Shown: in pieces, positions 1 to 64,000 of the stretch
Layout of the letters: every line of letters begins with the position of its first letter
Position numbering within the stretch: the stretch's first letter is position 1
Assembly (NCBI RefSeq): GCF_900105685.1
Contig: NZ_LT629781.1
Coordinates: 744,001 to 808,000 of the forward strand
DNA: 64,000 nucleotides
Reading direction: 5' to 3'
From: Verrucomicrobium sp. GAS474
GTDB taxonomy: Bacteria > Verrucomicrobiota > Verrucomicrobiia > Methylacidiphilales > GAS474
Position numbers and translations under genes: made by a program
The notes under the pieces: model-generated
Seen by the model: the letters and a program-made list of their open reading frames with translations, nothing else
Told to the model about the DNA's origin: nothing
Databases searched by the model: none

Positions 1-121
1 CCGCTGACGAATAAGTGATCGGTATGTGTTTTGTGCCCAGCTCTAGAAAGCCCTTATTATTCATAAAAACAAGAACTCTCGATTCGACTGAGCTGAAGAG
101 CGTTGAAAATGAGGAAGAGAA

Positions 122-1393
122 CTAAGAATTGTTTTCGATTCTTTTGGCCATGGTCCCGGCGGGATTCTTGTACCAGCCGGGATCGTCATAGCTCGCAAGG
201 TTTTCACGAATCTTGACGACAGTGAACATTCCTCCCATCTCGACAGGCCCGAAAGGACCGGTGCCGGTCATCATAGCTAGGGTATTCTTGGGGCCTTTCA
301 TCTGCATCTCACCCATTTCGCCCATCCCGTCCGTTCCCATTTCCATGTAGCCGGGAACGAGCTTCTTGATCTTCTTCGTTACCGAATCCTGTTCGACGCC
401 GAGGAGATTCGGGATGTCGTGAGCCATCGCGTTCATCGTGTGGTGGCTCTTGTGGCAATGGAACGCCCAATCGCCCGGATTATCGGCGACGAACTCCATG
501 GTCCGTGTCGTGCCGGGCGGAACGTTGACGCTTGTCTCGGGCCACCACGCTGTCTTCGGGATCTGGCCGCCATCGGTCTGGGTCACCCAGTAACGGTGGC
601 CATGGATGTGGATGGGGTGACTGTCCATGCTGAGGTTGGCGACCCGGATGCGCACCCGCTGTCCCAGCTTCACGATCAGGGGATCAGTGCCGGGGTAAGC
701 GCGGCTGTTGAAAGTGAAGGTGTTGAAATCGGTCATCACGCTCGCCCTCGGTGTAGCGGTGCCGGGATCGACTGCCCACTCCATGAGGAAGAGGGCGAAG
801 TCGCGGTCAATCTTGGTCTCCTCGCCGCCCTTCGGGTGAATGATGAAGAAGCCCATCATACCGACGGCCATCTGCACCATCTCGTCCGAGTGGGGGTGGT
901 ACATGTAGGTGCCATGTTGTCGTAGGGTGAACTCGTAAACGTAGGTCTCGTCCGGCTCGATGGACTTTTGAGTCAAACCGGAGACGCCATCCATCCCATT
1001 CGGCAGAAAGATGCCATGCCAGTGGACGGAAGTCGGCTCGTTGAGTTTGTTCGTGACGAAGATGCGGATACGATCGCCCTCGACAGCCTCGATGGTCGGC
1101 CCCGGCGTCTGGCCGTTGTAACCCCAGCAGTTGACAATCATGCCGGGGGCGAATTCCCGCTTCACCGGCTCGGCGACGAGGCGAAATTCCTTCACCCCAT
1201 CCTTCATCGTCCACGGCAGGGTCGTGCCGTTCGGCGTCACGACGGGAGTGTAGGAGCCGTTGCCGGACGGCGGGGGCGGCGTCGGCTCCGTTCCCGAGAT
1301 CGCGGCGAGAGCCGATTGGGCTTTTCCAAAGAAGGTCGTCGTGAGGGCGGTTAGGCCCGTGGCGGCGAGGAGCTGGCGGCGGGAAAGGTTCAT
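122..1393 (-). CDS. Two-domain multicopper oxidase, Tat-exported
   Basis: A periplasmic copper-dependent oxidase of 423 residues. The N-terminus (MNLSRRQLLAATGL) is a twin-arginine signal. Copper-binding motifs appear in the expected order: HWHG, HPHSD, HPIHIHGH and the C-terminal HCH-x3-H-x4-M, which supplies the type 1 copper ligands and the trinuclear cluster His-Cys-His. At 423 residues it lacks the room for a third cupredoxin domain and the Met-rich insert of CopA/CueO, so it is the short type; a Met/Gly-rich stretch near residues 345-385 could bind Cu(I). It is the last gene of a minus-strand operon with an efflux lipoprotein, a DUF2231-like protein and a Cys-rich periplasmic protein. 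The likely role is oxidation of periplasmic Cu(I). The substrate is inferred. Confidence 0.9.
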   Translation of the reverse strand: MNLSRRQLLAATGLTALTTTFFGKAQSALAAISGTEPTPPPPSGNGSYTPVVTPNGTTLPWTMKDGVKEFRLVAEPVKREFAPGMIVNCWGYNGQTPGPTIEAVEGDRIRIFVTNKLNEPTSVHWHGIFLPNGMDGVSGLTQKSIEPDETYVYEFTLRQHGTYMYHPHSDEMVQMAVGMMGFFIIHPKGGEETKIDRDFALFLMEWAVDPGTATPRASVMTDFNTFTFNSRAYPGTDPLIVKLGQRVRIRVANLSMDSHPIHIHGHRYWVTQTDGGQIPKTAWWPETSVNVPPGTTRTMEFVADNPGDWAFHCHKSHHTMNAMAHDIPNLLGVEQDSVTKKIKKLVPGYMEMGTDGMGEMGEMQMKGPKNTLAMMTGTGPFGPVEMGGMFTVVKIRENLASYDDPGWYKNPAGTMAKRIENNS

Positions 1394-1402
1394 AGGCGTT
1401 TG

Positions 1403-2863
1403 CTAGTGGTTCATCTCCATGGGAGCCATGGAGGGAGCGGACTCATCGGATTTGGGAGAGGTCATCGGCATCGGCTTTGCTTCGGAGGTATCGACGGGCA
1501 GGAAGCCGCCCACGGCCTTTTCCAAGGCGGCCCGCGAAGTCCAATAATCGCGCCATGTTCGGATATACCCCCGCTCCGCTTCGACTTCGTGCTGTTTGGC
1601 CAGTAGGAGATCGTAGCTTCCCTTGAGCATGAAATTGTACTCCTGCTGGGAGAGCTTGAGAATGTTCACCCGCTGTGGGAGGAGCGTGCCGCGATAGTGT
1701 TCCGCGAGATTACGCCGGGCCTCGACGGTGGAGCGGGCCTCCCGGATCTCCGAGCGGACATTGACGATCAATGCCCCGAGCTGAGCCTGGGCCTGACGCA
1801 ACTGGGCCTGCAATTTCGCCACGTCGGCCTGTCCTTGATCGAAGATCGGCAGTTCGATGTCGATGGAAGGACCGGTATAGCGAGAGCGGTCGGGATTCTT
1901 TTCGGTATCGACGCCGAGGGTGATGCCACCGGGGAAGAAGCGGGTGTCTTCCTTTACCCCGAGAGCCTTTTGCAATATCTCGACCCGCTTCCGGGCGGCA
2001 GCGACGTCGAGTCGCTGGGCCAGAGCGCGTTTTTCTAGTGCCTCAGCCGAGACGGGATTGGAGGGAATGGCCGGAAGCTGGGCCGAAACGGTCCATACGG
2101 AAAGATCCTCCGTCCATCCCAGAAGACGGTTCAATGCCTCGCGGTTCTGAACGGCCTCGATACGAGCCTCGGCCAACTCGGCCTGACTTTCGGCATGGGT
2201 GGCCCGCTGGTTTTCAAGGTCGAGGTCGCTGAGATTCCCTGCCTCGTGCTGTTTGGTCGCAAGCTCGACGGCGGTGTTGTTGATGTCGTCGATCAAGCCG
2301 AGGCGCTGCACGAGTTGTTCCTGGGCCTGCACGGTGTAGAAGGCTTCCTTCACCTCAGTGGACAACATCAGGACTTCGTTGCCGACGCGAAGTTCGGTCT
2401 CCTCCAGTTGAAGTTTCGCTATCCGCTTTCGTAGCGGGAGGATAAAGAGATCGAGAAAATCCTGGGCGACGGAGAATTCCTGGTCAGCCCCGAGGGGTGG
2501 TGTACTGGGGAAGCGCACCAAGGCGCTGAAGCTCGGGTTCTTGAGAAGGCCCGCCTGCACGAGATCGGCCTGGGAGATGCCCAGTTCTTCGTAGGACGCT
2601 TGCAGGGAGGGGTTGTTCAGCAAGGCCACCTGCACCGCCGCGTCGGCGGTCAGCGGCTTGGAGAGTAGGGCTTGAACCGATTTGACGGCCTCCTGGTCCT
2701 CGGGGGTGCCCCGGTTCCAAGCAATCCGATGGCCTGTGCGATCCTGTATCGTTCCCTGAACGGTGTCGAAAGAGGCTTTGGGGTCAACCGACGCGCACCC
2801 AGCGAGCGTGAGGGCTCCGGCCGCTGAAACCAGGGAAATGAAACGAAAAGAAATCAGTGTCAT
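1403..2863 (-). CDS. TolC-family outer membrane efflux lipoprotein
   Basis: An outer-membrane channel of the OEP family, about 486 residues. The chosen start (2863) gives a lipoprotein signal with lipobox LTLAGC (Cys23) and overlaps the stop of the preceding gene as ATGA; an upstream start would put 62 non-signal residues in front. The body is rich in Ala, Gln, Glu and Leu with long helices, and has two internal repeats as in TolC/CzcC/CusC. The C-terminus is Met/Pro-rich (PMPMTSPK, SMAPMEMNH), which suggests copper contact. There is no RND pump or adaptor in this operon. It may serve as an alternative outer-membrane exit for the CzcA-type pump at 6.6-9.7 kb, or act with the oxidase in a CopB-like role. 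Confidence 0.85.
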   Translation of the reverse strand: MTLISFRFISLVSAAGALTLAGCASVDPKASFDTVQGTIQDRTGHRIAWNRGTPEDQEAVKSVQALLSKPLTADAAVQVALLNNPSLQASYEELGISQADLVQAGLLKNPSFSALVRFPSTPPLGADQEFSVAQDFLDLFILPLRKRIAKLQLEETELRVGNEVLMLSTEVKEAFYTVQAQEQLVQRLGLIDDINNTAVELATKQHEAGNLSDLDLENQRATHAESQAELAEARIEAVQNREALNRLLGWTEDLSVWTVSAQLPAIPSNPVSAEALEKRALAQRLDVAAARKRVEILQKALGVKEDTRFFPGGITLGVDTEKNPDRSRYTGPSIDIELPIFDQGQADVAKLQAQLRQAQAQLGALIVNVRSEIREARSTVEARRNLAEHYRGTLLPQRVNILKLSQQEYNFMLKGSYDLLLAKQHEVEAERGYIRTWRDYWTSRAALEKAVGGFLPVDTSEAKPMPMTSPKSDESAPSMAPMEMNH

Positions 2864-3351
2864 GGGTAGTAATCCAATCCGTAAACCAAAGTTCCGCCCA
2901 AGTGACCGACGACTGCCGTGGCGAGCGCGACTAGCCAGAGGACCACGCGGTAGAGATAAACTTCTTGTCCGGTTTGCATCATCCGGCACTGCAAGACCCA
3001 AGCAACGCAGGAGCCCAGGGCAACACCCGTCCCCAGCCATCGATGCCAAGCGAGGATCGGTTTAAGCTCTGCCTCAAAACCCATGCCAAAGGCATCGGCC
3101 CAGCCAAAGCCCGCCGCAACGAGGGCGGCGACCGCACCCAAACCCAGAGTCAATCGAATCGAGAACGTCAGCTTTTCCGAAGAGCCCCTCAAGGCGGCGA
3201 CTGCTTCCAGCAGTGCCGCCAAGAGGAGCAGGGCGATGGGAAAGTGAACAACGACCGGATGGAAAACGCCCAGCCAGTGGAGGACAACTCCTCCGGCATG
3301 GGCGCTTCCGGTCGGGGAAGCCGTCTCGGCGATCTGGGCAAGGAAAGGCAC
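2860..3351 (-). CDS. DUF2231-like integral membrane protein
   Basis: A small membrane protein with about four transmembrane segments. The first contains the motif FHPVVVHFPIALLLLAALLE, typical of DUF2231-like proteins often found beside c-type cytochromes and metal-resistance genes. His residues near the start of several helices could ligate heme or metal. The start is uncertain: I chose the GTG at 3351 (VPFLAQIAETAS), but a GTG at 3387 overlapping the upstream gene is possible. Its stop overlaps the start of the efflux lipoprotein gene, so the two are probably translationally coupled. A second protein of this type lies at 26270. Function unknown; a membrane partner of the copper oxidase is a guess. 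Confidence 0.7.
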   Translation of the reverse strand: MPFLAQIAETASPTGSAHAGGVVLHWLGVFHPVVVHFPIALLLLAALLEAVAALRGSSEKLTFSIRLTLGLGAVAALVAAGFGWADAFGMGFEAELKPILAWHRWLGTGVALGSCVAWVLQCRMMQTGQEVYLYRVVLWLVALATAVVGHLGGTLVYGLDYYP

Positions 3352-3370
3352 GAGCGCGGTTCCGGGATTC

Positions 3371-3769
3371 TTACATTCCTTTGGCACCGCCCATGGCCGT
3401 AGGGGCGGGGGCCGACGCAGCCCCGGAGGCTTTCTTGGCGGCGGCATCGTCGAGAACCTTCAGGGTGGGTGCAGGGTCTTTCTTGAACTTCCGCACGCAA
3501 GAAGGGCAGCAGAAGCGAACGAGACGGGTCGTCTCCTTGCCGCTGGCATCCTTGGCGGTGTAGAGGTAGTCGATCGGTTTGCCCATTTCTCCGCCCTCCA
3601 GCTTGTCGCCGGAGATGGGGCAGGTCGTGAGGGGGTAGGTTTTCTTCATCTCCTCGATCTGCTGCATCTGGGCGGGAGTGTAATCTTCCGCTTTAGCGGT
3701 CGGTGCCGTGAGGGCCATGGCGGCGAAGGCCATCAGTCCGAGGAGCATTCCAAAGGTCGTTTTCTTCAT
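3371..3769 (-). CDS. Exported Cys-rich (YHS/TRASH-like) metal-binding protein
   Basis: A 132-residue exported protein. The start at 3769 gives a normal Sec signal (MKKTTFGMLLGLMAFAAMAL, cleaved after TAKA); an in-frame ATG 26 codons upstream does not begin with a signal. The mature protein has CPISGDKL and then RFCCPSCVRKFKKDP, a paired-Cys arrangement like YHS/TRASH metal-binding modules, followed by an Ala/Pro/Met tail. It is the first gene of the minus-strand oxidase operon and is preceded by the promoter-like boxes at 3847-3820. A periplasmic metal chaperone or buffer role is inferred from the motif and neighbours. Confidence 0.75.
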   Translation of the reverse strand: MKKTTFGMLLGLMAFAAMALTAPTAKAEDYTPAQMQQIEEMKKTYPLTTCPISGDKLEGGEMGKPIDYLYTAKDASGKETTRLVRFCCPSCVRKFKKDPAPTLKVLDDAAAKKASGAASAPAPTAMGGAKGM

Positions 3770-3819
3770 GTTGATAAAGGTTTCTGGTTTTGCCGGGATC
3801 TTTCCGGGTTCGTGAGGTG

Positions 3820-3847
3820 AAACGAAATCCGTAGGGACATCCCTCAA
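3820..3847 (-). promoter_or_regulatory. Candidate ECF-type promoter of the oxidase operon
   Basis: On the minus strand the sequence reads TTGAGGGAT, ten bases, then ATTTCGTTT. The same two boxes with the same 10-base gap occur on the plus strand at 3872-3899. The ten spacer bases differ between copies, as expected of promoter boxes rather than a simple hairpin. This would place a transcript start about 45 bases upstream of the gene starting at 3769. Confidence 0.6.
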
Positions 3848-3871
3848 TCTTTTTTCATGGGAAACGATTTT

Positions 3872-3899
3872 TTGAGGGATCGGCCTCTCGATTTCGTTT
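3872..3899 (+). promoter_or_regulatory. Candidate ECF-type promoter of the sigma-factor operon
   Basis: TTGAGGGAT (3872-3880), ten bases, ATTTCGTTT (3891-3899): a perfect match in boxes and spacing to the divergent copy at 3847-3820. The first gene starts at 3908, so a transcript from these boxes would be nearly leaderless. Because the ECF sigma gene is the last gene of the operon served, this would be an autoregulatory loop. Confidence 0.6.
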
Positions 3900-3907
3900 G
3901 ATAGAGT

Positions 3908-4348
3908 ATGAAGACGCTCTCTTTTCCCGGAATTGCCAGGCGGTTTTGTCGGGTTACGGGAGCAATCCTCCTGACAGGCGCTATCTCCCTAGGCGTCGCA
4001 TCGGCGGAAGCCGTTCCTCTTTCGACCGCTTCCAAAGACAGCCGGATTCTCCATGTCGAGCGGGTGTTTCTCGCCCCCTATAAGGGAGGGGTGTGGGTTT
4101 CGGGTTATCTCTCCAAGACGGCGAGGCAGTCTTGGGTAAGTCCCTCGGCCCACGTCCACATCGAGGTTTTGAACGCCAAGGGTAAAATCCTTTGGGACAA
4201 ACCGGAGAACTTGAACACCTATATTCTGAACTATCCTCCTCGGGAGGGAGGCCGCGATTATCTTCATTATGGTTCTCTCATCGACAAGCTCCCGGAGGGA
4301 GCGGCGAGTGTGGTCGTGGTTTGCCATACCGACGGACACGTTCACTAA
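3908..4348 (+). CDS. Small exported protein of unknown function, HVHIE family
   Basis: A 146-residue protein with a Sec signal (cleavage near GVASAEA). I do not recognise a named domain. The mature part has the segments FLAPYKGGVWVSGYL and SPSAHVHIEVLNAKGKIL and ends in VVVCHTDGHVH. The same layout (PYKGQIYVRG, then SHVHVEWLNKAGTVV, then a His-containing end) occurs in the protein at 11789-12247, so the two are paralogues in one island. The His-x-His pairs suggest periplasmic metal binding. It is the first gene of the operon that ends with the ECF sigma factor; the next gene begins 36 bases downstream. Confidence 0.7.
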   Translation: MKTLSFPGIARRFCRVTGAILLTGAISLGVASAEAVPLSTASKDSRILHVERVFLAPYKGGVWVSGYLSKTARQSWVSPSAHVHIEVLNAKGKILWDKPENLNTYILNYPPREGGRDYLHYGSLIDKLPEGAASVVVVCHTDGHVH

Positions 4349-4384
4349 GCAGTAGCGCCCATTTACAGAACCGAGAAAAGTTTT

Positions 4385-4720
4385 ATGGTTACACGCATGA
4401 AGGCTGAAGAATTCGACTGCCTCGTTGGTGATCTTGCCCGCCAACCGGTCCCGCCGCTTGATCCCCGTTTCAACGACGCCGTCTGGCGGGCGATTCGCCA
4501 GCGTAAAGCTGAAGCGCCGTCTTCGGTGTGGTCTCTTTGGGATGGATGGATTGCCGCGCTTTTGCGTCCCCAGCCGATTCTTGCCTCGTTCGCCCTAGCC
4601 GTGGCCTTCGGCCTGTTCTCGGGGGTCTTGCTGAAGGAAAGCCGTTCCGCTCCGACGACGGAGCTGAGCGTCTTCAGTGCTCACGCACCGGGAATGCTCG
4701 CAACCTTGATGGAGCACTAG
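4385..4720 (+). CDS. CnrY-like membrane anti-sigma factor
   Basis: A 111-residue protein with a hydrophilic N-terminal half (about 60 residues) and one membrane segment near ILASFALAVAFGLFSGVLL, followed by a short periplasmic tail. Length, topology and position before a CnrX-like sensor and an ECF sigma factor match CnrY of Cupriavidus, which holds the sigma factor at the membrane. Sequence similarity between such short anti-sigma proteins is low, so the call rests on context. The start may instead be the ATG at 4397 (MKAEEFD). It ends one base before the next gene. Confidence 0.7.
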   Translation: MVTRMKAEEFDCLVGDLARQPVPPLDPRFNDAVWRAIRQRKAEAPSSVWSLWDGWIAALLRPQPILASFALAVAFGLFSGVLLKESRSAPTTELSVFSAHAPGMLATLMEH

Positions 4721-4721
4721 G

Positions 4722-5162
4722 ATGCAACGCATTGTCTCTTTTGTCCTCTTGTTGGTCTTGGTATCTTTGATTGCCGCCGGAAGTTGCTTCATTGTGGGGC
4801 GCTATACCAAGAATTATCGAACTGAACCTGCGATGGGCCTCCACGCGGTGATTCATGAACGACTGAAACTGACGAAGGAACAAGACAAGCAACTCGATCC
4901 CATCGAAGCCCGCTTTGCGGAAAAGCGGCGTCACTACGCCGAGCTAATCCGCATCGCCAATACGGAACTGGCCGACGCCATCGTCGCCGATCAGGCGGAC
5001 TCCCCCCGCGTCGGGGACGCCGTGGAAAAGATTCACATGGCGATGGGCGATCTTCAAAAGGCGACTCTCGATCATGTCTTCGAGATGAAGTCGGTCCTGA
5101 CGCCGGAGCAGTATAAAATGCTGTTGGCCTTGACCGCCGAGGGACTTCGTCGTCAGCAGTAA
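4722..5162 (+). CDS. CnrX-like periplasmic metal sensor
   Basis: A 146-residue membrane-anchored protein: one N-terminal membrane segment (residues 5-26) and a helical periplasmic domain of the heavy-metal-resistance/CpxP-like fold. Counting residues gives His41, His45, Glu62, His118 and Met122. The nickel/cobalt ligands of CnrX are, from memory, His42, His46, Glu63, His119 and Met123, so all five are kept with a constant shift of one. This supports direct sensing of a divalent metal and signalling through the CnrY-like anti-sigma factor. It is preceded by the anti-sigma gene (1-base gap) and followed by the sigma gene (13-base gap). Confidence 0.8.
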   Translation: MQRIVSFVLLLVLVSLIAAGSCFIVGRYTKNYRTEPAMGLHAVIHERLKLTKEQDKQLDPIEARFAEKRRHYAELIRIANTELADAIVADQADSPRVGDAVEKIHMAMGDLQKATLDHVFEMKSVLTPEQYKMLLALTAEGLRRQQ

Positions 5163-5175
5163 GCGTCGCCCTTCT

Positions 5176-5760
5176 ATGGCGCATCCCGATCCCGACCTCC
5201 CTTTGGTCGAGGCCCTACAGCGGGGCGAAGTTCAGGCGCTAGACGCGTTGATGGAGCGCCATCGGGAGGCGGTTTTTCGATTCGTCTTCCGGTATGTCGG
5301 TAACGAGGCCGATGCTCGGGAAGTGGCGCAGGACACGTTCGTTCGAGCTTACTTCAGCATCGGGAAGTTTCGCCCTTCCGCCTTGTTTTCAACTTGGCTG
5401 TTTCAGATCGCGCTCAACCTTTGCCGGGATCGCGTGCGAACAAAAGCTTATCGACAGACCCGCCAAACCGATTCCCTGTCGAGAACGCCTGAGGAAGTGG
5501 AAGCGAGGGGGGAACATGAACTCCCCTCCTCCATTCCCGATCCCGCCGTTCTAGCTCAACAGAGCGAGAAGATGAGGGCCTTGCAGGATGCGATTAACGG
5601 ACTTCCCCATGGGCTGAAGGCCCCATTCTTGCTTGCCGTCATGGAAGGTCTTTCTCAAGAGGAAGCCGGGAATCGGCTAGGGCTAACGGCCAAAGCGATC
5701 GAGGTCAAAGTGCATCGAGCCCGTAAACTGCTTTTGAAGTGTTTGGAAAAACACTTTTAA
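5176..5760 (+). CDS. ECF sigma factor, CnrH-like
   Basis: A 194-residue ECF sigma factor. Region 2 is seen around FVFRYVGNEADAREVAQDTF with FSTWLFQIALNLCRDR after it; region 4 is the C-terminal helix-turn-helix around GLSQEEAGNRLGLTAKAIEV and HRARKLLLKCL. The linker between them (residues 90-125) is long and polar. It is the last gene of an operon with an anti-sigma factor and a CnrX-like sensor, so it is probably released on metal excess. Its targets are inferred to be the two matching promoters at 3820-3899. The next gene (5786) is convergent. Confidence 0.9.
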   Translation: MAHPDPDLPLVEALQRGEVQALDALMERHREAVFRFVFRYVGNEADAREVAQDTFVRAYFSIGKFRPSALFSTWLFQIALNLCRDRVRTKAYRQTRQTDSLSRTPEEVEARGEHELPSSIPDPAVLAQQSEKMRALQDAINGLPHGLKAPFLLAVMEGLSQEEAGNRLGLTAKAIEVKVHRARKLLLKCLEKHF

Positions 5761-5785
5761 GCATCCCCGGAATGTTCATCGTTAT

Positions 5786-6550
5786 TCAACGTAACGTCCC
5801 AGCACCTGCCGATGGCGTGTTTTTGAAGGACGCGGCGATTTTTGGAGATGCCTCTCCCATTATAGCCTTAATACGATCGAGACCTGCGTTTCTCTTGGCG
5901 AGCATGAGGTAAAGCGCCGTCGCTTCCCCGATATTGGATTGGCTGAGACCGGCGTATGCCTCCCGATCATGGGCCTCCCGATCCAACCAGATCTGATAAA
6001 AGAGAGAAACGAGCGCCTCCAATTGAACGTCCGTAAGCTTTCCTTGCGATTTGGCCATGACGTAGTACTCGCTCAGGCTGACACCGAATTTCTCAGCATC
6101 AGCACGTTCCGTCGATTCGAGCAGGGCCGTTTTTGTTTCGATAAAAAGAGCATGGTGAGAACCCGCAGCATAGCCTTTGTCTTTCAGCACCTTTCCCTCT
6201 TTGGAAATCTCTTTGGTTGCTGGTTCGCCGGTCGACACATAGATAGGCACGGCACACTCCTCGTCCTTTGCCTTTTGATAATGGTAAAGGCTAGTGGCTT
6301 TATAGATCCATCCCTGCCACACATCGCCACTCGTTAGGATGCCGGAACATCCCAGCAGCAAGGCAGTTCCTTCTCCCTCCTTAACCAGAACTCCTTTCCC
6401 TCCTTCGATTACCTGAAGCACTTTCCCCTCGAACGCAAAAATGGGCTGTTCCAATTCCTGTCTGGGCGAAGAGGGAACGGGTTCAAAGGTCTGGGCGTGG
6501 AGGGGCAGAGAGACGAGCAGAGAGGAAAAGATAAGACTGCACGTTTTCAT
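5786..6550 (-). CDS. Exported protein of unknown function
   Basis: A 254-residue protein with a Sec signal (MKTCSLIFSSLLVSLPLHAQ). I see no recognisable domain. An N-terminal segment (FAFEGKVLQVIEGGKGVLVK) looks like a small beta fold, and the C-terminal half is mainly helical. It begins 35 bases after the stop of the RND pump gene on the same strand, so it is probably the last gene of the czcCBA-type operon. It is not a usual member of such operons. Its codon use looks like the rest of the island. Confidence 0.65.
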   Translation of the reverse strand: MKTCSLIFSSLLVSLPLHAQTFEPVPSSPRQELEQPIFAFEGKVLQVIEGGKGVLVKEGEGTALLLGCSGILTSGDVWQGWIYKATSLYHYQKAKDEECAVPIYVSTGEPATKEISKEGKVLKDKGYAAGSHHALFIETKTALLESTERADAEKFGVSLSEYYVMAKSQGKLTDVQLEALVSLFYQIWLDREAHDREAYAGLSQSNIGEATALYLMLAKRNAGLDRIKAIMGEASPKIAASFKNTPSAGAGTLR

Positions 6551-6585
6551 GATCGGCTCTTTTTCGCTCTCAAATCGGTCTCACC

Positions 6586-9500
6586 CTACTGTGACGACAC
6601 GATATCTTTTTTCGTCCTTCCCTCCACCCAAACATAGAGTGACGGCAACAGAAGCAACGTCAGGAATGTGGCACTGACGATACCGCCGATGACGACTGTC
6701 GCCAGGGGACGCTGCACCTCGGCCCCGGCACCATGGCCGAAGGCCATCGGCAGGAAGCCGAGGTTGGGGACCACAGCTGTCAGAACAACGGACCGGAGGC
6801 GGGTCATCGCCCCTTCGCGCACAGCTTCTTCGACAGTGCGGCCCTTTTCTCGAAGTTGATTGAAGTAACTGACCATCATTACGCCGTTGAGGACGGCGAC
6901 CCCCGACAAGGCGATGAAGCCCACGCCCGCGCTGATGCTGAAAGGGAGCCCGAAGATCCAGAGAGCGAAGATACCGCCGGTCACCGCGAGGGGAATGCCG
7001 CTGTAGACCAACAACGCCTGCCGGAGGCTTCCGAATGCCATGAAAATCAGGACAAAGATCACCAGCAGCGCGACGGGGACGATGACGGCGAGCCTCGCCC
7101 GGGCCTCCTGGAGGTTCTTGAAGGCCCCGCCGAACTCGATGGTGTAGCCGGGCTGCAATTTGACCTGCTCCTTCACCTTCTGCTCCGCCTCACGGACGAA
7201 ACCCTCCACATCCCGACCCCGCAGGTTCACCATGATGGCGGCGCGGCGCTGGCCGAACTCGCGGGTGATCGCGTTGACCTTGTCGTCGACGCTAAGGGTC
7301 GCCACCTGCCCGAGGGCCAGATAGCCACCCTCGGCGGTGCGGACCGGAAGAGAGTTGATGACGGAGCGGTCCTTCCTCGATTCCTCCGGCATCCGAACCA
7401 CAATGGGGATGCGCTGGTTTCCCTCAATCAGCTTTCCCGCCTCCTCCCCGGCGAGCGCGGTGGTCACGACCTCGTTGATCTCCTTTGCATGGAGGTTGTA
7501 ACGGGAGGACGCCTCCCGGTTCAGGTTGATCTGGAGGAGGGGGGCGCGGCCTAGGGCATCGAACTCGACGTCGGCGGCTCCCGGCACCTTTTCCAGAATG
7601 CTTCGGGTTTCCCCGGCGATGCGCTCGATCTCGTCATAATCAGTCCCGAAAATCTTCACCGAGATGTCGGCGCGCGTACCCTCCAGAATCTCGTTGAACC
7701 GCATTTCGATGGGCTGCGAAAACAGGAGGGATTGCCCGGGAACCTCCACCTGAAGCTCTTTCTCCATAAGATTGGTGAGATCCTCCTTCCCGATCCGACG
7801 ACCGTCCACCTTCCTCCATTCCGACTGCGGCTTGTAGAAAATGTACATGTCGGCGACGTTGATACCCATGGGGTCGGTCGCTACTTCGGCGGTGCCGATG
7901 CGGGAGAAGGTGCGGGTCACTTCGGGGAACTTTTCCCGCAGCACCTGCTCGGTCCGCTCCTGCATCGCCAGTGCAGCAGTGAGGCTGATACTGGTGGGCC
8001 GGATGATGTTTGCCGTTATCGAGCCCTCGTCGAGCCGAGGGACAAAGACGGCACCGAGACGGAAGAAGACGACCAACGAAAGGGCGAAGACCGCCAAGGC
8101 GCCCCCCATGACCACCCAGCGACGACGAATCGCGAAGTCGAGCGCTGGACGGTAGAGCGCCTTCAGCCACCGGATCGCGAGATTGTCCCCTTCGCTGATG
8201 CGGCCCTTCAGGATGAAGGAACAGAGGACGGGCATGAGCGTCAGGGCCAGCAACAACGCACCGCCGAGCGCGAAGATCACCGTCTCGGCCATCGGCTTGA
8301 ACATTTTCCCCTCCACTCCGGTCAGGGAAAGGATCGGGATGTAGACGATGGTGATGATGAGGACGCCGAAGAAGGTCGGCGATCCAACTTCCTTGGATGC
8401 GGACAGGATCGTGTGCATCCGCTCTTCGGTCGAGAGTACCCGCTTCAACTCGTGCTGGCGCTCGGCCAGACGGCGGACGATGTTCTCTACGATGACGACA
8501 GCACCGTCGATGATGAGGCCGAAGTCGATGGCTCCGAGGCTCATCAGGTTTCCCGAGATTCTCGTCTGCACCATCCCGCTGATGGCAAACAGGAAGGAGA
8601 GCGGGATCGCCACGGAGACGATCAGCGCAGCCCGCCAGTTCCCCAGGAGCAGGAGCAATCCGACGACCACGAGGACGGCTCCCTCGAAGAGGTTCCGCTC
8701 CACGGTCGCCACGGTCCGGTCGACGAGTTCGGTCCGGTCGTAGACAGTGCGGATTTCGACGCCTTCGGGGAGGGTCTTCTCGATGTCCTTCAACTTCGCC
8801 GCGACCCGCTTGGCGACGACCCGGCTGTTCTCGCCCGTGAGCATGAGCGTCGCCCCCAGGACCGATTCCTTCCCGTTAGAGGTGGCGCTGCCGGTTCGGA
8901 GGCTCGTTCCGATTCCGACCTCGGCCACGTCCTTGATCTTCAACGGTGTCGCCCCGGCCCGGAACTTCACCGGAAGATTGCCGATTTCCTCGACGTTCTT
9001 GACCCGCCCATCGGCCCGGATGGCAATCTGCTCCCCGCCGATCTCGACCGCTCCTCCTCCGGCGTTCTCGACATTTTCCTTCACCACATCGGCGATCTCA
9101 CTGAAGGTGACGCCGGTGGAGAAGAGGCGGTCGGGTCGCGCTTGGATTACCACCTGCTTTTCGTAGCCTCCCTGGGAATTGACCTCGGCGATGCCTTGGA
9201 CCGTCCGCAGCTTGGGCTTGATGACGTAGTCATGGAGCTGGTTCAACTCCATCAACTGCTGCTCACGGGTTTCCGGTTTCCCGGCAAAGCCGTCTTTGTA
9301 ATCGACGATATAGTAGAAGATTTCTCCCAGGCCCGTGGTGATCGGGGCCAGTTCCGGGGCAACGCCCCGGGGAAGATCTTCCGACGCTCCGAGCATCCGC
9401 TCGCTGACGAGCTGACGAGCCCGGTAGATGTCGGTTCCGTCCTCGAAGACCAGGGTTAACTGGGAGAGGCCGAATTTTGATAGCGACCGCATCTCGACCA

Positions 9501-9735
9501 TGCCGGGGATACCCGACATCGACGTTTCGAGCGGGAATGTGACCAGTTTTTCGATTTCCTCGGGGGCGAACCCCTTGACAGAACTGTTGATCTGGACCTG
9601 GATGTTGGTGATGTCGGGAACGGCATCGATGGGCAGCTGGGACGCGGACCAAAGGCCCGCGCCGAGGAGGGCGACGGTCGCCAGCAGGACAAAGACCCGC
9701 TGACGCATGGAGAATTCGAGAATCTTGGAAATCAT
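6586..9735 (-). CDS. czcA: Heavy-metal RND efflux pump, CzcA type
   Basis: A 1049-residue inner-membrane proton/metal antiporter of the HME-RND family. Two large periplasmic loops alternate with 12 membrane segments. The fourth segment reads GAIDFGLIIDGAVVIVEN and contains Asp404, Asp410 and Glu417, which match CzcA Asp402, Asp408 and Glu415 needed for proton coupling. This DFG...D...E pattern is typical of exporters of divalent cations (Zn, Co, Cd, Ni) and not of the Cu/Ag pump CusA. The start is 4 bases after the adaptor stop. With the CnrX-like sensor nearby, Co/Ni/Zn/Cd is the most likely substrate range. The family call is firm, the ion is inferred. Confidence 0.93.
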   Translation of the reverse strand: MISKILEFSMRQRVFVLLATVALLGAGLWSASQLPIDAVPDITNIQVQINSSVKGFAPEEIEKLVTFPLETSMSGIPGMVEMRSLSKFGLSQLTLVFEDGTDIYRARQLVSERMLGASEDLPRGVAPELAPITTGLGEIFYYIVDYKDGFAGKPETREQQLMELNQLHDYVIKPKLRTVQGIAEVNSQGGYEKQVVIQARPDRLFSTGVTFSEIADVVKENVENAGGGAVEIGGEQIAIRADGRVKNVEEIGNLPVKFRAGATPLKIKDVAEVGIGTSLRTGSATSNGKESVLGATLMLTGENSRVVAKRVAAKLKDIEKTLPEGVEIRTVYDRTELVDRTVATVERNLFEGAVLVVVGLLLLLGNWRAALIVSVAIPLSFLFAISGMVQTRISGNLMSLGAIDFGLIIDGAVVIVENIVRRLAERQHELKRVLSTEERMHTILSASKEVGSPTFFGVLIITIVYIPILSLTGVEGKMFKPMAETVIFALGGALLLALTLMPVLCSFILKGRISEGDNLAIRWLKALYRPALDFAIRRRWVVMGGALAVFALSLVVFFRLGAVFVPRLDEGSITANIIRPTSISLTAALAMQERTEQVLREKFPEVTRTFSRIGTAEVATDPMGINVADMYIFYKPQSEWRKVDGRRIGKEDLTNLMEKELQVEVPGQSLLFSQPIEMRFNEILEGTRADISVKIFGTDYDEIERIAGETRSILEKVPGAADVEFDALGRAPLLQINLNREASSRYNLHAKEINEVVTTALAGEEAGKLIEGNQRIPIVVRMPEESRKDRSVINSLPVRTAEGGYLALGQVATLSVDDKVNAITREFGQRRAAIMVNLRGRDVEGFVREAEQKVKEQVKLQPGYTIEFGGAFKNLQEARARLAVIVPVALLVIFVLIFMAFGSLRQALLVYSGIPLAVTGGIFALWIFGLPFSISAGVGFIALSGVAVLNGVMMVSYFNQLREKGRTVEEAVREGAMTRLRSVVLTAVVPNLGFLPMAFGHGAGAEVQRPLATVVIGGIVSATFLTLLLLPSLYVWVEGRTKKDIVSSQ

Positions 9736-9739
9736 GGGA

Positions 9740-10516
9740 TTATTCGCCTGCGCCGCTCTTGGTGGCGCGGAGTTCGATGAGGTAGAGAGTTTCGACGGAT
9801 TTGGCCGCCACGGTGGTTCCTTCCTGGAGGCCTTCGGTGACTTCGACGGCCACTCCCGATGCGGTGCCGACCTGGATCGGTTGGCGCAAAAGGCGGTCGC
9901 CGTTCTTCACGTAAGCGAAGGTTCCCGTCGCTGTCTTCAGAACAGCGGTGGCCGGGATGCTCAGGCCTTCGGGTCGGGAGGCCGCCGATTCGATTTCGGA
10001 GGGGACGAATGCTCCGACCGCCAAGCGGCCAGCGGGGTCCGGCACCTCGATCAGCATCTCGCTCTTGCCCGTGACGGCGTTTTGCGTGGTATCGATCTTC
10101 CAGAGGACGCCTTCCCTCGGCTCGCCTTTGAAACGGGCGACCAACCCGGGCTTCAGGCCGGTCAGGGTGTCCGAGGGAAGCGTTGCCGTCAGGTAGGCAA
10201 ACCCGGCCTTTTCTCCGCCGTACCGCAACGACGGTTCCGTTGCGGCACGATAAACCTGGGCCGTCACGGAAAGGCTCGGCTGAAAGGCCTGCTTTCCCAC
10301 CGCGACGAAGGCGAGGCCGATGGCGGCGCGGGAGCGCTCGCCTAGGAGTAAGCCTTTGCCGTCCTCGTAAGAGGGTTCGTCCGAGCCTTCCGAGGTGGGG
10401 GCCTCCGCATTTTTTCCCTCCGCGACGGACTTCGGCTTCTCGGAAACCGGTTTGTCGCAACCCGCGACCAGCATCGCCGCCAATGCCAATCCGAGCCAAT
10501 ACGGGGTGATCTTCAT
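9740..10516 (-). CDS. czcB: Periplasmic adaptor lipoprotein of the RND pump, short form
   Basis: The start at 10516 gives a lipoprotein signal with lipobox LVAGC (Cys20). At 258 residues it is far shorter than CzcB/CusB proteins (about 400-520). The C-terminal beta-barrel and membrane-proximal segments are present (LPSDTLTGLKPGLVARFKG, then IPATAVLKTATGTFAYVKNG), but the sequence passes straight from the N-terminal strand (LSVTAQVYR) to the barrel, so the lipoyl and alpha-hairpin section seems missing. The reading frame is intact and both neighbours couple tightly (ATGA overlap upstream, 4-base gap downstream), which argues against a pseudogene. Confidence 0.8.
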   Translation of the reverse strand: MKITPYWLGLALAAMLVAGCDKPVSEKPKSVAEGKNAEAPTSEGSDEPSYEDGKGLLLGERSRAAIGLAFVAVGKQAFQPSLSVTAQVYRAATEPSLRYGGEKAGFAYLTATLPSDTLTGLKPGLVARFKGEPREGVLWKIDTTQNAVTGKSEMLIEVPDPAGRLAVGAFVPSEIESAASRPEGLSIPATAVLKTATGTFAYVKNGDRLLRQPIQVGTASGVAVEVTEGLQEGTTVAAKSVETLYLIELRATKSGAGE

Positions 10517-11775
10517 TTCAGTTCTCCTTCGGCGTGGCCGGTAAGCAGTTCGATGTCGAGGATGTCGCTCCATGCGCTCAAGACCGCCTCGTTGCGGGAT
10601 TGTTGTACCGACAGATACCCCCGCTGCGTTTCCAGAAAGAGTTGGATGCCGATGACGCCGGTCCGATACTGGCGGTCGGCCAGCGCGGCGGCTTCGCGCA
10701 ATTCGGAGACGATCCCTTCCGGCGTCTTGGCAAGTTGCTTTTGAACCAGCTCGTAGGAGCGAAGCCGACGCAGGATCTCGGCTTCGGTCTTGCGGCGCGC
10801 GTCGAGGAGCAGCGCGTCGGCCTGCTCCCGCTTTGCTTTCGCCGCTGCGATGTTCCCCTGATTCCAGTCCCAGAGCGGCAGGGTGGTCGAGAAACCGATG
10901 CCAACGTTCTCCTCGTTGTCACCAGCCCGGTCTTGGCTGAAGAACGGCCCCACCGCGAAGTTCGGAGCGATGTCGAGTTTGGCGGCGGAGACACTACGAA
11001 CCGCCTTTTCCAGTTCGACGATCCGCGTCTTCAGCAATAGGTTGCCCGCGAGTCCTTGCAGGACGAGGGTATCTCGGTCCAGCGTCAAGGAAGGGAGGGA
11101 GAGTGGCGTCTTGATCCGCAACGGCTGGCTGGCTGGAAGGCCCAGCAGCCGGTTCAACTCCAGGGCCGCTTCGTCCCGTTGGCGCGTGGCTTCCCGAACA
11201 CCCTTCTGCAATTCGATCAGGCTCCCCTGGATGATCCGGAGTTCGAGGAATTGCTGCGTTCCGGCGGAGGACCGCTCGCCCAACAGTTTGACCAAGGCCG
11301 TGCTCCGCTCCTCGACCTCCCCGGCGGCCTCCGCCTGCTCGGAGGCGGCGAGGTATTGGTAGGCGAGGGAGCGGATCTGCCCGGCCAGTGCCAAGCGAAA
11401 CTGCCGTAGACCCAGCTCGGCGATTTCGATTTCCTTGTTGGCGATGGCCTTCCGCAGGGAACCCTTGCCCGGGAACTCAAAGGTCTGAGAGAGGGACGCG
11501 CTGCGGGTGAATCCGTCCGCGAGGGAGCCGGACTCGCCGTTCGTCACGCGCCGTTGGCCGTATTCCCCGGTAAACTCGGGGTTCTTCCACAAGCCCACCT
11601 TCGTACGCTCTCCTTTGGAGGCGGCGACTTCTGCCTCGTAGTATTTCATCTCGGCGTTCCGCGCGAAGCCCTGCGCCACCAGCTCCTCAACCGTGTATGA
11701 CACGGGTGGTGTCTCGGCCCAGCCGACTGTGTTCAAAAGGAGCAGAAATGCTCCAACCACTGTGATCTTCCTCAT
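10513..11775 (-). CDS. czcC: Outer membrane efflux protein of the RND pump, CzcC-like
   Basis: A 420-residue OEP-family protein with a Sec signal ending near GWAETPP. The text GLWKNPEFTGEYGQRRV and the paired helical repeats are typical of CzcC/CnrC, which form the outer-membrane duct of HME-RND pumps. Its stop overlaps the adaptor start (ATGA). A gene for a small exported protein ends 13 bases upstream. Alternative: a CusC-like protein, but the pump in the operon is of the divalent-cation type. Confidence 0.88.
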   Translation of the reverse strand: MRKITVVGAFLLLLNTVGWAETPPVSYTVEELVAQGFARNAEMKYYEAEVAASKGERTKVGLWKNPEFTGEYGQRRVTNGESGSLADGFTRSASLSQTFEFPGKGSLRKAIANKEIEIAELGLRQFRLALAGQIRSLAYQYLAASEQAEAAGEVEERSTALVKLLGERSSAGTQQFLELRIIQGSLIELQKGVREATRQRDEAALELNRLLGLPASQPLRIKTPLSLPSLTLDRDTLVLQGLAGNLLLKTRIVELEKAVRSVSAAKLDIAPNFAVGPFFSQDRAGDNEENVGIGFSTTLPLWDWNQGNIAAAKAKREQADALLLDARRKTEAEILRRLRSYELVQKQLAKTPEGIVSELREAAALADRQYRTGVIGIQLFLETQRGYLSVQQSRNEAVLSAWSDILDIELLTGHAEGELK

Positions 11776-11788
11776 CGAATACTCCGAA

Positions 11789-12247
11789 TTAGGATCGCGT
11801 GTCCGACTTCTTACAGTAGGCGTGCGGGTAGCCGTGGTAGACCACCCGGACCGCCTCGGCTCCGCGCACCTCGGAGGGCGCGAAGGAGACCGAATAAGGC
11901 CCCCTCGGCGACAGGGCCGGGGTTCCCGAAAACAGGACAGCTCCGGTTTTCATCGCGACCACCGTCCCGGCCTTGTTCAGCCACTCGACATGGACGTGGC
12001 TGGCCGGAGAACCCCCACTGTCCCGGCGCACCATGCCCCGGACGTAGATTTGGCCCTTGTAGGGCTCCGCTTCGGTCGAGAGGACCCGCCGCGTCTTGTC
12101 CTCGATGATGCGGACGTGCAGGGCGGGTTCGGTGGTTTTGGCGTTCAGCGTGGGGCTGCTTCCCGACAGGAAGACGAAGGCGAAGGCCACGGCGAAGAGG
12201 CCGAGGGAAATCTTCTGAGACAGATGTTTTGCGAAAGAGAGAGACAT
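11789..12247 (-). CDS. Small exported protein, HVHVE family (paralogue of the 3908 protein)
   Basis: About 152 residues; the start at 12247 (MSLSFAKHL) gives a Sec signal cleaved near TLNA. Unknown function. It shares with the 3908-4348 protein the segments EPYKGQIYVRGMV and SHVHVEWLNKAGTVV and a His-containing C-terminal end (YHGYPHAYC), in the same order. Each copy begins or precedes a metal efflux operon. It lies 13 bases before the CzcC-like gene and is probably the first gene of that operon. Confidence 0.7.
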   Translation of the reverse strand: MSLSFAKHLSQKISLGLFAVAFAFVFLSGSSPTLNAKTTEPALHVRIIEDKTRRVLSTEAEPYKGQIYVRGMVRRDSGGSPASHVHVEWLNKAGTVVAMKTGAVLFSGTPALSPRGPYSVSFAPSEVRGAEAVRVVYHGYPHAYCKKSDTRS

Positions 12248-12339
12248 ATTCTGATTCCAGGTAGCCGGAACGCACGAGGCGTACGGCATGGTTGAGACGC
12301 GATGCCCGATCCCGAAAGGGATGGGCGAGGGTCAGGAGA

Positions 12340-12358
12340 CGAGGGGGAAACCCCCTCG
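12340..12358 (-). terminator. Hairpin after the His/Cys-rich gene
   Basis: A perfect 8-base stem (CGAGGGGG/CCCCCTCG) with a 3-base loop begins 4 bases beyond the stop at 12363 in the minus direction. There is no long T-run, so termination strength is uncertain. Confidence 0.45.
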
Positions 12359-12362
12359 GGAA

Positions 12363-12677
12363 TCAGGACAGCTTCGGCGGCTGGTCGATGGCGTAGCAAG
12401 GCTCCTCGGGAGCCAGCGCCTTGCCCCAGGGGAAGGTTTGCTGGTGGGACAGCAAAGGACCATTAATCGAAATCGGAGAGGAAACCCGGAACAAGGACGG
12501 GTGTGCATGGGAACAGCAATGGCCATGGTCGTCCTTCTGTTGGCAAACATCTCCGGCATCGTCATGACAGCAGACCAATCCGGCCTGCTCTGTCGCAATA
12601 AAGCCTACTTGGCAGACGAAGACCGCCAACAGCAGCAACGCCAGCATCGGAAGCAGGCGGGCGAGGTGGCGGTTCAT
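12363..12677 (-). CDS. Small membrane-anchored Cys/His-rich protein
   Basis: A 104-residue protein starting at 12677 (MNRHLARLLPMLALLLLAVF), with one N-terminal membrane segment or signal. The following 30 residues hold a dense metal-ligand cluster: VCCHDDAGDVC and then DDHGHCCSHAHP. The rest is polar. It lies 47 bases after the stop of the P-type ATPase gene on the same strand and is probably co-transcribed. A role as periplasmic Zn/Cd/Cu buffer or pump accessory is inferred from composition only. Confidence 0.65.
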   Translation of the reverse strand: MNRHLARLLPMLALLLLAVFVCQVGFIATEQAGLVCCHDDAGDVCQQKDDHGHCCSHAHPSLFRVSSPISINGPLLSHQQTFPWGKALAPEEPCYAIDQPPKLS

Positions 12678-12724
12678 AGGGGTACGGTTAAGCCGGGGCG
12701 GCGAAATGTCAATCCGGGCGGTGC

Positions 12725-15004
12725 TTACGGCCGCAAAAGCCGCATGGCGTTCATCACGACGAGGAGCGTCGCCCCCGTGTCGGCGAGGATCGCGAGCCAA
12801 AGACTGGCATGTCCGGTCACTGCCATGGCCAAAAAGACTGCCTTCAAGGCCAGGGCGAAGCCGATGTTGAACTTGATGACGCCGACGGTGCGACGGCCCA
12901 GCCGGATCGCGTCGGCCACCTTGGTCAGGTCGTCCTGCATCAACGCCATGTCGGCGGTCTCGATGGCCGTGTCCGTCCCCGCCGCGCCCATGGCGATCCC
13001 GACCGTCGCCGTCGCCATGGCGGGGGCGTCGTTCACGCCGTCGCCGACCATGCCGACGAAGCCGTGGGAGCCGATGAGCTTTTTCACGTTCTCCACCTTC
13101 TGATCGGGAAGGAGGTCGCCGTGCGCCTCGTCGATCCCCGCCTTTTCGGCGATGGCGGAGGCGGTGCGCTGGTTGTCGCCGCTGAGCATGACCACCTTTT
13201 CGATCCCCGCCTTGTGCAGAGCCGCGATGGCTTCGCGGGCGTTCGCCCGGATGGCGTCGCCCACAGCAAGGATGCCCAGGACTTCTCCCGGACAACCATC
13301 GTGGGGACGATGGCCGACGATGACAACCGATTGGGCATCGGCCTCAATCTCGGAGAGCTTCTTTTCCAGGTCGGGGGTGCAGACGCCCAACTCGTGGGTG
13401 AAGCGGTGGTTCCCGACGAAGTAGCGATGGCCCTCCACCGTCGCCTCGGCCCCGCGCCCGCTCTTGGACTGGTATTGCTCGGCCTTGGGGAAGGCAATCT
13501 TCTTCTCGTTGGCGTAGGAGACGACTGCCTTGGCGAGGGGGTGTTCCGAGTGGGTGTCGATGGCGGCGGCGATGCGGACGATCTGGTTCTCGTCGTCGGC
13601 CTTCCAACGGACGATCTCCGTCACCCGGGGCTTTCCCTCGGTGATGGTGCCGGTCTTATCGACCGCCAGGGCCTTCAGGCGGCCCACGGCTTCCAGGACC
13701 GCCCCGCCCTTGATGAGGACGCCCCGCCGCGCCATGGCCGTCAGGCCGGAGACGACGGAGACCGGCGTCGAGATGACGAGGGCGCAGGGACAGGCGATCA
13801 CGAGCAGCACGAGGCCCCGGTAGATCCAGGTCATCCACTCCCCGCCGAAGGCCAGCGGGGGAATCAGGATCACAAGAAAGGCAGCGACCATGACGGCGGG
13901 CGTGTAATACCGGGCGAACTGATCGACGAACCGCTGGGAGGGGGCCTTCTGCGACTGCGCTTCCTCGACCAGATGGATGATCTTGGAGAGGGTCGTGTCG
14001 CTGTAAGCCTTGGTCGTCTCGATTTCGAGGGAGCCGTCCCCGTTGATGGTCCCGGCGTAGACCTCGTCGCCGGTCTTTTTGGCGACCGGCATCGACTCCC
14101 CGGTGATGGGGGCCTGATCGACGGAAGATTCGCCCCGGACGACCTTGCCGTCGAGGGGAATGCGCTGGCCCGACTTCACGAGGATAGTCGAGCCGGTTTC
14201 GACCTCGGCAACGGGAACCTCCTCGAAGGAATCGCCCTTCTTGAGGAGGGCCACCTCGGGGGTCAGCTTCATCAGGGACTGGACCGCCTTCCGGGCGCGG
14301 GTGAGGCTGAACGCCTCCAGCAATTCGGAGAGGGCGAAGAGGAAGGCGACCGCCGCCCCTTCCGACCACTGGTGGATCGCCAGCGCCCCGGCGACGGCGA
14401 CCGTCATCAGGACGTTCATGTCGAGGGAGAAGCGGGAGACCGCTCGGATCGCCTTGGGGACCACGAACCAACCGCCCGAGACGATGGCGATGGCGAAAGG
14501 AATGTCGGCAGCCCAGGCGGGGCCGAGCTTCATCCACCCCATGAGGAGGCCCAACCCCGTCGTGACGCCGGAGATCCCGACAGCGATCTGCCGCTGGCGC
14601 TTCAGACTGTCCACATCCTCTTCTTCCCCCGGGGCGTCGTCTCGGCTTCCTTTCAGGCCCGCCTTGGCGACGAGCTGGATCAGGTCGTCGGGAGAAACCG
14701 TCTCGTCGTGGCGCAGGGTGACCTTGCCCCCCATGAGGTTGACCTTCACCTCCCGGATGCCTTTCACGGGACGGAAGACCTGCTCCAACGCCTCCACCTC
14801 GTCGGCACAGTCCATCCCGGCGACGCGGAGGGTCGTTTCGAGATTGCCCTTTGACTCGGCGTTCAGGGCGATGCTCTGCGGCTTCGCGTCCGGCTTGCCG
14901 TGGTCATGATCGTGGCCGCAGCAGTCGCCCTTCTCCTTGTGGGAATGGTCGTGTTCGTCGTGGGAGTGATCGCCGTGGTCGTGATCGTGGGAATGGGGTT
15001 TCAT
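12725..15004 (-). CDS. zntA: Zn/Cd/Pb-translocating P1B-type ATPase
   Basis: A 759-residue heavy-metal export ATPase. The start at 15004 is chosen because the residues upstream are not conserved-looking and the promoter lies just above. In order: a His/Asp-rich N-terminus (HDHDHGDHSHDEHDHSH), one HMA domain with GMDCADE (only one Cys), the membrane CPC motif (ACPCALVIS), the phosphorylation site DKTGTITEG, the SEHPLA motif, and GDGVND. CPC with a His-rich N-terminus fits Zn/Cd/Pb specificity. It diverges from the MerR-type regulator at 15090 and has its own MerR-type promoter. The symbol names the family; cadA would be equally suitable. Confidence 0.92.
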   Translation of the reverse strand: MKPHSHDHDHGDHSHDEHDHSHKEKGDCCGHDHDHGKPDAKPQSIALNAESKGNLETTLRVAGMDCADEVEALEQVFRPVKGIREVKVNLMGGKVTLRHDETVSPDDLIQLVAKAGLKGSRDDAPGEEEDVDSLKRQRQIAVGISGVTTGLGLLMGWMKLGPAWAADIPFAIAIVSGGWFVVPKAIRAVSRFSLDMNVLMTVAVAGALAIHQWSEGAAVAFLFALSELLEAFSLTRARKAVQSLMKLTPEVALLKKGDSFEEVPVAEVETGSTILVKSGQRIPLDGKVVRGESSVDQAPITGESMPVAKKTGDEVYAGTINGDGSLEIETTKAYSDTTLSKIIHLVEEAQSQKAPSQRFVDQFARYYTPAVMVAAFLVILIPPLAFGGEWMTWIYRGLVLLVIACPCALVISTPVSVVSGLTAMARRGVLIKGGAVLEAVGRLKALAVDKTGTITEGKPRVTEIVRWKADDENQIVRIAAAIDTHSEHPLAKAVVSYANEKKIAFPKAEQYQSKSGRGAEATVEGHRYFVGNHRFTHELGVCTPDLEKKLSEIEADAQSVVIVGHRPHDGCPGEVLGILAVGDAIRANAREAIAALHKAGIEKVVMLSGDNQRTASAIAEKAGIDEAHGDLLPDQKVENVKKLIGSHGFVGMVGDGVNDAPAMATATVGIAMGAAGTDTAIETADMALMQDDLTKVADAIRLGRRTVGVIKFNIGFALALKAVFLAMAVTGHASLWLAILADTGATLLVVMNAMRLLRP

Positions 15005-15043
15005 GGGAAAAGGGATGCAAAGGATCGTTTTTGAGTTACGTTG

Positions 15044-15074
15044 AGTAAACACCCTGAAGCTACTTCAGGGTCAA
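15044..15074 (-). promoter_or_regulatory. MerR-type promoter and operator of the P-type ATPase
   Basis: On the minus strand, -35 TTGACC (15074-15069) and -10 TTTACT (15049-15044) are separated by 19 bases, the over-long spacer typical of MerR-family targets. Within it is a perfect inverted repeat, ACCCTGAAG-CTA-CTTCAGGGT (15051-15071). A regulator bound here would untwist the spacer when metal is present. The divergent regulator gene starts 16 bases away. Confidence 0.88.
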
Positions 15075-15089
15075 GCCCCTCCCAAAAAT

Positions 15090-15521
15090 ATGAAGATCGG
15101 AGAACTCGCCGAAGCCGCGCAATGCACGGTCGAAACCATCCGCTATTATGAGAAGGCGGGCCTCCTACCGAAGACGGACCGCACCGGGAACAACTACCGG
15201 CTCTACAGCCAGCGCCACCTGGACCGGCTCCGCTTCATCCGCAACTGCCGCTCGCTAGATATGTCCCAGGAGGAGGTTCAGTCCCTGCTGGCGCTGATGG
15301 AAAAGCCGGAGAAGGACTGCGATTCGGTCAACCACCTGATCGACGAGCATATCTCCCACGTCGAGATTCGGATCAAGGAATTGCAGGGCCTGAAGGAGCA
15401 GTTGACCTCGCTGAGAAAGCAGTGCGAAAGCAAGCGCCGGGTGAAGGAGTGCGGGATCGTCAAAGGCATTTCCTCGATGCGGGTGAAGGGAAAGGCAGTG
15501 GCTTCTTCTCACTTAGGATGA
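15090..15521 (+). CDS. cadR: MerR-family metal regulator, CadR/PbrR-like
   Basis: A 143-residue activator. The N-terminal winged helix-turn-helix is typical (MKIGELAEAAQCTVETIRYY, then YRLYSQRHLDRLRFI). Metal-ligand cysteines occur at 77, 112 and 121 (EKDCDSVNH, KQCESKRRVKECGIV), the pattern of CadR/PbrR regulators that sense Cd, Pb or Zn. It is divergent from the ATPase gene and shares its operator region. The C-terminal tail past residue 128 is unusual and not obviously conserved. Confidence 0.9.
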   Translation: MKIGELAEAAQCTVETIRYYEKAGLLPKTDRTGNNYRLYSQRHLDRLRFIRNCRSLDMSQEEVQSLLALMEKPEKDCDSVNHLIDEHISHVEIRIKELQGLKEQLTSLRKQCESKRRVKECGIVKGISSMRVKGKAVASSHLG

Positions 15522-15538
15522 AGGCAATCTAGCAAGAA

Positions 15539-15883
15539 TCAGGCGCAACCTGCCTGACACTGCTTCTCAAACCGTTTCATGTCCCGTTGAAGCTGCTTGT
15601 CAATGTCCCACACCTTGCAGAGGGCGTCCAAAGCCTCCAGCCACGCCTCCGGCAGCTTCTCGGCCAGCCGGTAGTGCATCCATGTCCCCTCCCGCCATCC
15701 TTGCACGAGTCCCGCTTGCCGTAGTATGCCAAGGTGCCGAGAGACCGCGTACTGGGGAAGTTCCAGAACGGCCATAATCTCGCAAACACACAGGGACTGT
15801 TCCTTTAGGATGCGAATAATCCGAAGGCGGGAGGGATCACCCAGGGCCTTCTGCTGACGGGCGAAGGATTCGAGATCGGGCAT
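15539..15883 (-). CDS. arsR: ArsR-family arsenite-responsive repressor
   Basis: A winged helix-turn-helix repressor of about 114 residues. The start at 15883 (MPDLESFARQ) is preceded by GGAGGAG about 12 bases upstream; an upstream ATG at 15952 would extend it by 23 residues without a ribosome site. The As(III)-binding CVCEI lies in helix 3, followed by the recognition helix around YAVSRHLGILRQAGLV. The end has further cysteines (EKQCQAGCA). It is divergent from the thioredoxin reductase gene, and the region between carries an inverted repeat suited to be its operator. Confidence 0.88.
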   Translation of the reverse strand: MPDLESFARQQKALGDPSRLRIIRILKEQSLCVCEIMAVLELPQYAVSRHLGILRQAGLVQGWREGTWMHYRLAEKLPEAWLEALDALCKVWDIDKQLQRDMKRFEKQCQAGCA

Positions 15884-15945
15884 GGCCCTACGATTCTCCT
15901 CCTCCCCCTCGAAGTCAATTCCGTAGACGCGAGATTGTTGCACGT

Positions 15946-15975
15946 TTGACATTCATGCGTAAAAGCGCATATGTA
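15946..15975 (+). promoter_or_regulatory. Candidate ars promoter and ArsR operator
   Basis: On the plus strand, TTGACA (15946-15951) lies 18 bases before TATGTA (15970-15975). Between and touching them is the inverted repeat ATGCG-TAAAAG-CGCAT (15955-15970). Binding of the repressor here would block the -35/-10 interval. The site is just upstream of the thioredoxin reductase start (15988). Confidence 0.55.
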
Positions 15976-15987
15976 TTAATAGGCCCT

Positions 15988-16917
15988 ATGCCTGAAAATC
16001 TTGTCATTATCGGTTCCGGCCCTGCCGGGTGGACGGCTGCCATCTATGCCGCCCGCTCGAACATGAAACCCCTTCTTGTCACCGGCCAACAACCCGGCGG
16101 TCTCCTGACGACCACCTCCATTGTTGAGAACTACCCCGGCTTTCCCCAGGGCGTGGATGGCAACGACCTGATGGCGGCCCTTCAGGAACAGGCCAAACGA
16201 TTCGGCACCAAGGTGCAGTACATGAGCGTTGTCGATCAGGTCGATTTCTCCCAGCGCCCCTTCAAAATCACCGTCGATGGGGAAGTGATCGAGGCCAAGA
16301 CAGTCGTTATCTCGACCGGAGCGGGCCACCGGCACCTCGGCATTCCCGGCGAACATGAGTTCGAAAACAAGGGCGTCACCTACTGCGCCACCTGTGACGG
16401 CGCACTCCCTCTCTTCCGCGACAAGCCTCTCGTCGTGGTGGGCGGGGGTGACTCGGCCTGTGAGGAGGCCACCTACCTGACGCGATTCGGTTCCATCGTC
16501 TACCTCGTCCACCGCCGGGATACCCTACGGGCTTCCAAGATCATGGCCGACAGGGTACTTTCCAATCCCAAGATTAAGCCCGTCTGGAACGCCGCCGTGG
16601 AGGAAGTTCTCGGCGAGAAAAGCGTTACCGGCGTCCGCCTCAAGGACACCGTGACGGGGGAGAGCCGCATCCTCGACTGCGCAGGGGTCTTCGTCGCCAT
16701 CGGCCACGTCCCCAACACCCAGCTCTTCAAGGGCCAGATTGACCTAACCGAAGCGGGCTACGTCGATTTGAAGGCCGGAAGCCGAACCAACATCGAAGGC
16801 GTCTTCGCGGCAGGTGACTGCGCCGATCACGTCTACCGGCAGGCGATCACCGCCGCAGGGATGGGGTGCGCCGCCGCCATCGACGCCGAACGCTTTCTTT
16901 CCCGCTCCACCACCTAA
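15988..16917 (+). CDS. trxB: Thioredoxin reductase in the ars operon
   Basis: An FAD/NADPH-dependent oxidoreductase of 309 residues. The start at 15988 (MPENLVIIGSGPAGW) puts the FAD-binding GxGxxG at the N-terminus; an upstream in-frame ATG would add 14 residues. The redox pair is CATCD (in YCATCDGALPLF), the NADPH site is VVVGGGDSACEEA, and GVFAAGDCAD closes the FAD domain. It is the first gene of the arsenic operon. Thioredoxin-coupled arsenate reductases follow, so it probably keeps thioredoxin reduced during arsenate detoxification. It may also be a second, specialised copy of the housekeeping enzyme. Confidence 0.93.
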   Translation: MPENLVIIGSGPAGWTAAIYAARSNMKPLLVTGQQPGGLLTTTSIVENYPGFPQGVDGNDLMAALQEQAKRFGTKVQYMSVVDQVDFSQRPFKITVDGEVIEAKTVVISTGAGHRHLGIPGEHEFENKGVTYCATCDGALPLFRDKPLVVVGGGDSACEEATYLTRFGSIVYLVHRRDTLRASKIMADRVLSNPKIKPVWNAAVEEVLGEKSVTGVRLKDTVTGESRILDCAGVFVAIGHVPNTQLFKGQIDLTEAGYVDLKAGSRTNIEGVFAAGDCADHVYRQAITAAGMGCAAAIDAERFLSRSTT

Positions 16918-16932
16918 ACCAAGGAGAACGCC

Positions 16933-17448
16933 ATGGATACCAGCAAGCCCTTCAAGATTCTCTTCCTCTGCACCGGGAACACCGCTCGGAGCGTTTTCGG
17001 AGAATTCCTCATCAAGCGGATCGGCCAAGGCCGGTTCGAGTCGTACAGCGCCGGGGCGAACCCCAAAGGGAAGGTGAACCCCTACACCCTTCGCGTCCTG
17101 AGCGAGATTTATAAGATCGACGCCTCCTCCGCTCGGAGCAAAGGCTGGGACGAATTCAGGAACGTGCATTTCGATTTCGTCATCACGGTCTGCGACAATG
17201 CCCGCGAGTCGTGCCCGGTCTGGCCCGGTCAGCCGATTATTGCCCACTGGGGCTCGCCTGACCCCGCCTCCTTCGTGGGGACCGAGGATGAAATCCTCGC
17301 CAACTTCACAAAAGTCGCCTTCCAGATTCAGCGCCGTATCGAACTCCTTTGCTGTCTGCCCTTTGAAAAGCTCGACCGGCTCCGGCTGGTCGAACTGACC
17401 AAGGACATCGGCTCCAAAGAAACCCTCAACTCCACCATGCCTACTTGA
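16933..17448 (+). CDS. arsC: Low-molecular-weight-phosphatase-type arsenate reductase, first copy
   Basis: A 171-residue protein with the catalytic P-loop CTGNTAR near the N-terminus and a distal Cys in CDNARESCPVWPG. This is the LMW-PTP fold used by ArsC of the thioredoxin-coupled type and by related ArsH-linked forms. A good ribosome site (AAGGAG) precedes it. It differs clearly from the second copy at 17733 in its longer, helical C-terminus (QIQRRIELLCCLPFEKL). Reduction of arsenate to arsenite is the likely role; a different electron donor from the second copy is possible. Confidence 0.85.
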   Translation: MDTSKPFKILFLCTGNTARSVFGEFLIKRIGQGRFESYSAGANPKGKVNPYTLRVLSEIYKIDASSARSKGWDEFRNVHFDFVITVCDNARESCPVWPGQPIIAHWGSPDPASFVGTEDEILANFTKVAFQIQRRIELLCCLPFEKLDRLRLVELTKDIGSKETLNSTMPT

Positions 17449-17508
17449 TGACCGTGCTGCTTTCCTTTTTATTCGACTCGCCGACAGGGAAAGGCATCAC
17501 TGTGAAGT

Positions 17509-17736
17509 ATGACCATCCTCTCCCTCTACGGCTTCGTGTCGGTCTCCTTGATGCTCCTCTTCTATGCCTTGGAGCATCGCTCGCATTGGTTCGTGTTGGC
17601 CTTTGCGGTCTCGTGTCTCATGTCGTCCATCTACGGCTTTTTACAGGGGGCATGGCCCTTTGGACTAGTCGAGGGCGTCTGGACGCTCGTTGCCTTGAAA
17701 CGTTGGTTCTCACTTAAATCCCCTCCCACTCCATGA
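17509..17736 (+). CDS. Small membrane protein in the ars operon
   Basis: 75 residues with about three hydrophobic segments ([37 protein letters not shown], and a third at [16 protein letters not shown]). It overlaps the next gene as ATGA, so it is translationally coupled to the second arsenate reductase. I do not recognise a named family with certainty. A GTG a few bases upstream could be the start. It may modulate the ACR3 exporter, but nothing in the sequence shows this. Confidence 0.6.
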
Positions 17737-18170
17737 ACAAGCCCTCCGTCCTTATCCTCTGCACCGGCAATTCCTGCCGCAGCCACCTCGCCGAAGGTAT
17801 TCTCCGCAACTACGCCGGGGATCTCTTCGACGTTCACAGCGCCGGGTCGAAGCCTGCCGGGTACGTCCACCCGAAGGCGATTCAGGTCATGCAGGAAATC
17901 GGCATCGACATCTCCGGCCACTCCTCCAAGAGCATGAACGAGTTCTTGGACAAGAAGGTGGACATCGTCATTACCGTCTGCGGGAATGCCGATCAGGCGT
18001 GTCCCATGTTTCCCGGACAGGTCAGCCGCCACCACTACGGCTTCGACGACCCCGCCCACGCCGAAGGAACCGACGAGGAAGTCCTCGCTGTCTTCCGTCG
18101 AGTCCGCGATGAAATTCGCCGTCTCTTTGAAGCCTATGCCGATGGTCGGCGCGATGCTCTGAAAGCCTAA
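17733..18170 (+). CDS. arsC: Arsenate reductase, thioredoxin-coupled LMW-PTP type, second copy
   Basis: A 145-residue protein with the P-loop CTGNSCRS, in which the second Cys is typical of the thioredoxin-dependent ArsC of pI258 type, and the distal [13 protein letters not shown] carrying the other redox cysteines. It reduces arsenate to arsenite using thioredoxin, which fits the reductase gene at the head of the operon. The start overlaps the upstream small gene (ATGA). Confidence 0.92.
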
Positions 18171-18196
18171 CCCTCAACCCCGTCACTCCTATACCC

Positions 18197-18700
18197 ATGA
18201 AAACCTCCGAATTCGTCCAACTCATTGCCGAACACCCGACGAAGCTCCTCCGCTTCCTCGATCACCAGAAGACCGTCGTTCATCCTTCCTATCATGTCTC
18301 CGAGGTGAAGACGGCGACGTTCGAGACGGTCGACTGCGGCGGAATGGCCCACCACTGGAAAGAGACGATCTTCCAGCTCTGGCTTTCCGATGATCCCGAT
18401 TCGGAGCGGGCGATGGCGACGGGGAAGGTGACGGGCATTCTGGAGAAGGTCTCGAAGCTCATTGCCGTCGATCTCGATACGGAACTGCGGATCGAATACG
18501 GCAACGAGGAATTCCCTCCGGTCGTCTTCCATATCGACAAGATCGCGGTCGAGACGGATGCAGTCGTCGTCTCCCTTCGTCCCCCGGTGCTGCAATGCAA
18601 GCTGGAGGAGCGGGGTAGCTCCTGCGCTCGCCCGGAAGAGGCCCCGGCTGACGCGAAGGAAGAGAGCGGCTCCTGCTGTTCGGGAACCAAGTGCTGCTAG
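18197..18700 (+). CDS. DUF6428-type protein with Cys-rich tail
   Basis: A 167-residue protein of the kind often found between arsC and ACR3 genes and named DUF6428. It has a compact alpha/beta core (KTSEFVQLIAEHPTKLLRFL, HPSYHVSEVKTATF, DCGGMAHHWKETIFQLWL) and a polar linker ending in CCSGTKCC. The terminal double-Cys pairs could hold arsenite. Biochemical role is not established. It is followed after 8 bases by the exporter gene. Confidence 0.75.
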   Translation: MKTSEFVQLIAEHPTKLLRFLDHQKTVVHPSYHVSEVKTATFETVDCGGMAHHWKETIFQLWLSDDPDSERAMATGKVTGILEKVSKLIAVDLDTELRIEYGNEEFPPVVFHIDKIAVETDAVVVSLRPPVLQCKLEERGSSCARPEEAPADAKEESGSCCSGTKCC

Positions 18701-18708
18701 GTCATTCC

Positions 18709-19785
18709 ATGACGACCTCCAATACATCGGTTAAGCAGCTCGACTTCTTCGAGCGGTACCTATCGGTCTGGGTGCTGGCCTGCATGGTCATCGGCATGGC
18801 CTTGGGCCTCCTCTGTCCCGGCCTGACAACTCGACTCTCCGAGTTTGAATTCGGGGCCGGCTCCCACGTCAACGTCGCTATCGCCGTTCTGATCTGGCTC
18901 ATGATCTACCCCATGATGCTGAAGATCGACTTCGGAGGTTTGGGCGGAGTCTTCACCAAGCCGAAAGGGCTTTTCATCACTCTCTTTGTCAACTGGATCG
19001 TGAAGCCCTTCAGCATGGCGTTACTCGGCTGGCTCTTCTTACAGAAGGTCTTTGTCGGCGCTGGATGGATGGATTCCGAAACTGCGAAGAACTACATCGC
19101 CGGGCTCATCATCCTCGCCGCCGCCCCCTGCACGGCAATGGTCTTCGTCTGGAGCTACCTGACGGACGGCGACGGGCATTACACCCTGGCTCAGGTCGCC
19201 ATCAACGATCTCATTATGGTCTTCGCCTTCGCGCCGATTGTGATGCTCCTCGTCGGCGTCACCGGGGTACACATCCCCAGCAACGTTCTGTTGATTTCGG
19301 TAATCGTCTTCATCGTCATCCCCCTCGTTTCCGGTTGGTTCAGCCGGAGCGTTCTGATTCGAACCAAAGGGCTGCCTTGGTTTGAAGGAGATTTCCTTCC
19401 AAAATTCCGGCCTGTCACAATCGTGGCGCTGTTGGCCACCCTAGTGCTGATCTTCGCTTTCCAGGCTCAGAACATTCTCGATCACTGGACAGCAGTCTTC
19501 CTGCTCGCCATTCCCATTCTGATCCAGGTCTACTTCAATGCGGGCCTGACCTATTGGTTGATGCGCTTCTTCGGCGTGAAACACAACGTGGCAACGCCGG
19601 GAGCCCTCATCGGAGCCAGCAACTTTTTCGAGCTGGCGGTCGCCGTGGCAATCACCCTCTTCGGCCCAAAATCCCCCGCCGCCCTGGCAACGGTGGTCGG
19701 TGTCCTGGTCGAGGTGCCGGTGATGCTTTCGGTCTGCCGCGCGTGCATCGGATCGAAGAAGTGGTACGAAGAGAAGGCTTCTTAA
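18709..19785 (+). CDS. acr3: ACR3-family arsenite exporter
   Basis: A 358-residue inner-membrane protein with ten hydrophobic segments. The start at 18709 (MTTSNTSVKQLDFFERYLSV) is preferred over a GTG six codons upstream. Diagnostic segments are LAAAPCTAMVFVWSYLTDGD, with the conserved arsenite-binding Cys, and GASNFFELAVAVAITLFG. It exports As(III) made by the two reductases. It is the last gene of the operon and is convergent with the integrase, 9 bases apart. Confidence 0.95.
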   Translation: MTTSNTSVKQLDFFERYLSVWVLACMVIGMALGLLCPGLTTRLSEFEFGAGSHVNVAIAVLIWLMIYPMMLKIDFGGLGGVFTKPKGLFITLFVNWIVKPFSMALLGWLFLQKVFVGAGWMDSETAKNYIAGLIILAAAPCTAMVFVWSYLTDGDGHYTLAQVAINDLIMVFAFAPIVMLLVGVTGVHIPSNVLLISVIVFIVIPLVSGWFSRSVLIRTKGLPWFEGDFLPKFRPVTIVALLATLVLIFAFQAQNILDHWTAVFLLAIPILIQVYFNAGLTYWLMRFFGVKHNVATPGALIGASNFFELAVAVAITLFGPKSPAALATVVGVLVEVPVMLSVCRACIGSKKWYEEKAS

Positions 19786-19794
19786 AAGTTCATT

Positions 19795-20874
19795 TCATCG
19801 AACCGATTCAGCCAATACTGGCTGCATTTGGAATTCGATGATCTTTTTGGCCTTTTCCGTTTCGTAATGCTCGATAGGGAGGGTGGCAGTTAACGCACCC
19901 CTGCCATACGCGGCATGGATGGCCCGCGATTTGTGTCCAAGGTGATTCATCGCGTCCCGTTCCGGCATCCCTGCCGCACGGGCGCGCTGGGCCCACGCAT
20001 AGCGGTAAGAATGAAGCACCCGACTCTCAATCTTGAGCGTCCGGCAACGGCGTTTGAACTCAGCAGCGCGATGCTTTGGCTCTTCCTGTCGAATGATCGG
20101 GAAGAAGTACCCCGTCTGCGGGAGCTGATCCAAAATGGTTTGCAGTTTGGAGCCGATATACAGGCAACTCGCCCCGCCGCCCAATCCGTCTCCCTTCCCT
20201 TCCAGCTTCCTACGGGAAAAGGTGATCTGCCGGTTTTCTAGATCGACGTTCTTCCAACTCAAGGTGGCAATGTCGGTCTGAGAACCGCCTGTCTCCCATA
20301 GGAGCTGATAAAACAGCCGCCGCTCCGGATTGTTTTCCCGCTCGATGATCCGCTGATGCTCGTCCTCCGGGATCGCCTCAAATTTCTTCCTCCGCATCGT
20401 GGGCCAAGCAGCCTCGGCCATAACCGGGGCTAGAAGCCATCCTAGATGTAGAGCGAAATTGTGAAGACGCTTCAGGTAGTGGTATGTCGAATTTCCCGCC
20501 TTCTTGTGTTCCAAAACGGTGAAGAGATGAATCGCCTCCGTTTCAATGATCTTCACCGGACGCAGCATGGCAAAGGGACGGCTTCGGAAGGCGCGTTCCT
20601 TGCGGTCGCGGGTCGATTCGACCCCCGACTTGACGTACATCTCCATCACATCCGTCCATGTCCGTTGCGTGAACTCGGGCGAGGTGGCCGAGAGATAGGC
20701 TTTGGCCATGCTCTTGTTGAGCGAGGGTTGCTCAACGGCTTGGTTTTTCGCCGCGATGAGGCGGCGGGCCTGTGAAAGGTCTTGGGTGCCCAAGCTCTCC
20801 TTCTTCATCGTGACGGTATCCCGGGCGTAGTAGGTTCCGCCATTGCGGCGGAAAATCCGGTAACGATCTTTCAT
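19795..20874 (-). CDS. Tyrosine integrase of the resistance island
   Basis: About 359 residues from the ATG at 20874 (MKDRYRIFRRNGGTYYARD). An arm-type N-terminal domain, a SAM-like core-binding domain and a C-terminal catalytic domain are visible. Box II is intact (HSYRYAW giving His-x-x-Arg, then LGHKSRAIHAAYGR with the second His and the nucleophilic Tyr). The box I arginine, normally in TGLRxxE, is replaced: the sequence is ETGGSQTDIATLSW. The gene reads away from the tRNA-Asn 3' end and lies 200 bases from it, the usual layout of a tRNA-targeting integrase. Confidence 0.88.
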   Translation of the reverse strand: MKDRYRIFRRNGGTYYARDTVTMKKESLGTQDLSQARRLIAAKNQAVEQPSLNKSMAKAYLSATSPEFTQRTWTDVMEMYVKSGVESTRDRKERAFRSRPFAMLRPVKIIETEAIHLFTVLEHKKAGNSTYHYLKRLHNFALHLGWLLAPVMAEAAWPTMRRKKFEAIPEDEHQRIIERENNPERRLFYQLLWETGGSQTDIATLSWKNVDLENRQITFSRRKLEGKGDGLGGGASCLYIGSKLQTILDQLPQTGYFFPIIRQEEPKHRAAEFKRRCRTLKIESRVLHSYRYAWAQRARAAGMPERDAMNHLGHKSRAIHAAYGRGALTATLPIEHYETEKAKKIIEFQMQPVLAESVR

Positions 20875-21006
20875 CGGTGGTCTCCGTTTCGAGAACGAGA
20901 CTACCGGCGTTCGGGCAACTTCCCTTAGCGAGCTGTAACCGGATTCAAGACCGTTGAGCACGGCTCATCCGAATCACATCACTATCGGGGCGGTCAGGCC
21001 CAAAAC

Positions 21007-21025
21007 TGGGCCCAAGTTGGGCCCA
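21007..21025. repeat. Perfect palindrome between integrase and tRNA
   Basis: TGGGCCCAA, one base, TTGGGCCCA: a perfect 9-base inverted repeat in the 200-base gap between the integrase start and the tRNA 3' end. A further GGCCCAA precedes it at about 20998. It could bind integrase, a directionality factor or a repressor. Confidence 0.6.
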
Positions 21026-21074
21026 CGAGCCTAAATCGAAGTCAGTTCCATTTGCGCATCAAGAACTAAGCAAA

Positions 21075-21149
21075 TGGCTCCGGAGGTAGGGCTCGAACCT
21101 ACGACCAATCGGTTAACAGCCGACCGCTCTACCACTGAGCTACTCCGGA
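21075..21149 (-). tRNA. tRNA-Asn (GTT anticodon)
   Basis: Read on the minus strand it has an acceptor stem TCCGGAG/CTCCGGA, a D arm (AGCTCAGTGGTAGAGC), an anticodon stem with loop CTGTTAACC (anticodon GTT), a T arm with GGTTCGAACCC, and an encoded CCA. The 3' end faces the integrase, so this gene is probably the attachment site of the island. Confidence 0.97.
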
Positions 21150-21199
21150 ATGGCAGGGAGGGGGAAGGTAGCAAATGCCTGCAGCCGGTTTCAACCCCT

Positions 21200-21220
21200 A
21201 AGTACGATCTTTTCGTACTT
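21200..21220 (-). terminator. Hairpin after the HPt gene
   Basis: AAGTACGA, 5-base loop, TCGTACTT: a perfect 8-base stem starting 6 bases after the stop of the HPt gene. The T-run expected of a strong intrinsic terminator is missing. Confidence 0.45.
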
Positions 21221-21225
21221 CTCGG

Positions 21226-21585
21226 TTAGGCGGGGTTGAGGTCGGGGCGCTCTTGGTGGATGAGGGCGACGCTGTCGTTGAAGAGCTGGCGGGCGGTGGC
21301 GAGTTCTTCGGGGGTGGGGACGGGGCCGCCGGACTTGGTGCGGGCCTCGATGTCACGCATGAGGTGGGCGAAGGCGAGGAAGCCGAAGGAGGAGGTGGAG
21401 CCCTTGATCTGGTGGGCGAGGCGGGAGACGCCGGTGGGGTCGCCGATCTCGACGAGCTTGGTGAAGTTCTGGAACTGGCCGTCGAATTCGCCGACGAGGT
21501 CGGCGAAGATGAGGGCGGCCTCGCTGCCGCATTCGCGGCGGATGAGGTCGAGCTGGGTCCAATCGATGAGGGTGGCAGTACCCAT
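21226..21585 (-). CDS. Stand-alone HPt phosphotransfer protein
   Basis: A 119-residue all-helical HPt domain. The phospho-accepting His is residue 58 in RLAHQIKGSTSSFGF. The start at 21585 (MGTATLIDWTQ) is preferred over an ATG 22 codons upstream. No histidine kinase or response regulator adjoins it, so it probably shuttles phosphate between a hybrid kinase and a regulator encoded elsewhere. It lies between the tRNA and the transketolase gene. Confidence 0.85.
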   Translation of the reverse strand: MGTATLIDWTQLDLIRRECGSEAALIFADLVGEFDGQFQNFTKLVEIGDPTGVSRLAHQIKGSTSSFGFLAFAHLMRDIEARTKSGGPVPTPEELATARQLFNDSVALIHQERPDLNPA

Positions 21586-21642
21586 AGTGATCTGAAAATA
21601 GAAGGTTCGCGGCCCGGGTGCAATCGGTGTTTCGACGGAGGG

Positions 21643-21681
21643 GGAAAACAAAAAACCGATCTCCCGGGAGAGAGATCGGTT
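21643..21681 (-). terminator. Intrinsic terminator of the transketolase gene
   Basis: On the minus strand AACCGATCTC (21681-21672) pairs with GAGATCGGTT (21663-21654) and is followed by a T-rich run (21653 downward, TTTTGTTTT). It lies 20 bases past the transketolase stop. Confidence 0.85.
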
Positions 21682-21700
21682 CTTGGGAGCCGGACGGGCC

Positions 21701-23716
21701 TTAGCGGGCGTGGGCGAGGACGTTCTCGGTGGTGAGGCCGAGTTCCTTGGCGATCTGGGGGGCGGGGCCGGAGGCGCCGAAGCGCTCGACGCCGACGAAC
21801 TTGCCCGCGTCGCCGATGTAGCGTTCCCAGCCGAGCTTGATGCCGGCCTCGACGGCGACGCGCTTGGTGACGGCCTTGGGGAGGACGCTTTCCTTGTAGG
21901 CTTCGCCCTGTTTCTCGAAGAGTTCCCACGAGGGGAGGGAGACGACGCGGACAGCCTTGCCTTCTTCGCCGAGTTTCTTCCCGGCCTCGAAGGCCTGCTC
22001 GAGCTCGGAGCCGGTGGCGATGAGGATGACTTCGGGGGTGTTCCCCTTCTTGCTTTCCCAGAAGACGTAGCCGCCCTTGAGGACGTTGGAGGCGCAGGCG
22101 ATGCCGGTGGCCTCGCTACGGTCGTAGACGGGGAGGTTCTGGCGGCTGAGGATGATGCTGGTGGGGCCGGTCTTGTTCTGGAGGGCGGCGAGCCAGGCGT
22201 AGGAGGTCTCGTTGGCGTCGGCGGGCCGGATGACGGTGCTGTTGGGGATGGCGCGCAGGGTGGCGAGATGCTCGACGGGCTCGTGGGTGGGGCCGTCCTC
22301 GCCGACGAAGACGGAGTCGTGGGTGAAGACGAAGAGGCTCTGGATCTTGGACAGGGCGGAGAGCCGGATGGGCGGCCGCATGTAGTCGGTGAAGACGAAG
22401 AAGGTGGAGCCGTAGGGGAGGAAGCCGCCGTAGTAGGCGAGGCCGGCGACGATGCCGCCCATGCCGTGCTCGCGGATGCCGAAGTGGAGGTTGCGGCCTT
22501 CGTAGCTGGTCTTCTGGAAGGAGCCGAAGGCCTTCACGAGGGTCTTGGTGGAGGGGGCGAGGTCGGCGCTGCCGCCGATGAGCCACGGGACTTTGGGGAA
22601 GAGGGCGGCGAGGACGTCACCGCCGGCGTTGCGGGTGGCGGCGGGCTTGCCGGCGGGGAACTTCGGGAGGGCCGCTTCGAGGTCGGCGGGGAGGTTCTTG
22701 GCGAGGGCGTCCTGGAAGGTCTTGGCCTTCTCGGCGTTGCGCTTCGCGTATTCACCGAAGCCTTTTTCCCACTCGGCGCGCTGGGCGGCCCAGACCTGGC
22801 GCTTCTCGGCGAAGAGGGCCTTGACCTTGTCGGGGACGACGAAGAACTGCTCGGGATCGAAGCCGAGGTTTTTCTTGGTGGCGGCGACTTCCTCGGGGCC
22901 GAAGGCGTCGGAGTGGGCCTTGTGGGTCCCGGCCATCTTGGGGGAGCCCTTGCCGATGACGGTCTTGCCGATGATGATGGTCGGCTTGCCGACGGTGGCG
23001 TTGGCCTCGGTCAGGGCCTTGTCGATCTGGGCCCAGTCGTTGCCGTCGATCTCGATGACGTGCCAGTTATAGCCCTTGAAGCGGAGGGGAACGATGTCGC
23101 TGTAGGCGATGTCGTTGTGGCCTTCGATGGAGACGTTGTTGTCATCGTAGAACCAGATGAGGTTGTCGAGGCCGAGGTGGCCCGCCAACGCGGCGGCCTC
23201 GTGGGAGACGCCTTCCTGGAGGTCGCCGTCGGAGACGATGGTGTAGACCTTGTGGTCGCTGACCTTGAAGGAGGCGTCGTTGTAGACGGCGGCGTTGTGC
23301 TTCTGGCCCATGGCGAGGCCGACGGAGTTGGCGGTGCCGGCGCCGAGGGGCCCGGTGGTGACTTCGACGCCCTCGGTCTCGAACGACTCGGGGTGGCCGG
23401 GGGTGCGGCTGTGGAGCTGGCGGAATTTCTTGATCTCTTCCAGGGGGACCGACTCGAAGCCCGCGAGGTGGAGGAGGCTGTAGACGAGCATGGAGCCGTG
23501 GCCGGCGGAGAGGACGAAGCGGTCGCGGTTGGGCCACTTGGGGTTCGTCGGGTCGATCTTCAGGAACTTCGTCCAGAGGACGGTGGCGAATTCGGCGCAG
23601 CCCATGGGGAGGCCGGGGTGGCCCGACTTCGCGGCCTCGACGGCGTCGAGGGTCAGGGTGCGGATCGTGTTCGCCGTGAGGACTTCGGCGGAGGCGGTCT
23701 GGAAGGTATCGGCCAT
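21701..23716 (-). CDS. tkt: Transketolase
   Basis: A 671-residue cytosolic enzyme that moves two-carbon units between sugar phosphates in the pentose phosphate pathway. The thiamine-diphosphate motif is present (SDGDLQEGVSHEAAALAG, then DNLIWFYDDN), as are the substrate-binding HGSMLVYSLLHL near the N-terminus and FGIREHGMGGI and EDGPTHEPVEHLATLRAIP in the pyrimidine domain. Length is normal. The start is set by ACTTATGGCC without a Shine-Dalgarno sequence. It stands alone with its own terminator. Confidence 0.97.
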   Translation of the reverse strand: MADTFQTASAEVLTANTIRTLTLDAVEAAKSGHPGLPMGCAEFATVLWTKFLKIDPTNPKWPNRDRFVLSAGHGSMLVYSLLHLAGFESVPLEEIKKFRQLHSRTPGHPESFETEGVEVTTGPLGAGTANSVGLAMGQKHNAAVYNDASFKVSDHKVYTIVSDGDLQEGVSHEAAALAGHLGLDNLIWFYDDNNVSIEGHNDIAYSDIVPLRFKGYNWHVIEIDGNDWAQIDKALTEANATVGKPTIIIGKTVIGKGSPKMAGTHKAHSDAFGPEEVAATKKNLGFDPEQFFVVPDKVKALFAEKRQVWAAQRAEWEKGFGEYAKRNAEKAKTFQDALAKNLPADLEAALPKFPAGKPAATRNAGGDVLAALFPKVPWLIGGSADLAPSTKTLVKAFGSFQKTSYEGRNLHFGIREHGMGGIVAGLAYYGGFLPYGSTFFVFTDYMRPPIRLSALSKIQSLFVFTHDSVFVGEDGPTHEPVEHLATLRAIPNSTVIRPADANETSYAWLAALQNKTGPTSIILSRQNLPVYDRSEATGIACASNVLKGGYVFWESKKGNTPEVILIATGSELEQAFEAGKKLGEEGKAVRVVSLPSWELFEKQGEAYKESVLPKAVTKRVAVEAGIKLGWERYIGDAGKFVGVERFGASGPAPQIAKELGLTTENVLAHAR

Positions 23717-23810
23717 AAGTGGGGTGTTCAGCTAAGGTTGAGGAGGCCTCACGGTAGAACAGGGGGATGCGGGGTGTCGAGGCCCTTTCGCGCTTTACAG
23801 AACAGTCCGG

Positions 23811-24611
23811 CTACGGCGTCCCATGAACGGGGCTCATCTCCGCCGCCCGCTCCCGTTCCTCGATCTGTTTGACGAATTCGAGGAATTCCCCCTTGGCGAG
23901 TTCGGAGACGGCGAGGTAGTTCATCCCTTCCTGGGACCAGCCGTAGGTGTGGTAGCCGTTCTTTTTGACGAAGGCGCGGCGGAGGGGGCTGGAGGCGGCG
24001 GGCCAGATGAAGAGGTTGATGGCGTGCTTGCGCCGCTGGTAGACGAGGGCGGCGACGGTGCGCTGGTTCAGGAAATCGAGGCGGCCGCCGACGAGGGGGT
24101 AGCCGACGGAGGCGGGATCGATGACGGCGGGGGAGTAGTCGAGCTTCCCGGCGAACCACGGCTTGACGGTGTGCTGGTCGGTGGAGGCGACGTCGGTGAG
24201 GTGGTCGGCGAGGAGGGAGCGGGTGTGGTCGGCGATGGCCTCGTCGACGAGGCGGTCCCGCCCGCCGGGGAGGAGAAGGAGGGTGGCCACGACGATGAGG
24301 AGGGCGGCGCAAGCGGAGGCCCACGCGCCGGAGAGGGGGAGGCTCCACGCCCGGACGAAGAGGGCCTGCCACCCGGGAAGGGAAGGCCGGACGCCCCTCG
24401 ATTGCGCCCGGATCGCGGCTTTCAGGCGGGGCGGCGCGGGGTGGGCGGGGAGCTGTTCCCGCAGGGCGGCGCGGAAGGCGGCGCGGCTCTCCCGTTCGGC
24501 GCGGCAGGCGGGACAGGCGGCGAGGTGGGCCTCGACGGCGAGGCTGGCGGTGAGGTCGAGTTCGCCGTCGAGGTAACTGTCGAGGAGGGGGAGGGCGGCG
24601 TGGCACGTCAT
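23811..24611 (-). CDS. Zinc-finger anti-sigma factor
   Basis: A 266-residue membrane protein. The N-terminus has the anti-sigma zinc-finger ligands (MTCHAALPLLDSYLDGELD, then HLAACPACRAE), followed by one membrane segment near ACAALLIVVATLLLL and a periplasmic domain of about 150 residues (YPLVGGRLDFLNQRTVAALV, KHAINLFIWPA). Its start overlaps the sigma gene stop (ATGA). The periplasmic domain probably senses an envelope or redox signal. This domain type is usual in pairs with ECF sigma factors next to metallophosphoesterase genes. Confidence 0.85.
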   Translation of the reverse strand: MTCHAALPLLDSYLDGELDLTASLAVEAHLAACPACRAERESRAAFRAALREQLPAHPAPPRLKAAIRAQSRGVRPSLPGWQALFVRAWSLPLSGAWASACAALLIVVATLLLLPGGRDRLVDEAIADHTRSLLADHLTDVASTDQHTVKPWFAGKLDYSPAVIDPASVGYPLVGGRLDFLNQRTVAALVYQRRKHAINLFIWPAASSPLRRAFVKKNGYHTYGWSQEGMNYLAVSELAKGEFLEFVKQIEERERAAEMSPVHGTP

Positions 24612-25153
24612 CGGAGGGCCTCCTGTTTGAGGAGGGCGAGGGCCTCGGCGCGGAGTTTCCCCCGGGCGCGGGAGAGGCGGGACATGACGGTGCCGATGGG
24701 GAGGTCGGCGACGACGGCGATTTCCTTGTAGCCGAGGCCCTCGATATCGCAGAGGACGATCATCTCGCGGAATTCGGGAGGGAGTTTCTCGAGGGCCTGC
24801 CGCAGGAGATCGGCGCGGGCGGCCCGCCAGAGGGCGGCGTCCCCCTCGCCTTCGGCCTCGGGCTGGTGGAGCTCCTCGTCGAACGGTTCTTCGGCGTCGT
24901 GGCGGTGCCGTTTGCGGAGGGAGGTGTAACAGACATGGCGGACGATGGTGAGGAACCAGGCCTTGCACGCCCGGGGATCCCCGCCCCGGAACCGGGCGAA
25001 GGCCTTGTAGGCGCGCAGATAGCTTTCCTGGACGGCGTCCTCGGCGTCACGGTCGTTCCGCATCAGCCACCGGGCCAGGTTGTGGGCGGCATCGCAATGG
25101 GGGAGGAACCGTTCCTCGAAGCGTTCCCCGGAGATTTCGATGCCGCCTTCCAT
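24608..25153 (-). CDS. ECF sigma factor with adjacent anti-sigma factor
   Basis: A 181-residue ECF sigma factor: region 2 around MRNDRDAEDAVQESYLRAYK, with KAWFLTIVRHVCY after it; region 4 around LGYKEIAVVADLPIGTVMSR and LSRARGKLRAEAL. It is coupled to the zinc-finger anti-sigma gene by an ATGA overlap. It is divergent from the metallophosphoesterase operon, and both start regions carry a GGGAATAAA box, so it probably regulates both sides. Confidence 0.92.
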   Translation of the reverse strand: MEGGIEISGERFEERFLPHCDAAHNLARWLMRNDRDAEDAVQESYLRAYKAFARFRGGDPRACKAWFLTIVRHVCYTSLRKRHRHDAEEPFDEELHQPEAEGEGDAALWRAARADLLRQALEKLPPEFREMIVLCDIEGLGYKEIAVVADLPIGTVMSRLSRARGKLRAEALALLKQEALR

Positions 25154-25179
25154 TGGTACTGAGACACGCGGCCCCCCGT

Positions 25180-25231
25180 TTTATTCCCGGCGGGGGGGGA
25201 AATTCTTTTTTGGGATCTTTTCGGGAATAAA
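25180..25231. promoter_or_regulatory. Divergent GGGAATAAA boxes between ECF sigma and phosphoesterase operons
   Basis: GGGAATAAA occurs on the minus strand at 25188-25180, 27 bases before the sigma gene, and on the plus strand at 25223-25231, upstream of the metallophosphoesterase gene. GGAAT is a common ECF -35 core. A matching -10 element is not obvious. Confidence 0.5.
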
Positions 25232-25314
25232 CGGGCCGGTGCCGGGGTTGATTCCGTACAGAGGGCGTTCTTCCGCCCGATGACCCGACCTCAACCCCAA
25301 CCGATCCCCCTCTT

Positions 25315-26265
25315 ATGGACAAAAACGACCTCATTCACGACATCAGCAAGGACGGCGTCGACCGGCGCGGCTTCCTCAAGTGCATGGCCTGGACCGGCAC
25401 CGGCCTCGTCTGGTCGATCAACGGCGGCATCCTCTCCTCCGCCGTCTTCGGCGCGAACAGCGCGGCGGCGGCGACGGCCGAATTGAATTTCGTCCAGATC
25501 AGCGACACCCACGTCGGCTTCAACAAGCCGGCGAACCAGAACGTCCTCGGCACCTTCCAGGAGACGGTGAAGCGGATCAACACGCTGCCGAAGACGCCCG
25601 ACTTCATCCTCCACACGGGCGACCTGACCCACCTCGCCGCCGACGAGCAGTTCGACACCGTCGACCAGGTCCTGAAGGGGGCGAAGGCCTCCCAGGTCTT
25701 CTACGTCCCCGGGGAACACGACATCCTCAACGACAAGGGGGCGCAATACCTTCAACGCTTCGGCAAGGGGACCCAGGGGAACGGCTGGTACAGCTTCGAC
25801 CAGAAGGGGGTCCATTTCATCGGCCTCGTCAACGTCTTCAACGACACCGAGGGCGGCATGGGCATCCTCGGGGCCGACCAGCTCGACTGGCTGAAGAAGG
25901 ACCTCGCCGGATTGGCGACGAGCACGCCGATCGTCGTCTTCGCCCACATCCCGCTCTGGGAAGTCTACGCCCAGTGGGGCTGGGGGACGACCGACGGGGC
26001 GCAGGCCCTCGCGCTGCTGAAGCGCTTCGGCTCAGTGACGGTCCTCAACGGCCACATCCACCAGGCGATGCAGAAGATCGAGGGGAACATGACGTTCCAC
26101 ACCGCCCGCTCCACGGCCTTCCCCCAGCCCGCGCCGGGGAGCGCGCCGAAGCCGGGGCCGATGGTCGTCCCGGCGGAGCAGCTCCGGGGGATGCTGGGGC
26201 TGACCCGGGTTTCCTACGTGGAGACCGATAGCCATTTGGCCATTGTCGATTCGACGTTGGCGTAG
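25315..26265 (+). CDS. Tat-exported metallophosphoesterase
   Basis: A 316-residue calcineurin-like phosphoesterase. The N-terminus has DRRGFLKCMAWTG, a twin-arginine signal. Metal ligands appear in order: DTHVG, GDLTH, GEHD (in place of the usual GNHD), FAHIPLW and GHIHQ. It is periplasmic and its substrate is unknown. It heads an operon with a DUF2231-like protein (4-base gap) and a cytochrome c, divergent from an ECF sigma factor. The block recurs in several phyla and may respond to oxidative or envelope stress; that is inference. Confidence 0.9.
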   Translation: MDKNDLIHDISKDGVDRRGFLKCMAWTGTGLVWSINGGILSSAVFGANSAAAATAELNFVQISDTHVGFNKPANQNVLGTFQETVKRINTLPKTPDFILHTGDLTHLAADEQFDTVDQVLKGAKASQVFYVPGEHDILNDKGAQYLQRFGKGTQGNGWYSFDQKGVHFIGLVNVFNDTEGGMGILGADQLDWLKKDLAGLATSTPIVVFAHIPLWEVYAQWGWGTTDGAQALALLKRFGSVTVLNGHIHQAMQKIEGNMTFHTARSTAFPQPAPGSAPKPGPMVVPAEQLRGMLGLTRVSYVETDSHLAIVDSTLA

Positions 26266-26269
26266 TCCG

Positions 26270-26683
26270 ATGCACCTCGATCCGCTCCTTTGGCCGAAGC
26301 TCCATGGGGCGAGCGCCCACTTCCCCATCGCCCTGACCCTGGTCGCGGCGGTGTGCGAGGGGGTGGCGCTCCGTCTGGCGGAAGGGCCCCGGCGCGAGGG
26401 GCTGCGGGCGACCGGGTTCTATTGCATCGTCGCCGCAGCGTTGGGGACGGTTCCCGCCGTCCTCTCCGGGCTCGTCATGACGCACGGGGAGACGATGGGG
26501 CACGATCTCCTTCGCTGGCACCATCTCTTCGTCTGGCCTTCCTTCGCGCTGATCGTCGGTCTCGCGGTCTGGCGATTCAAAGGGGAAACGGGAGAGCGGC
26601 TCTATATCGCCGTGCTGATGGCGGCAGCCGTACTGATCTCCCTCGCCGGATATTGGGGCGGGGAGATGATCGTCAACGGGTGA
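26270..26683 (+). CDS. DUF2231-like membrane protein
   Basis: 137 residues with four membrane segments. The first holds LHGASAHFPIALTLVAAVCE, and the third has MTHGETMGHDLLRWHHLFVW, so several His residues face one side and could bind heme. The start at 26270 follows the upstream stop by 4 bases. A small cytochrome c gene starts 4 bases after it, which suggests a membrane redox pair. It is of the same broad type as the protein at 2860. Confidence 0.8.
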   Translation: MHLDPLLWPKLHGASAHFPIALTLVAAVCEGVALRLAEGPRREGLRATGFYCIVAAALGTVPAVLSGLVMTHGETMGHDLLRWHHLFVWPSFALIVGLAVWRFKGETGERLYIAVLMAAAVLISLAGYWGGEMIVNG

Positions 26684-26687
26684 GGCC

Positions 26688-27062
26688 ATGACGCCTTTCC
26701 CTACCCCCTTCCGCACCGCCCTTCTCGTTTCGGTCGCCGCGTTGGGCGGCGCTTGGTTCCTGGCCCGGTGCCTCGCCCCGGGAACGGGCGGGCCTCCCCT
26801 TCCCGCCCCCGACCTCGCCCAGCAGGTCGCCGCCGGGAAACGCTTCTACGCCCAAAGCTGCCTCCACTGTCACGGCACCGAGGCCGACGGCGAAGGCGAG
26901 GACGGCGGGGCCGACCTGCGCGGCCTCCGCCTCAGCCACGCCCGGATCGCCGGGGTGATCCGCAACGGGATCAAGGGAGAAATGCCGCCGTTCCGGAAGA
27001 AGTATGGAACGGCGGAGATCGACGCGCTGGTCGCTTACCTGCGGACGCTGCCTGCGCAGTGA
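26688..27062 (+). CDS. Membrane-anchored cytochrome c
   Basis: A 124-residue c-type cytochrome: an N-terminal membrane anchor (ALLVSVAALGGAWFLARCL), the heme site CLHCH, and the distal Met in GEMPPFRKKYG. The single-heme fold resembles cytochrome cL/c551 modules. It is the last gene of the ECF-linked phosphoesterase operon and probably works with the DUF2231-like protein. Confidence 0.92.
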   Translation: MTPFPTPFRTALLVSVAALGGAWFLARCLAPGTGGPPLPAPDLAQQVAAGKRFYAQSCLHCHGTEADGEGEDGGADLRGLRLSHARIAGVIRNGIKGEMPPFRKKYGTAEIDALVAYLRTLPAQ

Positions 27063-27073
27063 AATGGATAAAA

Positions 27074-27093
27074 GTGTAGACCTGACACCGATG
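27074..27093. repeat. Left inverted terminal repeat of AT-rich insert
   Basis: GTGTAGACCTGACACCGATG. Its reverse complement matches 28212-28231 in 18 of 20 positions. Immediately inside are two tandem AAAAGGGGTCAGG units. Confidence 0.65.
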
Positions 27094-27110
27094 CTAACGA
27101 AAAGGGGTCA

Positions 27111-27136
27111 GGAAAAGGGGTCAGGCATCAATTCTT
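27111..27136 (+). repeat. Direct repeat flanking the 27149-27814 gene, left copy
   Basis: A 26-base sequence beginning GGAAAAGGGGTCAGG and ending CAATTCTT, exactly repeated at 27850-27875. It resembles REP-type sequences spread by IS200-like transposases, although no transposase is present here. Confidence 0.75.
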
Positions 27137-27148
27137 AAAATTTTTATC

Positions 27149-27814
27149 CTAGGGAAGCACTCCTCGGAATCGGACCTCACAACGCTCAGCCCTCTCCCCA
27201 CTAGCATCATAACGCGTAGAAATCCAAGCAACCCTCTTATATCCACGCGATGGAATTGCCTTTGAAAGAAGCTCACGCACAGAGATGTTATTCCCCGTGA
27301 CTTCTATCGGCGTACCGAAATCGAATCCCACCGAAATAACGTTTCCTTTACTGTCAGTGGCATTTTCCGTCATGGAGTATCCAGAAGCAGCAACAAGAGT
27401 AGGCAATCCGAGAGCCTTAACCATACCCATAATAGGTCCTTTATACTTAAAGTTTGGAACCACCCCATTCATTTCATAGTCCTCGCCCCTCCCTAAACCC
27501 CGAGCAATGATATGAATTACTTTCTTGTTAGAAGCACTCGGCGAAATATCCGCCATCGGAAGAAGCTCGGAAATTTCTTTTAAATCGAAAGATCCACCGG
27601 ATCCCGACAAATCCCGCACTCCATCAATATTAACAACGGAAGGAATGGCGAATTTTCCATTTTCATATTTATTTTCGATTGTAAAATAGACATCCAAGAC
27701 ATCACCGAATTTAGCCAAAAAATCATTGAGACCCTGAACGGCGCCATTTCTATCTTGCGCTAAAACCGGAAGATGTACGGCCAAAAACACTATTAATAGA
27801 AATATTTTTCTCAT
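27149..27814 (-). CDS. AT-rich exported protein of unknown function
   Basis: 221 residues from the ATG at 27814 (MRKIFLLIVFLAVHLPVLAQ, a Sec signal). No known domain. Its base composition is clearly lower in GC than the neighbours, with many AAA and ATT codons. It lies between two identical 26-base direct repeats and inside a pair of inverted repeats, so it has probably arrived by transfer. The body is mixed alpha/beta (VYFTIENKYENGKFAIPSVV, VIHIIARGLGRGEDYEMNGV). Confidence 0.65.
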   Translation of the reverse strand: MRKIFLLIVFLAVHLPVLAQDRNGAVQGLNDFLAKFGDVLDVYFTIENKYENGKFAIPSVVNIDGVRDLSGSGGSFDLKEISELLPMADISPSASNKKVIHIIARGLGRGEDYEMNGVVPNFKYKGPIMGMVKALGLPTLVAASGYSMTENATDSKGNVISVGFDFGTPIEVTGNNISVRELLSKAIPSRGYKRVAWISTRYDASGERAERCEVRFRGVLP

Positions 27815-27849
27815 GACTAGGGCCAATCGATTTTAACCTTATTGGTGCG

Positions 27850-27875
27850 GGAAAAGGGGTCAGGCATCAATTCTT
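27850..27875 (+). repeat. Direct repeat flanking the 27149-27814 gene, right copy
   Basis: Identical over 26 bases to 27111-27136. The stretch from here to the ORF at 27951 shows no other feature. Confidence 0.75.
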
Positions 27876-27950
27876 GACAGATTTCAGCCACAGCGATTGC
27901 TCCTTTTCCCAAGAGGAGCTCCTTCCTTTTGTAACGCTTGACTTGCTGGC

Positions 27951-28214
27951 TCATTGGCAGCGCTTTTCATTTCCAACCGTTGCGCGAAATCCTGGGCCAT
28001 CATAATCGATTGCTACAGAGTAAAATTTGTTGGAAATCTTTTTAAGATGAAGAGGCTCTTTCGTAAAAGTCCCCGTAAGGACCCATTGTCGGTTTGGAGA
28101 AAGGCCCATTTCTTTTTGAGTCCTTACTACCTCTGTTAATACGTCATAATCATGAGTCGCGTAACTACGATCAGGAACAAATCCCAATACTCCTCCTGCA
28201 AAGCATTGGAACAT
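27951..28214 (-). CDS. Possible short AT-rich gene or gene fragment
   Basis: An 87-residue open frame (MFQCFAGGVLGFVPDRSYAT to GNEKRCQ) with no signal, no membrane segment and no domain I know. Its start codon overlaps the right inverted repeat, which suggests that the frame was cut by the insert boundary. Codon use matches the other AT-rich gene in this insert. It could be the C-terminal remnant of a longer gene, or not expressed. Confidence 0.3.
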   Translation of the reverse strand: MFQCFAGGVLGFVPDRSYATHDYDVLTEVVRTQKEMGLSPNRQWVLTGTFTKEPLHLKKISNKFYSVAIDYDGPGFRATVGNEKRCQ

Positions 28215-28231
28215 TGGTGTCAGCTCTACAC
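28212..28231. repeat. Right inverted terminal repeat of AT-rich insert
   Basis: CATTGGTGTCAGCTCTACAC, matching the reverse complement of 27074-27093 in 18 of 20 positions. Together they bound about 1.16 kb of AT-rich sequence. I see no target-site duplication. Confidence 0.65.
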
Positions 28232-28338
28232 ATCACACATTCGCTCTTCCCATGCCGCATTCGCACCCAGTGTAGCCCAAATCTTGCCACAGGCATAGCC
28301 GATTCCGAGCGGAATCGGCTGCCCGTGGAGCCGTCGCC

Positions 28339-29616
28339 TCAGTCCCGCTTCTTCCCCTCGATGTCGGGGAGGAAGCCGGTGAGGAGGCCGATGAGGGGGA
28401 GGAAGGCGCAGACCTGGTAGACGAAGTCGATGCTCGTCCGGTCGGCGAGTTTCCCCAGCACCGCCGCGCCGATCCCGGCCATGCCGAAGGCGAAGCCGAA
28501 GAAGAGCCCGGCGATGAGGCCGACGCGGCCGGGGACCAGCTCCGTGGCGTAGACGAGGATGGCCGAGAAGGCCGAGGCCATCACGAGGCCGATGAGGACG
28601 GAGAGGATCGCCGTCCCGACGAGGCCGACGTGGGGGAGGAGGAGGGAGAAGGGGGCCATGCCGACGATCGAGGCCCAGATGACCCACTTCCGCCCGAAGC
28701 GGTCGCCGACGGGGCCGCCGATGATGGTCCCCGCCGCCACCGCGCCGAGGAAGGCGAAGAGGAGGAACTGGGAGTCCTGCACGGAGACGTTGAATTTCCC
28801 CATGAGGTAGAAGGTGTAGTAGCTGGTCATCGAGACGAGGTAGAAGTACTTCGAGAAGACGAGGGTCAGCAGGATGCCGAGGGAGAGGACGACGGTGCGG
28901 CGGGGGAGCGGGGGGCGCTCCGTGCCGCGCTGCACGGCCTTCGCGAGGCCCTCGGCGAGGCGGCCCCGGTACCACGTGCCGACGCGCATGAGGATCACGA
29001 TCCCGGCGAGGGCGGCGAGGGAAAACCAGAGGATGTGGCGCTGGCCGTAGGGGACGACGATGAGGGCGGCGAGGAGCGGCCCGAGGGCCGACCCGGCGTT
29101 CCCCCCGACCTGGAAGAGGGACTGGGCGAAGCCGTGCCGCCCGCCCGAGGCGAGGCGGGCCATGCGGGACGACTCGGGATGGAAGATGGCCGAGCCGAGG
29201 CCGACGAGGGCGGCGGCGGCGATGACGGCGGGGTAGCTGGGCGCGTAGGCGAGGAAGACGAGCCCGCCGAGGGTGATGGTCATGCCGAGGGCGAGGGAGT
29301 AGGGCTTCGGATGGCGGTCGGTGTAGAGGCCGACGAGGGGCTGGAAGACCGAGCCGGTCATCTGGAAGGTGAAGGTGATGAGGCCGATCTGGGTGAAGTT
29401 GAGGCCGAAGGAATCCTTCAGCAGGGGATAGACGGAGGGAAGGAGGGCCTGGATGGCGTCGTTGAGGAGGTGGGAGAAGCTGAGGGCGACGAGGATGGCG
29501 AGGACGGCCTGCTGGCCCCGCGCGGGGAGGGAGGAAGAGGAGACCGCATCGGCGGCGGCGGGCTGGGGTGCGTCTTCGCTGCCCCGGGGCTGGACTGTGG
29601 GAACGTCTCTTTGCAT
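28339..29616 (-). CDS. MFS exporter, fosmidomycin-resistance (Fsr) like
   Basis: A 425-residue major-facilitator protein with 12 membrane segments, starting at 29616 (MQRDVPTVQ; AGGA lies 5 bases upstream). HLLNDAIQALLPSVYPLLKD in the first segment, GLYTDRHPKPYSLALGM and IFHPESSRMA resemble the Fsr family of drug exporters. The N-terminal 35 residues are polar and Ala/Ser-rich. It is divided by 50 bases from the AraC-type gene upstream on the same strand, which may regulate it. The true substrate is unknown. Confidence 0.88.
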   Translation of the reverse strand: MQRDVPTVQPRGSEDAPQPAAADAVSSSSLPARGQQAVLAILVALSFSHLLNDAIQALLPSVYPLLKDSFGLNFTQIGLITFTFQMTGSVFQPLVGLYTDRHPKPYSLALGMTITLGGLVFLAYAPSYPAVIAAAALVGLGSAIFHPESSRMARLASGGRHGFAQSLFQVGGNAGSALGPLLAALIVVPYGQRHILWFSLAALAGIVILMRVGTWYRGRLAEGLAKAVQRGTERPPLPRRTVVLSLGILLTLVFSKYFYLVSMTSYYTFYLMGKFNVSVQDSQFLLFAFLGAVAAGTIIGGPVGDRFGRKWVIWASIVGMAPFSLLLPHVGLVGTAILSVLIGLVMASAFSAILVYATELVPGRVGLIAGLFFGFAFGMAGIGAAVLGKLADRTSIDFVYQVCAFLPLIGLLTGFLPDIEGKKRD

Positions 29617-29666
29617 CGTTCCTTTATCGCGCGGGGCCGCCCCCGGCGCAACGGGGCTCCTTGGCA

Positions 29667-30593
29667 CTAGGCGGCCCGCCTCTGGTATTTTTCTCGGATT
29701 TTTTGACGAAAGGCGGAAGGCGACGCCCCTTCCCCGCGGAGGAAGAAGCGGCCGAAGTAGGAGGGATCGGCGAAGCCGAGGCGGTAGCCGATCTCGGCGG
29801 CGTCGAGGTCGGAGTGGAGGAGGAGCCGCTTCGCCTCGAGGAGGCGGCGCTGGCGGACCCATTCCCCGGCGGCCTGGCCGGTCTCGCGGCGGAGGGTGTC
29901 GTTCAGATGGTTCGGCGTGACCTGGAGAAGGGCGGCATAGGCGGCAAGCGTCACTGGTTCGGCAAAGCGGCGCTCGACGGCGAGGAGGAATTCCCGCGCC
30001 AGCCGCGCGGGCCGGGAGAGGGAGGAGGAAGGGGAGGAGGACGAGGCGGGATAGAGCCGGGCGGCGCGGGTGAAGATGATCTCCAGCAGGGCCCGCATCA
30101 CCGGCCCCGCACCGGGAAGGCCCGAATCGAATTCCCGCTTCAACTCGGCGAAGAGGGCGCGGAAGCGGGCGGCATCGCCTCCCTTTAAGCGAAGGAAAGG
30201 ATCGACGCCGGCGGCGTAGAAGAAGGGGAAGTCGGGAAGGCGGCTGGGCGGCGGCGCGGCCTGGTCGAAGAAATCGGGGGTGAAGGAGACGAAGAGGCCG
30301 CGCAGCTGCGGCGTCAGGCTCATCGCGTGGACCTGGCCGGGGCTGACGAAGGCGAGGACGGGACCCCGGATCGCATAGTCGCGGAAGTCGTGCATGAAGC
30401 GGCCCGCGCCGCTGGCGAAGAAGACCTGGAAGAAGGGATGAACGTGGGGATGCCGCCGCTGGTAGTAGTGGGCGAACGACTCGGCGAGGGTGCAGACGTG
30501 GACGCCGTCGGGGCTGAGCTGGGGGCGGCGGTATTCGCCCAGCTGGTAGACGGGGATCGATCTACCTTTGCCCGTGCCGGTGCGGGTACCCAT
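29667..30593 (-). CDS. AraC-family transcriptional regulator
   Basis: A 308-residue regulator with a cupin-like sensor domain (HPHVHPFFQVFFASGAGRFM, IRGPVLAFVSPGQVHAM) and a C-terminal double helix-turn-helix (VTLAAYAALLQVTPNHLNDT, DAAEIGYRLGFADPSYFGRF). The RRETGQAAGEWVRQRRLLEAK connector is typical. A Ser/Pro linker occurs near residues 180-192. It is upstream of the exporter gene on the same strand and may control it. The ligand is unknown. Confidence 0.92.
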   Translation of the reverse strand: MGTRTGTGKGRSIPVYQLGEYRRPQLSPDGVHVCTLAESFAHYYQRRHPHVHPFFQVFFASGAGRFMHDFRDYAIRGPVLAFVSPGQVHAMSLTPQLRGLFVSFTPDFFDQAAPPPSRLPDFPFFYAAGVDPFLRLKGGDAARFRALFAELKREFDSGLPGAGPVMRALLEIIFTRAARLYPASSSSPSSSLSRPARLAREFLLAVERRFAEPVTLAAYAALLQVTPNHLNDTLRRETGQAAGEWVRQRRLLEAKRLLLHSDLDAAEIGYRLGFADPSYFGRFFLRGEGASPSAFRQKIREKYQRRAA

Positions 30594-30605
30594 GGGTCCC
30601 CCTTC

Positions 30606-30929
30606 TCAACCGAGGACGTGGACGAGCCAGAGGATCGCGACGATGAGGGCGCCGAAGACGAGGAAGAACCGGGCGCGGTCCCGGCGGCGCATGGCGCTGT
30701 GGCGGAGGACGGGGGCTTCCCGCTCGTCCTCGGCCTTCTCGGAAAGGGCGGCGAGGGCGGGGTTCTCCTCGCGGATGCGGAGGGTGCGGGCCTCGGCGGC
30801 GGTCCGCTCGGCCTTCTCGGCCATGCCGCGGCGGAGGCGCTCCGTCTCCTCGGCGAGGCGCTTTTCCTCTTCGGCGAGGGCGCGTTGCCGTTGCTCGAAC
30901 GGATCGCCCGGGGAGTTCGACCGCGCCAT
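30606..30929 (-). CDS. Small coiled-coil tail-anchored protein
   Basis: 107 residues: an N-terminal charged coiled coil (EQRQRALAEEEKRLAEETER), a polar stretch and one C-terminal membrane segment (ARFFLVFGALIVAILWLVHV). No known domain. It follows another coiled-coil, tail-anchored protein (30955) by 25 bases on the same strand, so the two may interact. Confidence 0.7.
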   Translation of the reverse strand: MARSNSPGDPFEQRQRALAEEEKRLAEETERLRRGMAEKAERTAAEARTLRIREENPALAALSEKAEDEREAPVLRHSAMRRRDRARFFLVFGALIVAILWLVHVLG

Positions 30930-30954
30930 AGGATGAGGGGGGGAAGGAGGAAAA

Positions 30955-31698
30955 CTACTTCGCCCCGGCCGGGGAGTTGGCGGCGAGCCAGAGGAGCATC
31001 AGGAGGAAGAGGCCGACGAGGAGGGGCAGGCTGTAGGCGAAGCCGCTGCCGACCTTGCCCCAGAAGCCGATCCCCTGGCCCGCCCCGTGGCCGGTCTCGA
31101 CGTTGAGGGCGTAGGCTTCCTCGCCCTCGGCGACGGCGGCGGCGGCCGCCGCCGCATCGTGGGCCGCCTCGTTGCGCGCGTTCTTCCCGCCGCTGGTCGA
31201 GAGGCGGCGGAGGGCCTCAAGGCGGACCTGGGACTGGTTGTAGGCGATGCGGGCCTGGTCGACGGTGGCGAGGGCGCGGGTCAGCTCGTCCTCGAGGTCA
31301 GCGGGGTTCCAGTTCTGCGGGAGGATCGACTCGAGCTGGCGCAGGTGGGCGGCGAAGGAGTCGCGGATGAGGGCGACTTCCTCGCACTCGCGCTTGAGGT
31401 CGAACTCGTGCTGGTCGAGGAGGACGACGCCGCGGCGGAGCTGCTCCACCGACTCGCGCTGACCGCCCTCGAACTCGTACTGCTTCCGGCGGATCTCCTC
31501 GAGCTGGCGCTTCTGCCGCTCGATCTGCTCGCGGCGGCGTTCGAGGTCGAGGAGGACTTCCTCGGCCTGCTGGACCTTCAGGTTGAGGTCGTCGACCGAG
31601 AGGGCCGAACCGGCCGAGCTGGAGGCGCCGATGGGGCGGCTGGCCCGGGGGGCGGCGGAGGGGATCAGCTCGTCCTGGGGATCGAAGGCTTGGCTCAT
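30955..31698 (-). CDS. Coiled-coil tail-anchored protein
   Basis: 247 residues. Residues 35-170 form an almost continuous coiled coil (VQQAEEVLLDLERRREQIER; the next segment is equally charged), then an Ala/Glu-rich linker, then one membrane segment near the end (YSLPLLVGLFLLMLLWLAA). The topology places the coil in the cytoplasm. It begins 10 bases after the LysM/TPR lipoprotein gene. Such proteins may tether cytoplasmic partners to envelope structures; that is a guess. Confidence 0.75.
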   Translation of the reverse strand: MSQAFDPQDELIPSAAPRASRPIGASSSAGSALSVDDLNLKVQQAEEVLLDLERRREQIERQKRQLEEIRRKQYEFEGGQRESVEQLRRGVVLLDQHEFDLKRECEEVALIRDSFAAHLRQLESILPQNWNPADLEDELTRALATVDQARIAYNQSQVRLEALRRLSTSGGKNARNEAAHDAAAAAAAVAEGEEAYALNVETGHGAGQGIGFWGKVGSGFAYSLPLLVGLFLLMLLWLAANSPAGAK

Positions 31699-31708
31699 GG
31701 CGCGGGAT

Positions 31709-32629
31709 TTAGGGAATGCGGATCTGGGTGCCGATCTTCAGCGGCTTCCCCTCGGCTAGGACGTCGGTGTTGGCGGCCTTGATCTTGGCGATGCCGTCGG
31801 CGACGTGGCCGGGGTAGAACTGCTTCGCGATCTTCCAGAGGGTGTCGCCGCTGACGATGGTGTAGGGCTGGCCGCCCGCGGCGGTCGGCGAGGTCACGGG
31901 GGCGGGCGCGGCCGCCGGGTTCCCGACGATGGGGGCGGGGGAGACGGAGGGCGTGACGGCTACGGCGCGGGGGGCCGGCTCGGCGGGCGCGGCCGCCGCC
32001 GCTGCCGAGGTGGCGGTGCTCTCGGCGGTGGCGACCGAGGTGGCGTCCTTCAGCGCGGGGACCGAGGTGGAGGAGGCGTCAGGGGCAGGACCGGACTCGG
32101 ACTTCACCGAGGAGGCGAGCTTCGAGAGGAGCTCGTTCACCCGCTGGTTCGCGGCGCCGAGGGAATGCTGGAGGTCCTGGTTGTCCTTCTGGAGCTTGGC
32201 GAAGACCTCGGCGTTCTGGATCGGGGAGTTCGGCACCGTGGCGGCGAAGCCGACGGCGGCGGCGTTCAGGCGGGCCTGGGCCTGCTGGGAGTTGTCGCCG
32301 TTCGGGCGGTCGAGGAGGTATTGGTTGAAGTGGTAGAGGGCGGCGATGGGCTGGCCGAGGTGGTCGCCGTAGAGGAGGCCGAGTTCGTAGTGGGCCTCGG
32401 TGACGGCGGGATTGGCGCGGAGGGCCGCCTCGTATTCCTTCGCCGCCTCGGCGAAGTTCTGCTGCTGGATCTGGAGGGTGGCGGCGTGGAAATGGGGATT
32501 GGTGTCGTCCTCGGCCGAGGCGGTCTTCTCATCCTTCTGGCAACCGGCGGCGAGGAAAACGAGCCCGAGGGCGGCGCCGAGGGAGAGGAAGAGGGAGAAA
32601 GGGCGGCGGGGGAAAGGGGTGGGCGTCAT
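31709..32629 (-). CDS. TPR and LysM lipoprotein
   Basis: A 306-residue lipoprotein: lipobox LVFLAAGC (Cys30), TPR-like helices (FAEAAKEYEAALRANPAVTE, AHYELGLLYGDHLGQPIAAL), a Ser/Ala/Pro-rich linker, and a C-terminal LysM domain (YTIVSGDTLWKIAKQFYPGH, then KIGTQIRIP) that binds peptidoglycan. The start at 32629 lies in the context ACTTATG. It is the first gene of a three-gene group with two coiled-coil membrane proteins. An envelope scaffolding role is inferred. Confidence 0.88.
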   Translation of the reverse strand: MTPTPFPRRPFSLFLSLGAALGLVFLAAGCQKDEKTASAEDDTNPHFHAATLQIQQQNFAEAAKEYEAALRANPAVTEAHYELGLLYGDHLGQPIAALYHFNQYLLDRPNGDNSQQAQARLNAAAVGFAATVPNSPIQNAEVFAKLQKDNQDLQHSLGAANQRVNELLSKLASSVKSESGPAPDASSTSVPALKDATSVATAESTATSAAAAAAPAEPAPRAVAVTPSVSPAPIVGNPAAAPAPVTSPTAAGGQPYTIVSGDTLWKIAKQFYPGHVADGIAKIKAANTDVLAEGKPLKIGTQIRIP

Positions 32630-32810
32630 AAGTCGATGAGGATCACGTATAGTACCACCCGAAGCGGCGGGCGCAAGGCGGAACAGAACGGGGGGACGGC
32701 GGGAGGCCCCGGGCGCGGCCTGCGCGGGCCTGGAGAGGACCCTTATTTTGCACGACCTTGCACGGCGCATTGCCATCGGGGGTCTTTTTCCCTCACAATC
32801 GCCGCTTCCC

Positions 32811-33680
32811 ATGCCCAATCCCGATCCCCTCATCCTCGAATCCCACGGCATCGAACGCCTCCGCAGCGGCAAGGTCCGCGACCTCTACGCGTGGCGCGAG
32901 GAACTGTGGATCGTCGCCAGCGACCGCCTCTCGGCCTTCGACGTCATCCTCCCCTCCCTCATCCCCGACAAGGGCCGCCTCCTCACACAGCTCTCCCGCC
33001 ATTGGTTCGAGCTCCTCTCCGACATCGTCCCGAACCACGTCCTCTCCTACGACCTCCCGGAGGGGATCTTCCTGCCCGAGTGGGAGGGCCGCCTCGTCCG
33101 CGCCCGGCGCTGCCGCGTCGTCCCGGTGGAGTGCATCGCCCGCGGCTACGTCTCCGGCTCCGGCTGGAAGGAATATCAGGCGCGCGGCACCGTCGGCGGC
33201 TACGTCGTCCCGCAGGGGCTCCTCGAATCGGCGCAGCTTCCCTACCCGCTCTTCACCCCCTCGACGAAGGCCGACCACGGCCACGACGAGAACATCGACG
33301 AGGCCGCCGCGCGGAACATCCTCGGCGACGCCCGCTACGAGCAGCTCCGCGACCTCACCCTCACGCTCTACACGAAGGCCGCCGCCTACGCCGCCGCGCG
33401 GGGCATCATCATCGCCGACACGAAGTTCGAGTTCGGCCTCACCCCGGACGACCAAGTAATCCTCATCGACGAGGCGCTGACGCCCGACAGCTCCCGCTTC
33501 TGGCCCGCCGACCAGTATCAACCGGGCGGCCCGCAGCCGAGCTTCGACAAGCAGTACGTCCGCGATTACCTCGAGACCCTCGACTGGGACAAGCGCCCCC
33601 CCGGGCCGTTCCTCCCGCAGGAAGTGATCGAGGGCACCCTCGCAAAGTACCGCGAGGCGCTGGAGCGGCTGACGCGGTAA
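32811..33680 (+). CDS. purC: SAICAR synthetase
   Basis: Phosphoribosylaminoimidazole-succinocarboxamide synthase, 289 residues, an ATP-dependent step of purine synthesis joining aspartate to CAIR. Diagnostic segments are GKVRDLYAW, VASDRLSAFDVILPSLIPDK, VECIARGYVSGSGWKEYQ, TKFEFGL and DEALTPDSSRFW. The start at 32811 places the first strand correctly; an upstream in-frame ATG adds 21 poorly conserved residues. It is a single gene, with no other purine gene nearby. Confidence 0.97.
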   Translation: MPNPDPLILESHGIERLRSGKVRDLYAWREELWIVASDRLSAFDVILPSLIPDKGRLLTQLSRHWFELLSDIVPNHVLSYDLPEGIFLPEWEGRLVRARRCRVVPVECIARGYVSGSGWKEYQARGTVGGYVVPQGLLESAQLPYPLFTPSTKADHGHDENIDEAAARNILGDARYEQLRDLTLTLYTKAAAYAAARGIIIADTKFEFGLTPDDQVILIDEALTPDSSRFWPADQYQPGGPQPSFDKQYVRDYLETLDWDKRPPGPFLPQEVIEGTLAKYREALERLTR

Positions 33681-33700
33681 GGGTACGGCAGGCGTCGCGT

Positions 33701-34264
33701 TCAGCTCACGTTGAGCGGCTTGTAGCTCAGCGCCGCCAGCCGCAGGTGAGCGACGATCGCCGCCACGGCGGTGAGGCCGGTGATCCAGACCGCCGGGGCG
33801 TGCCAAAAAACCTCCGAGGCCGAGTTCGCGAAGAGGAGCCCGAGGGCGACGCCGTTCCCCGCCGCGATCAGGAGGGCGCTGGTGTAATCGTGGAACCGCC
33901 GCCCGGCGTTGGCGCCCTTCGCCCACTGGGGCTGGAGGTTGAAGCTCGGGAGGACGAGGCCGGGATTGTTCAGGCTCTCCAGCTCCGAGAGGAAGCGCCG
34001 CAGGTTGGCGATCGTCAGCTCGTACTTGAAGTTGAGGAGCGTGAGGCACGCCGAGGCGATGGCGAAGCCGTAGAGAATCCAGAACGAGGCCGTGCTCGCC
34101 GTCCCGTCGGGCCGCCGGGTCCCGAGGAGGGCCGCCAGCAGGCCGAAGACGAGCGTCGAGTAAAAGACCAGCGACTGCTGCCGTTGGGCGACCCGCGCCG
34201 TCACCTCGTTGTAGGCGGCGATGTAGCGGTAATTGGCGGCGACGTGGTCGTGTTCGGGGGACAT
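33701..34264 (-). CDS. Four-helix membrane protein of unknown function
   Basis: 187 residues with two pairs of membrane segments (VFYSTLVFGLLAALLG, SFWILYGFAIASACLTLLNF, then LLIAAGNGVALGLLFA, VWITGLTAVAAIVAHL) separated by a cytoplasmic helix (ANLRRFLSELESLNNPG). The layout resembles small SLATT/DUF4231-like pairs, but I cannot assign it. It lies 10 bases after the NtrC-type regulator gene and is probably co-transcribed. Confidence 0.7.
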   Translation of the reverse strand: MSPEHDHVAANYRYIAAYNEVTARVAQRQQSLVFYSTLVFGLLAALLGTRRPDGTASTASFWILYGFAIASACLTLLNFKYELTIANLRRFLSELESLNNPGLVLPSFNLQPQWAKGANAGRRFHDYTSALLIAAGNGVALGLLFANSASEVFWHAPAVWITGLTAVAAIVAHLRLAALSYKPLNVS

Positions 34265-34274
34265 GGGGTGGGAT

Positions 34275-35747
<1,473 letters not shown>

Positions 35748-35861
35748 AACGTTCTGCTTCTTAAGAAGAAAACGTAAAAAAGTCGATCTCTATTGCGGTA
35801 TTTTTTTCCGACGAGGGGAAAAAGCGCCCGAACAGGAACTCGGGCAGGAAATCGGAAGCGG

Positions 35862-37652
35862 CTATTTTTTCACCACCGTCGGCTCGGCGAGGTAAAAAGT
35901 ACCCCGTCCGTGGAGCGACCATTGGAGGCGGCACTGGAGATCGCTTGCCTTATGGTCCCGCAGATCCATTCCTTCCTTCGTCGTGTCGCCGGGGCGGACC
36001 CGGAGCGGAATCCGGTATTCGGACCAGCTCGACCCGAGGTTGATTTCCCGGCTCGTGACGAGGGGGGGAAAGACGTCGAAGCCCTCCTCGTTATGGAGCT
36101 TGGTGACGACCCCGACGGTGACCTTGTCGAAGCGGTCGCCCTTGGCCCAGAAATGGAGCTCGTAGTTGGTATCGGGGGTGAGCATCAGGTAATCGGTGTC
36201 GCTCCCGCCGAAGCCGGTGCCGTTCGGGATGTAGCAGATCTTCCAGGTGTAGAGGTTGAGCTCGAAGATGGGGATTTCCCGGTTCTTTTCCCGCGCCTGT
36301 TCCTCGAAGATGTAGGCATCGGAGACGGTCCCCTTCGGCTGGGGGACGAAGGAGAACTTCAGCGCGTGCTTCGATTTCGTCCCGGCCGGCATCTCGAAAT
36401 CCTTCTCGTACATCGCGGCCTCGGCCGGTTCGGCGCTCACCGACTGGAGGACGAAGAACGACGAGGCGGGCGGGACGCTGGGAATGCCGTAATACCGGAG
36501 CCAGTTCCACCGCACCGGCTCCATGGTGGCGACGCCGGGAGGGGCGATCTTCACGGCATCGACCTTGTCGAACTTCGGCTCGGCGACGGTTCCGGTGTTG
36601 CGGGCGATGCGGACGGGGTTGGTCCGGGTGACGTCGGAGTCGGAGGCCGAGCTGAAGAGGATGACCGGCTTGCCGTTGCCGTCGAGGTCGCCGATCGTCG
36701 CGCGGACGAGGGAGCCCCAGCCGGTTTCCTTGCCGTTCAGCTTGAGGAAGATCGGTTCCTTGAACTTCGGCTGCGTCGCGCCCTCGGCGGTGTCGTTGAG
36801 GTAGAGGAGGAGGTGGCCCTCGCGGTCGCCGACGAAGAGGTCGGGCTTCTTGTCGCCGTTCCAGTCATAGGAGCAGACGGAGAGCTGCTCCCGCCCCTCG
36901 CCCCGGAGGAGGAGGACCCGCTCGGCGAACTGGGGACGGGCGTTGCTTCCGGTGTTCTTGAGGTAGTAGATGTTGTCGGCGGCGTAGGTGCCGTCGCCGA
37001 CGAGGAGGTCGGCGTTCTCCGAGCCGGGAATCCACTGCGCGAGGGCGGGGGCGAGGTAGGCGCACCAGAGGCCCTTGGCGCTGGTGGGAATGGCGACGGC
37101 GTCGAGGTTCTGCGTCGCCTCGAAGCGGGGGATCGCCGAGTTCTCCATCATCCGGACCCGGAAGAGTTCCCCCAATCCGTTGCCGAAGAAGAAAGTACGG
37201 AGGCCGCCGGCGTCGGGCGGGGTGATGTCGAACGCGAGGGGAGAGCCGCCGAGGTCGATCGGGATCGGGATGCCGGCGTCGAACTTCGCATCGGTCTTGG
37301 TCCCGCGGTTGTAATAGATCCAGAGACCGCCCTGGGCGTCGGACATCACGAGGTCGAGGAGGCCGTCCCCGTCGATATCGGCGAAGCGGACGGCGGGGGG
37401 GAACATCTTGAAGGTCAACTTTCCCTTCGAGTCGACGACGGGGCCGCCGCCCTGCCGCCCGGTCGGCTCTCCGAGGGTGTTCGCGCCCGAGGCCCAGAAC
37501 TGGACCCCGGAACGGACCTCGTCGAGGCTCCGCTCCGGGATCAGGCTCTTGACGGGCGCGTCGTCGGCCCGCAGCGAAAGCGGAAGAAGCGCCGCGCCGA
37601 GGAGAAGCGGGAGCAGAAGGAGGGACGCCGGGGCGCGAAGGAAGGACAGCAT
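35862..37652 (-). CDS. Exported FG-GAP/VCBS-repeat protein
   Basis: A 596-residue exported protein, with a signal starting at 37652 (MLSFLRAPASLLLLPLLLGA). Repeats with the calcium-binding pattern of beta-propeller FG-GAP/VCBS domains occur through the first two thirds: FADIDGDGLLDLVMSD, YDWNGDKKPDLFVGDREGHL, IGDLDGNGKPVILFSS. The C-terminal part lacks them and looks like a beta-sandwich. Its start overlaps the stop of the DUF4159 gene (ATGA), so they form one unit. An extracytoplasmic binding or scaffold role is likely; the ligand is unknown. Confidence 0.85.
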   Translation of the reverse strand: MLSFLRAPASLLLLPLLLGAALLPLSLRADDAPVKSLIPERSLDEVRSGVQFWASGANTLGEPTGRQGGGPVVDSKGKLTFKMFPPAVRFADIDGDGLLDLVMSDAQGGLWIYYNRGTKTDAKFDAGIPIPIDLGGSPLAFDITPPDAGGLRTFFFGNGLGELFRVRMMENSAIPRFEATQNLDAVAIPTSAKGLWCAYLAPALAQWIPGSENADLLVGDGTYAADNIYYLKNTGSNARPQFAERVLLLRGEGREQLSVCSYDWNGDKKPDLFVGDREGHLLLYLNDTAEGATQPKFKEPIFLKLNGKETGWGSLVRATIGDLDGNGKPVILFSSASDSDVTRTNPVRIARNTGTVAEPKFDKVDAVKIAPPGVATMEPVRWNWLRYYGIPSVPPASSFFVLQSVSAEPAEAAMYEKDFEMPAGTKSKHALKFSFVPQPKGTVSDAYIFEEQAREKNREIPIFELNLYTWKICYIPNGTGFGGSDTDYLMLTPDTNYELHFWAKGDRFDKVTVGVVTKLHNEEGFDVFPPLVTSREINLGSSWSEYRIPLRVRPGDTTKEGMDLRDHKASDLQCRLQWSLHGRGTFYLAEPTVVKK

Positions 37653-38998
37653 CACAGGTTGTTGAGTTTTTCCTGAAACCGGGTGAGGAGGTGGGCGACG
37701 ATGTTCGTCCCGAGCTGGAACGATTTCTCCGACGCGTCGATGGTCCAATTCCGGTAGGGGGCGAAGATGACGCTGCTCTGGTTGGACAGCATGTAGTTCT
37801 GCCGCTGGCTGACGATCCCCTTCTTGTCCCCCGCGATGTTGTGCTGCCAGCCGTCGAGCTTGTTCCCCCCGCCGGGCGGCTTGATGGGGGGCCTGAACGC
37901 CATGTTCATCATGTCGGTGTAATTGTTCGGCGTGTAGAGGATGGCGATGCAGTCGTCGATCTGGAGCATCTCCAGGGCCTCGTTGCGGAAGTTCATCCCC
38001 GCCGGGACGGCGTCGAGCTGGTAGTAGGCGTCGCGGCCCTTGAAGATCGGATGGTCGAGGGGGATCGGCTCGAACTGCTTGTCGGGGTCGGGGATGACGC
38101 GCTTCATCTCCCGGCGGAAGGCGATGTCGAAGCGGGAGCCGTACCCGGCGAGGCCGTTGTCCCCCCAGACGGCGCCGCCCTCGATGAGGTAGCGGCGGAG
38201 GGTGGCGACTTCCTTCTCGGTGAGGACGAAGTCGGCGAAGCCGGCGAAATAGACGAAGGGCGGCTTGATCCGGAAGATCTCGTCGGTCGAGAGGTCGATC
38301 GGCGTCGGCGTGAGGGAGGCCTGGATGCGGTTGCCGCTCCACGCGTTGATCATCGTGAGGAGGTTGATGATCGGCCCGCGGACGATCTTCCCGTCGACGA
38401 CGTCGTGGTAGTCGGCGGGGTTGAGGGTCGAGGCCTTCGCGAGGTAGCAGGAGAACTTCGCGCGGAGGTTCTGCCCCTTCCCCTGCGGGCCGCTCTTCCC
38501 GTCCTCGCCCCACGTGCCGACGGTGGCGCGGATCGCCGAGGCGCGGGAGGCGAAGCTGTTCGTGTTCCGCGGCGTGCTCGGGGCCGCGACGTTCTGCTGC
38601 GCGGTGGTCGGCGGCGCGATCGTCGGGACGGCGATCGTGACGGGGACGGTGAAGGCGCTCGGGTCGTTCGTGAGGGCGCTGATCGGGTCGTGGGGGGTCG
38701 GCGTCGTCTCGGTCGGGACGGGCGGGGTCTCAGTCGGCGGGGTGACGGGGGCGGGGGGCGGCGGCGGCGCGGCGGGCGGGCCCTGGGAGACGTCGGAGGC
38801 CTCGAAGTCGCCCTTCGGCCCCTTGCCGCCGGGGAAGAGGACGCTGCTGCCGAAGATCAGGAGGAGGAGGAGGTGGAGGAGCCCGGCGACGACGACGTAG
38901 GGATTGCGGAGTAGCTTCTCCCACCACGTCTTCTTCCGCTCGCCCGCCTTGAGGTCGGCGAGGACGGGTTTCGTGTGGGGATCGAGTCCGGTGCTCAT
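37652..38998 (-). CDS. TonB-like membrane anchor fused to DUF4159
   Basis: A 448-residue protein. The N-terminus is cytoplasmic, with one membrane segment (NPYVVVAGLLHLLLLLIFGS, about residues 32-55) and then a Pro/Thr-rich periplasmic stretch (PPAAPPPPPAPVTPPTETPP), as in TonB. Instead of a TonB C-terminal domain it ends in DUF4159 (RAKFSCYLAKASTLNPADYH, then EIFRIKPPFVYFAGFADFVL and GGAVWGDNGLAGYGSRFD), a glutamine-amidotransferase-like fold usually without catalytic residues. It follows ExbD on the same strand (21 bases) and is coupled to the VCBS gene. Transmission of ExbB/ExbD motor force to a DUF4159-dependent partner is inferred. Confidence 0.8.
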   Translation of the reverse strand: MSTGLDPHTKPVLADLKAGERKKTWWEKLLRNPYVVVAGLLHLLLLLIFGSSVLFPGGKGPKGDFEASDVSQGPPAAPPPPPAPVTPPTETPPVPTETTPTPHDPISALTNDPSAFTVPVTIAVPTIAPPTTAQQNVAAPSTPRNTNSFASRASAIRATVGTWGEDGKSGPQGKGQNLRAKFSCYLAKASTLNPADYHDVVDGKIVRGPIINLLTMINAWSGNRIQASLTPTPIDLSTDEIFRIKPPFVYFAGFADFVLTEKEVATLRRYLIEGGAVWGDNGLAGYGSRFDIAFRREMKRVIPDPDKQFEPIPLDHPIFKGRDAYYQLDAVPAGMNFRNEALEMLQIDDCIAILYTPNNYTDMMNMAFRPPIKPPGGGNKLDGWQHNIAGDKKGIVSQRQNYMLSNQSSVIFAPYRNWTIDASEKSFQLGTNIVAHLLTRFQEKLNNL

Positions 38999-39019
38999 GA
39001 AAGGGAGGGAAGGGGCGCG

Positions 39020-39436
39020 CTAGGAAGAGCCGAAGGAGATGTTCTTCACCCCGGCGGCGCTGCAGGCGTTGAGGACGTCGATGACCCGTTCCTCGAGGGC
39101 GTGGGGATTGGGGGCGATGATGACGGCCTGCTTCTCGCCGAACTGCTTGATCGCGTCGGAGAGCTTCTGCTTCAGCTCGGGCAGGTCGTGGTTCTTCGGC
39201 GCGTCGATCGGCGTCTGGTTGAAGGAAACCTGGCCGCCGACGTCGATGCCGAGGGTGATCGGGGTGTCGGGCGTCCCGGGGCTGCTCCCCTGGGAGGGGA
39301 GCTTGATGCCGAGCTCGGTCTCCTTCACCTGCTGGGAGGCCGTGACCATGAAGAAGAGGAGAAGGACGAAGAGAAGATCGAGCAGGGGCGCGATCTGCAG
39401 CCCGAACTCGCCTTCCTCGCCGCCGCCGCTCGCCAT
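39020..39436 (-). CDS. exbD: ExbD/TolR-type protein, second copy
   Basis: A 138-residue inner-membrane protein. A polar start (GGGEEGEFGLQIAPLLDLLF) leads into the single membrane segment LLDLLFVLLLFFMVTASQQ, whose Asp is the proton-linked residue of ExbD/TolR. A periplasmic domain follows (VKETELGIKLPSQGS to the end). It follows the first ExbD gene by 3 bases. Two ExbD genes with one ExbB occur in other PVC bacteria. Confidence 0.9.
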   Translation of the reverse strand: MASGGGEEGEFGLQIAPLLDLLFVLLLFFMVTASQQVKETELGIKLPSQGSSPGTPDTPITLGIDVGGQVSFNQTPIDAPKNHDLPELKQKLSDAIKQFGEKQAVIIAPNPHALEERVIDVLNACSAAGVKNISFGSS

Positions 39437-39439
39437 GGC

Positions 39440-39934
39440 CTAGCCGCCTCCCGCGGGTTGGGCCTTCTGCTGGCCGGGCTGTTCGCCGCTCAGCACCGCG
39501 AAGGTGACGTTGGAAATCCCGGCCTGGCCGCAGGCCCGCATGAGGTCGGCGACGTAGGCGTACTCGACCGACTTGTCGGCCCGCAGGAGGACGCGGAGGA
39601 CGGGATCGGCCGAGACCTTCCCCTGCAGGTAGGAGGTGAGAGCGGCGGTGTCGGGGACGGTCTGGTCGTCGATGTACATGGAGCCGGTCTTCGCGACGAT
39701 GTCCCAGCGGACGTTGATGACGACCTGGTGGCCCTTCTGCTTGTTCTCCTTGCTGTCCTTCGCGACGGGGAGCTTCACGTTCTTGTCGGTCCGGAGGACT
39801 TCGACCGTGGTGATGCTCATGAAGAAGACGAGGAGGACGAAGAGGAGGTCGGCCATCGGCGCGACCTGGAACTCGGGCTCGCCGCCGTCGTCCTGGAGGG
39901 CGCGGTTCACCCGTTTCTTGCGGAGCTTGGCCAT
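39440..39934 (-). CDS. exbD: ExbD/TolR-type protein, first copy
   Basis: A 164-residue ExbD-like protein with a polar start (KRVNRALQDDGGEPEFQVAP), a membrane segment with the key Asp (MADLLFVLLVFFMSITTVEV) and a longer periplasmic part than the second copy, ending in a Gln/Gly-rich tail. It follows ExbB by 40 bases. Its distinct tail suggests that the two ExbD subunits have different roles or assemble as a heteromer. Confidence 0.9.
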   Translation of the reverse strand: MAKLRKKRVNRALQDDGGEPEFQVAPMADLLFVLLVFFMSITTVEVLRTDKNVKLPVAKDSKENKQKGHQVVINVRWDIVAKTGSMYIDDQTVPDTAALTSYLQGKVSADPVLRVLLRADKSVEYAYVADLMRACGQAGISNVTFAVLSGEQPGQQKAQPAGGG

Positions 39935-39974
39935 GGGAGGGACGACGCGGGGAGGGAAGGTTGCGCGGGAAGGG

Positions 39975-40823
39975 TCAGGCGGAGACGACTTCGCCGCCGA
40001 CCTCGCCGCCGTTCTCGAAGGCGCCGCCGCCGGGCTGGCCGACGACCATCCCGGCGACGTGCTCGTAGGGGATGTTCTCGAAGAGGCGGTAGATGGCGAA
40101 GTCGGCCATCATGATCGCCGTCTGCGCCTTGTTCTTGAAGACGTAGAAGAAGAGGAAGCCCGGGATGGCGACGATGAGGCCCGCCGCCGTCGAGGTCAGC
40201 ACCTCGCCGATCGCCGCCGCGAGGCCGGAGGGATCGCCGATGCCCGACGCGCCGAGGGAGTTGAAGGCGCTGATCATGCCGATGACGGTACCCGTCAGCC
40301 CGATCATCGGGGTGACGACGCCGATGACGGAGAGGTAGTTCATGTTCGCCTTCAGCATGACGGCCTGCTGGGAGGAGACCTCGTCGAGGGCGTGGGTGAC
40401 GGCCTCGTGGCCGCGGCCGATCCGCTCCAGCGCGACGCCGACGACGCGGGCGAGGAAGGAGCGGTTCTCCTCGCAGAACTGCCAGGCTTCCTGATAGGAG
40501 CCGTAGCTGATCAGCTCCTGGAGGCGGGCGAGCTGGGCCTTCGGGGCGAGGGCCTCGAAGCGGAGCTTCAGGAAGCCCTCGATGATGAAGCCGGTGACGA
40601 CGATGGAGAGGATGGCGCAGATCCAGACGGCGAAGCCGGAGTGGGTGATGACGTGCATCAGGGTCTTGTCAGAGGCCACCGCCTTCGGCGCGATCGTGTC
40701 CCCCGCGGTGGCCGCGGCTTCCTGCGCGTGGAGGGCGGGAGCGGAGAGTTCGAGCAACCCGACGACGCCGACGGCGAGGACGAGGAGGAAGAGGAGGTGG
40801 CGGAGGGAGAGGCGGTTCATCAT
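39975..40823 (-). CDS. exbB: ExbB/TolQ/MotA-type proton channel
   Basis: A 282-residue inner-membrane protein with a probable signal or first membrane segment and a second segment from FAVWICAILSIVVTGFIIEG. The channel region is MNYLSVIGVVTPMIGLTGTV with IGMISAFNSLG following, and a last segment at GLIVAIPGFLFFYVFKNKAQ, all as in ExbB. With ExbD it forms the proton-driven motor. The start may be Met1 or Met2 (40820). It heads the operon that runs to 35862, 132 bases after an upstream TPR gene. Confidence 0.92.
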   Translation of the reverse strand: MMNRLSLRHLLFLLVLAVGVVGLLELSAPALHAQEAAATAGDTIAPKAVASDKTLMHVITHSGFAVWICAILSIVVTGFIIEGFLKLRFEALAPKAQLARLQELISYGSYQEAWQFCEENRSFLARVVGVALERIGRGHEAVTHALDEVSSQQAVMLKANMNYLSVIGVVTPMIGLTGTVIGMISAFNSLGASGIGDPSGLAAAIGEVLTSTAAGLIVAIPGFLFFYVFKNKAQTAIMMADFAIYRLFENIPYEHVAGMVVGQPGGGAFENGGEVGGEVVSA

Positions 40824-40941
40824 GGTTTTGGGTCTAGGCTCTGGGCTATTAAAATGATCGAAACTATTAGTCTATCTAAAGAATTACGTCAGCACTGTAA
40901 AGCGATTTGGGCCACACGAAAGGGAGTGAGTCACTCGGAGC

Positions 40942-40965
40942 GGTTCCCTCTCTCACTAGGGAACC
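40942..40965 (-). terminator. Hairpin at the end of the TPR gene
   Basis: GGTTCCCT (40942-40949) pairs with AGGGAACC (40958-40965); the stop codon of the TPR gene (40958-40956) lies in the stem. There is no T-run. It may attenuate rather than end transcription into exbB. Confidence 0.35.
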
Positions 40966-41705
40966 TGCAGGGCGGGCGTCGCCCCGGTCAGGCTGGCGAT
41001 CTTCTGCTGCGCCGCCTTCACGCTGGCCTCGTTCTGGTTGAAAAGGGTGACGGTCGTGAGATAGGACTCGTAGGCGGCGGCGGTATCGCCCTTCGCCTCG
41101 AGCACCTCGCCGTTCAGGAGGAAGAGGGAGCCGAGGGAATCGGCGGCGGCGGCCGAGCCGGGGGCCTTCTTCACCTCGGCGACGATCGGCTGGAGGAGGG
41201 CGAGGGCCTCGTCGACCTTCTTCTGGATCAACGCGTAACGGGCAAGGGCGATCTTCGCCGCGATGGGGGATTCGGGACCGCTGTAGAGGGAGGCGAGGTC
41301 GGCGTAGATGGCGGCAGTCTTCGCCGTGTCGCCCTTCTGCTGGGCGGCGTCGGCGAGGCGGGCCATGGCCATCGGCACCCAGGGGACGGGAAGCCCCTTG
41401 TATTGGTCGACGAGGGGCTGGAGCGTGCTCTGGACGAGGTCGGGGGAGGCCTTTTCCGTCGCCGCCATCGCGGCGGGGACGGTCATGTCGATCCGCGCCA
41501 CGTCGGCGACGGGGACGCCGATGACCCCCGCCGGAAGCTTCAGCATGATGTTGCCGCCCTGGAACTGGGTGATTTCCCCGGTCAACAGGGAGCCGTCCTT
41601 TTTGTAAAGCGTATCGTCAGCCCGAAGAAAGCCGGGCAGGAGGAAGCCGAAGGCGAGCGCGACGATGAGGCATCCCTTCCCCACGCGGACGACCGCCTGA
41701 TCCAT
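40956..41705 (-). CDS. Exported TPR protein
   Basis: A 249-residue exported protein starting at 41705 (MDQAVVRVGKGCLIVALAFG). After a small N-terminal beta motif (LYKKDGSLLTGEITQFQGGN, then IMLKLPAGVIGVPVADVARI) it is a helical repeat domain (KTAAIYADLASLYSGPESPI, AYESYLTTVTLFNQNEASV). An upstream ATG at 41735 is in frame but gives no better signal. It lies before the ExbB gene on the same strand; together they suggest a periplasmic assembly partner. Function unknown. Confidence 0.75.
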   Translation of the reverse strand: MDQAVVRVGKGCLIVALAFGFLLPGFLRADDTLYKKDGSLLTGEITQFQGGNIMLKLPAGVIGVPVADVARIDMTVPAAMAATEKASPDLVQSTLQPLVDQYKGLPVPWVPMAMARLADAAQQKGDTAKTAAIYADLASLYSGPESPIAAKIALARYALIQKKVDEALALLQPIVAEVKKAPGSAAAADSLGSLFLLNGEVLEAKGDTAAAYESYLTTVTLFNQNEASVKAAQQKIASLTGATPALQVP

Positions 41706-42321
41706 TTCAGATGAAAAGAAGGATGAAAAAATCATGCGAGCGAAGAGCAGGTTACGAAGTTAAGTGGTTCGCGAGGGAGTTCGTACAGCCAAACACTTAA
41801 AATCTCACCGAGGGGACCTATTATTAGCAATCACGCCTTGCATTGCAAGGGCGAGTTTCAATTGCTTGTCTAAACATTTTAAGGAGAACCTTCAGAGAGG
41901 AAGCGATTTTTGATGATTTTGTAACCTTAGATAGGGCTGAACGTCTGGCTTGTGTCTTTTTCTGTTTCCCAAGCCCTCCCTCTCCCAACAAGGAGTCTGG
42001 CCATATGGGTCCCCTCTCCCCCCGCAATCCGTACCCTCGGGCGTACCGGAACCATCCGATTTTAATCCAGTGAGAAGACGAGGCGCCGCCCAAGCGCGTC
42101 CGCCTAGTTAAGGCCCTCCGAAGGGGAGGTTCCAGGAGGGGCAAAGCCCCTCTTGGGCTATAAAGCGGATCGCCTCCAGCTGTACAGGGTTGACCGCGCA
42201 AGTCCCGAAGGGCATCCCCAGTCCGCGATCCCCCCCACAACCCAGACTTCCCAAACCGCCCCACACCCCCTAAGCTAGCCTCCTTCCAAAGAACCCCATC
42301 CCCTTCCCCATCCTTATCCCC
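41706..42321. other. 616-base gap, mostly structured repeat
   Basis: Between the TPR gene and lpd. The left third is AT-rich with no ORF I trust. The right part (about 41990-42226) is copy 1 of a structured element described separately. A promoter for lpd is presumably between 42226 and 42322, but I cannot name its boxes. Confidence 0.6.
41990..42226. repeat. Structured duplicated element, copy 1
   Basis: About 235 bases matching 61910-62146 almost without gaps; over 42061-42220 I count 23 mismatches in 160 bases. It contains an 11-base-pair hairpin (CCAGGAGGGGC-AAA-GCCCCTCTTGG), an outer GGAGG/CCTCC pairing around it, a GAC-bulge-GCGC/GCGC-GTC stem and a CCC-GAA-GGG hairpin at the end. It could be a non-coding RNA, a leader element of lpd or a mobile repeat. 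Strand not known. Confidence 0.6.
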
Positions 42322-43725
42322 ATGAGTTACGATCTGGTAGTCATCGGCGGCGGTCCCGCCGGATATGTCGGTGCGATCCGCGCCGCGCAGCTCGGCAAGA
42401 AAGTCGCCTGCGTCGAAGTCGAGCGCGCCGGAGGCACCTGCCTCAACTGGGGCTGCATCCCGACGAAGGCCCTCCTGAAGAGCGCCGACTTCTACCACCA
42501 GGCGAAGCGGGCCGAGGAATTCGGCTTCAAGATCGGCAAGATCGAGTTCGATTTCGCCAAGGTCATGGCCCGCAGCCGGGGCGTCTCCGACCAGATGGCC
42601 AAGGGGATCGAGAGCCTCTTCCGCAGCAAGAAGGTCGACTACCTCGTCGGCCGCGGCCAGATCACCCCCGACAAGAAAGTCATCGTCACCGCCGCCGACG
42701 GGACGAAGCAGACCCTCGAGGCGAAGAACATCCTCCTCGCCACCGGCTGCACGCCGAAGGCCCTCCCCGGGCTGAAGCCCGACGGGAAGAAGATCTTCTC
42801 CAGCCGCGAGATCCTCGCGATCAAGGAGCAGCCGAAGTCGATCATCATCCTCGGCGCGGGCGCGATCGGCGTCGAGTTCGCCCACTTCCTGAACGCCTTC
42901 GGGACGAAGGTCACCCTCGTCGAGATGATGCCGAACATCCTCCCCATCGAGGACGAGGAAGTCTCCCGCCTCCTCGGCCGGACCTTCGTGAAGAACGGCA
43001 TCGAGGTCCTCACGAACACCAAGGTCGAGAAGACCGAGGTGACGGCGACGGGCGTCAAGATCACCACCTCCTCCGCCACCGGCGAGGCCGGGACGGCGAC
43101 CTCGACTTACGAGGCCGACACCCTCCTCGTCGCCATCGGCGTCCAGGCGAACACCGAGGGCCTCTTCGCCGCCGGCGTCGCCCCGGAGCTCGACCGCGGC
43201 TTCCTCAAGACCAACGGCAGCTACCAGACCTCGATCCCGGGCGTCTACGGCGCGGGCGACATCGTCGGGCCGCCCTGGCTCGCCCACGTCGCCTCCCACG
43301 AGGCCGTCGAGGCCGTCGAGGGGATCTTCGTCCCCGGCAAGAAGCCGAAGAAGGTCGAGCTCTTCCCCGGCTGCACCTACTGCAGCCCCCAGGTCGCCAG
43401 CATCGGCCTCACCGAGAAGAAGGCGAAGGAAAAGGGCCTCAAGTACAAGGTCGGCAAGTTCCCCTACGTCGCCAGCGGCCGCGCCGTCGCCGTCGGGGAG
43501 CCCGAGGGCTTCGTGAAGCTGATCGTCGCCGAGCCGCACGGGGAGATCCTCGGCGCCCACATCATCGGCAGCGAGGCGACCGAGCTCATCGCCGAGCTCG
43601 GCCTCGCGATGACGCTCGAGGCAACGGTCGACGAGATCCACTCGACGATCCACGCCCATCCGACGCTGAGCGAGATGATCGCCGAGGCGACCCTCGCCGC
43701 CCAGGGCCACCCGATCCACATTTAG
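42322..43725 (+). CDS. lpd: Dihydrolipoyl dehydrogenase
   Basis: A 467-residue FAD flavoprotein, the E3 component that reoxidises lipoyl groups in 2-oxoacid dehydrogenase or glycine cleavage complexes. Motifs: VVIGGGPAGYVGAIRAAQLG (FAD), GGTCLNWGCIPTK with the redox pair, IILGAGAIGVEFAHFLNAFG (NAD), GVYGAGDI and the C-terminal HAHPTLSE with the catalytic His. Length is normal. No E1 or E2 gene adjoins it, so it is probably shared between complexes. The structured element copy 1 ends about 95 bases before its start. Confidence 0.97.
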   Translation: MSYDLVVIGGGPAGYVGAIRAAQLGKKVACVEVERAGGTCLNWGCIPTKALLKSADFYHQAKRAEEFGFKIGKIEFDFAKVMARSRGVSDQMAKGIESLFRSKKVDYLVGRGQITPDKKVIVTAADGTKQTLEAKNILLATGCTPKALPGLKPDGKKIFSSREILAIKEQPKSIIILGAGAIGVEFAHFLNAFGTKVTLVEMMPNILPIEDEEVSRLLGRTFVKNGIEVLTNTKVEKTEVTATGVKITTSSATGEAGTATSTYEADTLLVAIGVQANTEGLFAAGVAPELDRGFLKTNGSYQTSIPGVYGAGDIVGPPWLAHVASHEAVEAVEGIFVPGKKPKKVELFPGCTYCSPQVASIGLTEKKAKEKGLKYKVGKFPYVASGRAVAVGEPEGFVKLIVAEPHGEILGAHIIGSEATELIAELGLAMTLEATVDEIHSTIHAHPTLSEMIAEATLAAQGHPIHI

Positions 43726-43753
43726 TCTTCAACCGTCCTCCCTCCGGCCCGCC

Positions 43754-44500
43754 ATGCTCCTCCCCTCCGAATGGAATATCCAGAGCCCCGCGCACGCCTG
43801 CGCGGCGACGGGGAAGCCGTTCGCCGAGGGGGACAAGGTCGTCACCGTCCTCCTCCAGGACCGGAAGGGCGAGTGGAAGCGCCTCGACTACGCCGCCGGG
43901 GAATGGCCGATCCCGACGCAGGGGAACCTCATCAATCCCCTCGACGAGAAAGGGATGGAGCTCCTCTCCTCGTGGCGCTCCCTCTATAAGCCCCGCCCCC
44001 AGGCCGCCACCGCCCTCCACGGCATCAACGAGACCCTGACGAAGGACAACGCCGAGAGCCTCCTCCGCCGCCTCCTCTCGGAGCGCAACCCGGCCCACAA
44101 CAACGCCTGCTACATCCTCGCGCTGATGCTGGAGCGGAAGCGGATGTTGAAGGAACTCGACCGCCGCGAGATCGAGGGGATCCCCTGCCTCATCTACGAG
44201 CACACGCCGAGCGGCGAGACGTGGATCATCCCGAACCCGCCGATGCGCCTCGACGAGATGACCCGCGTCCAGACCGAGGTCATGAACCTCCTCGCCGGAC
44301 CCGCGCCCGCTCCTGCCGTGGAGGTTCCTGCGGAGATTCCTGCCGAGACTCCCGCCGAAGCCGTCGCCGCCGAGGAAACTCCCCTTCCCGCGACGGAAGC
44401 GGCGGAAACCCCGGAGACCCTCGCGGCTTCCGATGCCGAGGGCAACCCCTCGTCGGATCGGGCCGAGGACGAGGAAGTTTCCTCCCATCCGCTCGCCTAA
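43754..44500 (+). CDS. Conserved hypothetical with acidic tail
   Basis: 248 residues, start 28 bases after lpd. The N-terminal 160 residues form a compact domain starting SEWNIQSPAHACAATGKPFA and containing NPAHNNACYILALMLERKRM. The Cys and His near the start could form a small zinc site with later residues, but a full set is not clear. The C-terminal 75 residues are Ala/Pro/Glu-rich and disordered. It is not assigned; it may be co-transcribed with lpd. Confidence 0.65.
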   Translation: MLLPSEWNIQSPAHACAATGKPFAEGDKVVTVLLQDRKGEWKRLDYAAGEWPIPTQGNLINPLDEKGMELLSSWRSLYKPRPQAATALHGINETLTKDNAESLLRRLLSERNPAHNNACYILALMLERKRMLKELDRREIEGIPCLIYEHTPSGETWIIPNPPMRLDEMTRVQTEVMNLLAGPAPAPAVEVPAEIPAETPAEAVAAEETPLPATEAAETPETLAASDAEGNPSSDRAEDEEVSSHPLA

Positions 44501-44521
44501 CACCCGGGGAGCGACCCGCCC

Positions 44522-45871
44522 ATGCAGCGGATCCTCTCCACCCTCCTCGCCTTCGGCTTCCTCCTCGGCTCAACGGAAGCCGACGACGTCACGTCTCCGC
44601 CCCCGCCGAAGCTCGCGCCGTTGATGCGCGATTTCATGGGGATCAACGGCCACTTCACATTCCGCCCCGCGCTCTACCGCCCCGTCTGCGGCCTCGTCCG
44701 CAACTATCATCCGACCGGGTGGGACATCGGCGACGACACCTCCCGTCCTCCCGACTTCCCCGTCGCCCGGACCAACCGGGTGAACTGGGCCGACCTCTAC
44801 GGGAGTTGGAAAAAAGAGGGCTTCACCATCGATGCCTCGCTCCAGTTCGAGTCGATCCCGCAGGCGAAGTGGAAGAGCCCCGAGGCCGACGCACGGGCCT
44901 ACGGCGAGGCCTTCGCCCGCGCCTTCGGCCCCTCCACGCGCAACCTCGTCACCTCGGCCGAGATCGGGAACGAGCCCGAGAAATGGGATCTCCCCGCCTA
45001 CCGGAAACTCTTCGAGGCGATGGCGCGGGGCCTCCGCGCGGGCGATCCGAAACTGAAGATCGTCACCGCCGCCGCCTCGGCCTCGCCCGGGAAGCCCGAT
45101 CCCTATTCCCAAAGCGTCGCCACCTTCGACGGCCTCGGCGACCTCTACGACGTCCTCAACGTCCACACCTATTCGATGATCGAGGGCTGGCCGACATGGC
45201 GTCGCGTCGCCCCCGAAACCCCCGGCATCCCCTACCTCCGGGCCGTCACCGAGATGACCGCCTGGCGCGACGCCCACGCGCCGGGGAAGGAAGTGTGGGT
45301 CACCGAATTCGGATACGACGCCGGGACGAAGAAGCCGGAGCCCGGCACGTTCGAGAAATGGGTCTCCTCCACCGAGACCGAGCAGGCCCGGTGGCTCGTC
45401 CGCTCCTTCCTCCTCTTCTCCTCCCTCGGCGTCGACCGCGCCTACCTCTACTATTACGACGACCGCGACGAGCCGAGCTTCCACGCCTCCTCCGGCATCA
45501 CGCGGAACTTCGTCCCGAAGCCCGCCTACCACGCCGTCGCCCATCTCTACGCGACGCTGGGCGATTATCGCTTTTCCCGCGTGGTAAAAGATCGAAAAGA
45601 GGACGGCCTCCACGTCTTCGAGTACGTGAACCCGGACAAGCCGAAGGAGCCGATCTGGGTCGCGTGGCTCGGCGGCTCCCCGGCCGAACGCGATCTCGCG
45701 AAGGTCATCGTGAATCTCGACCTCCCCGAAGGCGCCCGCGTCGCCCGCCTCGAGACGATGCCGCTCGGCGCCGGCGCGCCGCCCGACGAGGATGCGATCA
45801 TCGCCTCGGCGAGCGGCTGGAGCGGCCGCCTCGGCCCCTCCCCGGTTTATCTTTGGCTGAAGCTTCCTTAG
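44522..45871 (+). CDS. Secreted glycoside hydrolase, clan GH-A-like
   Basis: A 449-residue secreted enzyme with a Sec signal (MQRILSTLLAFGFLLGSTEA). Two catalytic Glu candidates fit a clan A (beta/alpha)8 barrel: the acid/base Glu in SAEIGNEPEKW and the nucleophile Glu in WVTEFGYD, about 130 residues apart. NVHTYS and YLYYYDD lie between and after. The family (GH5, GH39 or a relative) and substrate cannot be fixed by eye. It starts 22 bases after the upstream gene and is convergent with the SYLF gene. Confidence 0.8.
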   Translation: MQRILSTLLAFGFLLGSTEADDVTSPPPPKLAPLMRDFMGINGHFTFRPALYRPVCGLVRNYHPTGWDIGDDTSRPPDFPVARTNRVNWADLYGSWKKEGFTIDASLQFESIPQAKWKSPEADARAYGEAFARAFGPSTRNLVTSAEIGNEPEKWDLPAYRKLFEAMARGLRAGDPKLKIVTAAASASPGKPDPYSQSVATFDGLGDLYDVLNVHTYSMIEGWPTWRRVAPETPGIPYLRAVTEMTAWRDAHAPGKEVWVTEFGYDAGTKKPEPGTFEKWVSSTETEQARWLVRSFLLFSSLGVDRAYLYYYDDRDEPSFHASSGITRNFVPKPAYHAVAHLYATLGDYRFSRVVKDRKEDGLHVFEYVNPDKPKEPIWVAWLGGSPAERDLAKVIVNLDLPEGARVARLETMPLGAGAPPDEDAIIASASGWSGRLGPSPVYLWLKLP

Positions 45872-45875
45872 ATTA

Positions 45876-46568
45876 TTACGCCTTCCCGTCGAGGAGCTGG
45901 TAGAGGCGGTCGGCCGACTTCGGGGCCTTGACCTTGCCGTTGAGGAGGTCTTCCTGGCGGTAGCCGGAGCCGTAGGCGTCGCGGTTGATCTCGTTCTTCC
46001 GCTTGATCGTGGCGCCGCCGAGCGTCGCCCCGCCGAAGACGCCCTCGCTGTCTTCCTTGTAGATCACGACCTCGCGATGGGAGAGCTCGTCGGTCGTGAC
46101 CCGCTCCGTCGCGCTGGTCGAGCCGGCGGTCCCGGTCGCCGTGGCGTTCCACTCGAGCTTGCCGTGGCCGAGGAAACGCTGGACGGCATCGTCGGTGTTC
46201 AGGACGACGATGTACTTCGCCTGGGTGAAGCCGAGCTGCGCGCCGACGCTGCCGCCGCCGATGTTGAAGGCGACGGGGGCGGTCCAGAAATGGGACAAGG
46301 TCGTCGCCCGGCGGGTGACGACGATCCCCTCGCCGCCGACGCCCCCGATGCCGATCCCGGCCTTGGTCAGATCGAAGATGGCGACGCCCTTCGCCTGGGC
46401 GAGGAGGTCATTGGGGATCGGGTCGCTCGAATGCTGCTTCTGCGCGAGGACGGCGGTGGCGGTGTGGATCCGCTCCTCCAGGTCGGCGGCCTTGAGGCCG
46501 GGGGTGAATTGGACGCAGAGGCAGGCAAGGGAGCCGAGGACGGCAAGCTTCAAAAAGTTGGCTTTCAT
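45876..46568 (-). CDS. SYLF (Ysc84-type) lipid-binding protein
   Basis: A 230-residue exported protein from 46568 (MKANFLKLAVLGSLACLCVQ). The SYLF/DUF500 domain begins at IPNDLLAQAKGVAIFDLTKA and is rich in Gly (AGIGIGGVGGEGIVVTRRAT, FNIGGGSVGAQLGFTQAKYI). Domains of this family bind lipids or phosphoinositides. In bacteria they are exported and of unknown role. It is monocistronic, convergent with the hydrolase gene by 4 bases. Confidence 0.88.
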   Translation of the reverse strand: MKANFLKLAVLGSLACLCVQFTPGLKAADLEERIHTATAVLAQKQHSSDPIPNDLLAQAKGVAIFDLTKAGIGIGGVGGEGIVVTRRATTLSHFWTAPVAFNIGGGSVGAQLGFTQAKYIVVLNTDDAVQRFLGHGKLEWNATATGTAGSTSATERVTTDELSHREVVIYKEDSEGVFGGATLGGATIKRKNEINRDAYGSGYRQEDLLNGKVKAPKSADRLYQLLDGKA

Positions 46569-46663
46569 GGTACCAACGTAAGGCAGACCCGCCGATGCGC
46601 AAATGGGGGCGGTGAAAAAGGGGTCCGCCCCGCTCCCCGAACGCGTCGTCCTATCGCGTCGCC

Positions 46664-47917
46664 CTACTCGACGATCATCTTGAAGCCGGGGACCTTGCCG
46701 GAGGCGGCGACGTCGAGGAAGGCGCGGTAGACGATGGGGTCGTAGAGGTGGGCGTGGGTGGCGAACCACGGGGCGGCCTGCTGCTGGCGCTCGGCGATGT
46801 CCATGAGGCTGCGGGGAAGGTCGATCCCGGCCTTGCGCTTCGCCCATTCGGCCGGGGAGAGGCGGCTGGTGAGGTTGTGGTAGGCGTCGGCGAGGGAGAT
46901 GATCTGGGCCTCGCGCAGGATGAGGCGGAGGGGGAGGCGGTTCGGGAAGCCGGTGCCGTCCCCCTGCTCGTGGTGCTGGGAGACGATCTCCCAGACGCGG
47001 CCGAAGCGGTTGATCCGCTGGAGCATCGCGACGCCCCGGGCGACGTGGGATTCGTACTCGGAGAGGGCGGCCCCGCGGAGGGTCTCGGGATCGGCGACGC
47101 GGATTTCCTCGCGGAGCTCGGCCTTGCCGATGTCGTGGAGGAGGGCGGCGAGCTCGATCTCGGTGCGGGCCTCGCCGCGGTAGCCGATGGCGTCGGCGAC
47201 GGCGACGGAGATGCGGGCGACGGCGTCGGCGTGGTTGTCGTGGTAGTGGCCGCCGTTGCCGGAGAGGAGGGTGCCGAGGACGCGGGCGGTGGCGATGAGG
47301 GTGGCGCGGGCTTTCTGGTGGAGGAGGAAGAAGTCGCGGTTGACGCCGGTGAGGTCGCCCCGGATCTCGGTGAGGACGTCGCCCTGTTCCTCGGCCTCGC
47401 CGGAGGCGACGCGGTTTTCCTGGAGGAGGTCCCGGTGCTGGAAGCAGAGCCGGATCATCTGGACGAGCTCGCCGGGCTGCCACGGCTTCGAGATGTAGAG
47501 ATGGATCTGGCCCTTGGAGATGCCGGTGATGATTTCCCGGATCTCGCCGTAGCCGGTCATGATGGCGCAGACGGTGCTCGGCAGGAGCTCGGAGACCTTC
47601 GCGATGAGGTCGGTGCCGCTGAGGGCGCCCATCCGCTGGTCGCTCAGGAGGACGTCGGGCCTGGCACCGGCCTCGATGGCGGCGAGGGCGGCCTCGCCGG
47701 AGCTGAACGCGGTGACCTCGTAGAAGCGGCCCAGCAGGACCTCGGCGACCTTGAGGATGCCGGGATCGTCGTCGGCGACGAAGAGGCTCCGGCGGCGGCC
47801 GCCCTGGGGCCGCGTCGGCATGGCGGCCAGCTTCGCCCCGGGGGGCAGGGAAGGCGTCCCCGATGGCGACGATCCCCCGCCGGAAAAGAGGGCGGCGAGA
47901 TCGGGTTCGGGTTGCAT
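46664..47917 (-). CDS. Response regulator with HD-GYP-type domain
   Basis: A 417-residue two-domain protein. Receiver: FVADDDPGILKVAEVLLGRF, phospho-acceptor Asp in DVLLSDQRMG, and KPW near its end. HD-GYP: LLHDIGKAELREEIR, ESHVARGVAMLQR and SQHHEQGDGTGFPNRL. In the last motif Thr-Gly-Phe stands in place of the classic Gly-Tyr, a common variant. It may hydrolyse cyclic di-GMP or only bind it. It lies in the same direction just downstream of gyrA. Confidence 0.92.
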   Translation of the reverse strand: MQPEPDLAALFSGGGSSPSGTPSLPPGAKLAAMPTRPQGGRRRSLFVADDDPGILKVAEVLLGRFYEVTAFSSGEAALAAIEAGARPDVLLSDQRMGALSGTDLIAKVSELLPSTVCAIMTGYGEIREIITGISKGQIHLYISKPWQPGELVQMIRLCFQHRDLLQENRVASGEAEEQGDVLTEIRGDLTGVNRDFFLLHQKARATLIATARVLGTLLSGNGGHYHDNHADAVARISVAVADAIGYRGEARTEIELAALLHDIGKAELREEIRVADPETLRGAALSEYESHVARGVAMLQRINRFGRVWEIVSQHHEQGDGTGFPNRLPLRLILREAQIISLADAYHNLTSRLSPAEWAKRKAGIDLPRSLMDIAERQQQAAPWFATHAHLYDPIVYRAFLDVAASGKVPGFKMIVE

Positions 47918-47954
47918 CGGGGTTCCTTCCCTGACTGGGCTGAAGTCGGCCGGC

Positions 47955-50606
47955 CTAGCCGTCGAGGTTCGGCTGCTCGGCCTCGCCGTCCTCGGCGCTC
48001 TCGTTCTTTTCCGAGATGACGGGGGCGATGGCGAGGAGCTTGTCCCCGGCTTCGAGGTTGATCAGCTTCACGCCCTGGGCGTTGCGGCCGGTCTCGCGGA
48101 TGTCCTTCGACGAGGTGCGGACCATGAGGCCCTTCTCGGTGATGAGCATGATCTCGGTCTCGCCGGTGACGGTGAGGGCCCCGGCGACCTGGCCGGTCTT
48201 CTCGGTCGTCTTCATCGTGATGATCCCCTTGCCGCCGCGCGACTGCTGGCGGTATTCGGTGAACTCGGTCCGCTTCCCGATGCCGTTCTCGCCGGCGACG
48301 AGGAGGGTCGAGTTCGGGTCGACGAGGGCGGTGGCGACGACTTCGTCGCCCTTCTCGAGGGTGATCCCCTTCACGCCCGAGGCGGGACGGCCCATGAAGC
48401 GGACGTCATTCTCGTCGAAGCGGATGCTCATCCCGGTCTTGGTGATGAGGACGACTTCCTTCTTCCCGTCGGTGAGGACGACCGACATGAGGAGGTCCTT
48501 GTCGGCGGGGTCGATCCCGATGGCGATGATGCCGCCCTTGCGGTAGTTGGCGAAGTCGGAGAGCTTCGTCCGCTTGACGGTCCCCTGCTTCGTGGCGAAG
48601 AAGAGGTAGTCCTCGGACTCCCAGGTGATGTCCTCGTTCTTGCTGCTGCGGCGGGACTCGATGCGGATCATCGCGGCGACGCTCTCGTCCGACTTCAGCT
48701 CGAGGAGGTTCGCGATGCTCTTGCCCTTGGACGCGCGGCCCATCTCGGGGATCTCGTAGACGCGCTCGACGTAGACGCGGCCCGTGTTCGTGAAGAACAT
48801 GAGGTAGTCGTGCGTGGAGGCGGTGAAGAGGTGCTCGACGAAGTCGCCCTCCTCGTTCCGGTTCTCCTCGGAGGCGGCGTGGCCGATGACGCCCCGGCCG
48901 CCGCGCCGCTGGGAGCGGTAGCTGTTGATGTTGGTCCGCTTGATGAGGCCCTTGTGGGTCAGCGTGATGATGACGCCCTCGTTGGCGATGAGGTCCTCGA
49001 GGAGCATCTCGCCCTCGTCGGGGACGATCTCAGTGCGGCGCTCGGTGGCGTGCTTGTCCTTTAGGGCGCGGAGCTCCTTCTTGATGATCGTGAGGACGCG
49101 GATTTCCTTCGAGAGGATGTCGATGAGGTCGCTGATCCGCTCGAGGAGCTCGTTGTATTCCTTCGTGATCTTGTCCCGTTCCAGTCCGGTGAGCTGGTAG
49201 AGGCGGAGGTCGAGGACGGCGTCGATCTGGCGCTCGGTGAGGAGGTAGTTGCCGTCGCGGAGGCGGCGCTCGTCGCGGATCTTGATGCCCCATTTCTCGA
49301 CGGTGGCGCGGGGGAACTTGAAGTCCTCGAGCTTGTGCTTCGCCTCTTCGCGGTTCTTCGACTCGCGGATGATGCGGATGAACTCGTCGAGGTTCGACTG
49401 GGCGATGAGGTAGCCCTCGAGGAGCTCGGCCCGGTCCTCGGCCTTGCGCAGCTCGAAGCGGGTGCGGCGGAGGATGACCTCGCGGCGATGCTCCACGTAG
49501 CAGTTGATCATCTCCTTCAGGTTCAGCGTCTTCGGCTTGCCGCGGTCGATGGCGAGCGCGTTGACGGAGAAGGAGCTCTCGAGGGAGGTGAGCTTGAAGA
49601 GCTTGTTGAGGACGACCTTCGGGACGGCGTCCCGCTTGATCTCGATGACGACGCGGGTGTTCTCGTCCGACTCGTCGCGGATGTCGGAGATCTCCGGCAC
49701 CGTCTTGTCGCGGACGAGGTCGCCGATCTTCTCGACGAGGGTCGCCCGGTTCACGTTGAAGGGGATCTCGTCGACGATGAGGACGGTGCGGCCGCCCTTC
49801 TGCTCCTCGGTGTGGACCTTGGCGCGGACCTTCACGCTGCCGCGGCCGGTGTGGAAGTAGTTCTTGATCCCTTCCTGGCCGAGGATCTGGGCGCCGAGGG
49901 GGAAGTCGGGGCCCTTCATGACCTTCATCAGCCCTTCGATGGAGACCTCGGGCTTGTCGATCACCAGGCAGATCGCCTCGACGACCTCGCCGAAGTTGTG
50001 GGGCGGCATGTTCGTCGCCATGCCGACGGCGATGCCGGTCGAGCCGTTGACGAGGAGGTTCGGGAAGGCGGCGGGGAGGACGACGGGCTCGGTGAGGCGC
50101 TCGTCGTAGTTCGGGACGAAGTCGACGGTGTCGCGGTCGAGGTCCTCCATCAGCGCGATGCCGAGGTGGGTGAGGCGGGCTTCGGTATACCGCATCGACG
50201 CCGGCGGATCGCCCTCGATGGAGCCGAAGTTCCCCTGGCTGTCGATGAGGGGCTCGCGGATCGCCCACGGCTGGGCCATGTGGACGAGGGTCGGGTAGAT
50301 GGCCTGGTCGCCGTGCGGATGGTAGTTACCCATCGTGTCGCCGACGATCTTCGCCGACTTCAGGTGCTTCCGGGTCGGGGTGAGGTTGAGCTCGCCCATC
50401 GTGTAGAGGATGCGGCGCTGGGAGGGCTTCAACCCGTCGCGGACGTCGGGCAGGGCGCGGGAGACGATGACCGACATCGAGTAGTCGAGGAAGCAGCTCC
50501 GCATCTCTTCGGAGACGTTGATGCGCTGGAATTTCTCGCCCTGGGCAAAGAGGGAACCGCTGCCCGAGGAGGGCGCGGGAGTGGGGGGAACGGGTTCGTC
50601 GGCCAT
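47955..50606 (-). CDS. gyrA: DNA gyrase subunit A
   Basis: An 883-residue topoisomerase subunit. The breakage-reunion domain begins with SYLDYSMSVIVSRALPDVRD-like sequence (here FLDYSMSVIVSRALPDVRDG), with the active-site Tyr in EARLTHLG-preceding SMRYTEARL. The C-terminal half has six beta-propeller blades including the GyrA-box (QSRGGKGIITM). The start at 50606 lies in CCACTTATGG. The N-terminal 25 residues are Pro-rich. The gyrB gene is not in this window. Confidence 0.97.
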   Translation of the reverse strand: MADEPVPPTPAPSSGSGSLFAQGEKFQRINVSEEMRSCFLDYSMSVIVSRALPDVRDGLKPSQRRILYTMGELNLTPTRKHLKSAKIVGDTMGNYHPHGDQAIYPTLVHMAQPWAIREPLIDSQGNFGSIEGDPPASMRYTEARLTHLGIALMEDLDRDTVDFVPNYDERLTEPVVLPAAFPNLLVNGSTGIAVGMATNMPPHNFGEVVEAICLVIDKPEVSIEGLMKVMKGPDFPLGAQILGQEGIKNYFHTGRGSVKVRAKVHTEEQKGGRTVLIVDEIPFNVNRATLVEKIGDLVRDKTVPEISDIRDESDENTRVVIEIKRDAVPKVVLNKLFKLTSLESSFSVNALAIDRGKPKTLNLKEMINCYVEHRREVILRRTRFELRKAEDRAELLEGYLIAQSNLDEFIRIIRESKNREEAKHKLEDFKFPRATVEKWGIKIRDERRLRDGNYLLTERQIDAVLDLRLYQLTGLERDKITKEYNELLERISDLIDILSKEIRVLTIIKKELRALKDKHATERRTEIVPDEGEMLLEDLIANEGVIITLTHKGLIKRTNINSYRSQRRGGRGVIGHAASEENRNEEGDFVEHLFTASTHDYLMFFTNTGRVYVERVYEIPEMGRASKGKSIANLLELKSDESVAAMIRIESRRSSKNEDITWESEDYLFFATKQGTVKRTKLSDFANYRKGGIIAIGIDPADKDLLMSVVLTDGKKEVVLITKTGMSIRFDENDVRFMGRPASGVKGITLEKGDEVVATALVDPNSTLLVAGENGIGKRTEFTEYRQQSRGGKGIITMKTTEKTGQVAGALTVTGETEIMLITEKGLMVRTSSKDIRETGRNAQGVKLINLEAGDKLLAIAPVISEKNESAEDGEAEQPNLDG

Positions 50607-50738
50607 AAGTGGATTAAGCCCGTTATTGGAACATGCCCCGGCGCGGGGGGGAAGCAAAGAATGTCGGCGCGGGGATGCTCTCCCGGTGGACTCGAAAAGG
50701 GCTTGTTAGAGAGAGGGCCGACCCCCCACCCTCCCGGC

Positions 50739-52118
50739 GTGAAACAAAAATCCGGGCCGTCGCGCTTCCGTCGCTTTTCGTTGATTTTCGGCGTTTTAGG
50801 CGCTTTGGGCGTGCTCCCCGCGTCCCTGACTCCCGTCCACGCGGGCGGCGTCTATGGCAATGGCGTCGGGGCCCGCTCGATGGGCATGGGCGGGGCCGAC
50901 GTGGCGTGGGCCTCCGATCCCCTCGGCGCGATGGGGGTGAACCCGGCGGGCCTCGCCGACCTCACCGCGCCGACGCTCAACCTCGGCGGGGTCGGCGGCA
51001 TGGCCCAGGGCCATTTCAACAAGCCCGGCATCTCGAGCGGCAACCTCGACATGACGCCGATGGGCGCGCCCGAGTTCGCGTTCGGCACCCCGGCGGGGTC
51101 CCTCCCCTTCGTCGTCGGCCTCTCCCTCGTCCCCGAAGCCGAGCTGGGCGGCACCTGGCATTACAACGACCCCCCCGGCGGCCTCGCCGGGACGACCTCC
51201 TACGGGAACACGGAGGACAAGTCGTCGATCACCAGCCTCCGCTCCGCCCTCGGCGCGGCGGGGAAGATCACCTCGGCCTTCTCCGTCGGCGCGAGCGTCG
51301 GCCTGATCTACAACGAGAACCGGCTCGTCGCCCCCTACACCTTCCAGAACCTCCAGCCCGGCGCGGGCGGCCCCGCGAACAGCGGCCTCAACGGCGCGAA
51401 GACCCTCCTCGACCTCCGCACCTCGGGCCTCGGCTGGAACGCCCAGGTCGGGATGCTCTACCGCGCCACGCCCGACCTCCAGTTCGGCCTCTCCTACGAG
51501 AGCAAGACGAAGATCCACTCGACCGGCGACGCGACGGGCGACCCAAGCCAGCAGTTCGGCCAGGCCCCCGGCTCCCTCCCCTTCCACTACGACGCGACCG
51601 CCGACACGAAGCTCCCGCAGGAAGTCCGCGCCGGGGTCTCGTGGAAATTCCTCCCGAAATGGCGTCTCGCCCTCCAGATGGACTGGATCGATTGGGCGAG
51701 CGCCTTCGATTCCCTCCCCCTCACCTTCAAGAACGGGAACAACGCCACGGTGAACGGGGCGCTCGGATCGAGCTTCAGCGAGAACGTCCCGCTCAACTGG
51801 GACAGCCAGTTCGTCTACCGGGCGGGCGTCGAATACAACCTCACGGAGAAGCTGACCCTCCGCGGCGGCTACTGCTACGGCAACAGCCCCGTCCCCGCCT
51901 CAACCCTCTCCCCCCTCACGGCGGGCATCCTCGAACACACGCTGACGACCGGCCTGGGGTATCAGTGGAAGCAGCTCCAGATCGATCTCGCATATCAGTA
52001 TGATCTGCCCGCGACGCAGACGGTGGGGAATAGTGCGCTGCGGTCGGGGGATTATTCGTATAGCTCAACGACGGTGGAGGCGCATACGGTGGCGTTGACG
52101 ACGACGGTAAAATTTTAG
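50739..52118 (+). CDS. FadL/OmpP1-like outer membrane porin
   Basis: A 459-residue outer-membrane barrel. The chosen start is the GTG at 50739 (VKQKSGPSRFRRFSLIFG), giving a signal cleaved after VHAG; no ATG gives a sensible signal. The mature start GGVYGNGVGARSMGMGGADV and ASDPLGAMGVNPAGLADL is the FadL N-terminal signature, with beta-strands to the C-terminal Phe (VALTTTVKF). Members import hydrophobic compounds. The true substrate is unknown. It is divergent from gyrA. Confidence 0.85.
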   Translation: MKQKSGPSRFRRFSLIFGVLGALGVLPASLTPVHAGGVYGNGVGARSMGMGGADVAWASDPLGAMGVNPAGLADLTAPTLNLGGVGGMAQGHFNKPGISSGNLDMTPMGAPEFAFGTPAGSLPFVVGLSLVPEAELGGTWHYNDPPGGLAGTTSYGNTEDKSSITSLRSALGAAGKITSAFSVGASVGLIYNENRLVAPYTFQNLQPGAGGPANSGLNGAKTLLDLRTSGLGWNAQVGMLYRATPDLQFGLSYESKTKIHSTGDATGDPSQQFGQAPGSLPFHYDATADTKLPQEVRAGVSWKFLPKWRLALQMDWIDWASAFDSLPLTFKNGNNATVNGALGSSFSENVPLNWDSQFVYRAGVEYNLTEKLTLRGGYCYGNSPVPASTLSPLTAGILEHTLTTGLGYQWKQLQIDLAYQYDLPATQTVGNSALRSGDYSYSSTTVEAHTVALTTTVKF

Positions 52119-52155
52119 CTATTCTAAATGCACTTTTTCAATCCAACATTCATGT

Positions 52156-52855
52156 ATGGATATGATCGATGAATTTATCAAATTTTGGGGGCGCTCCTTA
52201 GAAGATGCTTTAGCACTTTGGGCTGGAACATACGGAATCGCTGTCGGCGTTTACACTATCATTTGTATTTTTTTTAATTCCAGAGGAAAAAAAATCTCGG
52301 TGGATCAATAAATTAAAGCAGTGGAGAAAATTTATTGTAAAACCTATTTTTGTATTCTTGTTTTTTCTCATACCCCCTTTTCTTGAATTCAAAAAAGCAA
52401 ACGAGCTTCGAGTTCTAGCCCAGAAGGAAAGAGACAAAAACACCACCATTTCGGCCAATAACTCACCAGGCACCATCCAAGCTGGACGCGATATCATTGT
52501 TCAACATCTCCCGAGAAATGGCTTACGACTCCTCAACACTTCTCAAGAGGCCGATGCAAATGGATTGGCTGTAACTATTTTTGAATTTGGTTCAGAAGCA
52601 GCCACTGAAAATATTGATCCTTACAAGGTAGCGCTGTCATTTTCCGAACCATTTGAAAACGCAACTCATTACATAAAAGCTTTGAATCCCCATTTTCAGG
52701 CCTTTGGCGGAAGTAGCGCAGCAATCGACGCGACAAAATCCTCCTACACCGTTTCGGGAAGAGATCTGAGTGAAGCTCACTTAATCGTAAAAATTATTGC
52801 TTCTCATCCCATGCAACCCTCCAACATAACAATGGAGCCTAAATCCGAAAACTAA
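52156..52855 (+). pseudogene. AT-rich membrane protein gene with A8 frameshift
   Basis: An ORF from 52156 (MDMIDEFIKFWGRSLEDALA) runs into a stretch of eight A at 52287-52294 and stops shortly afterwards. If one A were removed, translation would continue without stop through a second membrane segment (KPIFVFLFFLIPPFLEFKKA), a coil and a C-terminal domain with NSPGTIQAGRDIIVQHL to 52855. The composition is far lower in GC than the neighbours. Either the gene is broken, or the A8 tract is a slippage site or a sequencing error. The NSPGTIQAGRDI text is known from proteins of several families without fixed function. Confidence 0.6.
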
Positions 52856-52863
52856 GCCTTCTC

Positions 52864-54159
52864 CTACTGATACATCAAATAAGGAGCCCGCACTTCGCGA
52901 AACCGGCTCACGTTCGGCTGCCAGGCGGAGGCGATTTCCCCCGCCGACAGGCGCTGGTCCTGGATCTTGTCGCGGATGCTGGCGCTGCCGTAGACCTTGT
53001 AAAAAAGGTTGAGTGCCATGGAGGGCGATTTCTCGAAGAGGTCGCTGCTGCGGGAGGCCTCGCGGAGGAGGTAGACGGCGAGGAGGCAGAGGTTCCCCTC
53101 GGTGTGGGGATTGACCCGGAGGACGAGGCCGGGCCAGCCGATCTTCGCGTTCGGGACGGCCTCGGCGGTCATCCCGGCGGCCTTCATCCCGTTGATCTTC
53201 GCGGCGAGGGCCGGGGCGGGGAGGCCGGGCGCGTAGAGGATCTGGAAGGGGGTCGGCGTGCCGACGCCGATGTTCACGCCGTTCAGGCTGCCGACGATTC
53301 CGGTGATGACGTAGTAGAGGGGCGAGGTGGCAAAGGGGATGTTCGGCGAGGTCTGGACCCACTTCAATCCGGTGTCCTGCCACGTCATGTCGCGCTTCCA
53401 GCCGACCATCGGGACGATGGTGAGGCGGCGGCACTTGCGGCTCGTCCAGCCGAGATCGTTGCCCATCCGGGCGGCCTCGCCGACGGTGAGGCCGTGGACG
53501 TAGGGGGTCGGGATCTGGCCGACGAACGACATCCAGCGGGTCTCGACGGGCGGCCCCTCGACGCGCCGCCCGCCGAGGGGATTGGGCCGGTCGAGGACGA
53601 CGAACTCGACGTTGTTCTCGGCGCAGGCCTCCATGCACTTGATCATCGTGCTGATGTAGGTGTAGCTGCGGGCGCCGATGTCCTGCATGTCGTAGACGAG
53701 CATGTCGAGGCCCTTCAGCATCTCGGGGGTCGGCTTCCGCGTGTCGTCGTAGAGGGAGTAGACGGGGAGGCCGGTGAGGTCGTCGTCGCGGGAGCGGACA
53801 TATTTCCCGGCGAGGATGACGCCGTCGATGCCGTGCTCCGGCGCGTAGAGGCGGACGAGCTTCACGCCGGGCGCGTTCTTCAGGACGACGCGGGTCTTCC
53901 GCCCGAGGCCGTCGACGCCGGTCTGGTTCGTGACGAGGCCGATCCGCTTCCCCTGGAAGAGCCGGAACTGGTCCTTCTCGATGACGTCGATGCCGAGGGA
54001 GATCCGGGGACCGGAAACCTCGGCGGGGGTGGAGGCCGGTTTGGGAGCCGGAGCCGGGACTGGAGCCGGGACCGGGGGCGGAACGCCCCCCGGCGGTGCG
54101 GCGCGCAGGGGGAGGAAGGGGAGGAGAAGCAGGGCCAGGACTGAGGGGAAGCTTCGCAC
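52864..54159 (-). CDS. namZ: NamZ-type exo-beta-N-acetylmuramidase (DUF1343)
   Basis: A 431-residue exported enzyme with a Sec signal and a Pro/Ala linker (residues 22-47). The DUF1343 core follows: GLVTNQTGVDGLGRKT, YAPEHGIDGVILAGKYV, SLYDDTRKPTPEM, VYDMQDIGARSYTYISTM and VLDRPNPLGG. NamZ cleaves N-acetylmuramic acid from the non-reducing end of peptidoglycan fragments. The family is common in Bacteroidota and the PVC group. It is monocistronic here. Confidence 0.92.
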   Translation of the reverse strand: MRSFPSVLALLLLPFLPLRAAPPGGVPPPVPAPVPAPAPKPASTPAEVSGPRISLGIDVIEKDQFRLFQGKRIGLVTNQTGVDGLGRKTRVVLKNAPGVKLVRLYAPEHGIDGVILAGKYVRSRDDDLTGLPVYSLYDDTRKPTPEMLKGLDMLVYDMQDIGARSYTYISTMIKCMEACAENNVEFVVLDRPNPLGGRRVEGPPVETRWMSFVGQIPTPYVHGLTVGEAARMGNDLGWTSRKCRRLTIVPMVGWKRDMTWQDTGLKWVQTSPNIPFATSPLYYVITGIVGSLNGVNIGVGTPTPFQILYAPGLPAPALAAKINGMKAAGMTAEAVPNAKIGWPGLVLRVNPHTEGNLCLLAVYLLREASRSSDLFEKSPSMALNLFYKVYGSASIRDKIQDQRLSAGEIASAWQPNVSRFREVRAPYLMYQ

Positions 54160-54253
54160 CGTGCCCCAATGTACCGACCCCGGGTACCGGGCGTCAATCC
54201 CGGGGCTTACGTGAGGAAGAACCCCTGCCCCGGACTCCCTTTCCGGATTCTTC

Positions 54254-56779
54254 TTACTTCTTTTTCTCGCCGTGATGGATCAGCGAGGCGGCGTCGAGGA
54301 TGAGGCCGACGGTGCCGTCGCCGAGGATCGCCGCGCCGGCGAGCGACTTCACGCTCTTGAACTGCTCGCCGAGGCTCTTGATGACGACTTCCTGCTTGCC
54401 GATGAGGTCGTCGACGAAGAGGGCGGCCTGGTCGTGCCCGGCCTCGATCATGACGACGATCCCCTCGGTCGCCTCCTGGATCGCGTCGGGGACCTTGAAG
54501 AGCTCGTGGAGGCGGACGAGGGGGAAGATCGAGCCGCGGACGTTGACCATCTCGTTCGTCTCGTGGAGCGTCGAGACCATCTCCGGGGTGACGCGGAGCG
54601 ATTCCCGGACCGAGAGGGTCGGGAGGATGTAACGCTGCTTCCCGACACGGACGATGAGGCCCTCGATGATGGCGAGGGTGAGGGGGAGGTAGATCGTGAA
54701 GGTGGAGCCCTTGTCCTTCGTCGACTGGATGTCGATCTTGCCGCGGAGCTTCTCGATGTTCCGGCGGACGACGTCCATGCCGACGCCGCGGCCCGAGATG
54801 TCGCTCACCACGTCGGCGGTGGAGAAGCCGGGGGCGAAGATGAGGTGGAAGATCTCCTGCTCGGTCGGCTCGGCGTCGGGGGCGATGATGCCGTTTTCCT
54901 TGGCCTTGCGGAGGATGCGCTCGGTGTTGAGGCCCGCGCCGTTGTCGATGAGCTGGATGACGATGTTGCCGCCCTCGTGGAAGGCGCGGAGCTCGACGAG
55001 GCCCTGCGGGGGCTTCCCCTTGGCGACGCGGACCTCGGGGGTCTCGACGCCGTGGTCGACCGAGTTCCGGACCATGTGGAGGAGCGGGTCGCTGATTTCC
55101 TCGACGATGGTGCGGTCGAGCTCGGTGTCCTCGCCGCTGATGACGAAGTCGATCTGCTTGCCGATCTTCGCGCTGATGTCGCGGACGACGCGGTTCATCT
55201 TCTGGAAGGTGCCCCGGATCGGGACCATCCGCATCGACATGGCGGTCTTCTGGAGCTCGTCGGTGATGCGGGAGAGGTGGGAGATGTTCCGCGAGAGGCG
55301 CTGGCTGGTGACGAGCTTCACGTCGGGGTCCTGCGCGACGAGGGACTGGGCGATGACCATCTCGCCGACGAGGTCGAAGAGGGCGTCGAGCTTCGTGGTG
55401 TCGACCTTGACGAAGGCCATCTTCCCCTCGGTGGCGGGGCCGGCGGCGGCGTTCGCCTTCGCCTGGGCGACCTGCTTCGTGGTGAGGGCGGCGGGCGCGG
55501 GGGCGTGGTGGTCGTCCTCGTCGTGGTCGTGATCGGCGGCGGCGCTGGCCGAAGCGACCGGTGCGGCCTTGGCGGCGGGCGCGGGGACGGCCGAGGCGGG
55601 AACCTCGCCCCGGGCGATCGCCTTGACGCGGACGATGAGGGCCGAGGTCGGGATGAGGATCGGCTCGACCTTCTTCTTCCCGTCGATCTGGGCCTGCATC
55701 TCGACGACGAACTGCTTCAGCACGTCGCCGCCTTCAAGGATGATGTTGATGACGGGGGTGGTGACGGCGAGCTTGTCCTGCCGGGCGAGGTCGAGGAGGT
55801 TCTCCAGCTCGTGCGCCGACTTGTTGATGGGGACGAGGTTCAGGAAGCCGGAGCTCCCCTTGAAGGTGTGGAACGCCCGGAAGATCGAGTTCAGGGTCTC
55901 CTTGTTCTGGGGGTTCTCCTCCAGCTCGAGGACGCCGTTCTCGATGTTCGTGAGGTGCTCGTAGGACTCGACGATGAATTCCTTCAGCATCTCGCCGTCG
56001 GACTCGAGGTCGAAGGTGAGGACCAGCTCCTCGGCGGCGGCCGTCGGAGCGGGGGCGGGGGCGGTCGTGGGCATGGGCGCGGGGGTGGGGGGGATTTCTT
56101 TGCCTGCGAAGGAGGCGGGGGGAGCGACGGCCTCGGGGGCCTCGAAAGGGAGGGCGGAATCGGCCCGGAGGGCCTTCGCCTGGGCGAGGAGGCCGCGGAG
56201 GGCGGAGAGCTCCGGCTCGGTCCAGGAGGCGAGGCCCTCGAGGACCCGCTCGACGTAATCGGTGGCGAAGATCGCCGCCTCGTGGAGCGACTTCAGGGCG
56301 GGGTTGCCCCCGGTCTTGTCGCGGAGCTTGGAGAAGAGGTCGCGGATCGGGAGCTGGCCGCCGTCGGTGCCGGGCTCGGCGAGCTTCAGCTCCGACTCGA
56401 GGTGGACGAGGGCGTCGTCGATCTTCGTGTAGTCGACGGGGGGGAGCTCGAAGTGGCGGAAGGGGTCCTTGCGGAGTTCCTTGAGCTCGTCGAGCGCCTT
56501 GCGGATCTCGGCGAGGTCGGCCTCGGTCCAGTTGCCGAGGGTGTCGAGGACGGCCTCGACCTTCGCCGTGGCGTGGGCGGCGCAGAGATGGATGGCGTAG
56601 AAGCCCGCCTCGGACTCGGCGACGTCGCGGAGGGTGGCGAAGAGGTCGCGGATCGGAAGCTGGCCGCCGTCCTCCCCGACTTTAAGGAAGGAGAACTCCT
56701 TCTCGGTCTTTTCGAGAAGACGGTCGATCTTCGCGTAATCCAACGACTCCGGGGTGGAGGCTGATGCGGTTCCTTCCAT
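54254..56779 (-). CDS. cheA: CheA-type histidine kinase with duplicated N-terminal modules
   Basis: An 841-residue kinase. Residues 14-108 and 117-205 are repeats of one helical module (DGGQLPIRDLF at 37-47 and 139-149). Next come a Pro/Ala linker, an HPt domain with phospho-accepting His304 (RAFHTFKGSSGFL), a linker with a His/Asp-rich stretch (HDHDEDDHH), the dimerisation and kinase domain (HMVRNSVDHGVETPEVR, LIDNGAGLNTERILRKA, GRGVGMDVVRRNIE) and a CheW-like end. No receptor, CheW or CheY gene adjoins it. It may control something other than swimming. Confidence 0.93.
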   Translation of the reverse strand: MEGTASASTPESLDYAKIDRLLEKTEKEFSFLKVGEDGGQLPIRDLFATLRDVAESEAGFYAIHLCAAHATAKVEAVLDTLGNWTEADLAEIRKALDELKELRKDPFRHFELPPVDYTKIDDALVHLESELKLAEPGTDGGQLPIRDLFSKLRDKTGGNPALKSLHEAAIFATDYVERVLEGLASWTEPELSALRGLLAQAKALRADSALPFEAPEAVAPPASFAGKEIPPTPAPMPTTAPAPAPTAAAEELVLTFDLESDGEMLKEFIVESYEHLTNIENGVLELEENPQNKETLNSIFRAFHTFKGSSGFLNLVPINKSAHELENLLDLARQDKLAVTTPVINIILEGGDVLKQFVVEMQAQIDGKKKVEPILIPTSALIVRVKAIARGEVPASAVPAPAAKAAPVASASAAADHDHDEDDHHAPAPAALTTKQVAQAKANAAAGPATEGKMAFVKVDTTKLDALFDLVGEMVIAQSLVAQDPDVKLVTSQRLSRNISHLSRITDELQKTAMSMRMVPIRGTFQKMNRVVRDISAKIGKQIDFVISGEDTELDRTIVEEISDPLLHMVRNSVDHGVETPEVRVAKGKPPQGLVELRAFHEGGNIVIQLIDNGAGLNTERILRKAKENGIIAPDAEPTEQEIFHLIFAPGFSTADVVSDISGRGVGMDVVRRNIEKLRGKIDIQSTKDKGSTFTIYLPLTLAIIEGLIVRVGKQRYILPTLSVRESLRVTPEMVSTLHETNEMVNVRGSIFPLVRLHELFKVPDAIQEATEGIVVMIEAGHDQAALFVDDLIGKQEVVIKSLGEQFKSVKSLAGAAILGDGTVGLILDAASLIHHGEKKK

Positions 56780-56813
56780 AAGTGTGATAAGAGAGGGTCT
56801 CCCGGACCCGATT

Positions 56814-56841
56814 TATATACGGGCCTCAAACCTTTAGCCAA
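56814..56841 (-). promoter_or_regulatory. Candidate promoter of the cheA gene
   Basis: On the minus strand TTGGCT (56841-56836) lies 16 bases before TATATA (56819-56814), which is about 35 bases upstream of the start at 56779. It fits a sigma-70-type promoter. Confidence 0.5.
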
Positions 56842-56946
56842 TGGTTTTGTACACGCATGAGTAGATTTAGGCGTTCCGCTGCGGAAGGGGGACCAAGGCC
56901 TCCCCGGCTCCAGCGGTCGCCCTCCAGCCCGTCGGGAGGGAGATGG

Positions 56947-56963
56947 GAGGGGCTTCGCCCCTC
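56947..56963 (-). terminator. Hairpin after the 56973 gene
   Basis: On the minus strand GAGGGGC-GAA-GCCCCTC, starting about 10 bases past the stop. The same 17-base hairpin is inside structured element copy 2 and, with one loop change, copy 1. No T-run. Confidence 0.4.
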
Positions 56964-56972
56964 GGAAGCGTT

Positions 56973-57299
56973 TTACGCCTCCGCGTGGAACCGCCGCCCC
57001 GTCTGCGCCTGCTCGATCGCCTGAACCTCCCCCTTGGCATTGTAGGAAGTCGTCTGCGGATGGGGCTGGGCGGTGGTGGGGACGGGGGTCGAGGTCGGCG
57101 CGGCCTGCCGCTGGATGGTCTCGCGGGCGACGTCGGCCTTGGCCGCGTTGGAGGCCGCCCGGGCCGAGGCTTCCTGGGAGATGCTCTGGGGCTTGCCCCG
57201 GTGGACCTGGTCGGTCGAGATGGCGGCGTTGACCGAGGTGATGCTATGCGCCGCGGGGGCGTGGGAGAACCCACTGACGAAGGGGGAGATCGTCGGCAT
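56973..57299 (-). CDS. Small hypothetical protein
   Basis: 108 residues from 57299 (MPTISPFVSGFSHAPAAHSI), rich in Ala, Gln, Thr and Ser, with no signal, membrane segment or domain. The middle is probably helical (SQEASARAASNAAKADVARE), the rest disordered. An upstream in-frame ATG adds 13 residues. Monocistronic, ending in a hairpin. Confidence 0.5.
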   Translation of the reverse strand: MPTISPFVSGFSHAPAAHSITSVNAAISTDQVHRGKPQSISQEASARAASNAAKADVARETIQRQAAPTSTPVPTTAQPHPQTTSYNAKGEVQAIEQAQTGRRFHAEA

Positions 57300-57416
57300 G
57301 ACAAGGGAAGCGTAACGTACTTCGGGGCCGTTGGCCACCGGTAAGTGTAGCCCGTTTTTCCGGCGGGGATTGCCTCATTGATTCCTCAGGGAGAAGAAGA
57401 TAGAGTGCCCAGTCCC

Positions 57417-59936
57417 ATGCCGACTCCCGCCCCCCGCCTCCGTCCCGAGCTCCTGGCCCCCGCCGGGAACTGGGAGTGCGCCCGCGCGGCGGCGGCGAAC
57501 GGGGCCGACGCGGTCTTCTTCGGCCTCCCCCGGTTCAACGCCCGCCTCCGGGCCGACAACTTCACGCTGGAGGAACTCCCCGCGGCGGTCGAGTGGCTCC
57601 ACGCGCGGGGCCTCCGGGCCTACGTGACGATGAACACCCTCGTCTTCCCCTCGGAGCTGGCCGACGCGGAGCAGTTCCTCCTCGCCCTCCAGGCGGCGCG
57701 GGTCGACGCGATCATCGTCCAGGACCTCGGCCTCGTCGAGCTCGCCCGGGCCGTCGCCCCCGACGTCGAGATCCACGCCTCGACCCAGATGACGATCACC
57801 TCGCCCGAGGGGGCCCGCTTCGCCTCCACCCTCGGCGTCACCCGCGTCGTCCTGGCGCGGGAAATCTCGATGCGGGACATGGCCCGCTTCCAGGACGAGG
57901 CCAACGAGGGGCTGCCGCCGCTCGAAGTCTTCGTCCACGGCGCCCTCTGCGTCGCCTACTCCGGCCAGTGCCTGACCAGTGAGTCCCTCGGCCAGCGGAG
58001 CGCGAACCGGGGCGAGTGCGCCCAGGCCTGCCGCCTCCCCTACGGCCTGGTCGTCGACGGCGCGGTGAAGGAGCTCGGCGACAAGGCCTACCTCCTCTCC
58101 CCGCAGGACCTCGCCGCCGTCGCCGAGGTGCCGAAGCTGATCGAGCTCGGCGTCGCGAGCTTCAAGATCGAGGGCCGCCTGAAGGCACCCGAATACGTCG
58201 CCGCCGTCTGCCAGGTCTACCGGAAGGCGATCGACGCCGCGCTGGAGCATCGGGAAGAGGCCGTCACCGAGGCCGATTACCGGAAGCTGGAGCTGACCTT
58301 CTCGCGCGGCCTCTTCTCCGGCTGGATGCACGGCGTGAACCACCAGCAGCTCGTCCACGCCCGCTACTCGAACAAGCGCGGCCCCCTCGTCGCCCACGTG
58401 CGGAAGACGCGGCCCGACGGAAGCGTCGAGGTCGAGTGGACGGGCGAGCCGCTCCGCCCCGGCGACGGCCTCCTCTTCGACTCGGGCGGCGACCAGAACC
58501 GGCAGCAGGGGGGCCGCATCTGGACGGCGGCCGGGGCGCGGGGGAACCACCTCGCCTTCGAGCAGGGCCGGATCGACACCGCCCGCCTCCGCCCCGGCGA
58601 CGCCGTCTACCAGACCGACGACCCCCGCCTCGACGCCGCCCTCCAGAAGACCTTCGCCCGCGACCCCGAGCCGAAGCGCGAGCGGCGCTCCGTCTCCTTC
58701 GCCGTCTCGGGCCGCGCCGGGGAGCCGCTCCGCCTCGAAGCGACGCTCGATGGAACCCCCGCCAAGGTCGTCCTCCTCTCCGCCGTCCCCCTCGACACCG
58801 CCCGGAACCGCCCCCTCACCGAGGCCGGATTGCGCGACCCCTTGGGCCGCCTCGGCGAGACGCCCTTCGTCCTCGGCGCGGTCCACTCCGCCCTCGAAGG
58901 GGAGACGATCCTCCCCGTCAGCGAATTGAACCGCCTCCGCCGCGAGGCCGTCGCGGCGCTGGAGAAGGCGGCCGAGGGCAAGGCGAAGCCCGCCGCGCCC
59001 GCGCCCGGCGTCCCCGCCTTGCGGCGGCTCCTCCCGCCGGTGCCGGGGAAGGCCGATCCCGCTCCCGCTACCCTCTCGGTCCTCTGCCGCACCCTCGACC
59101 AGATCGCGGCCCTCCTCGCCTCCGATCAGGCCCCCCGGATCTACGCCGATTTCGAGGACATCCGCCGCTACAAGGAGGCCGTCGCCCTCGTCCGCGAGGC
59201 CCAGGAGAACAGCAGCCAGGCCGAAATCTGGCTCGCCACCCCCCGCATCCAGAAGGCGGCGGAGCAGGGCTTCTTCAAGCTGATCGAGAACGCCGCCCCC
59301 GACGGCGTCCTGATCCGCAACCTCGGCGCGCTCGACTATTTCAAGACCTCCCCGCTGCGGAAGTGCGGCGACTTCTCCCTCAACGTCGCCAACGCCCTCA
59401 CCGCGCAGATCCTCATGCGGCCCGAGTCGGGGCTGGGGCTCGAAACCGTCGCGATCTCCTACGACCTCAACGCGCGGCAGGTCGAGGACCTCCTCCGCTC
59501 GGCCCCGCCCGCGTGGTTCGAGATCGTCCTCCACCAGCACATGCCGATGTTCCATATGGAGCATTGCGTCTTCGCCGCCTTCCTCTCCGAGGGGAAGGAC
59601 CACACCGACTGCGGCCGCCCGTGCGACCGGCACCGCGTGGCGCTGAAGGACCGGGTCGGCATGGTCCACCCCGTCGTCGCCGACGTCGGCTGCCGGAACA
59701 CCGTCTTCCATGGCCGGGCGCAGAGCGGGGCCGCCTACGTGGCCCCCTTCCGCGCCGCCGGGGCCGGGCGCTTCCGGCTGGAGCTCCTCCACGAGGACGG
59801 CCCCTCCGCCCGCCGCATCTACGAGACCTACCGCCGCCTCCTCGACGGCGGGACGACGGCCTCCTCCCTCATCGCCGAGCTCCGCGTCGCCGACCAGCTC
59901 GGCGTCACCAGCGGGACCTTGACGGTGCTGGGATAA
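57417..59936 (+). CDS. rlhA: U32-family protein, RlhA-like
   Basis: An 839-residue U32 protein. The N-terminal barrel has ELLAPAGNWECARAAAANGA and VEIHASTQMTI; the Cys-rich signature is SGQCLTSESLGQRSANRGEC followed by AQACRLPYG. A DUF3656-type part follows (GVASFKIEGRLKAPEYVAAV), then a long C-terminal half with further Cys (HQHMPMFHMEHCVFAAFL, DCGRPCDRH). E. coli RlhA, a 23S rRNA cytidine hydroxylase, has the same order but is shorter. The U32 cysteines hold a 4Fe-4S cluster in this family. The exact RNA target is inferred. It overlaps the next gene as TAATG. Confidence 0.85.
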   Translation: MPTPAPRLRPELLAPAGNWECARAAAANGADAVFFGLPRFNARLRADNFTLEELPAAVEWLHARGLRAYVTMNTLVFPSELADAEQFLLALQAARVDAIIVQDLGLVELARAVAPDVEIHASTQMTITSPEGARFASTLGVTRVVLAREISMRDMARFQDEANEGLPPLEVFVHGALCVAYSGQCLTSESLGQRSANRGECAQACRLPYGLVVDGAVKELGDKAYLLSPQDLAAVAEVPKLIELGVASFKIEGRLKAPEYVAAVCQVYRKAIDAALEHREEAVTEADYRKLELTFSRGLFSGWMHGVNHQQLVHARYSNKRGPLVAHVRKTRPDGSVEVEWTGEPLRPGDGLLFDSGGDQNRQQGGRIWTAAGARGNHLAFEQGRIDTARLRPGDAVYQTDDPRLDAALQKTFARDPEPKRERRSVSFAVSGRAGEPLRLEATLDGTPAKVVLLSAVPLDTARNRPLTEAGLRDPLGRLGETPFVLGAVHSALEGETILPVSELNRLRREAVAALEKAAEGKAKPAAPAPGVPALRRLLPPVPGKADPAPATLSVLCRTLDQIAALLASDQAPRIYADFEDIRRYKEAVALVREAQENSSQAEIWLATPRIQKAAEQGFFKLIENAAPDGVLIRNLGALDYFKTSPLRKCGDFSLNVANALTAQILMRPESGLGLETVAISYDLNARQVEDLLRSAPPAWFEIVLHQHMPMFHMEHCVFAAFLSEGKDHTDCGRPCDRHRVALKDRVGMVHPVVADVGCRNTVFHGRAQSGAAYVAPFRAAGAGRFRLELLHEDGPSARRIYETYRRLLDGGTTASSLIAELRVADQLGVTSGTLTVLG

Positions 59937-60679
59937 TGGGGGCCTCCATGAGCGCCTCCCCTTCCGATTCCCCGCTTTCCTCCCCCTACGGCCGGGCCGT
60001 CGCCCATCCCGCCTTCCCCGTCCTCTTCCCCGCCCTCCTCTGGCTCGCCTTCACCCCGCTGCTGGCGATCCACCCGCTCGCCGTCTACGTCGTCTATCCG
60101 ATCCAGGTCTTCGCCGTCCTCATCGCCCTCGGCTTCCAGGCCTCGCGCCTCGGCGTCCCCCTCGCGGGAAGCGGGGCGGGGGTCTTCCGGCCGATGTTCA
60201 GCTTCGGCGCGGGGCTCCTCGCCTTCGCCGCGTGGGCCGTCGTCCAGACCGTCTGGCCGATGCCGCCCCACGGCCTCGCGCTGCCGGGGAACGTCGGGGA
60301 GCCGTTCAATCCCTATTACATTTTCGGGGCGGGGGCCGTCGCCCGGGGGGAGGCCGCCTTCCGGCTCCTCGGCGCGGGGATCGTCCTCCCGCTCGTCGCC
60401 GAGATGGCGATCCGGGGCTGGCTGATGCGGCGGCTGATCGCGCGCGATTTCCTCTCCGTCCCGCTCGCCTCCTTCACCCCGTTCTCCTTCCTCGCCAGCA
60501 CCGTCGCCTTCGCCCTCTTTCGCCCCACGGCGTGCGGGCCGGAAATCGCCGCCGCGCTGATCCTCGGCATCTGGTTCCTCGCCTCGCGGAACTTCGCGGG
60601 CGTCCTCCTCGCCTCGATCGTCTGCCACCTCCTCGCCGCCCTCGACGCCGTCACGGCTGCGAAGTGGGTGCTTTGGTAG
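59936..60679 (+). CDS. CPBP-like membrane protein with degenerate active site
   Basis: A 247-residue membrane protein with about seven segments. It resembles CPBP (CAAX) intramembrane proteases, but the motif EExxR is EMAIRG, and the later His and Asn motifs are altered (FRPTACG, VCHLLAALDA). It may be an inactive homologue. The start overlaps the stop of the U32 gene; an alternative ATG is at 59948. It is convergent with the next gene and overlaps it by 29 bases. Confidence 0.65.
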   Translation: MGASMSASPSDSPLSSPYGRAVAHPAFPVLFPALLWLAFTPLLAIHPLAVYVVYPIQVFAVLIALGFQASRLGVPLAGSGAGVFRPMFSFGAGLLAFAAWAVVQTVWPMPPHGLALPGNVGEPFNPYYIFGAGAVARGEAAFRLLGAGIVLPLVAEMAIRGWLMRRLIARDFLSVPLASFTPFSFLASTVAFALFRPTACGPEIAAALILGIWFLASRNFAGVLLASIVCHLLAALDAVTAAKWVLW

Positions 60680-61169
60680 GGACGGGAATGACGACCTGCC
60701 CGAGGGTGTTGTCCCCCTCGAAGACCCGGGCGGCGTCGGCGACGCTCATCGTGATCCGCTTGCCGCCGTCCTCCTGCGTTTCGGAATAGGGCTCGCCGAA
60801 GGCCGTCTTGAAATCGGGGTTCTTTTCCGCGGGGAAGCCGACGATGCTCATCCAGCTCCCGTCGGGGTCGGTCCACGACTTCAGCGTGACGAAATAGGCG
60901 GCGTGCCGCGCCTTCGCGATCTCGTAGATGCCCTTCGTCGAGATGAGGGCCGACCCGGTCGGGCCGCCCTTCTTGCGGATGACCTGGACCTTCGAGGTAT
61001 GGGTCGTCTCGTTGCGCTCCAGCTCGTTCACCTTGATGTCGAAGGCGGGATCGGTCCCCGGCCATTTCGTCGAGTCGAAGCGGACAAGCGGGCCGTCGAT
61101 GCTCTGACCGAACGAGGCGGGAACGAGAGCGGTGCCGAGCCAGACGAGAAGAAGAACGAGGCGGCGCAT
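60651..61169 (-). CDS. Secreted protein, paralogue pair member 1
   Basis: 172 residues with a Sec signal (MRRLVLLLVWLGTALVPASF). No known domain. The core YEIAKARHAAYFVTLKSWTD and SIVGFPAEKNPDFKTAFGEP is shared with the adjacent gene (61204-61719), so they arose by tandem duplication. The rest is mixed strand and helix. It shares its 3' end with the CPBP gene on the other strand. Confidence 0.7.
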   Translation of the reverse strand: MRRLVLLLVWLGTALVPASFGQSIDGPLVRFDSTKWPGTDPAFDIKVNELERNETTHTSKVQVIRKKGGPTGSALISTKGIYEIAKARHAAYFVTLKSWTDPDGSWMSIVGFPAEKNPDFKTAFGEPYSETQEDGGKRITMSVADAARVFEGDNTLGQVVIPVPTKAPTSQP

Positions 61170-61203
61170 GGACCCACTGTAGCACGCCGCACAAGGGGGG
61201 CGG

Positions 61204-61719
61204 CTACCTGGAGGGGACGGCCTCGGCAGTCGCAGCGGGAGCGTCGGCGGCCTTGGGCTCGGCTTTGGGTTCAAACAGCACCGCGCACTCCGCGACGCTG
61301 AAGCAGACGCGCGTCTTCCCGGAGAGGTTCTTCTTGCTGTAGGGAACAGGGAAATCGGTCTCGACGTTGGGGTGGTCGTTGTCGGGGAAGCCGACGACGA
61401 GGGACCAGTTCCCGTCGGGGCGCATCTTTTCCTTGAGGGTGATGAAGTAGGCCGCATGGCGGGCCTTCGCGATCTGGTAGATCGCCTTCGTCCCCATGAC
61501 GAGGGAACCGCGCGGATCGCCCTTCCGGTGGATCGCCAGGAGGGTCGAGGTGTTCCCCTCCCGCTTCTCCTCGGTCACCTCGATGTCGTAACCGGGATCG
61601 GCGACCAGATCGGACTGGAAATGGACCAGCGGCTCTTCCGCCGCCGGGGCGGGAGTCTGGCCAAAACCGGCGCAGGAAAAGGCGAAGAGCACGACAGCGA
61701 GGGAAAGGGAAAGGCGCAT
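61204..61719 (-). CDS. Secreted protein, paralogue pair member 2
   Basis: 171 residues with a Sec signal (MRLSLSLAVVLFAFSCAGFG). The core YQIAKARHAAYFITLKEKMR and LVVGFPDNDHPNVETDFPVP matches the neighbour. It has two Cys (RVCFSVAECAVLFE) that the neighbour replaces (ITMSVADAARVFE), and an Ala-rich tail. Unknown role; 34 bases separate the two genes, on the same strand. Confidence 0.7.
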   Translation of the reverse strand: MRLSLSLAVVLFAFSCAGFGQTPAPAAEEPLVHFQSDLVADPGYDIEVTEEKREGNTSTLLAIHRKGDPRGSLVMGTKAIYQIAKARHAAYFITLKEKMRPDGNWSLVVGFPDNDHPNVETDFPVPYSKKNLSGKTRVCFSVAECAVLFEPKAEPKAADAPAATAEAVPSR

Positions 61720-62185
61720 GGCGACGGGATCGTATCACCGATTGAAAAAGCGTCACGCCTCGGCGATCGGGCTGGGCTAATTCAAGGGGTCGCGAAGAGA
61801 AGGTGAGCGCCCTTCGGGACGGGGTACAGACCCTGTACAGGGGGAGGAACCACGCGTCCGAGTGCGGGCGGACCCGAAGCGGCTATTCTTCCAGACGCTT
61901 CTCTCCCGATAGGAGTCTGGGCGTATTGGTACTGCTCCCCCTTCAGTACGTACCCTCGGACGCCCCCGGAAGCAGCGGATTTTAAAACAGTTCGGAGACA
62001 AGGCGCCGCCAAAGCGCGTCCGCCTAGTTCAGGCCCTCAGAACAGGAGGTTCCAGGAGGGGCGAAGCCCCTCTTGGGCTATAAAGCGGGTTACCTCCAGC
62101 TGTACCGGGTCGACCCCGCAAGCCCCAACGGGCCGCCCCACCCCAGGATTGTCTTTTACACAGCGACCGTTACGATCCCGACGTC
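61720..62185. other. 466-base gap, mostly structured repeat
   Basis: It holds the structured element copy 2 (about 61910-62146). To its left, 61820-61860 has a hairpin (GTACAGACCCTGTAC). Open frames on the minus strand here are short and not convincing. Confidence 0.6.
61910..62146. repeat. Structured duplicated element, copy 2
   Basis: The partner of 41990-42226. It has the same 11-base-pair hairpin (loop GAA in place of AAA), the GGAGG/CCTCC pairing and the GAC-bulge-GCGC stem. Its last hairpin is GCCC-CAAC-GGGC where copy 1 has CCC-GAA-GGG, so pairing is kept with changed bases. It ends 39 bases before the solute-binding protein gene. Confidence 0.6.
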
Positions 62186-63004
62186 ATGCGCCCCCTCTTC
62201 TCCTCCGCGACGCCGCTCCTTGTCCTGGGCCTGGCCCTGGTTCTCCTCGGCGGCCCGGCCTCCCGGACGCATGCCGCCGACACGCTGACCTTCGAGGCCG
62301 ATCCCTACATGCCCTACACGGGGGACTCGGAAAAGGGGGAGACCGGTTTCATGGTCGACATCGTGAAGGCGGTCTTCGAGGCGAAGGGCTATAACGTCGT
62401 CTACCAGTCGACCTCCTGGAACGCCGTCCTCCACCACGCGAAGGAAGGGCGGATCACCGGCATCGTCGGCCTGAGCAAGATCGACGCCCCCGACCTCCTC
62501 TTCCCGAAGATCGAGGAAGGCCGGGCGCAGGGGATGTTCTACGTCGGCATCGAGAGCGACTGGAAGTACGCCGGGGCCGGGAGCCTCGACAAGATCGTCC
62601 TCGGCATCATCGCCGACTACAAATACAACCCCGAGGTCGGCGCCTACATCACGAAGAACCGGGGCGACGTGAAGAAGATCTTCCCCGTCCTCAGCGACAA
62701 CAGCCCGCTGACCGCCCTCGCCACCGCCCTCCTCGACAAGCGGATCACGACCTTCGTCGAGGACAAGAACGTCGTCCAATACTTCCTCAAGAGCTACGAC
62801 AGGGCCGACCGGCTCGTCGAGGCCGGGCCGCTGAAGGCGTCGACCGACCTCTACGTCGCCTTCTCCCCGCTCTTCCTCAACGCGCCGGAGCTCGCCGCCC
62901 AGCTCTCCGAGGGCGTCGCCGCGATGCGCGCCGACGGCCGCCTCGGCAAGATCCTCGCCAAATACGGGGTGACCGACTGGGCGACGGCCGCCGCCGCGCA
63001 ATAG
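62186..63004 (+). CDS. Solute-binding protein, family 3-like
   Basis: A 272-residue exported binding protein with a Sec signal (cleavage near THAADTL). The two-lobe fold is visible: LTFEADPYMPYTGDSEKGET, GFMVDIVKAVFEAKGYNVVY, then KIVLGIIADYKYNP and a last helix RADGRLGKILAKYG. This layout matches amino-acid or polar-ligand receptors of ABC transporters. No permease or ATPase adjoins it, so it may serve a distant transporter or a sensor. Confidence 0.85.
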   Translation: MRPLFSSATPLLVLGLALVLLGGPASRTHAADTLTFEADPYMPYTGDSEKGETGFMVDIVKAVFEAKGYNVVYQSTSWNAVLHHAKEGRITGIVGLSKIDAPDLLFPKIEEGRAQGMFYVGIESDWKYAGAGSLDKIVLGIIADYKYNPEVGAYITKNRGDVKKIFPVLSDNSPLTALATALLDKRITTFVEDKNVVQYFLKSYDRADRLVEAGPLKASTDLYVAFSPLFLNAPELAAQLSEGVAAMRADGRLGKILAKYGVTDWATAAAAQ

Positions 63005-63014
63005 CGGCCCCGCC

Positions 63015-64000
63015 GTGAAGTCCGCCGCCTCCTCCCTCTCCCTCTTCTCCGCCCGGCTCCGCCTTCGGCTGGCGCCGGGCGAGGGGGCGATGCTGGCGGC
63101 GTTGACGGCCCTCTTCTTCTGCCGGGGCGCGGCGGCGGTCTGCTTCGACACGGCGGCGGGGACCGCCTTCCTCTCGGAGTTCGGCGCGGCCCGCCTTCCC
63201 TTCATCTACCTCGGCGGGGCGCTGGCGGGGGTCGCCTTCGGGACCCTCTACGTGAGGCTCGCCGCCCGGCCCGGGATGGGGGCACAGCGGCTCCTCCCGG
63301 GGACGCTCGCCGTGGCCCTCGGCGTCGCGCTGGGGGCTGCCCTCGCCGTCCGCCACCCGGCCCTCGCCTGCGCCGCGATGCTGTGGAAGGAGATCGCCTT
63401 CAACTTCCTCAACATCGTCGTCTGGGGGACGGCGAGCCGCCTCTTCGACGTCCGGCAGGGGAAGCGGCTCTTCGGCTTCGTCGCCGCCGGGGGGATCGCG
63501 GCGAACATCGCCGCGGGCCTCGCCGTCCCGGCCCTCGCCCGCTGGGGCGGCGTCCCCGGCCTCTTCTCCGTCTCGGCGGCGGCCCTCGCGGCAGGGCTGG
63601 CCGTCCTCCTCGGCATCCTCCGGGCCTTCCCGGAGAAATTCGCCGCCGGCCCCTCCTCCCCCCACGTCAGGCCGGGGAAGAGCGAAGCCGCCGCGCCGGA
63701 GGAAGGCGGGGGCGGCGGCGGTCTCTGGCGCTCCCTCGCGGAGGACCGCTACCTGCGGCTCTTCCTCTTCCTCTCGGTCCTCTCGAACTTCGCCTTCTTC
63801 TTCACCGACTTCCTCTACTTCGACCGCCTCGACGCGATGTTCCACACCGAGGAGAACCTCGCCGCCTTCATGGGCCGCTTCTCCGCCTGGGTCGGCGTCG
63901 GGCAGCTCGTCCTCAGCCTCTTCCTCTCCGGGACGATCCTCAGCCGCTTCGGCCTCGCCGCCGCCCTCGCCGTCCTGCCGTGGGCCTGCGGCTTCGCCGT
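63015..64000 (+). CDS. Multi-membrane-segment transporter, cut by the window end
   Basis: An open frame from the GTG at 63015, 10 bases after the previous stop, continuing past 64000. Membrane segments are visible (GEGAMLAALTALFFCRGAAA, LPFIYLGGALAGVAFGTLYV, LFGFVAAGGIAANIAAGLAV, LFLFLSVLSNFAFFFTDFLY). The general layout resembles MFS proteins or the nucleotide transporter-like (Npt/TLC) group. The polar insert near residues 218-238 separates two halves. Too incomplete for a firm call. Confidence 0.65.
   Translation, partial: MKSAASSLSLFSARLRLRLAPGEGAMLAALTALFFCRGAAAVCFDTAAGTAFLSEFGAARLPFIYLGGALAGVAFGTLYVRLAARPGMGAQRLLPGTLAVALGVALGAALAVRHPALACAAMLWKEIAFNFLNIVVWGTASRLFDVRQGKRLFGFVAAGGIAANIAAGLAVPALARWGGVPGLFSVSAAALAAGLAVLLGILRAFPEKFAAGPSSPHVRPGKSEAAAPEEGGGGGGLWRSLAEDRYLRLFLFLSVLSNFAFFFTDFLYFDRLDAMFHTEENLAAFMGRFSAWVGVGQLVLSLFLSGTILSRFGLAAALAVLPWACGFA

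Follow-up and report, generated by a model that had tools for sequence, protein, structure and literature searches.

Two promoter sites with identical boxes lie back to back between two divergent operons of Verrucomicrobium sp. GAS474, and we put at about 0.86 the probability that both serve as ECF-sigma promoters for the sigma factor encoded at 5176–5760, which metal would free so that both operons are switched on. All coordinates refer to the window, the whole stretch of 64,000 nucleotides that was analysed. Through the twin copies, a metal-sensing switch probably activates both its own genes and the neighbouring copper-oxidase/efflux operon. The promoter recurs in many related soil bacteria, usually with a near-leaderless placement of the first gene.

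Each site consists of the −35 box TTGAGGGAT and the −10 box ATTTCGTTT, separated by 10 bp. Promoter P(+) occupies 3872–3899 on the plus strand (−35 box, 3872–3880; −10 box, 3891–3899) and faces the g3908-Y-X-sigma operon. Promoter P(−), with boxes identical to those of P(+), is read on the minus strand from 3847 to 3820 and faces the operon of YHS, DUF2231, outer membrane factor (OMF) and multicopper oxidase (MCO) genes. Both are exact matches to the pair described by the sequence-only reading, and the gene layout agrees with its assignment of one promoter to the oxidase operon and the other to the operon that ends with the sigma gene. The gap between the two 28-bp sites, i.e. between the −35 boxes, is 24 bp. 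The two 10-bp spacers share the same base at four positions out of ten, which is about chance level and consistent with their having been called unrelated.

With up to three mismatches allowed, the window contains just these two sites, against 0.02 expected from shuffles, and the whole genome adds only one more, at three mismatches. The genome-wide search for the boxes that had been proposed was also run with the core GAGGGAW-N14-CGTT, and the two sites are its only matches in the 3.76-Mb genome; the reversed pattern gave three, and about three are expected from base composition. The many copies away from promoters that would have spoken against the proposal were not found, the core having no further match in the genome. 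Chance as the origin of the motif is ruled out by the shuffles and the genome-wide search.

The plus operon shows the gene order of CnrYXH-type systems, a small transmembrane protein followed by a Metal_resist sensor and an ECF sigma factor. X (4722–5162, plus strand) is a CnrX-like periplasmic metal sensor of the Pfam Metal_resist family (PF13801); in the PDB search, all seven matches are CnrX or NccX, with a best E value of 9e-18. His41, His45, Glu62, His118 and Met122 of X are invariant in a 13-sequence alignment that includes CnrX, and they align with the CnrX metal ligands His42, His46, Glu63, His119 and Met123. The ECF sigma factor, of CnrH type (5176–5760, plus strand), is 194 residues in length. 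It falls within a 19-row clade (support 100/98) made up solely of Y-X-linked sigma factors, CnrH included, in which the CnrH branch is long and its placement unsure; in the PDB sequence search AlgU and SigW score better than CnrH. The description of the sigma factor as CnrH-like is supported by the X ligand set, the PDB matches of X, the clade shared with CnrH and the promoter likeness.

Y (4397–4720, plus strand, alternative start 4385) is a single-TM anti-sigma candidate, assigned from its position and from aligned N-termini. Both Y and CnrY are short single-TM proteins, and hhalign detected no profile similarity between them. The first cistron, g3908 (3908–4348, plus strand), encodes a secreted beta-sandwich protein of ∼140 residues. 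Its predicted fold is Ig-like, with weak matches to NPC2, IrmA and DUF1425, and the Pfam search returned no match for the family. Relatives of g3908 sit after the same promoter in L004, L008, L009/L167 and the same-genus genome G001. Members of the family have a signal peptide and conserved His residues, and a C-terminal Cys is often present; an apparent paralogue (11789–12289, minus strand) is located directly upstream of the cusCBA-like operon.

The minus operon starts with a YHS/TRASH-like secreted protein that contains cysteines (3371–3769); its match to TRASH/YHS is weak and homologues occur elsewhere. It is followed by a DUF2231 membrane protein (2860–3447 as the longest ORF, the true start being probably just inside 3371), an outer membrane efflux protein (OEP, 1403–2863) and a multicopper oxidase with a Tat-like signal (122–1393). 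The RND operon of the window (6586–11775; Cus-type, CusA/CzcA family) has no motif within one mismatch. It was ruled out as a third target for want of a site, although some relatives do have the motif there. Here the regulon appears to comprise the two promoters P(+) and P(−), the effector being the oxidase operon; in Cupriavidus, by contrast, the RND operon is under the motif. The metal-resistance region as a whole (1–21000) has a G+C content of 60%, compared to 66% in the remaining window, and carries a tyrosine recombinase at 19795–20961; it is probably a genomic island. An arsenic cluster (15946–19785), with thioredoxin reductase, arsenate reductase-like and ArsB/ACR3-like genes, lies in the same island. 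A separate ECF sigma gene (24608–25153) and the downstream gene, whose protein has an HxxxCxxC-like motif, form a classic zinc anti-sigma pair (23811–25153, minus strand) unrelated to the twin promoters.

The content of the target operon bears on the nature of the signal. We infer a signal that is Ni/Co-like rather than Cu, because the ligand set of X matches that of CnrX; yet the target operon looks copper-related. The sigma control could be right and the signal copper instead of nickel or cobalt, and this we regard as a serious alternative with a little under even odds. It would suit a multicopper oxidase operon as target: the MCO, OMF and TRASH/YHS-like proteins are typical of copper handling, and a CusA/CzcA-family RND operon adjoins. 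Against copper stands the invariance of all five residues at the Ni/Co ligand positions of CnrX, including the methionine, the equivalent of Met123, which CnrX requires for Ni/Co signalling (PMC7689651).

The exact two-box pattern, when searched in 60 relatives, matched nowhere except in its own genome, so a relaxed core and a protein-guided search were needed. A scan for sigma relatives, together with one for relatives of X in 388 genomes of the phylum, gave 36 Y-X-sigma loci with a locatable Y start, from Verrucomicrobiota and Pseudomonadota. They were scored for [GA]AGGG[ATG][ATG]-N14/15-CGT[TA] on the coding strand, at most 160 nt upstream. The motif was present in 29 of the 36, compared to 0.12 expected from dinucleotide shuffles, and absent from the other seven. 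Its spacing is 14, but 15 in one family (f12), in L127 and, as read by this pattern, in CnrH. A blind search of the 388 genomes for the motif with an ATG at +13 returned 20 sites, against five for the reversed control. At least three of these precede X genes; the others probably represent noise for the most part, and the analysis was therefore based on the protein-guided loci.

Second divergent copies of the motif, near the sigma operon, occur in six other loci (L004, L008, L109, L112, L113 and same-genus G001); in the same-genus case (L184) the twin copies are at 16658 (minus strand) and 16751 (plus strand). In the alphaproteobacterial and several other loci, a second copy lies after the sigma gene and before efflux genes. 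In the genome of L004, six of the nine core matches are located inside a 17-kb metal-resistance contig. The YHS-DUF2231-OMF-MCO operon carries its own motif copy in two other families, where P(−) thus has equivalents. In genome G076 (locus L175), the motif is present both at the Y-X-sigma operon and at the divergent YHS-DUF2231-OMF-MCO operon; the MCO is 58% identical to that of the window. Both G076 promoters have a spacing of 15, so the spacing varies together within one genome. In genome G443 (L009/L167), the motif belongs to an operon in which a g3908-like gene precedes YHS, DUF2231, OMF and MCO. These two genomes show the two operons of the window in independent arrangements, and they provide the best evidence that one sigma factor serves both. 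This cross-species footprint and the recurrence of the same effector operon with the motif give good support to the proposal that a single metal-controlled sigma factor drives itself and the oxidase operon.

In the same-genus locus L185, the motif of the orthologous operon has diverged to GAGGGCT-N15-CGTTTA, Y starts 16 or 25 nt beyond the C, and no site was recognised at the YHS operon; a TonB-dependent receptor-like gene (4641–6818) is situated between the divergent YHS-OMF-MCO and Y-X-sigma operons. The metagenome-assembled genome (MAG) of L007 is labelled Klebsiella pneumoniae, but its Y-X-sigma-RND locus clusters with sequences from alphaproteobacterial MAGs; it is probably a mislabelled or contaminated bin.

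A second Y-X-sigma-like system (L183, C1:737193–738215, minus strand) is found ∼6 kb left of the window, where it adjoins a YHS-like gene and an RND operon; a counterpart is present in same-genus L184. Its X has diverged and, on visual inspection, seems to retain few of the Cnr ligands. The genome encodes other ECF sigma factors as well, so the promoters might be read by one of them, for example by the sigma factor of this second system (737193–737738, ∼10 kb off and 38% identical), or by both in cross-talk. We consider this improbable, because the second sigma factor lies outside the clade of the window sigma factor, its own operon is without GAGGGAW-N14-CGTT, and in other genomes the motif accompanies the clade that contains the window sigma factor. 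To judge from these sequences, the two neighbouring systems are likely insulated from each other.

The motif resembles the CnrH promoters of Cupriavidus, with which it shares the GGG core and a CGT at nearly the same distance. On Cupriavidus pMOL28, the starts are at 53286 and 54660 (PMC9045368); mapped onto the sequence, they fall 12 nt beyond the C of CGT in both cnrYp and cnrCp, whose boxes are AGGGGGA-N14-CGTATA and AGGGGAA-N14-CGTATA, respectively. An alternative in which the two sites are operators, arranged symmetrically between the divergent operons and bound by a one- or two-component regulator, is highly improbable: the layout and the GGGAT halves, palindromic in L004 and L008, are operator-like, but the motif is directional, keeps a fixed distance to the ATG, stands single at many operons, resembles the CnrH promoters with mapped starts and tracks the ECF sigma gene across phyla.

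For P(+), the ATG at 3908 is located 13 nt past the C of CGT. Together with the mapped 12-nt starts, this offset predicts a transcript start at 3907–3908 and a leader of 0–1 nt, and the almost leaderless plus-strand transcript of the sequence-only reading agrees with the start near 3907 expected from the Cupriavidus rule. For P(−), the start predicted from Cupriavidus is at about 3812, with a leader of ∼43 nt to the ATG at 3769. Among the Verrucomicrobiota, the first start codon is exactly 13 nt past the C in 17 of 22 loci; these loci are phylogenetically non-independent, and a binomial value is only indicative. The remaining offsets are 14, 14, 17, 18 and 20 nt, L185 being additional to the 22. 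The sequence between the C and the start codon varies among the loci, and one start codon is GTG. The predicted near-leaderless placement is conserved beyond this locus. In the proteobacteria, the ATG is 31–38 nt past the C.

Shine-Dalgarno sites were found at about 6 of 20 curated gene starts in the window, which suggests SD-poor initiation in Verrucomicrobium sp. GAS474, and this scarcity fits SD-independent initiation. Leaderless translation may be favoured during metal stress. Tentatively, and with a probability clearly below even, a distance of exactly 13 nt between promoter and start codon may be maintained in Verrucomicrobiota to make the message of the first cistron in the sigma operon leaderless, as a conserved device setting the output of anti-sigma factor and sensor under metal stress.

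In the mechanism that we propose, Y would keep the sigma factor at the membrane when metal is absent. Binding of a divalent metal by X in the periplasm would cause Y to release it. RNA polymerase with the freed sigma factor would initiate at P(+), giving g3908-Y-X-sigma and hence autoactivation with feedback via Y, and at P(−), giving the oxidase operon. The P(+) message would start at the first AUG or one base before and would be translated as a leaderless mRNA, and the P(−) message would have a short leader. We infer sigma binding at the sites, and likewise the metal-triggered release of the sigma factor, by analogy with CnrYXH, and the transcript starts, from Cupriavidus.

In our open-access literature search, no paper on such a system in Verrucomicrobiota was found. 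The predicted sigma factor, sensor, promoter sequence and two target operons form one testable package in this phylum. The exchange of effectors (RND pump, CPx-type ATPase, copper-oxidase operon) with sensor and promoter retained points to a modular CnrYXH switch. With the −10 box and the ATG at so strict a distance, leaderless translation can be tested directly in a group that seems poor in Shine-Dalgarno sites.

Like CnrYXH of Cupriavidus metallidurans pMOL28, the system described here has the Y-X-H order, the metal-ligand positions of CnrX, the GGG...CGT promoter core with N14–15 spacing, a promoter before Y for autoregulation and a second promoter for effector genes. Different from CnrYXH, in which the effector is the downstream CnrCBA RND system, here it is the divergent MCO/OMF/DUF2231/YHS operon; the extra gene g3908 precedes Y, Y has no recognisable homology to CnrY, the −10 element is CGTTT instead of CGTAT, and the leader of ∼24 nt is replaced by a predicted leaderless start. 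Compared with CnrYXH, it is new that the target operon has been rewired, that the twin layout recurs and that the predicted leaderless spacing is fixed. The alphaproteobacterial MAG cassettes (L005, L006, L010, L012, L015 and L016) share GAGGGAT-N14-CGT before Y, usually again after the sigma gene, but they are leadered, as their ATG offset indicates, and their targets are RND efflux genes. CorE of Myxococcus xanthus is a copper-dependent ECF sigma factor that carries a cysteine-rich domain at its C-terminus and lacks a linked anti-sigma factor (PMC3107203). Control of a multicopper oxidase gene by an ECF sigma factor under metal is common to both, by prediction here; a CorE-type sigma factor was ruled out, since the sigma factor of the window does not extend beyond region 4 and has a single Cys close to its end, and Y and X are linked to it. 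As in other leaderless bacterial mRNAs, the start codon is predicted to be at or adjoining the 5′ end of the transcript; different from them, the leaderless spacing here is tied to the promoter of one sigma factor and is conserved across several families.
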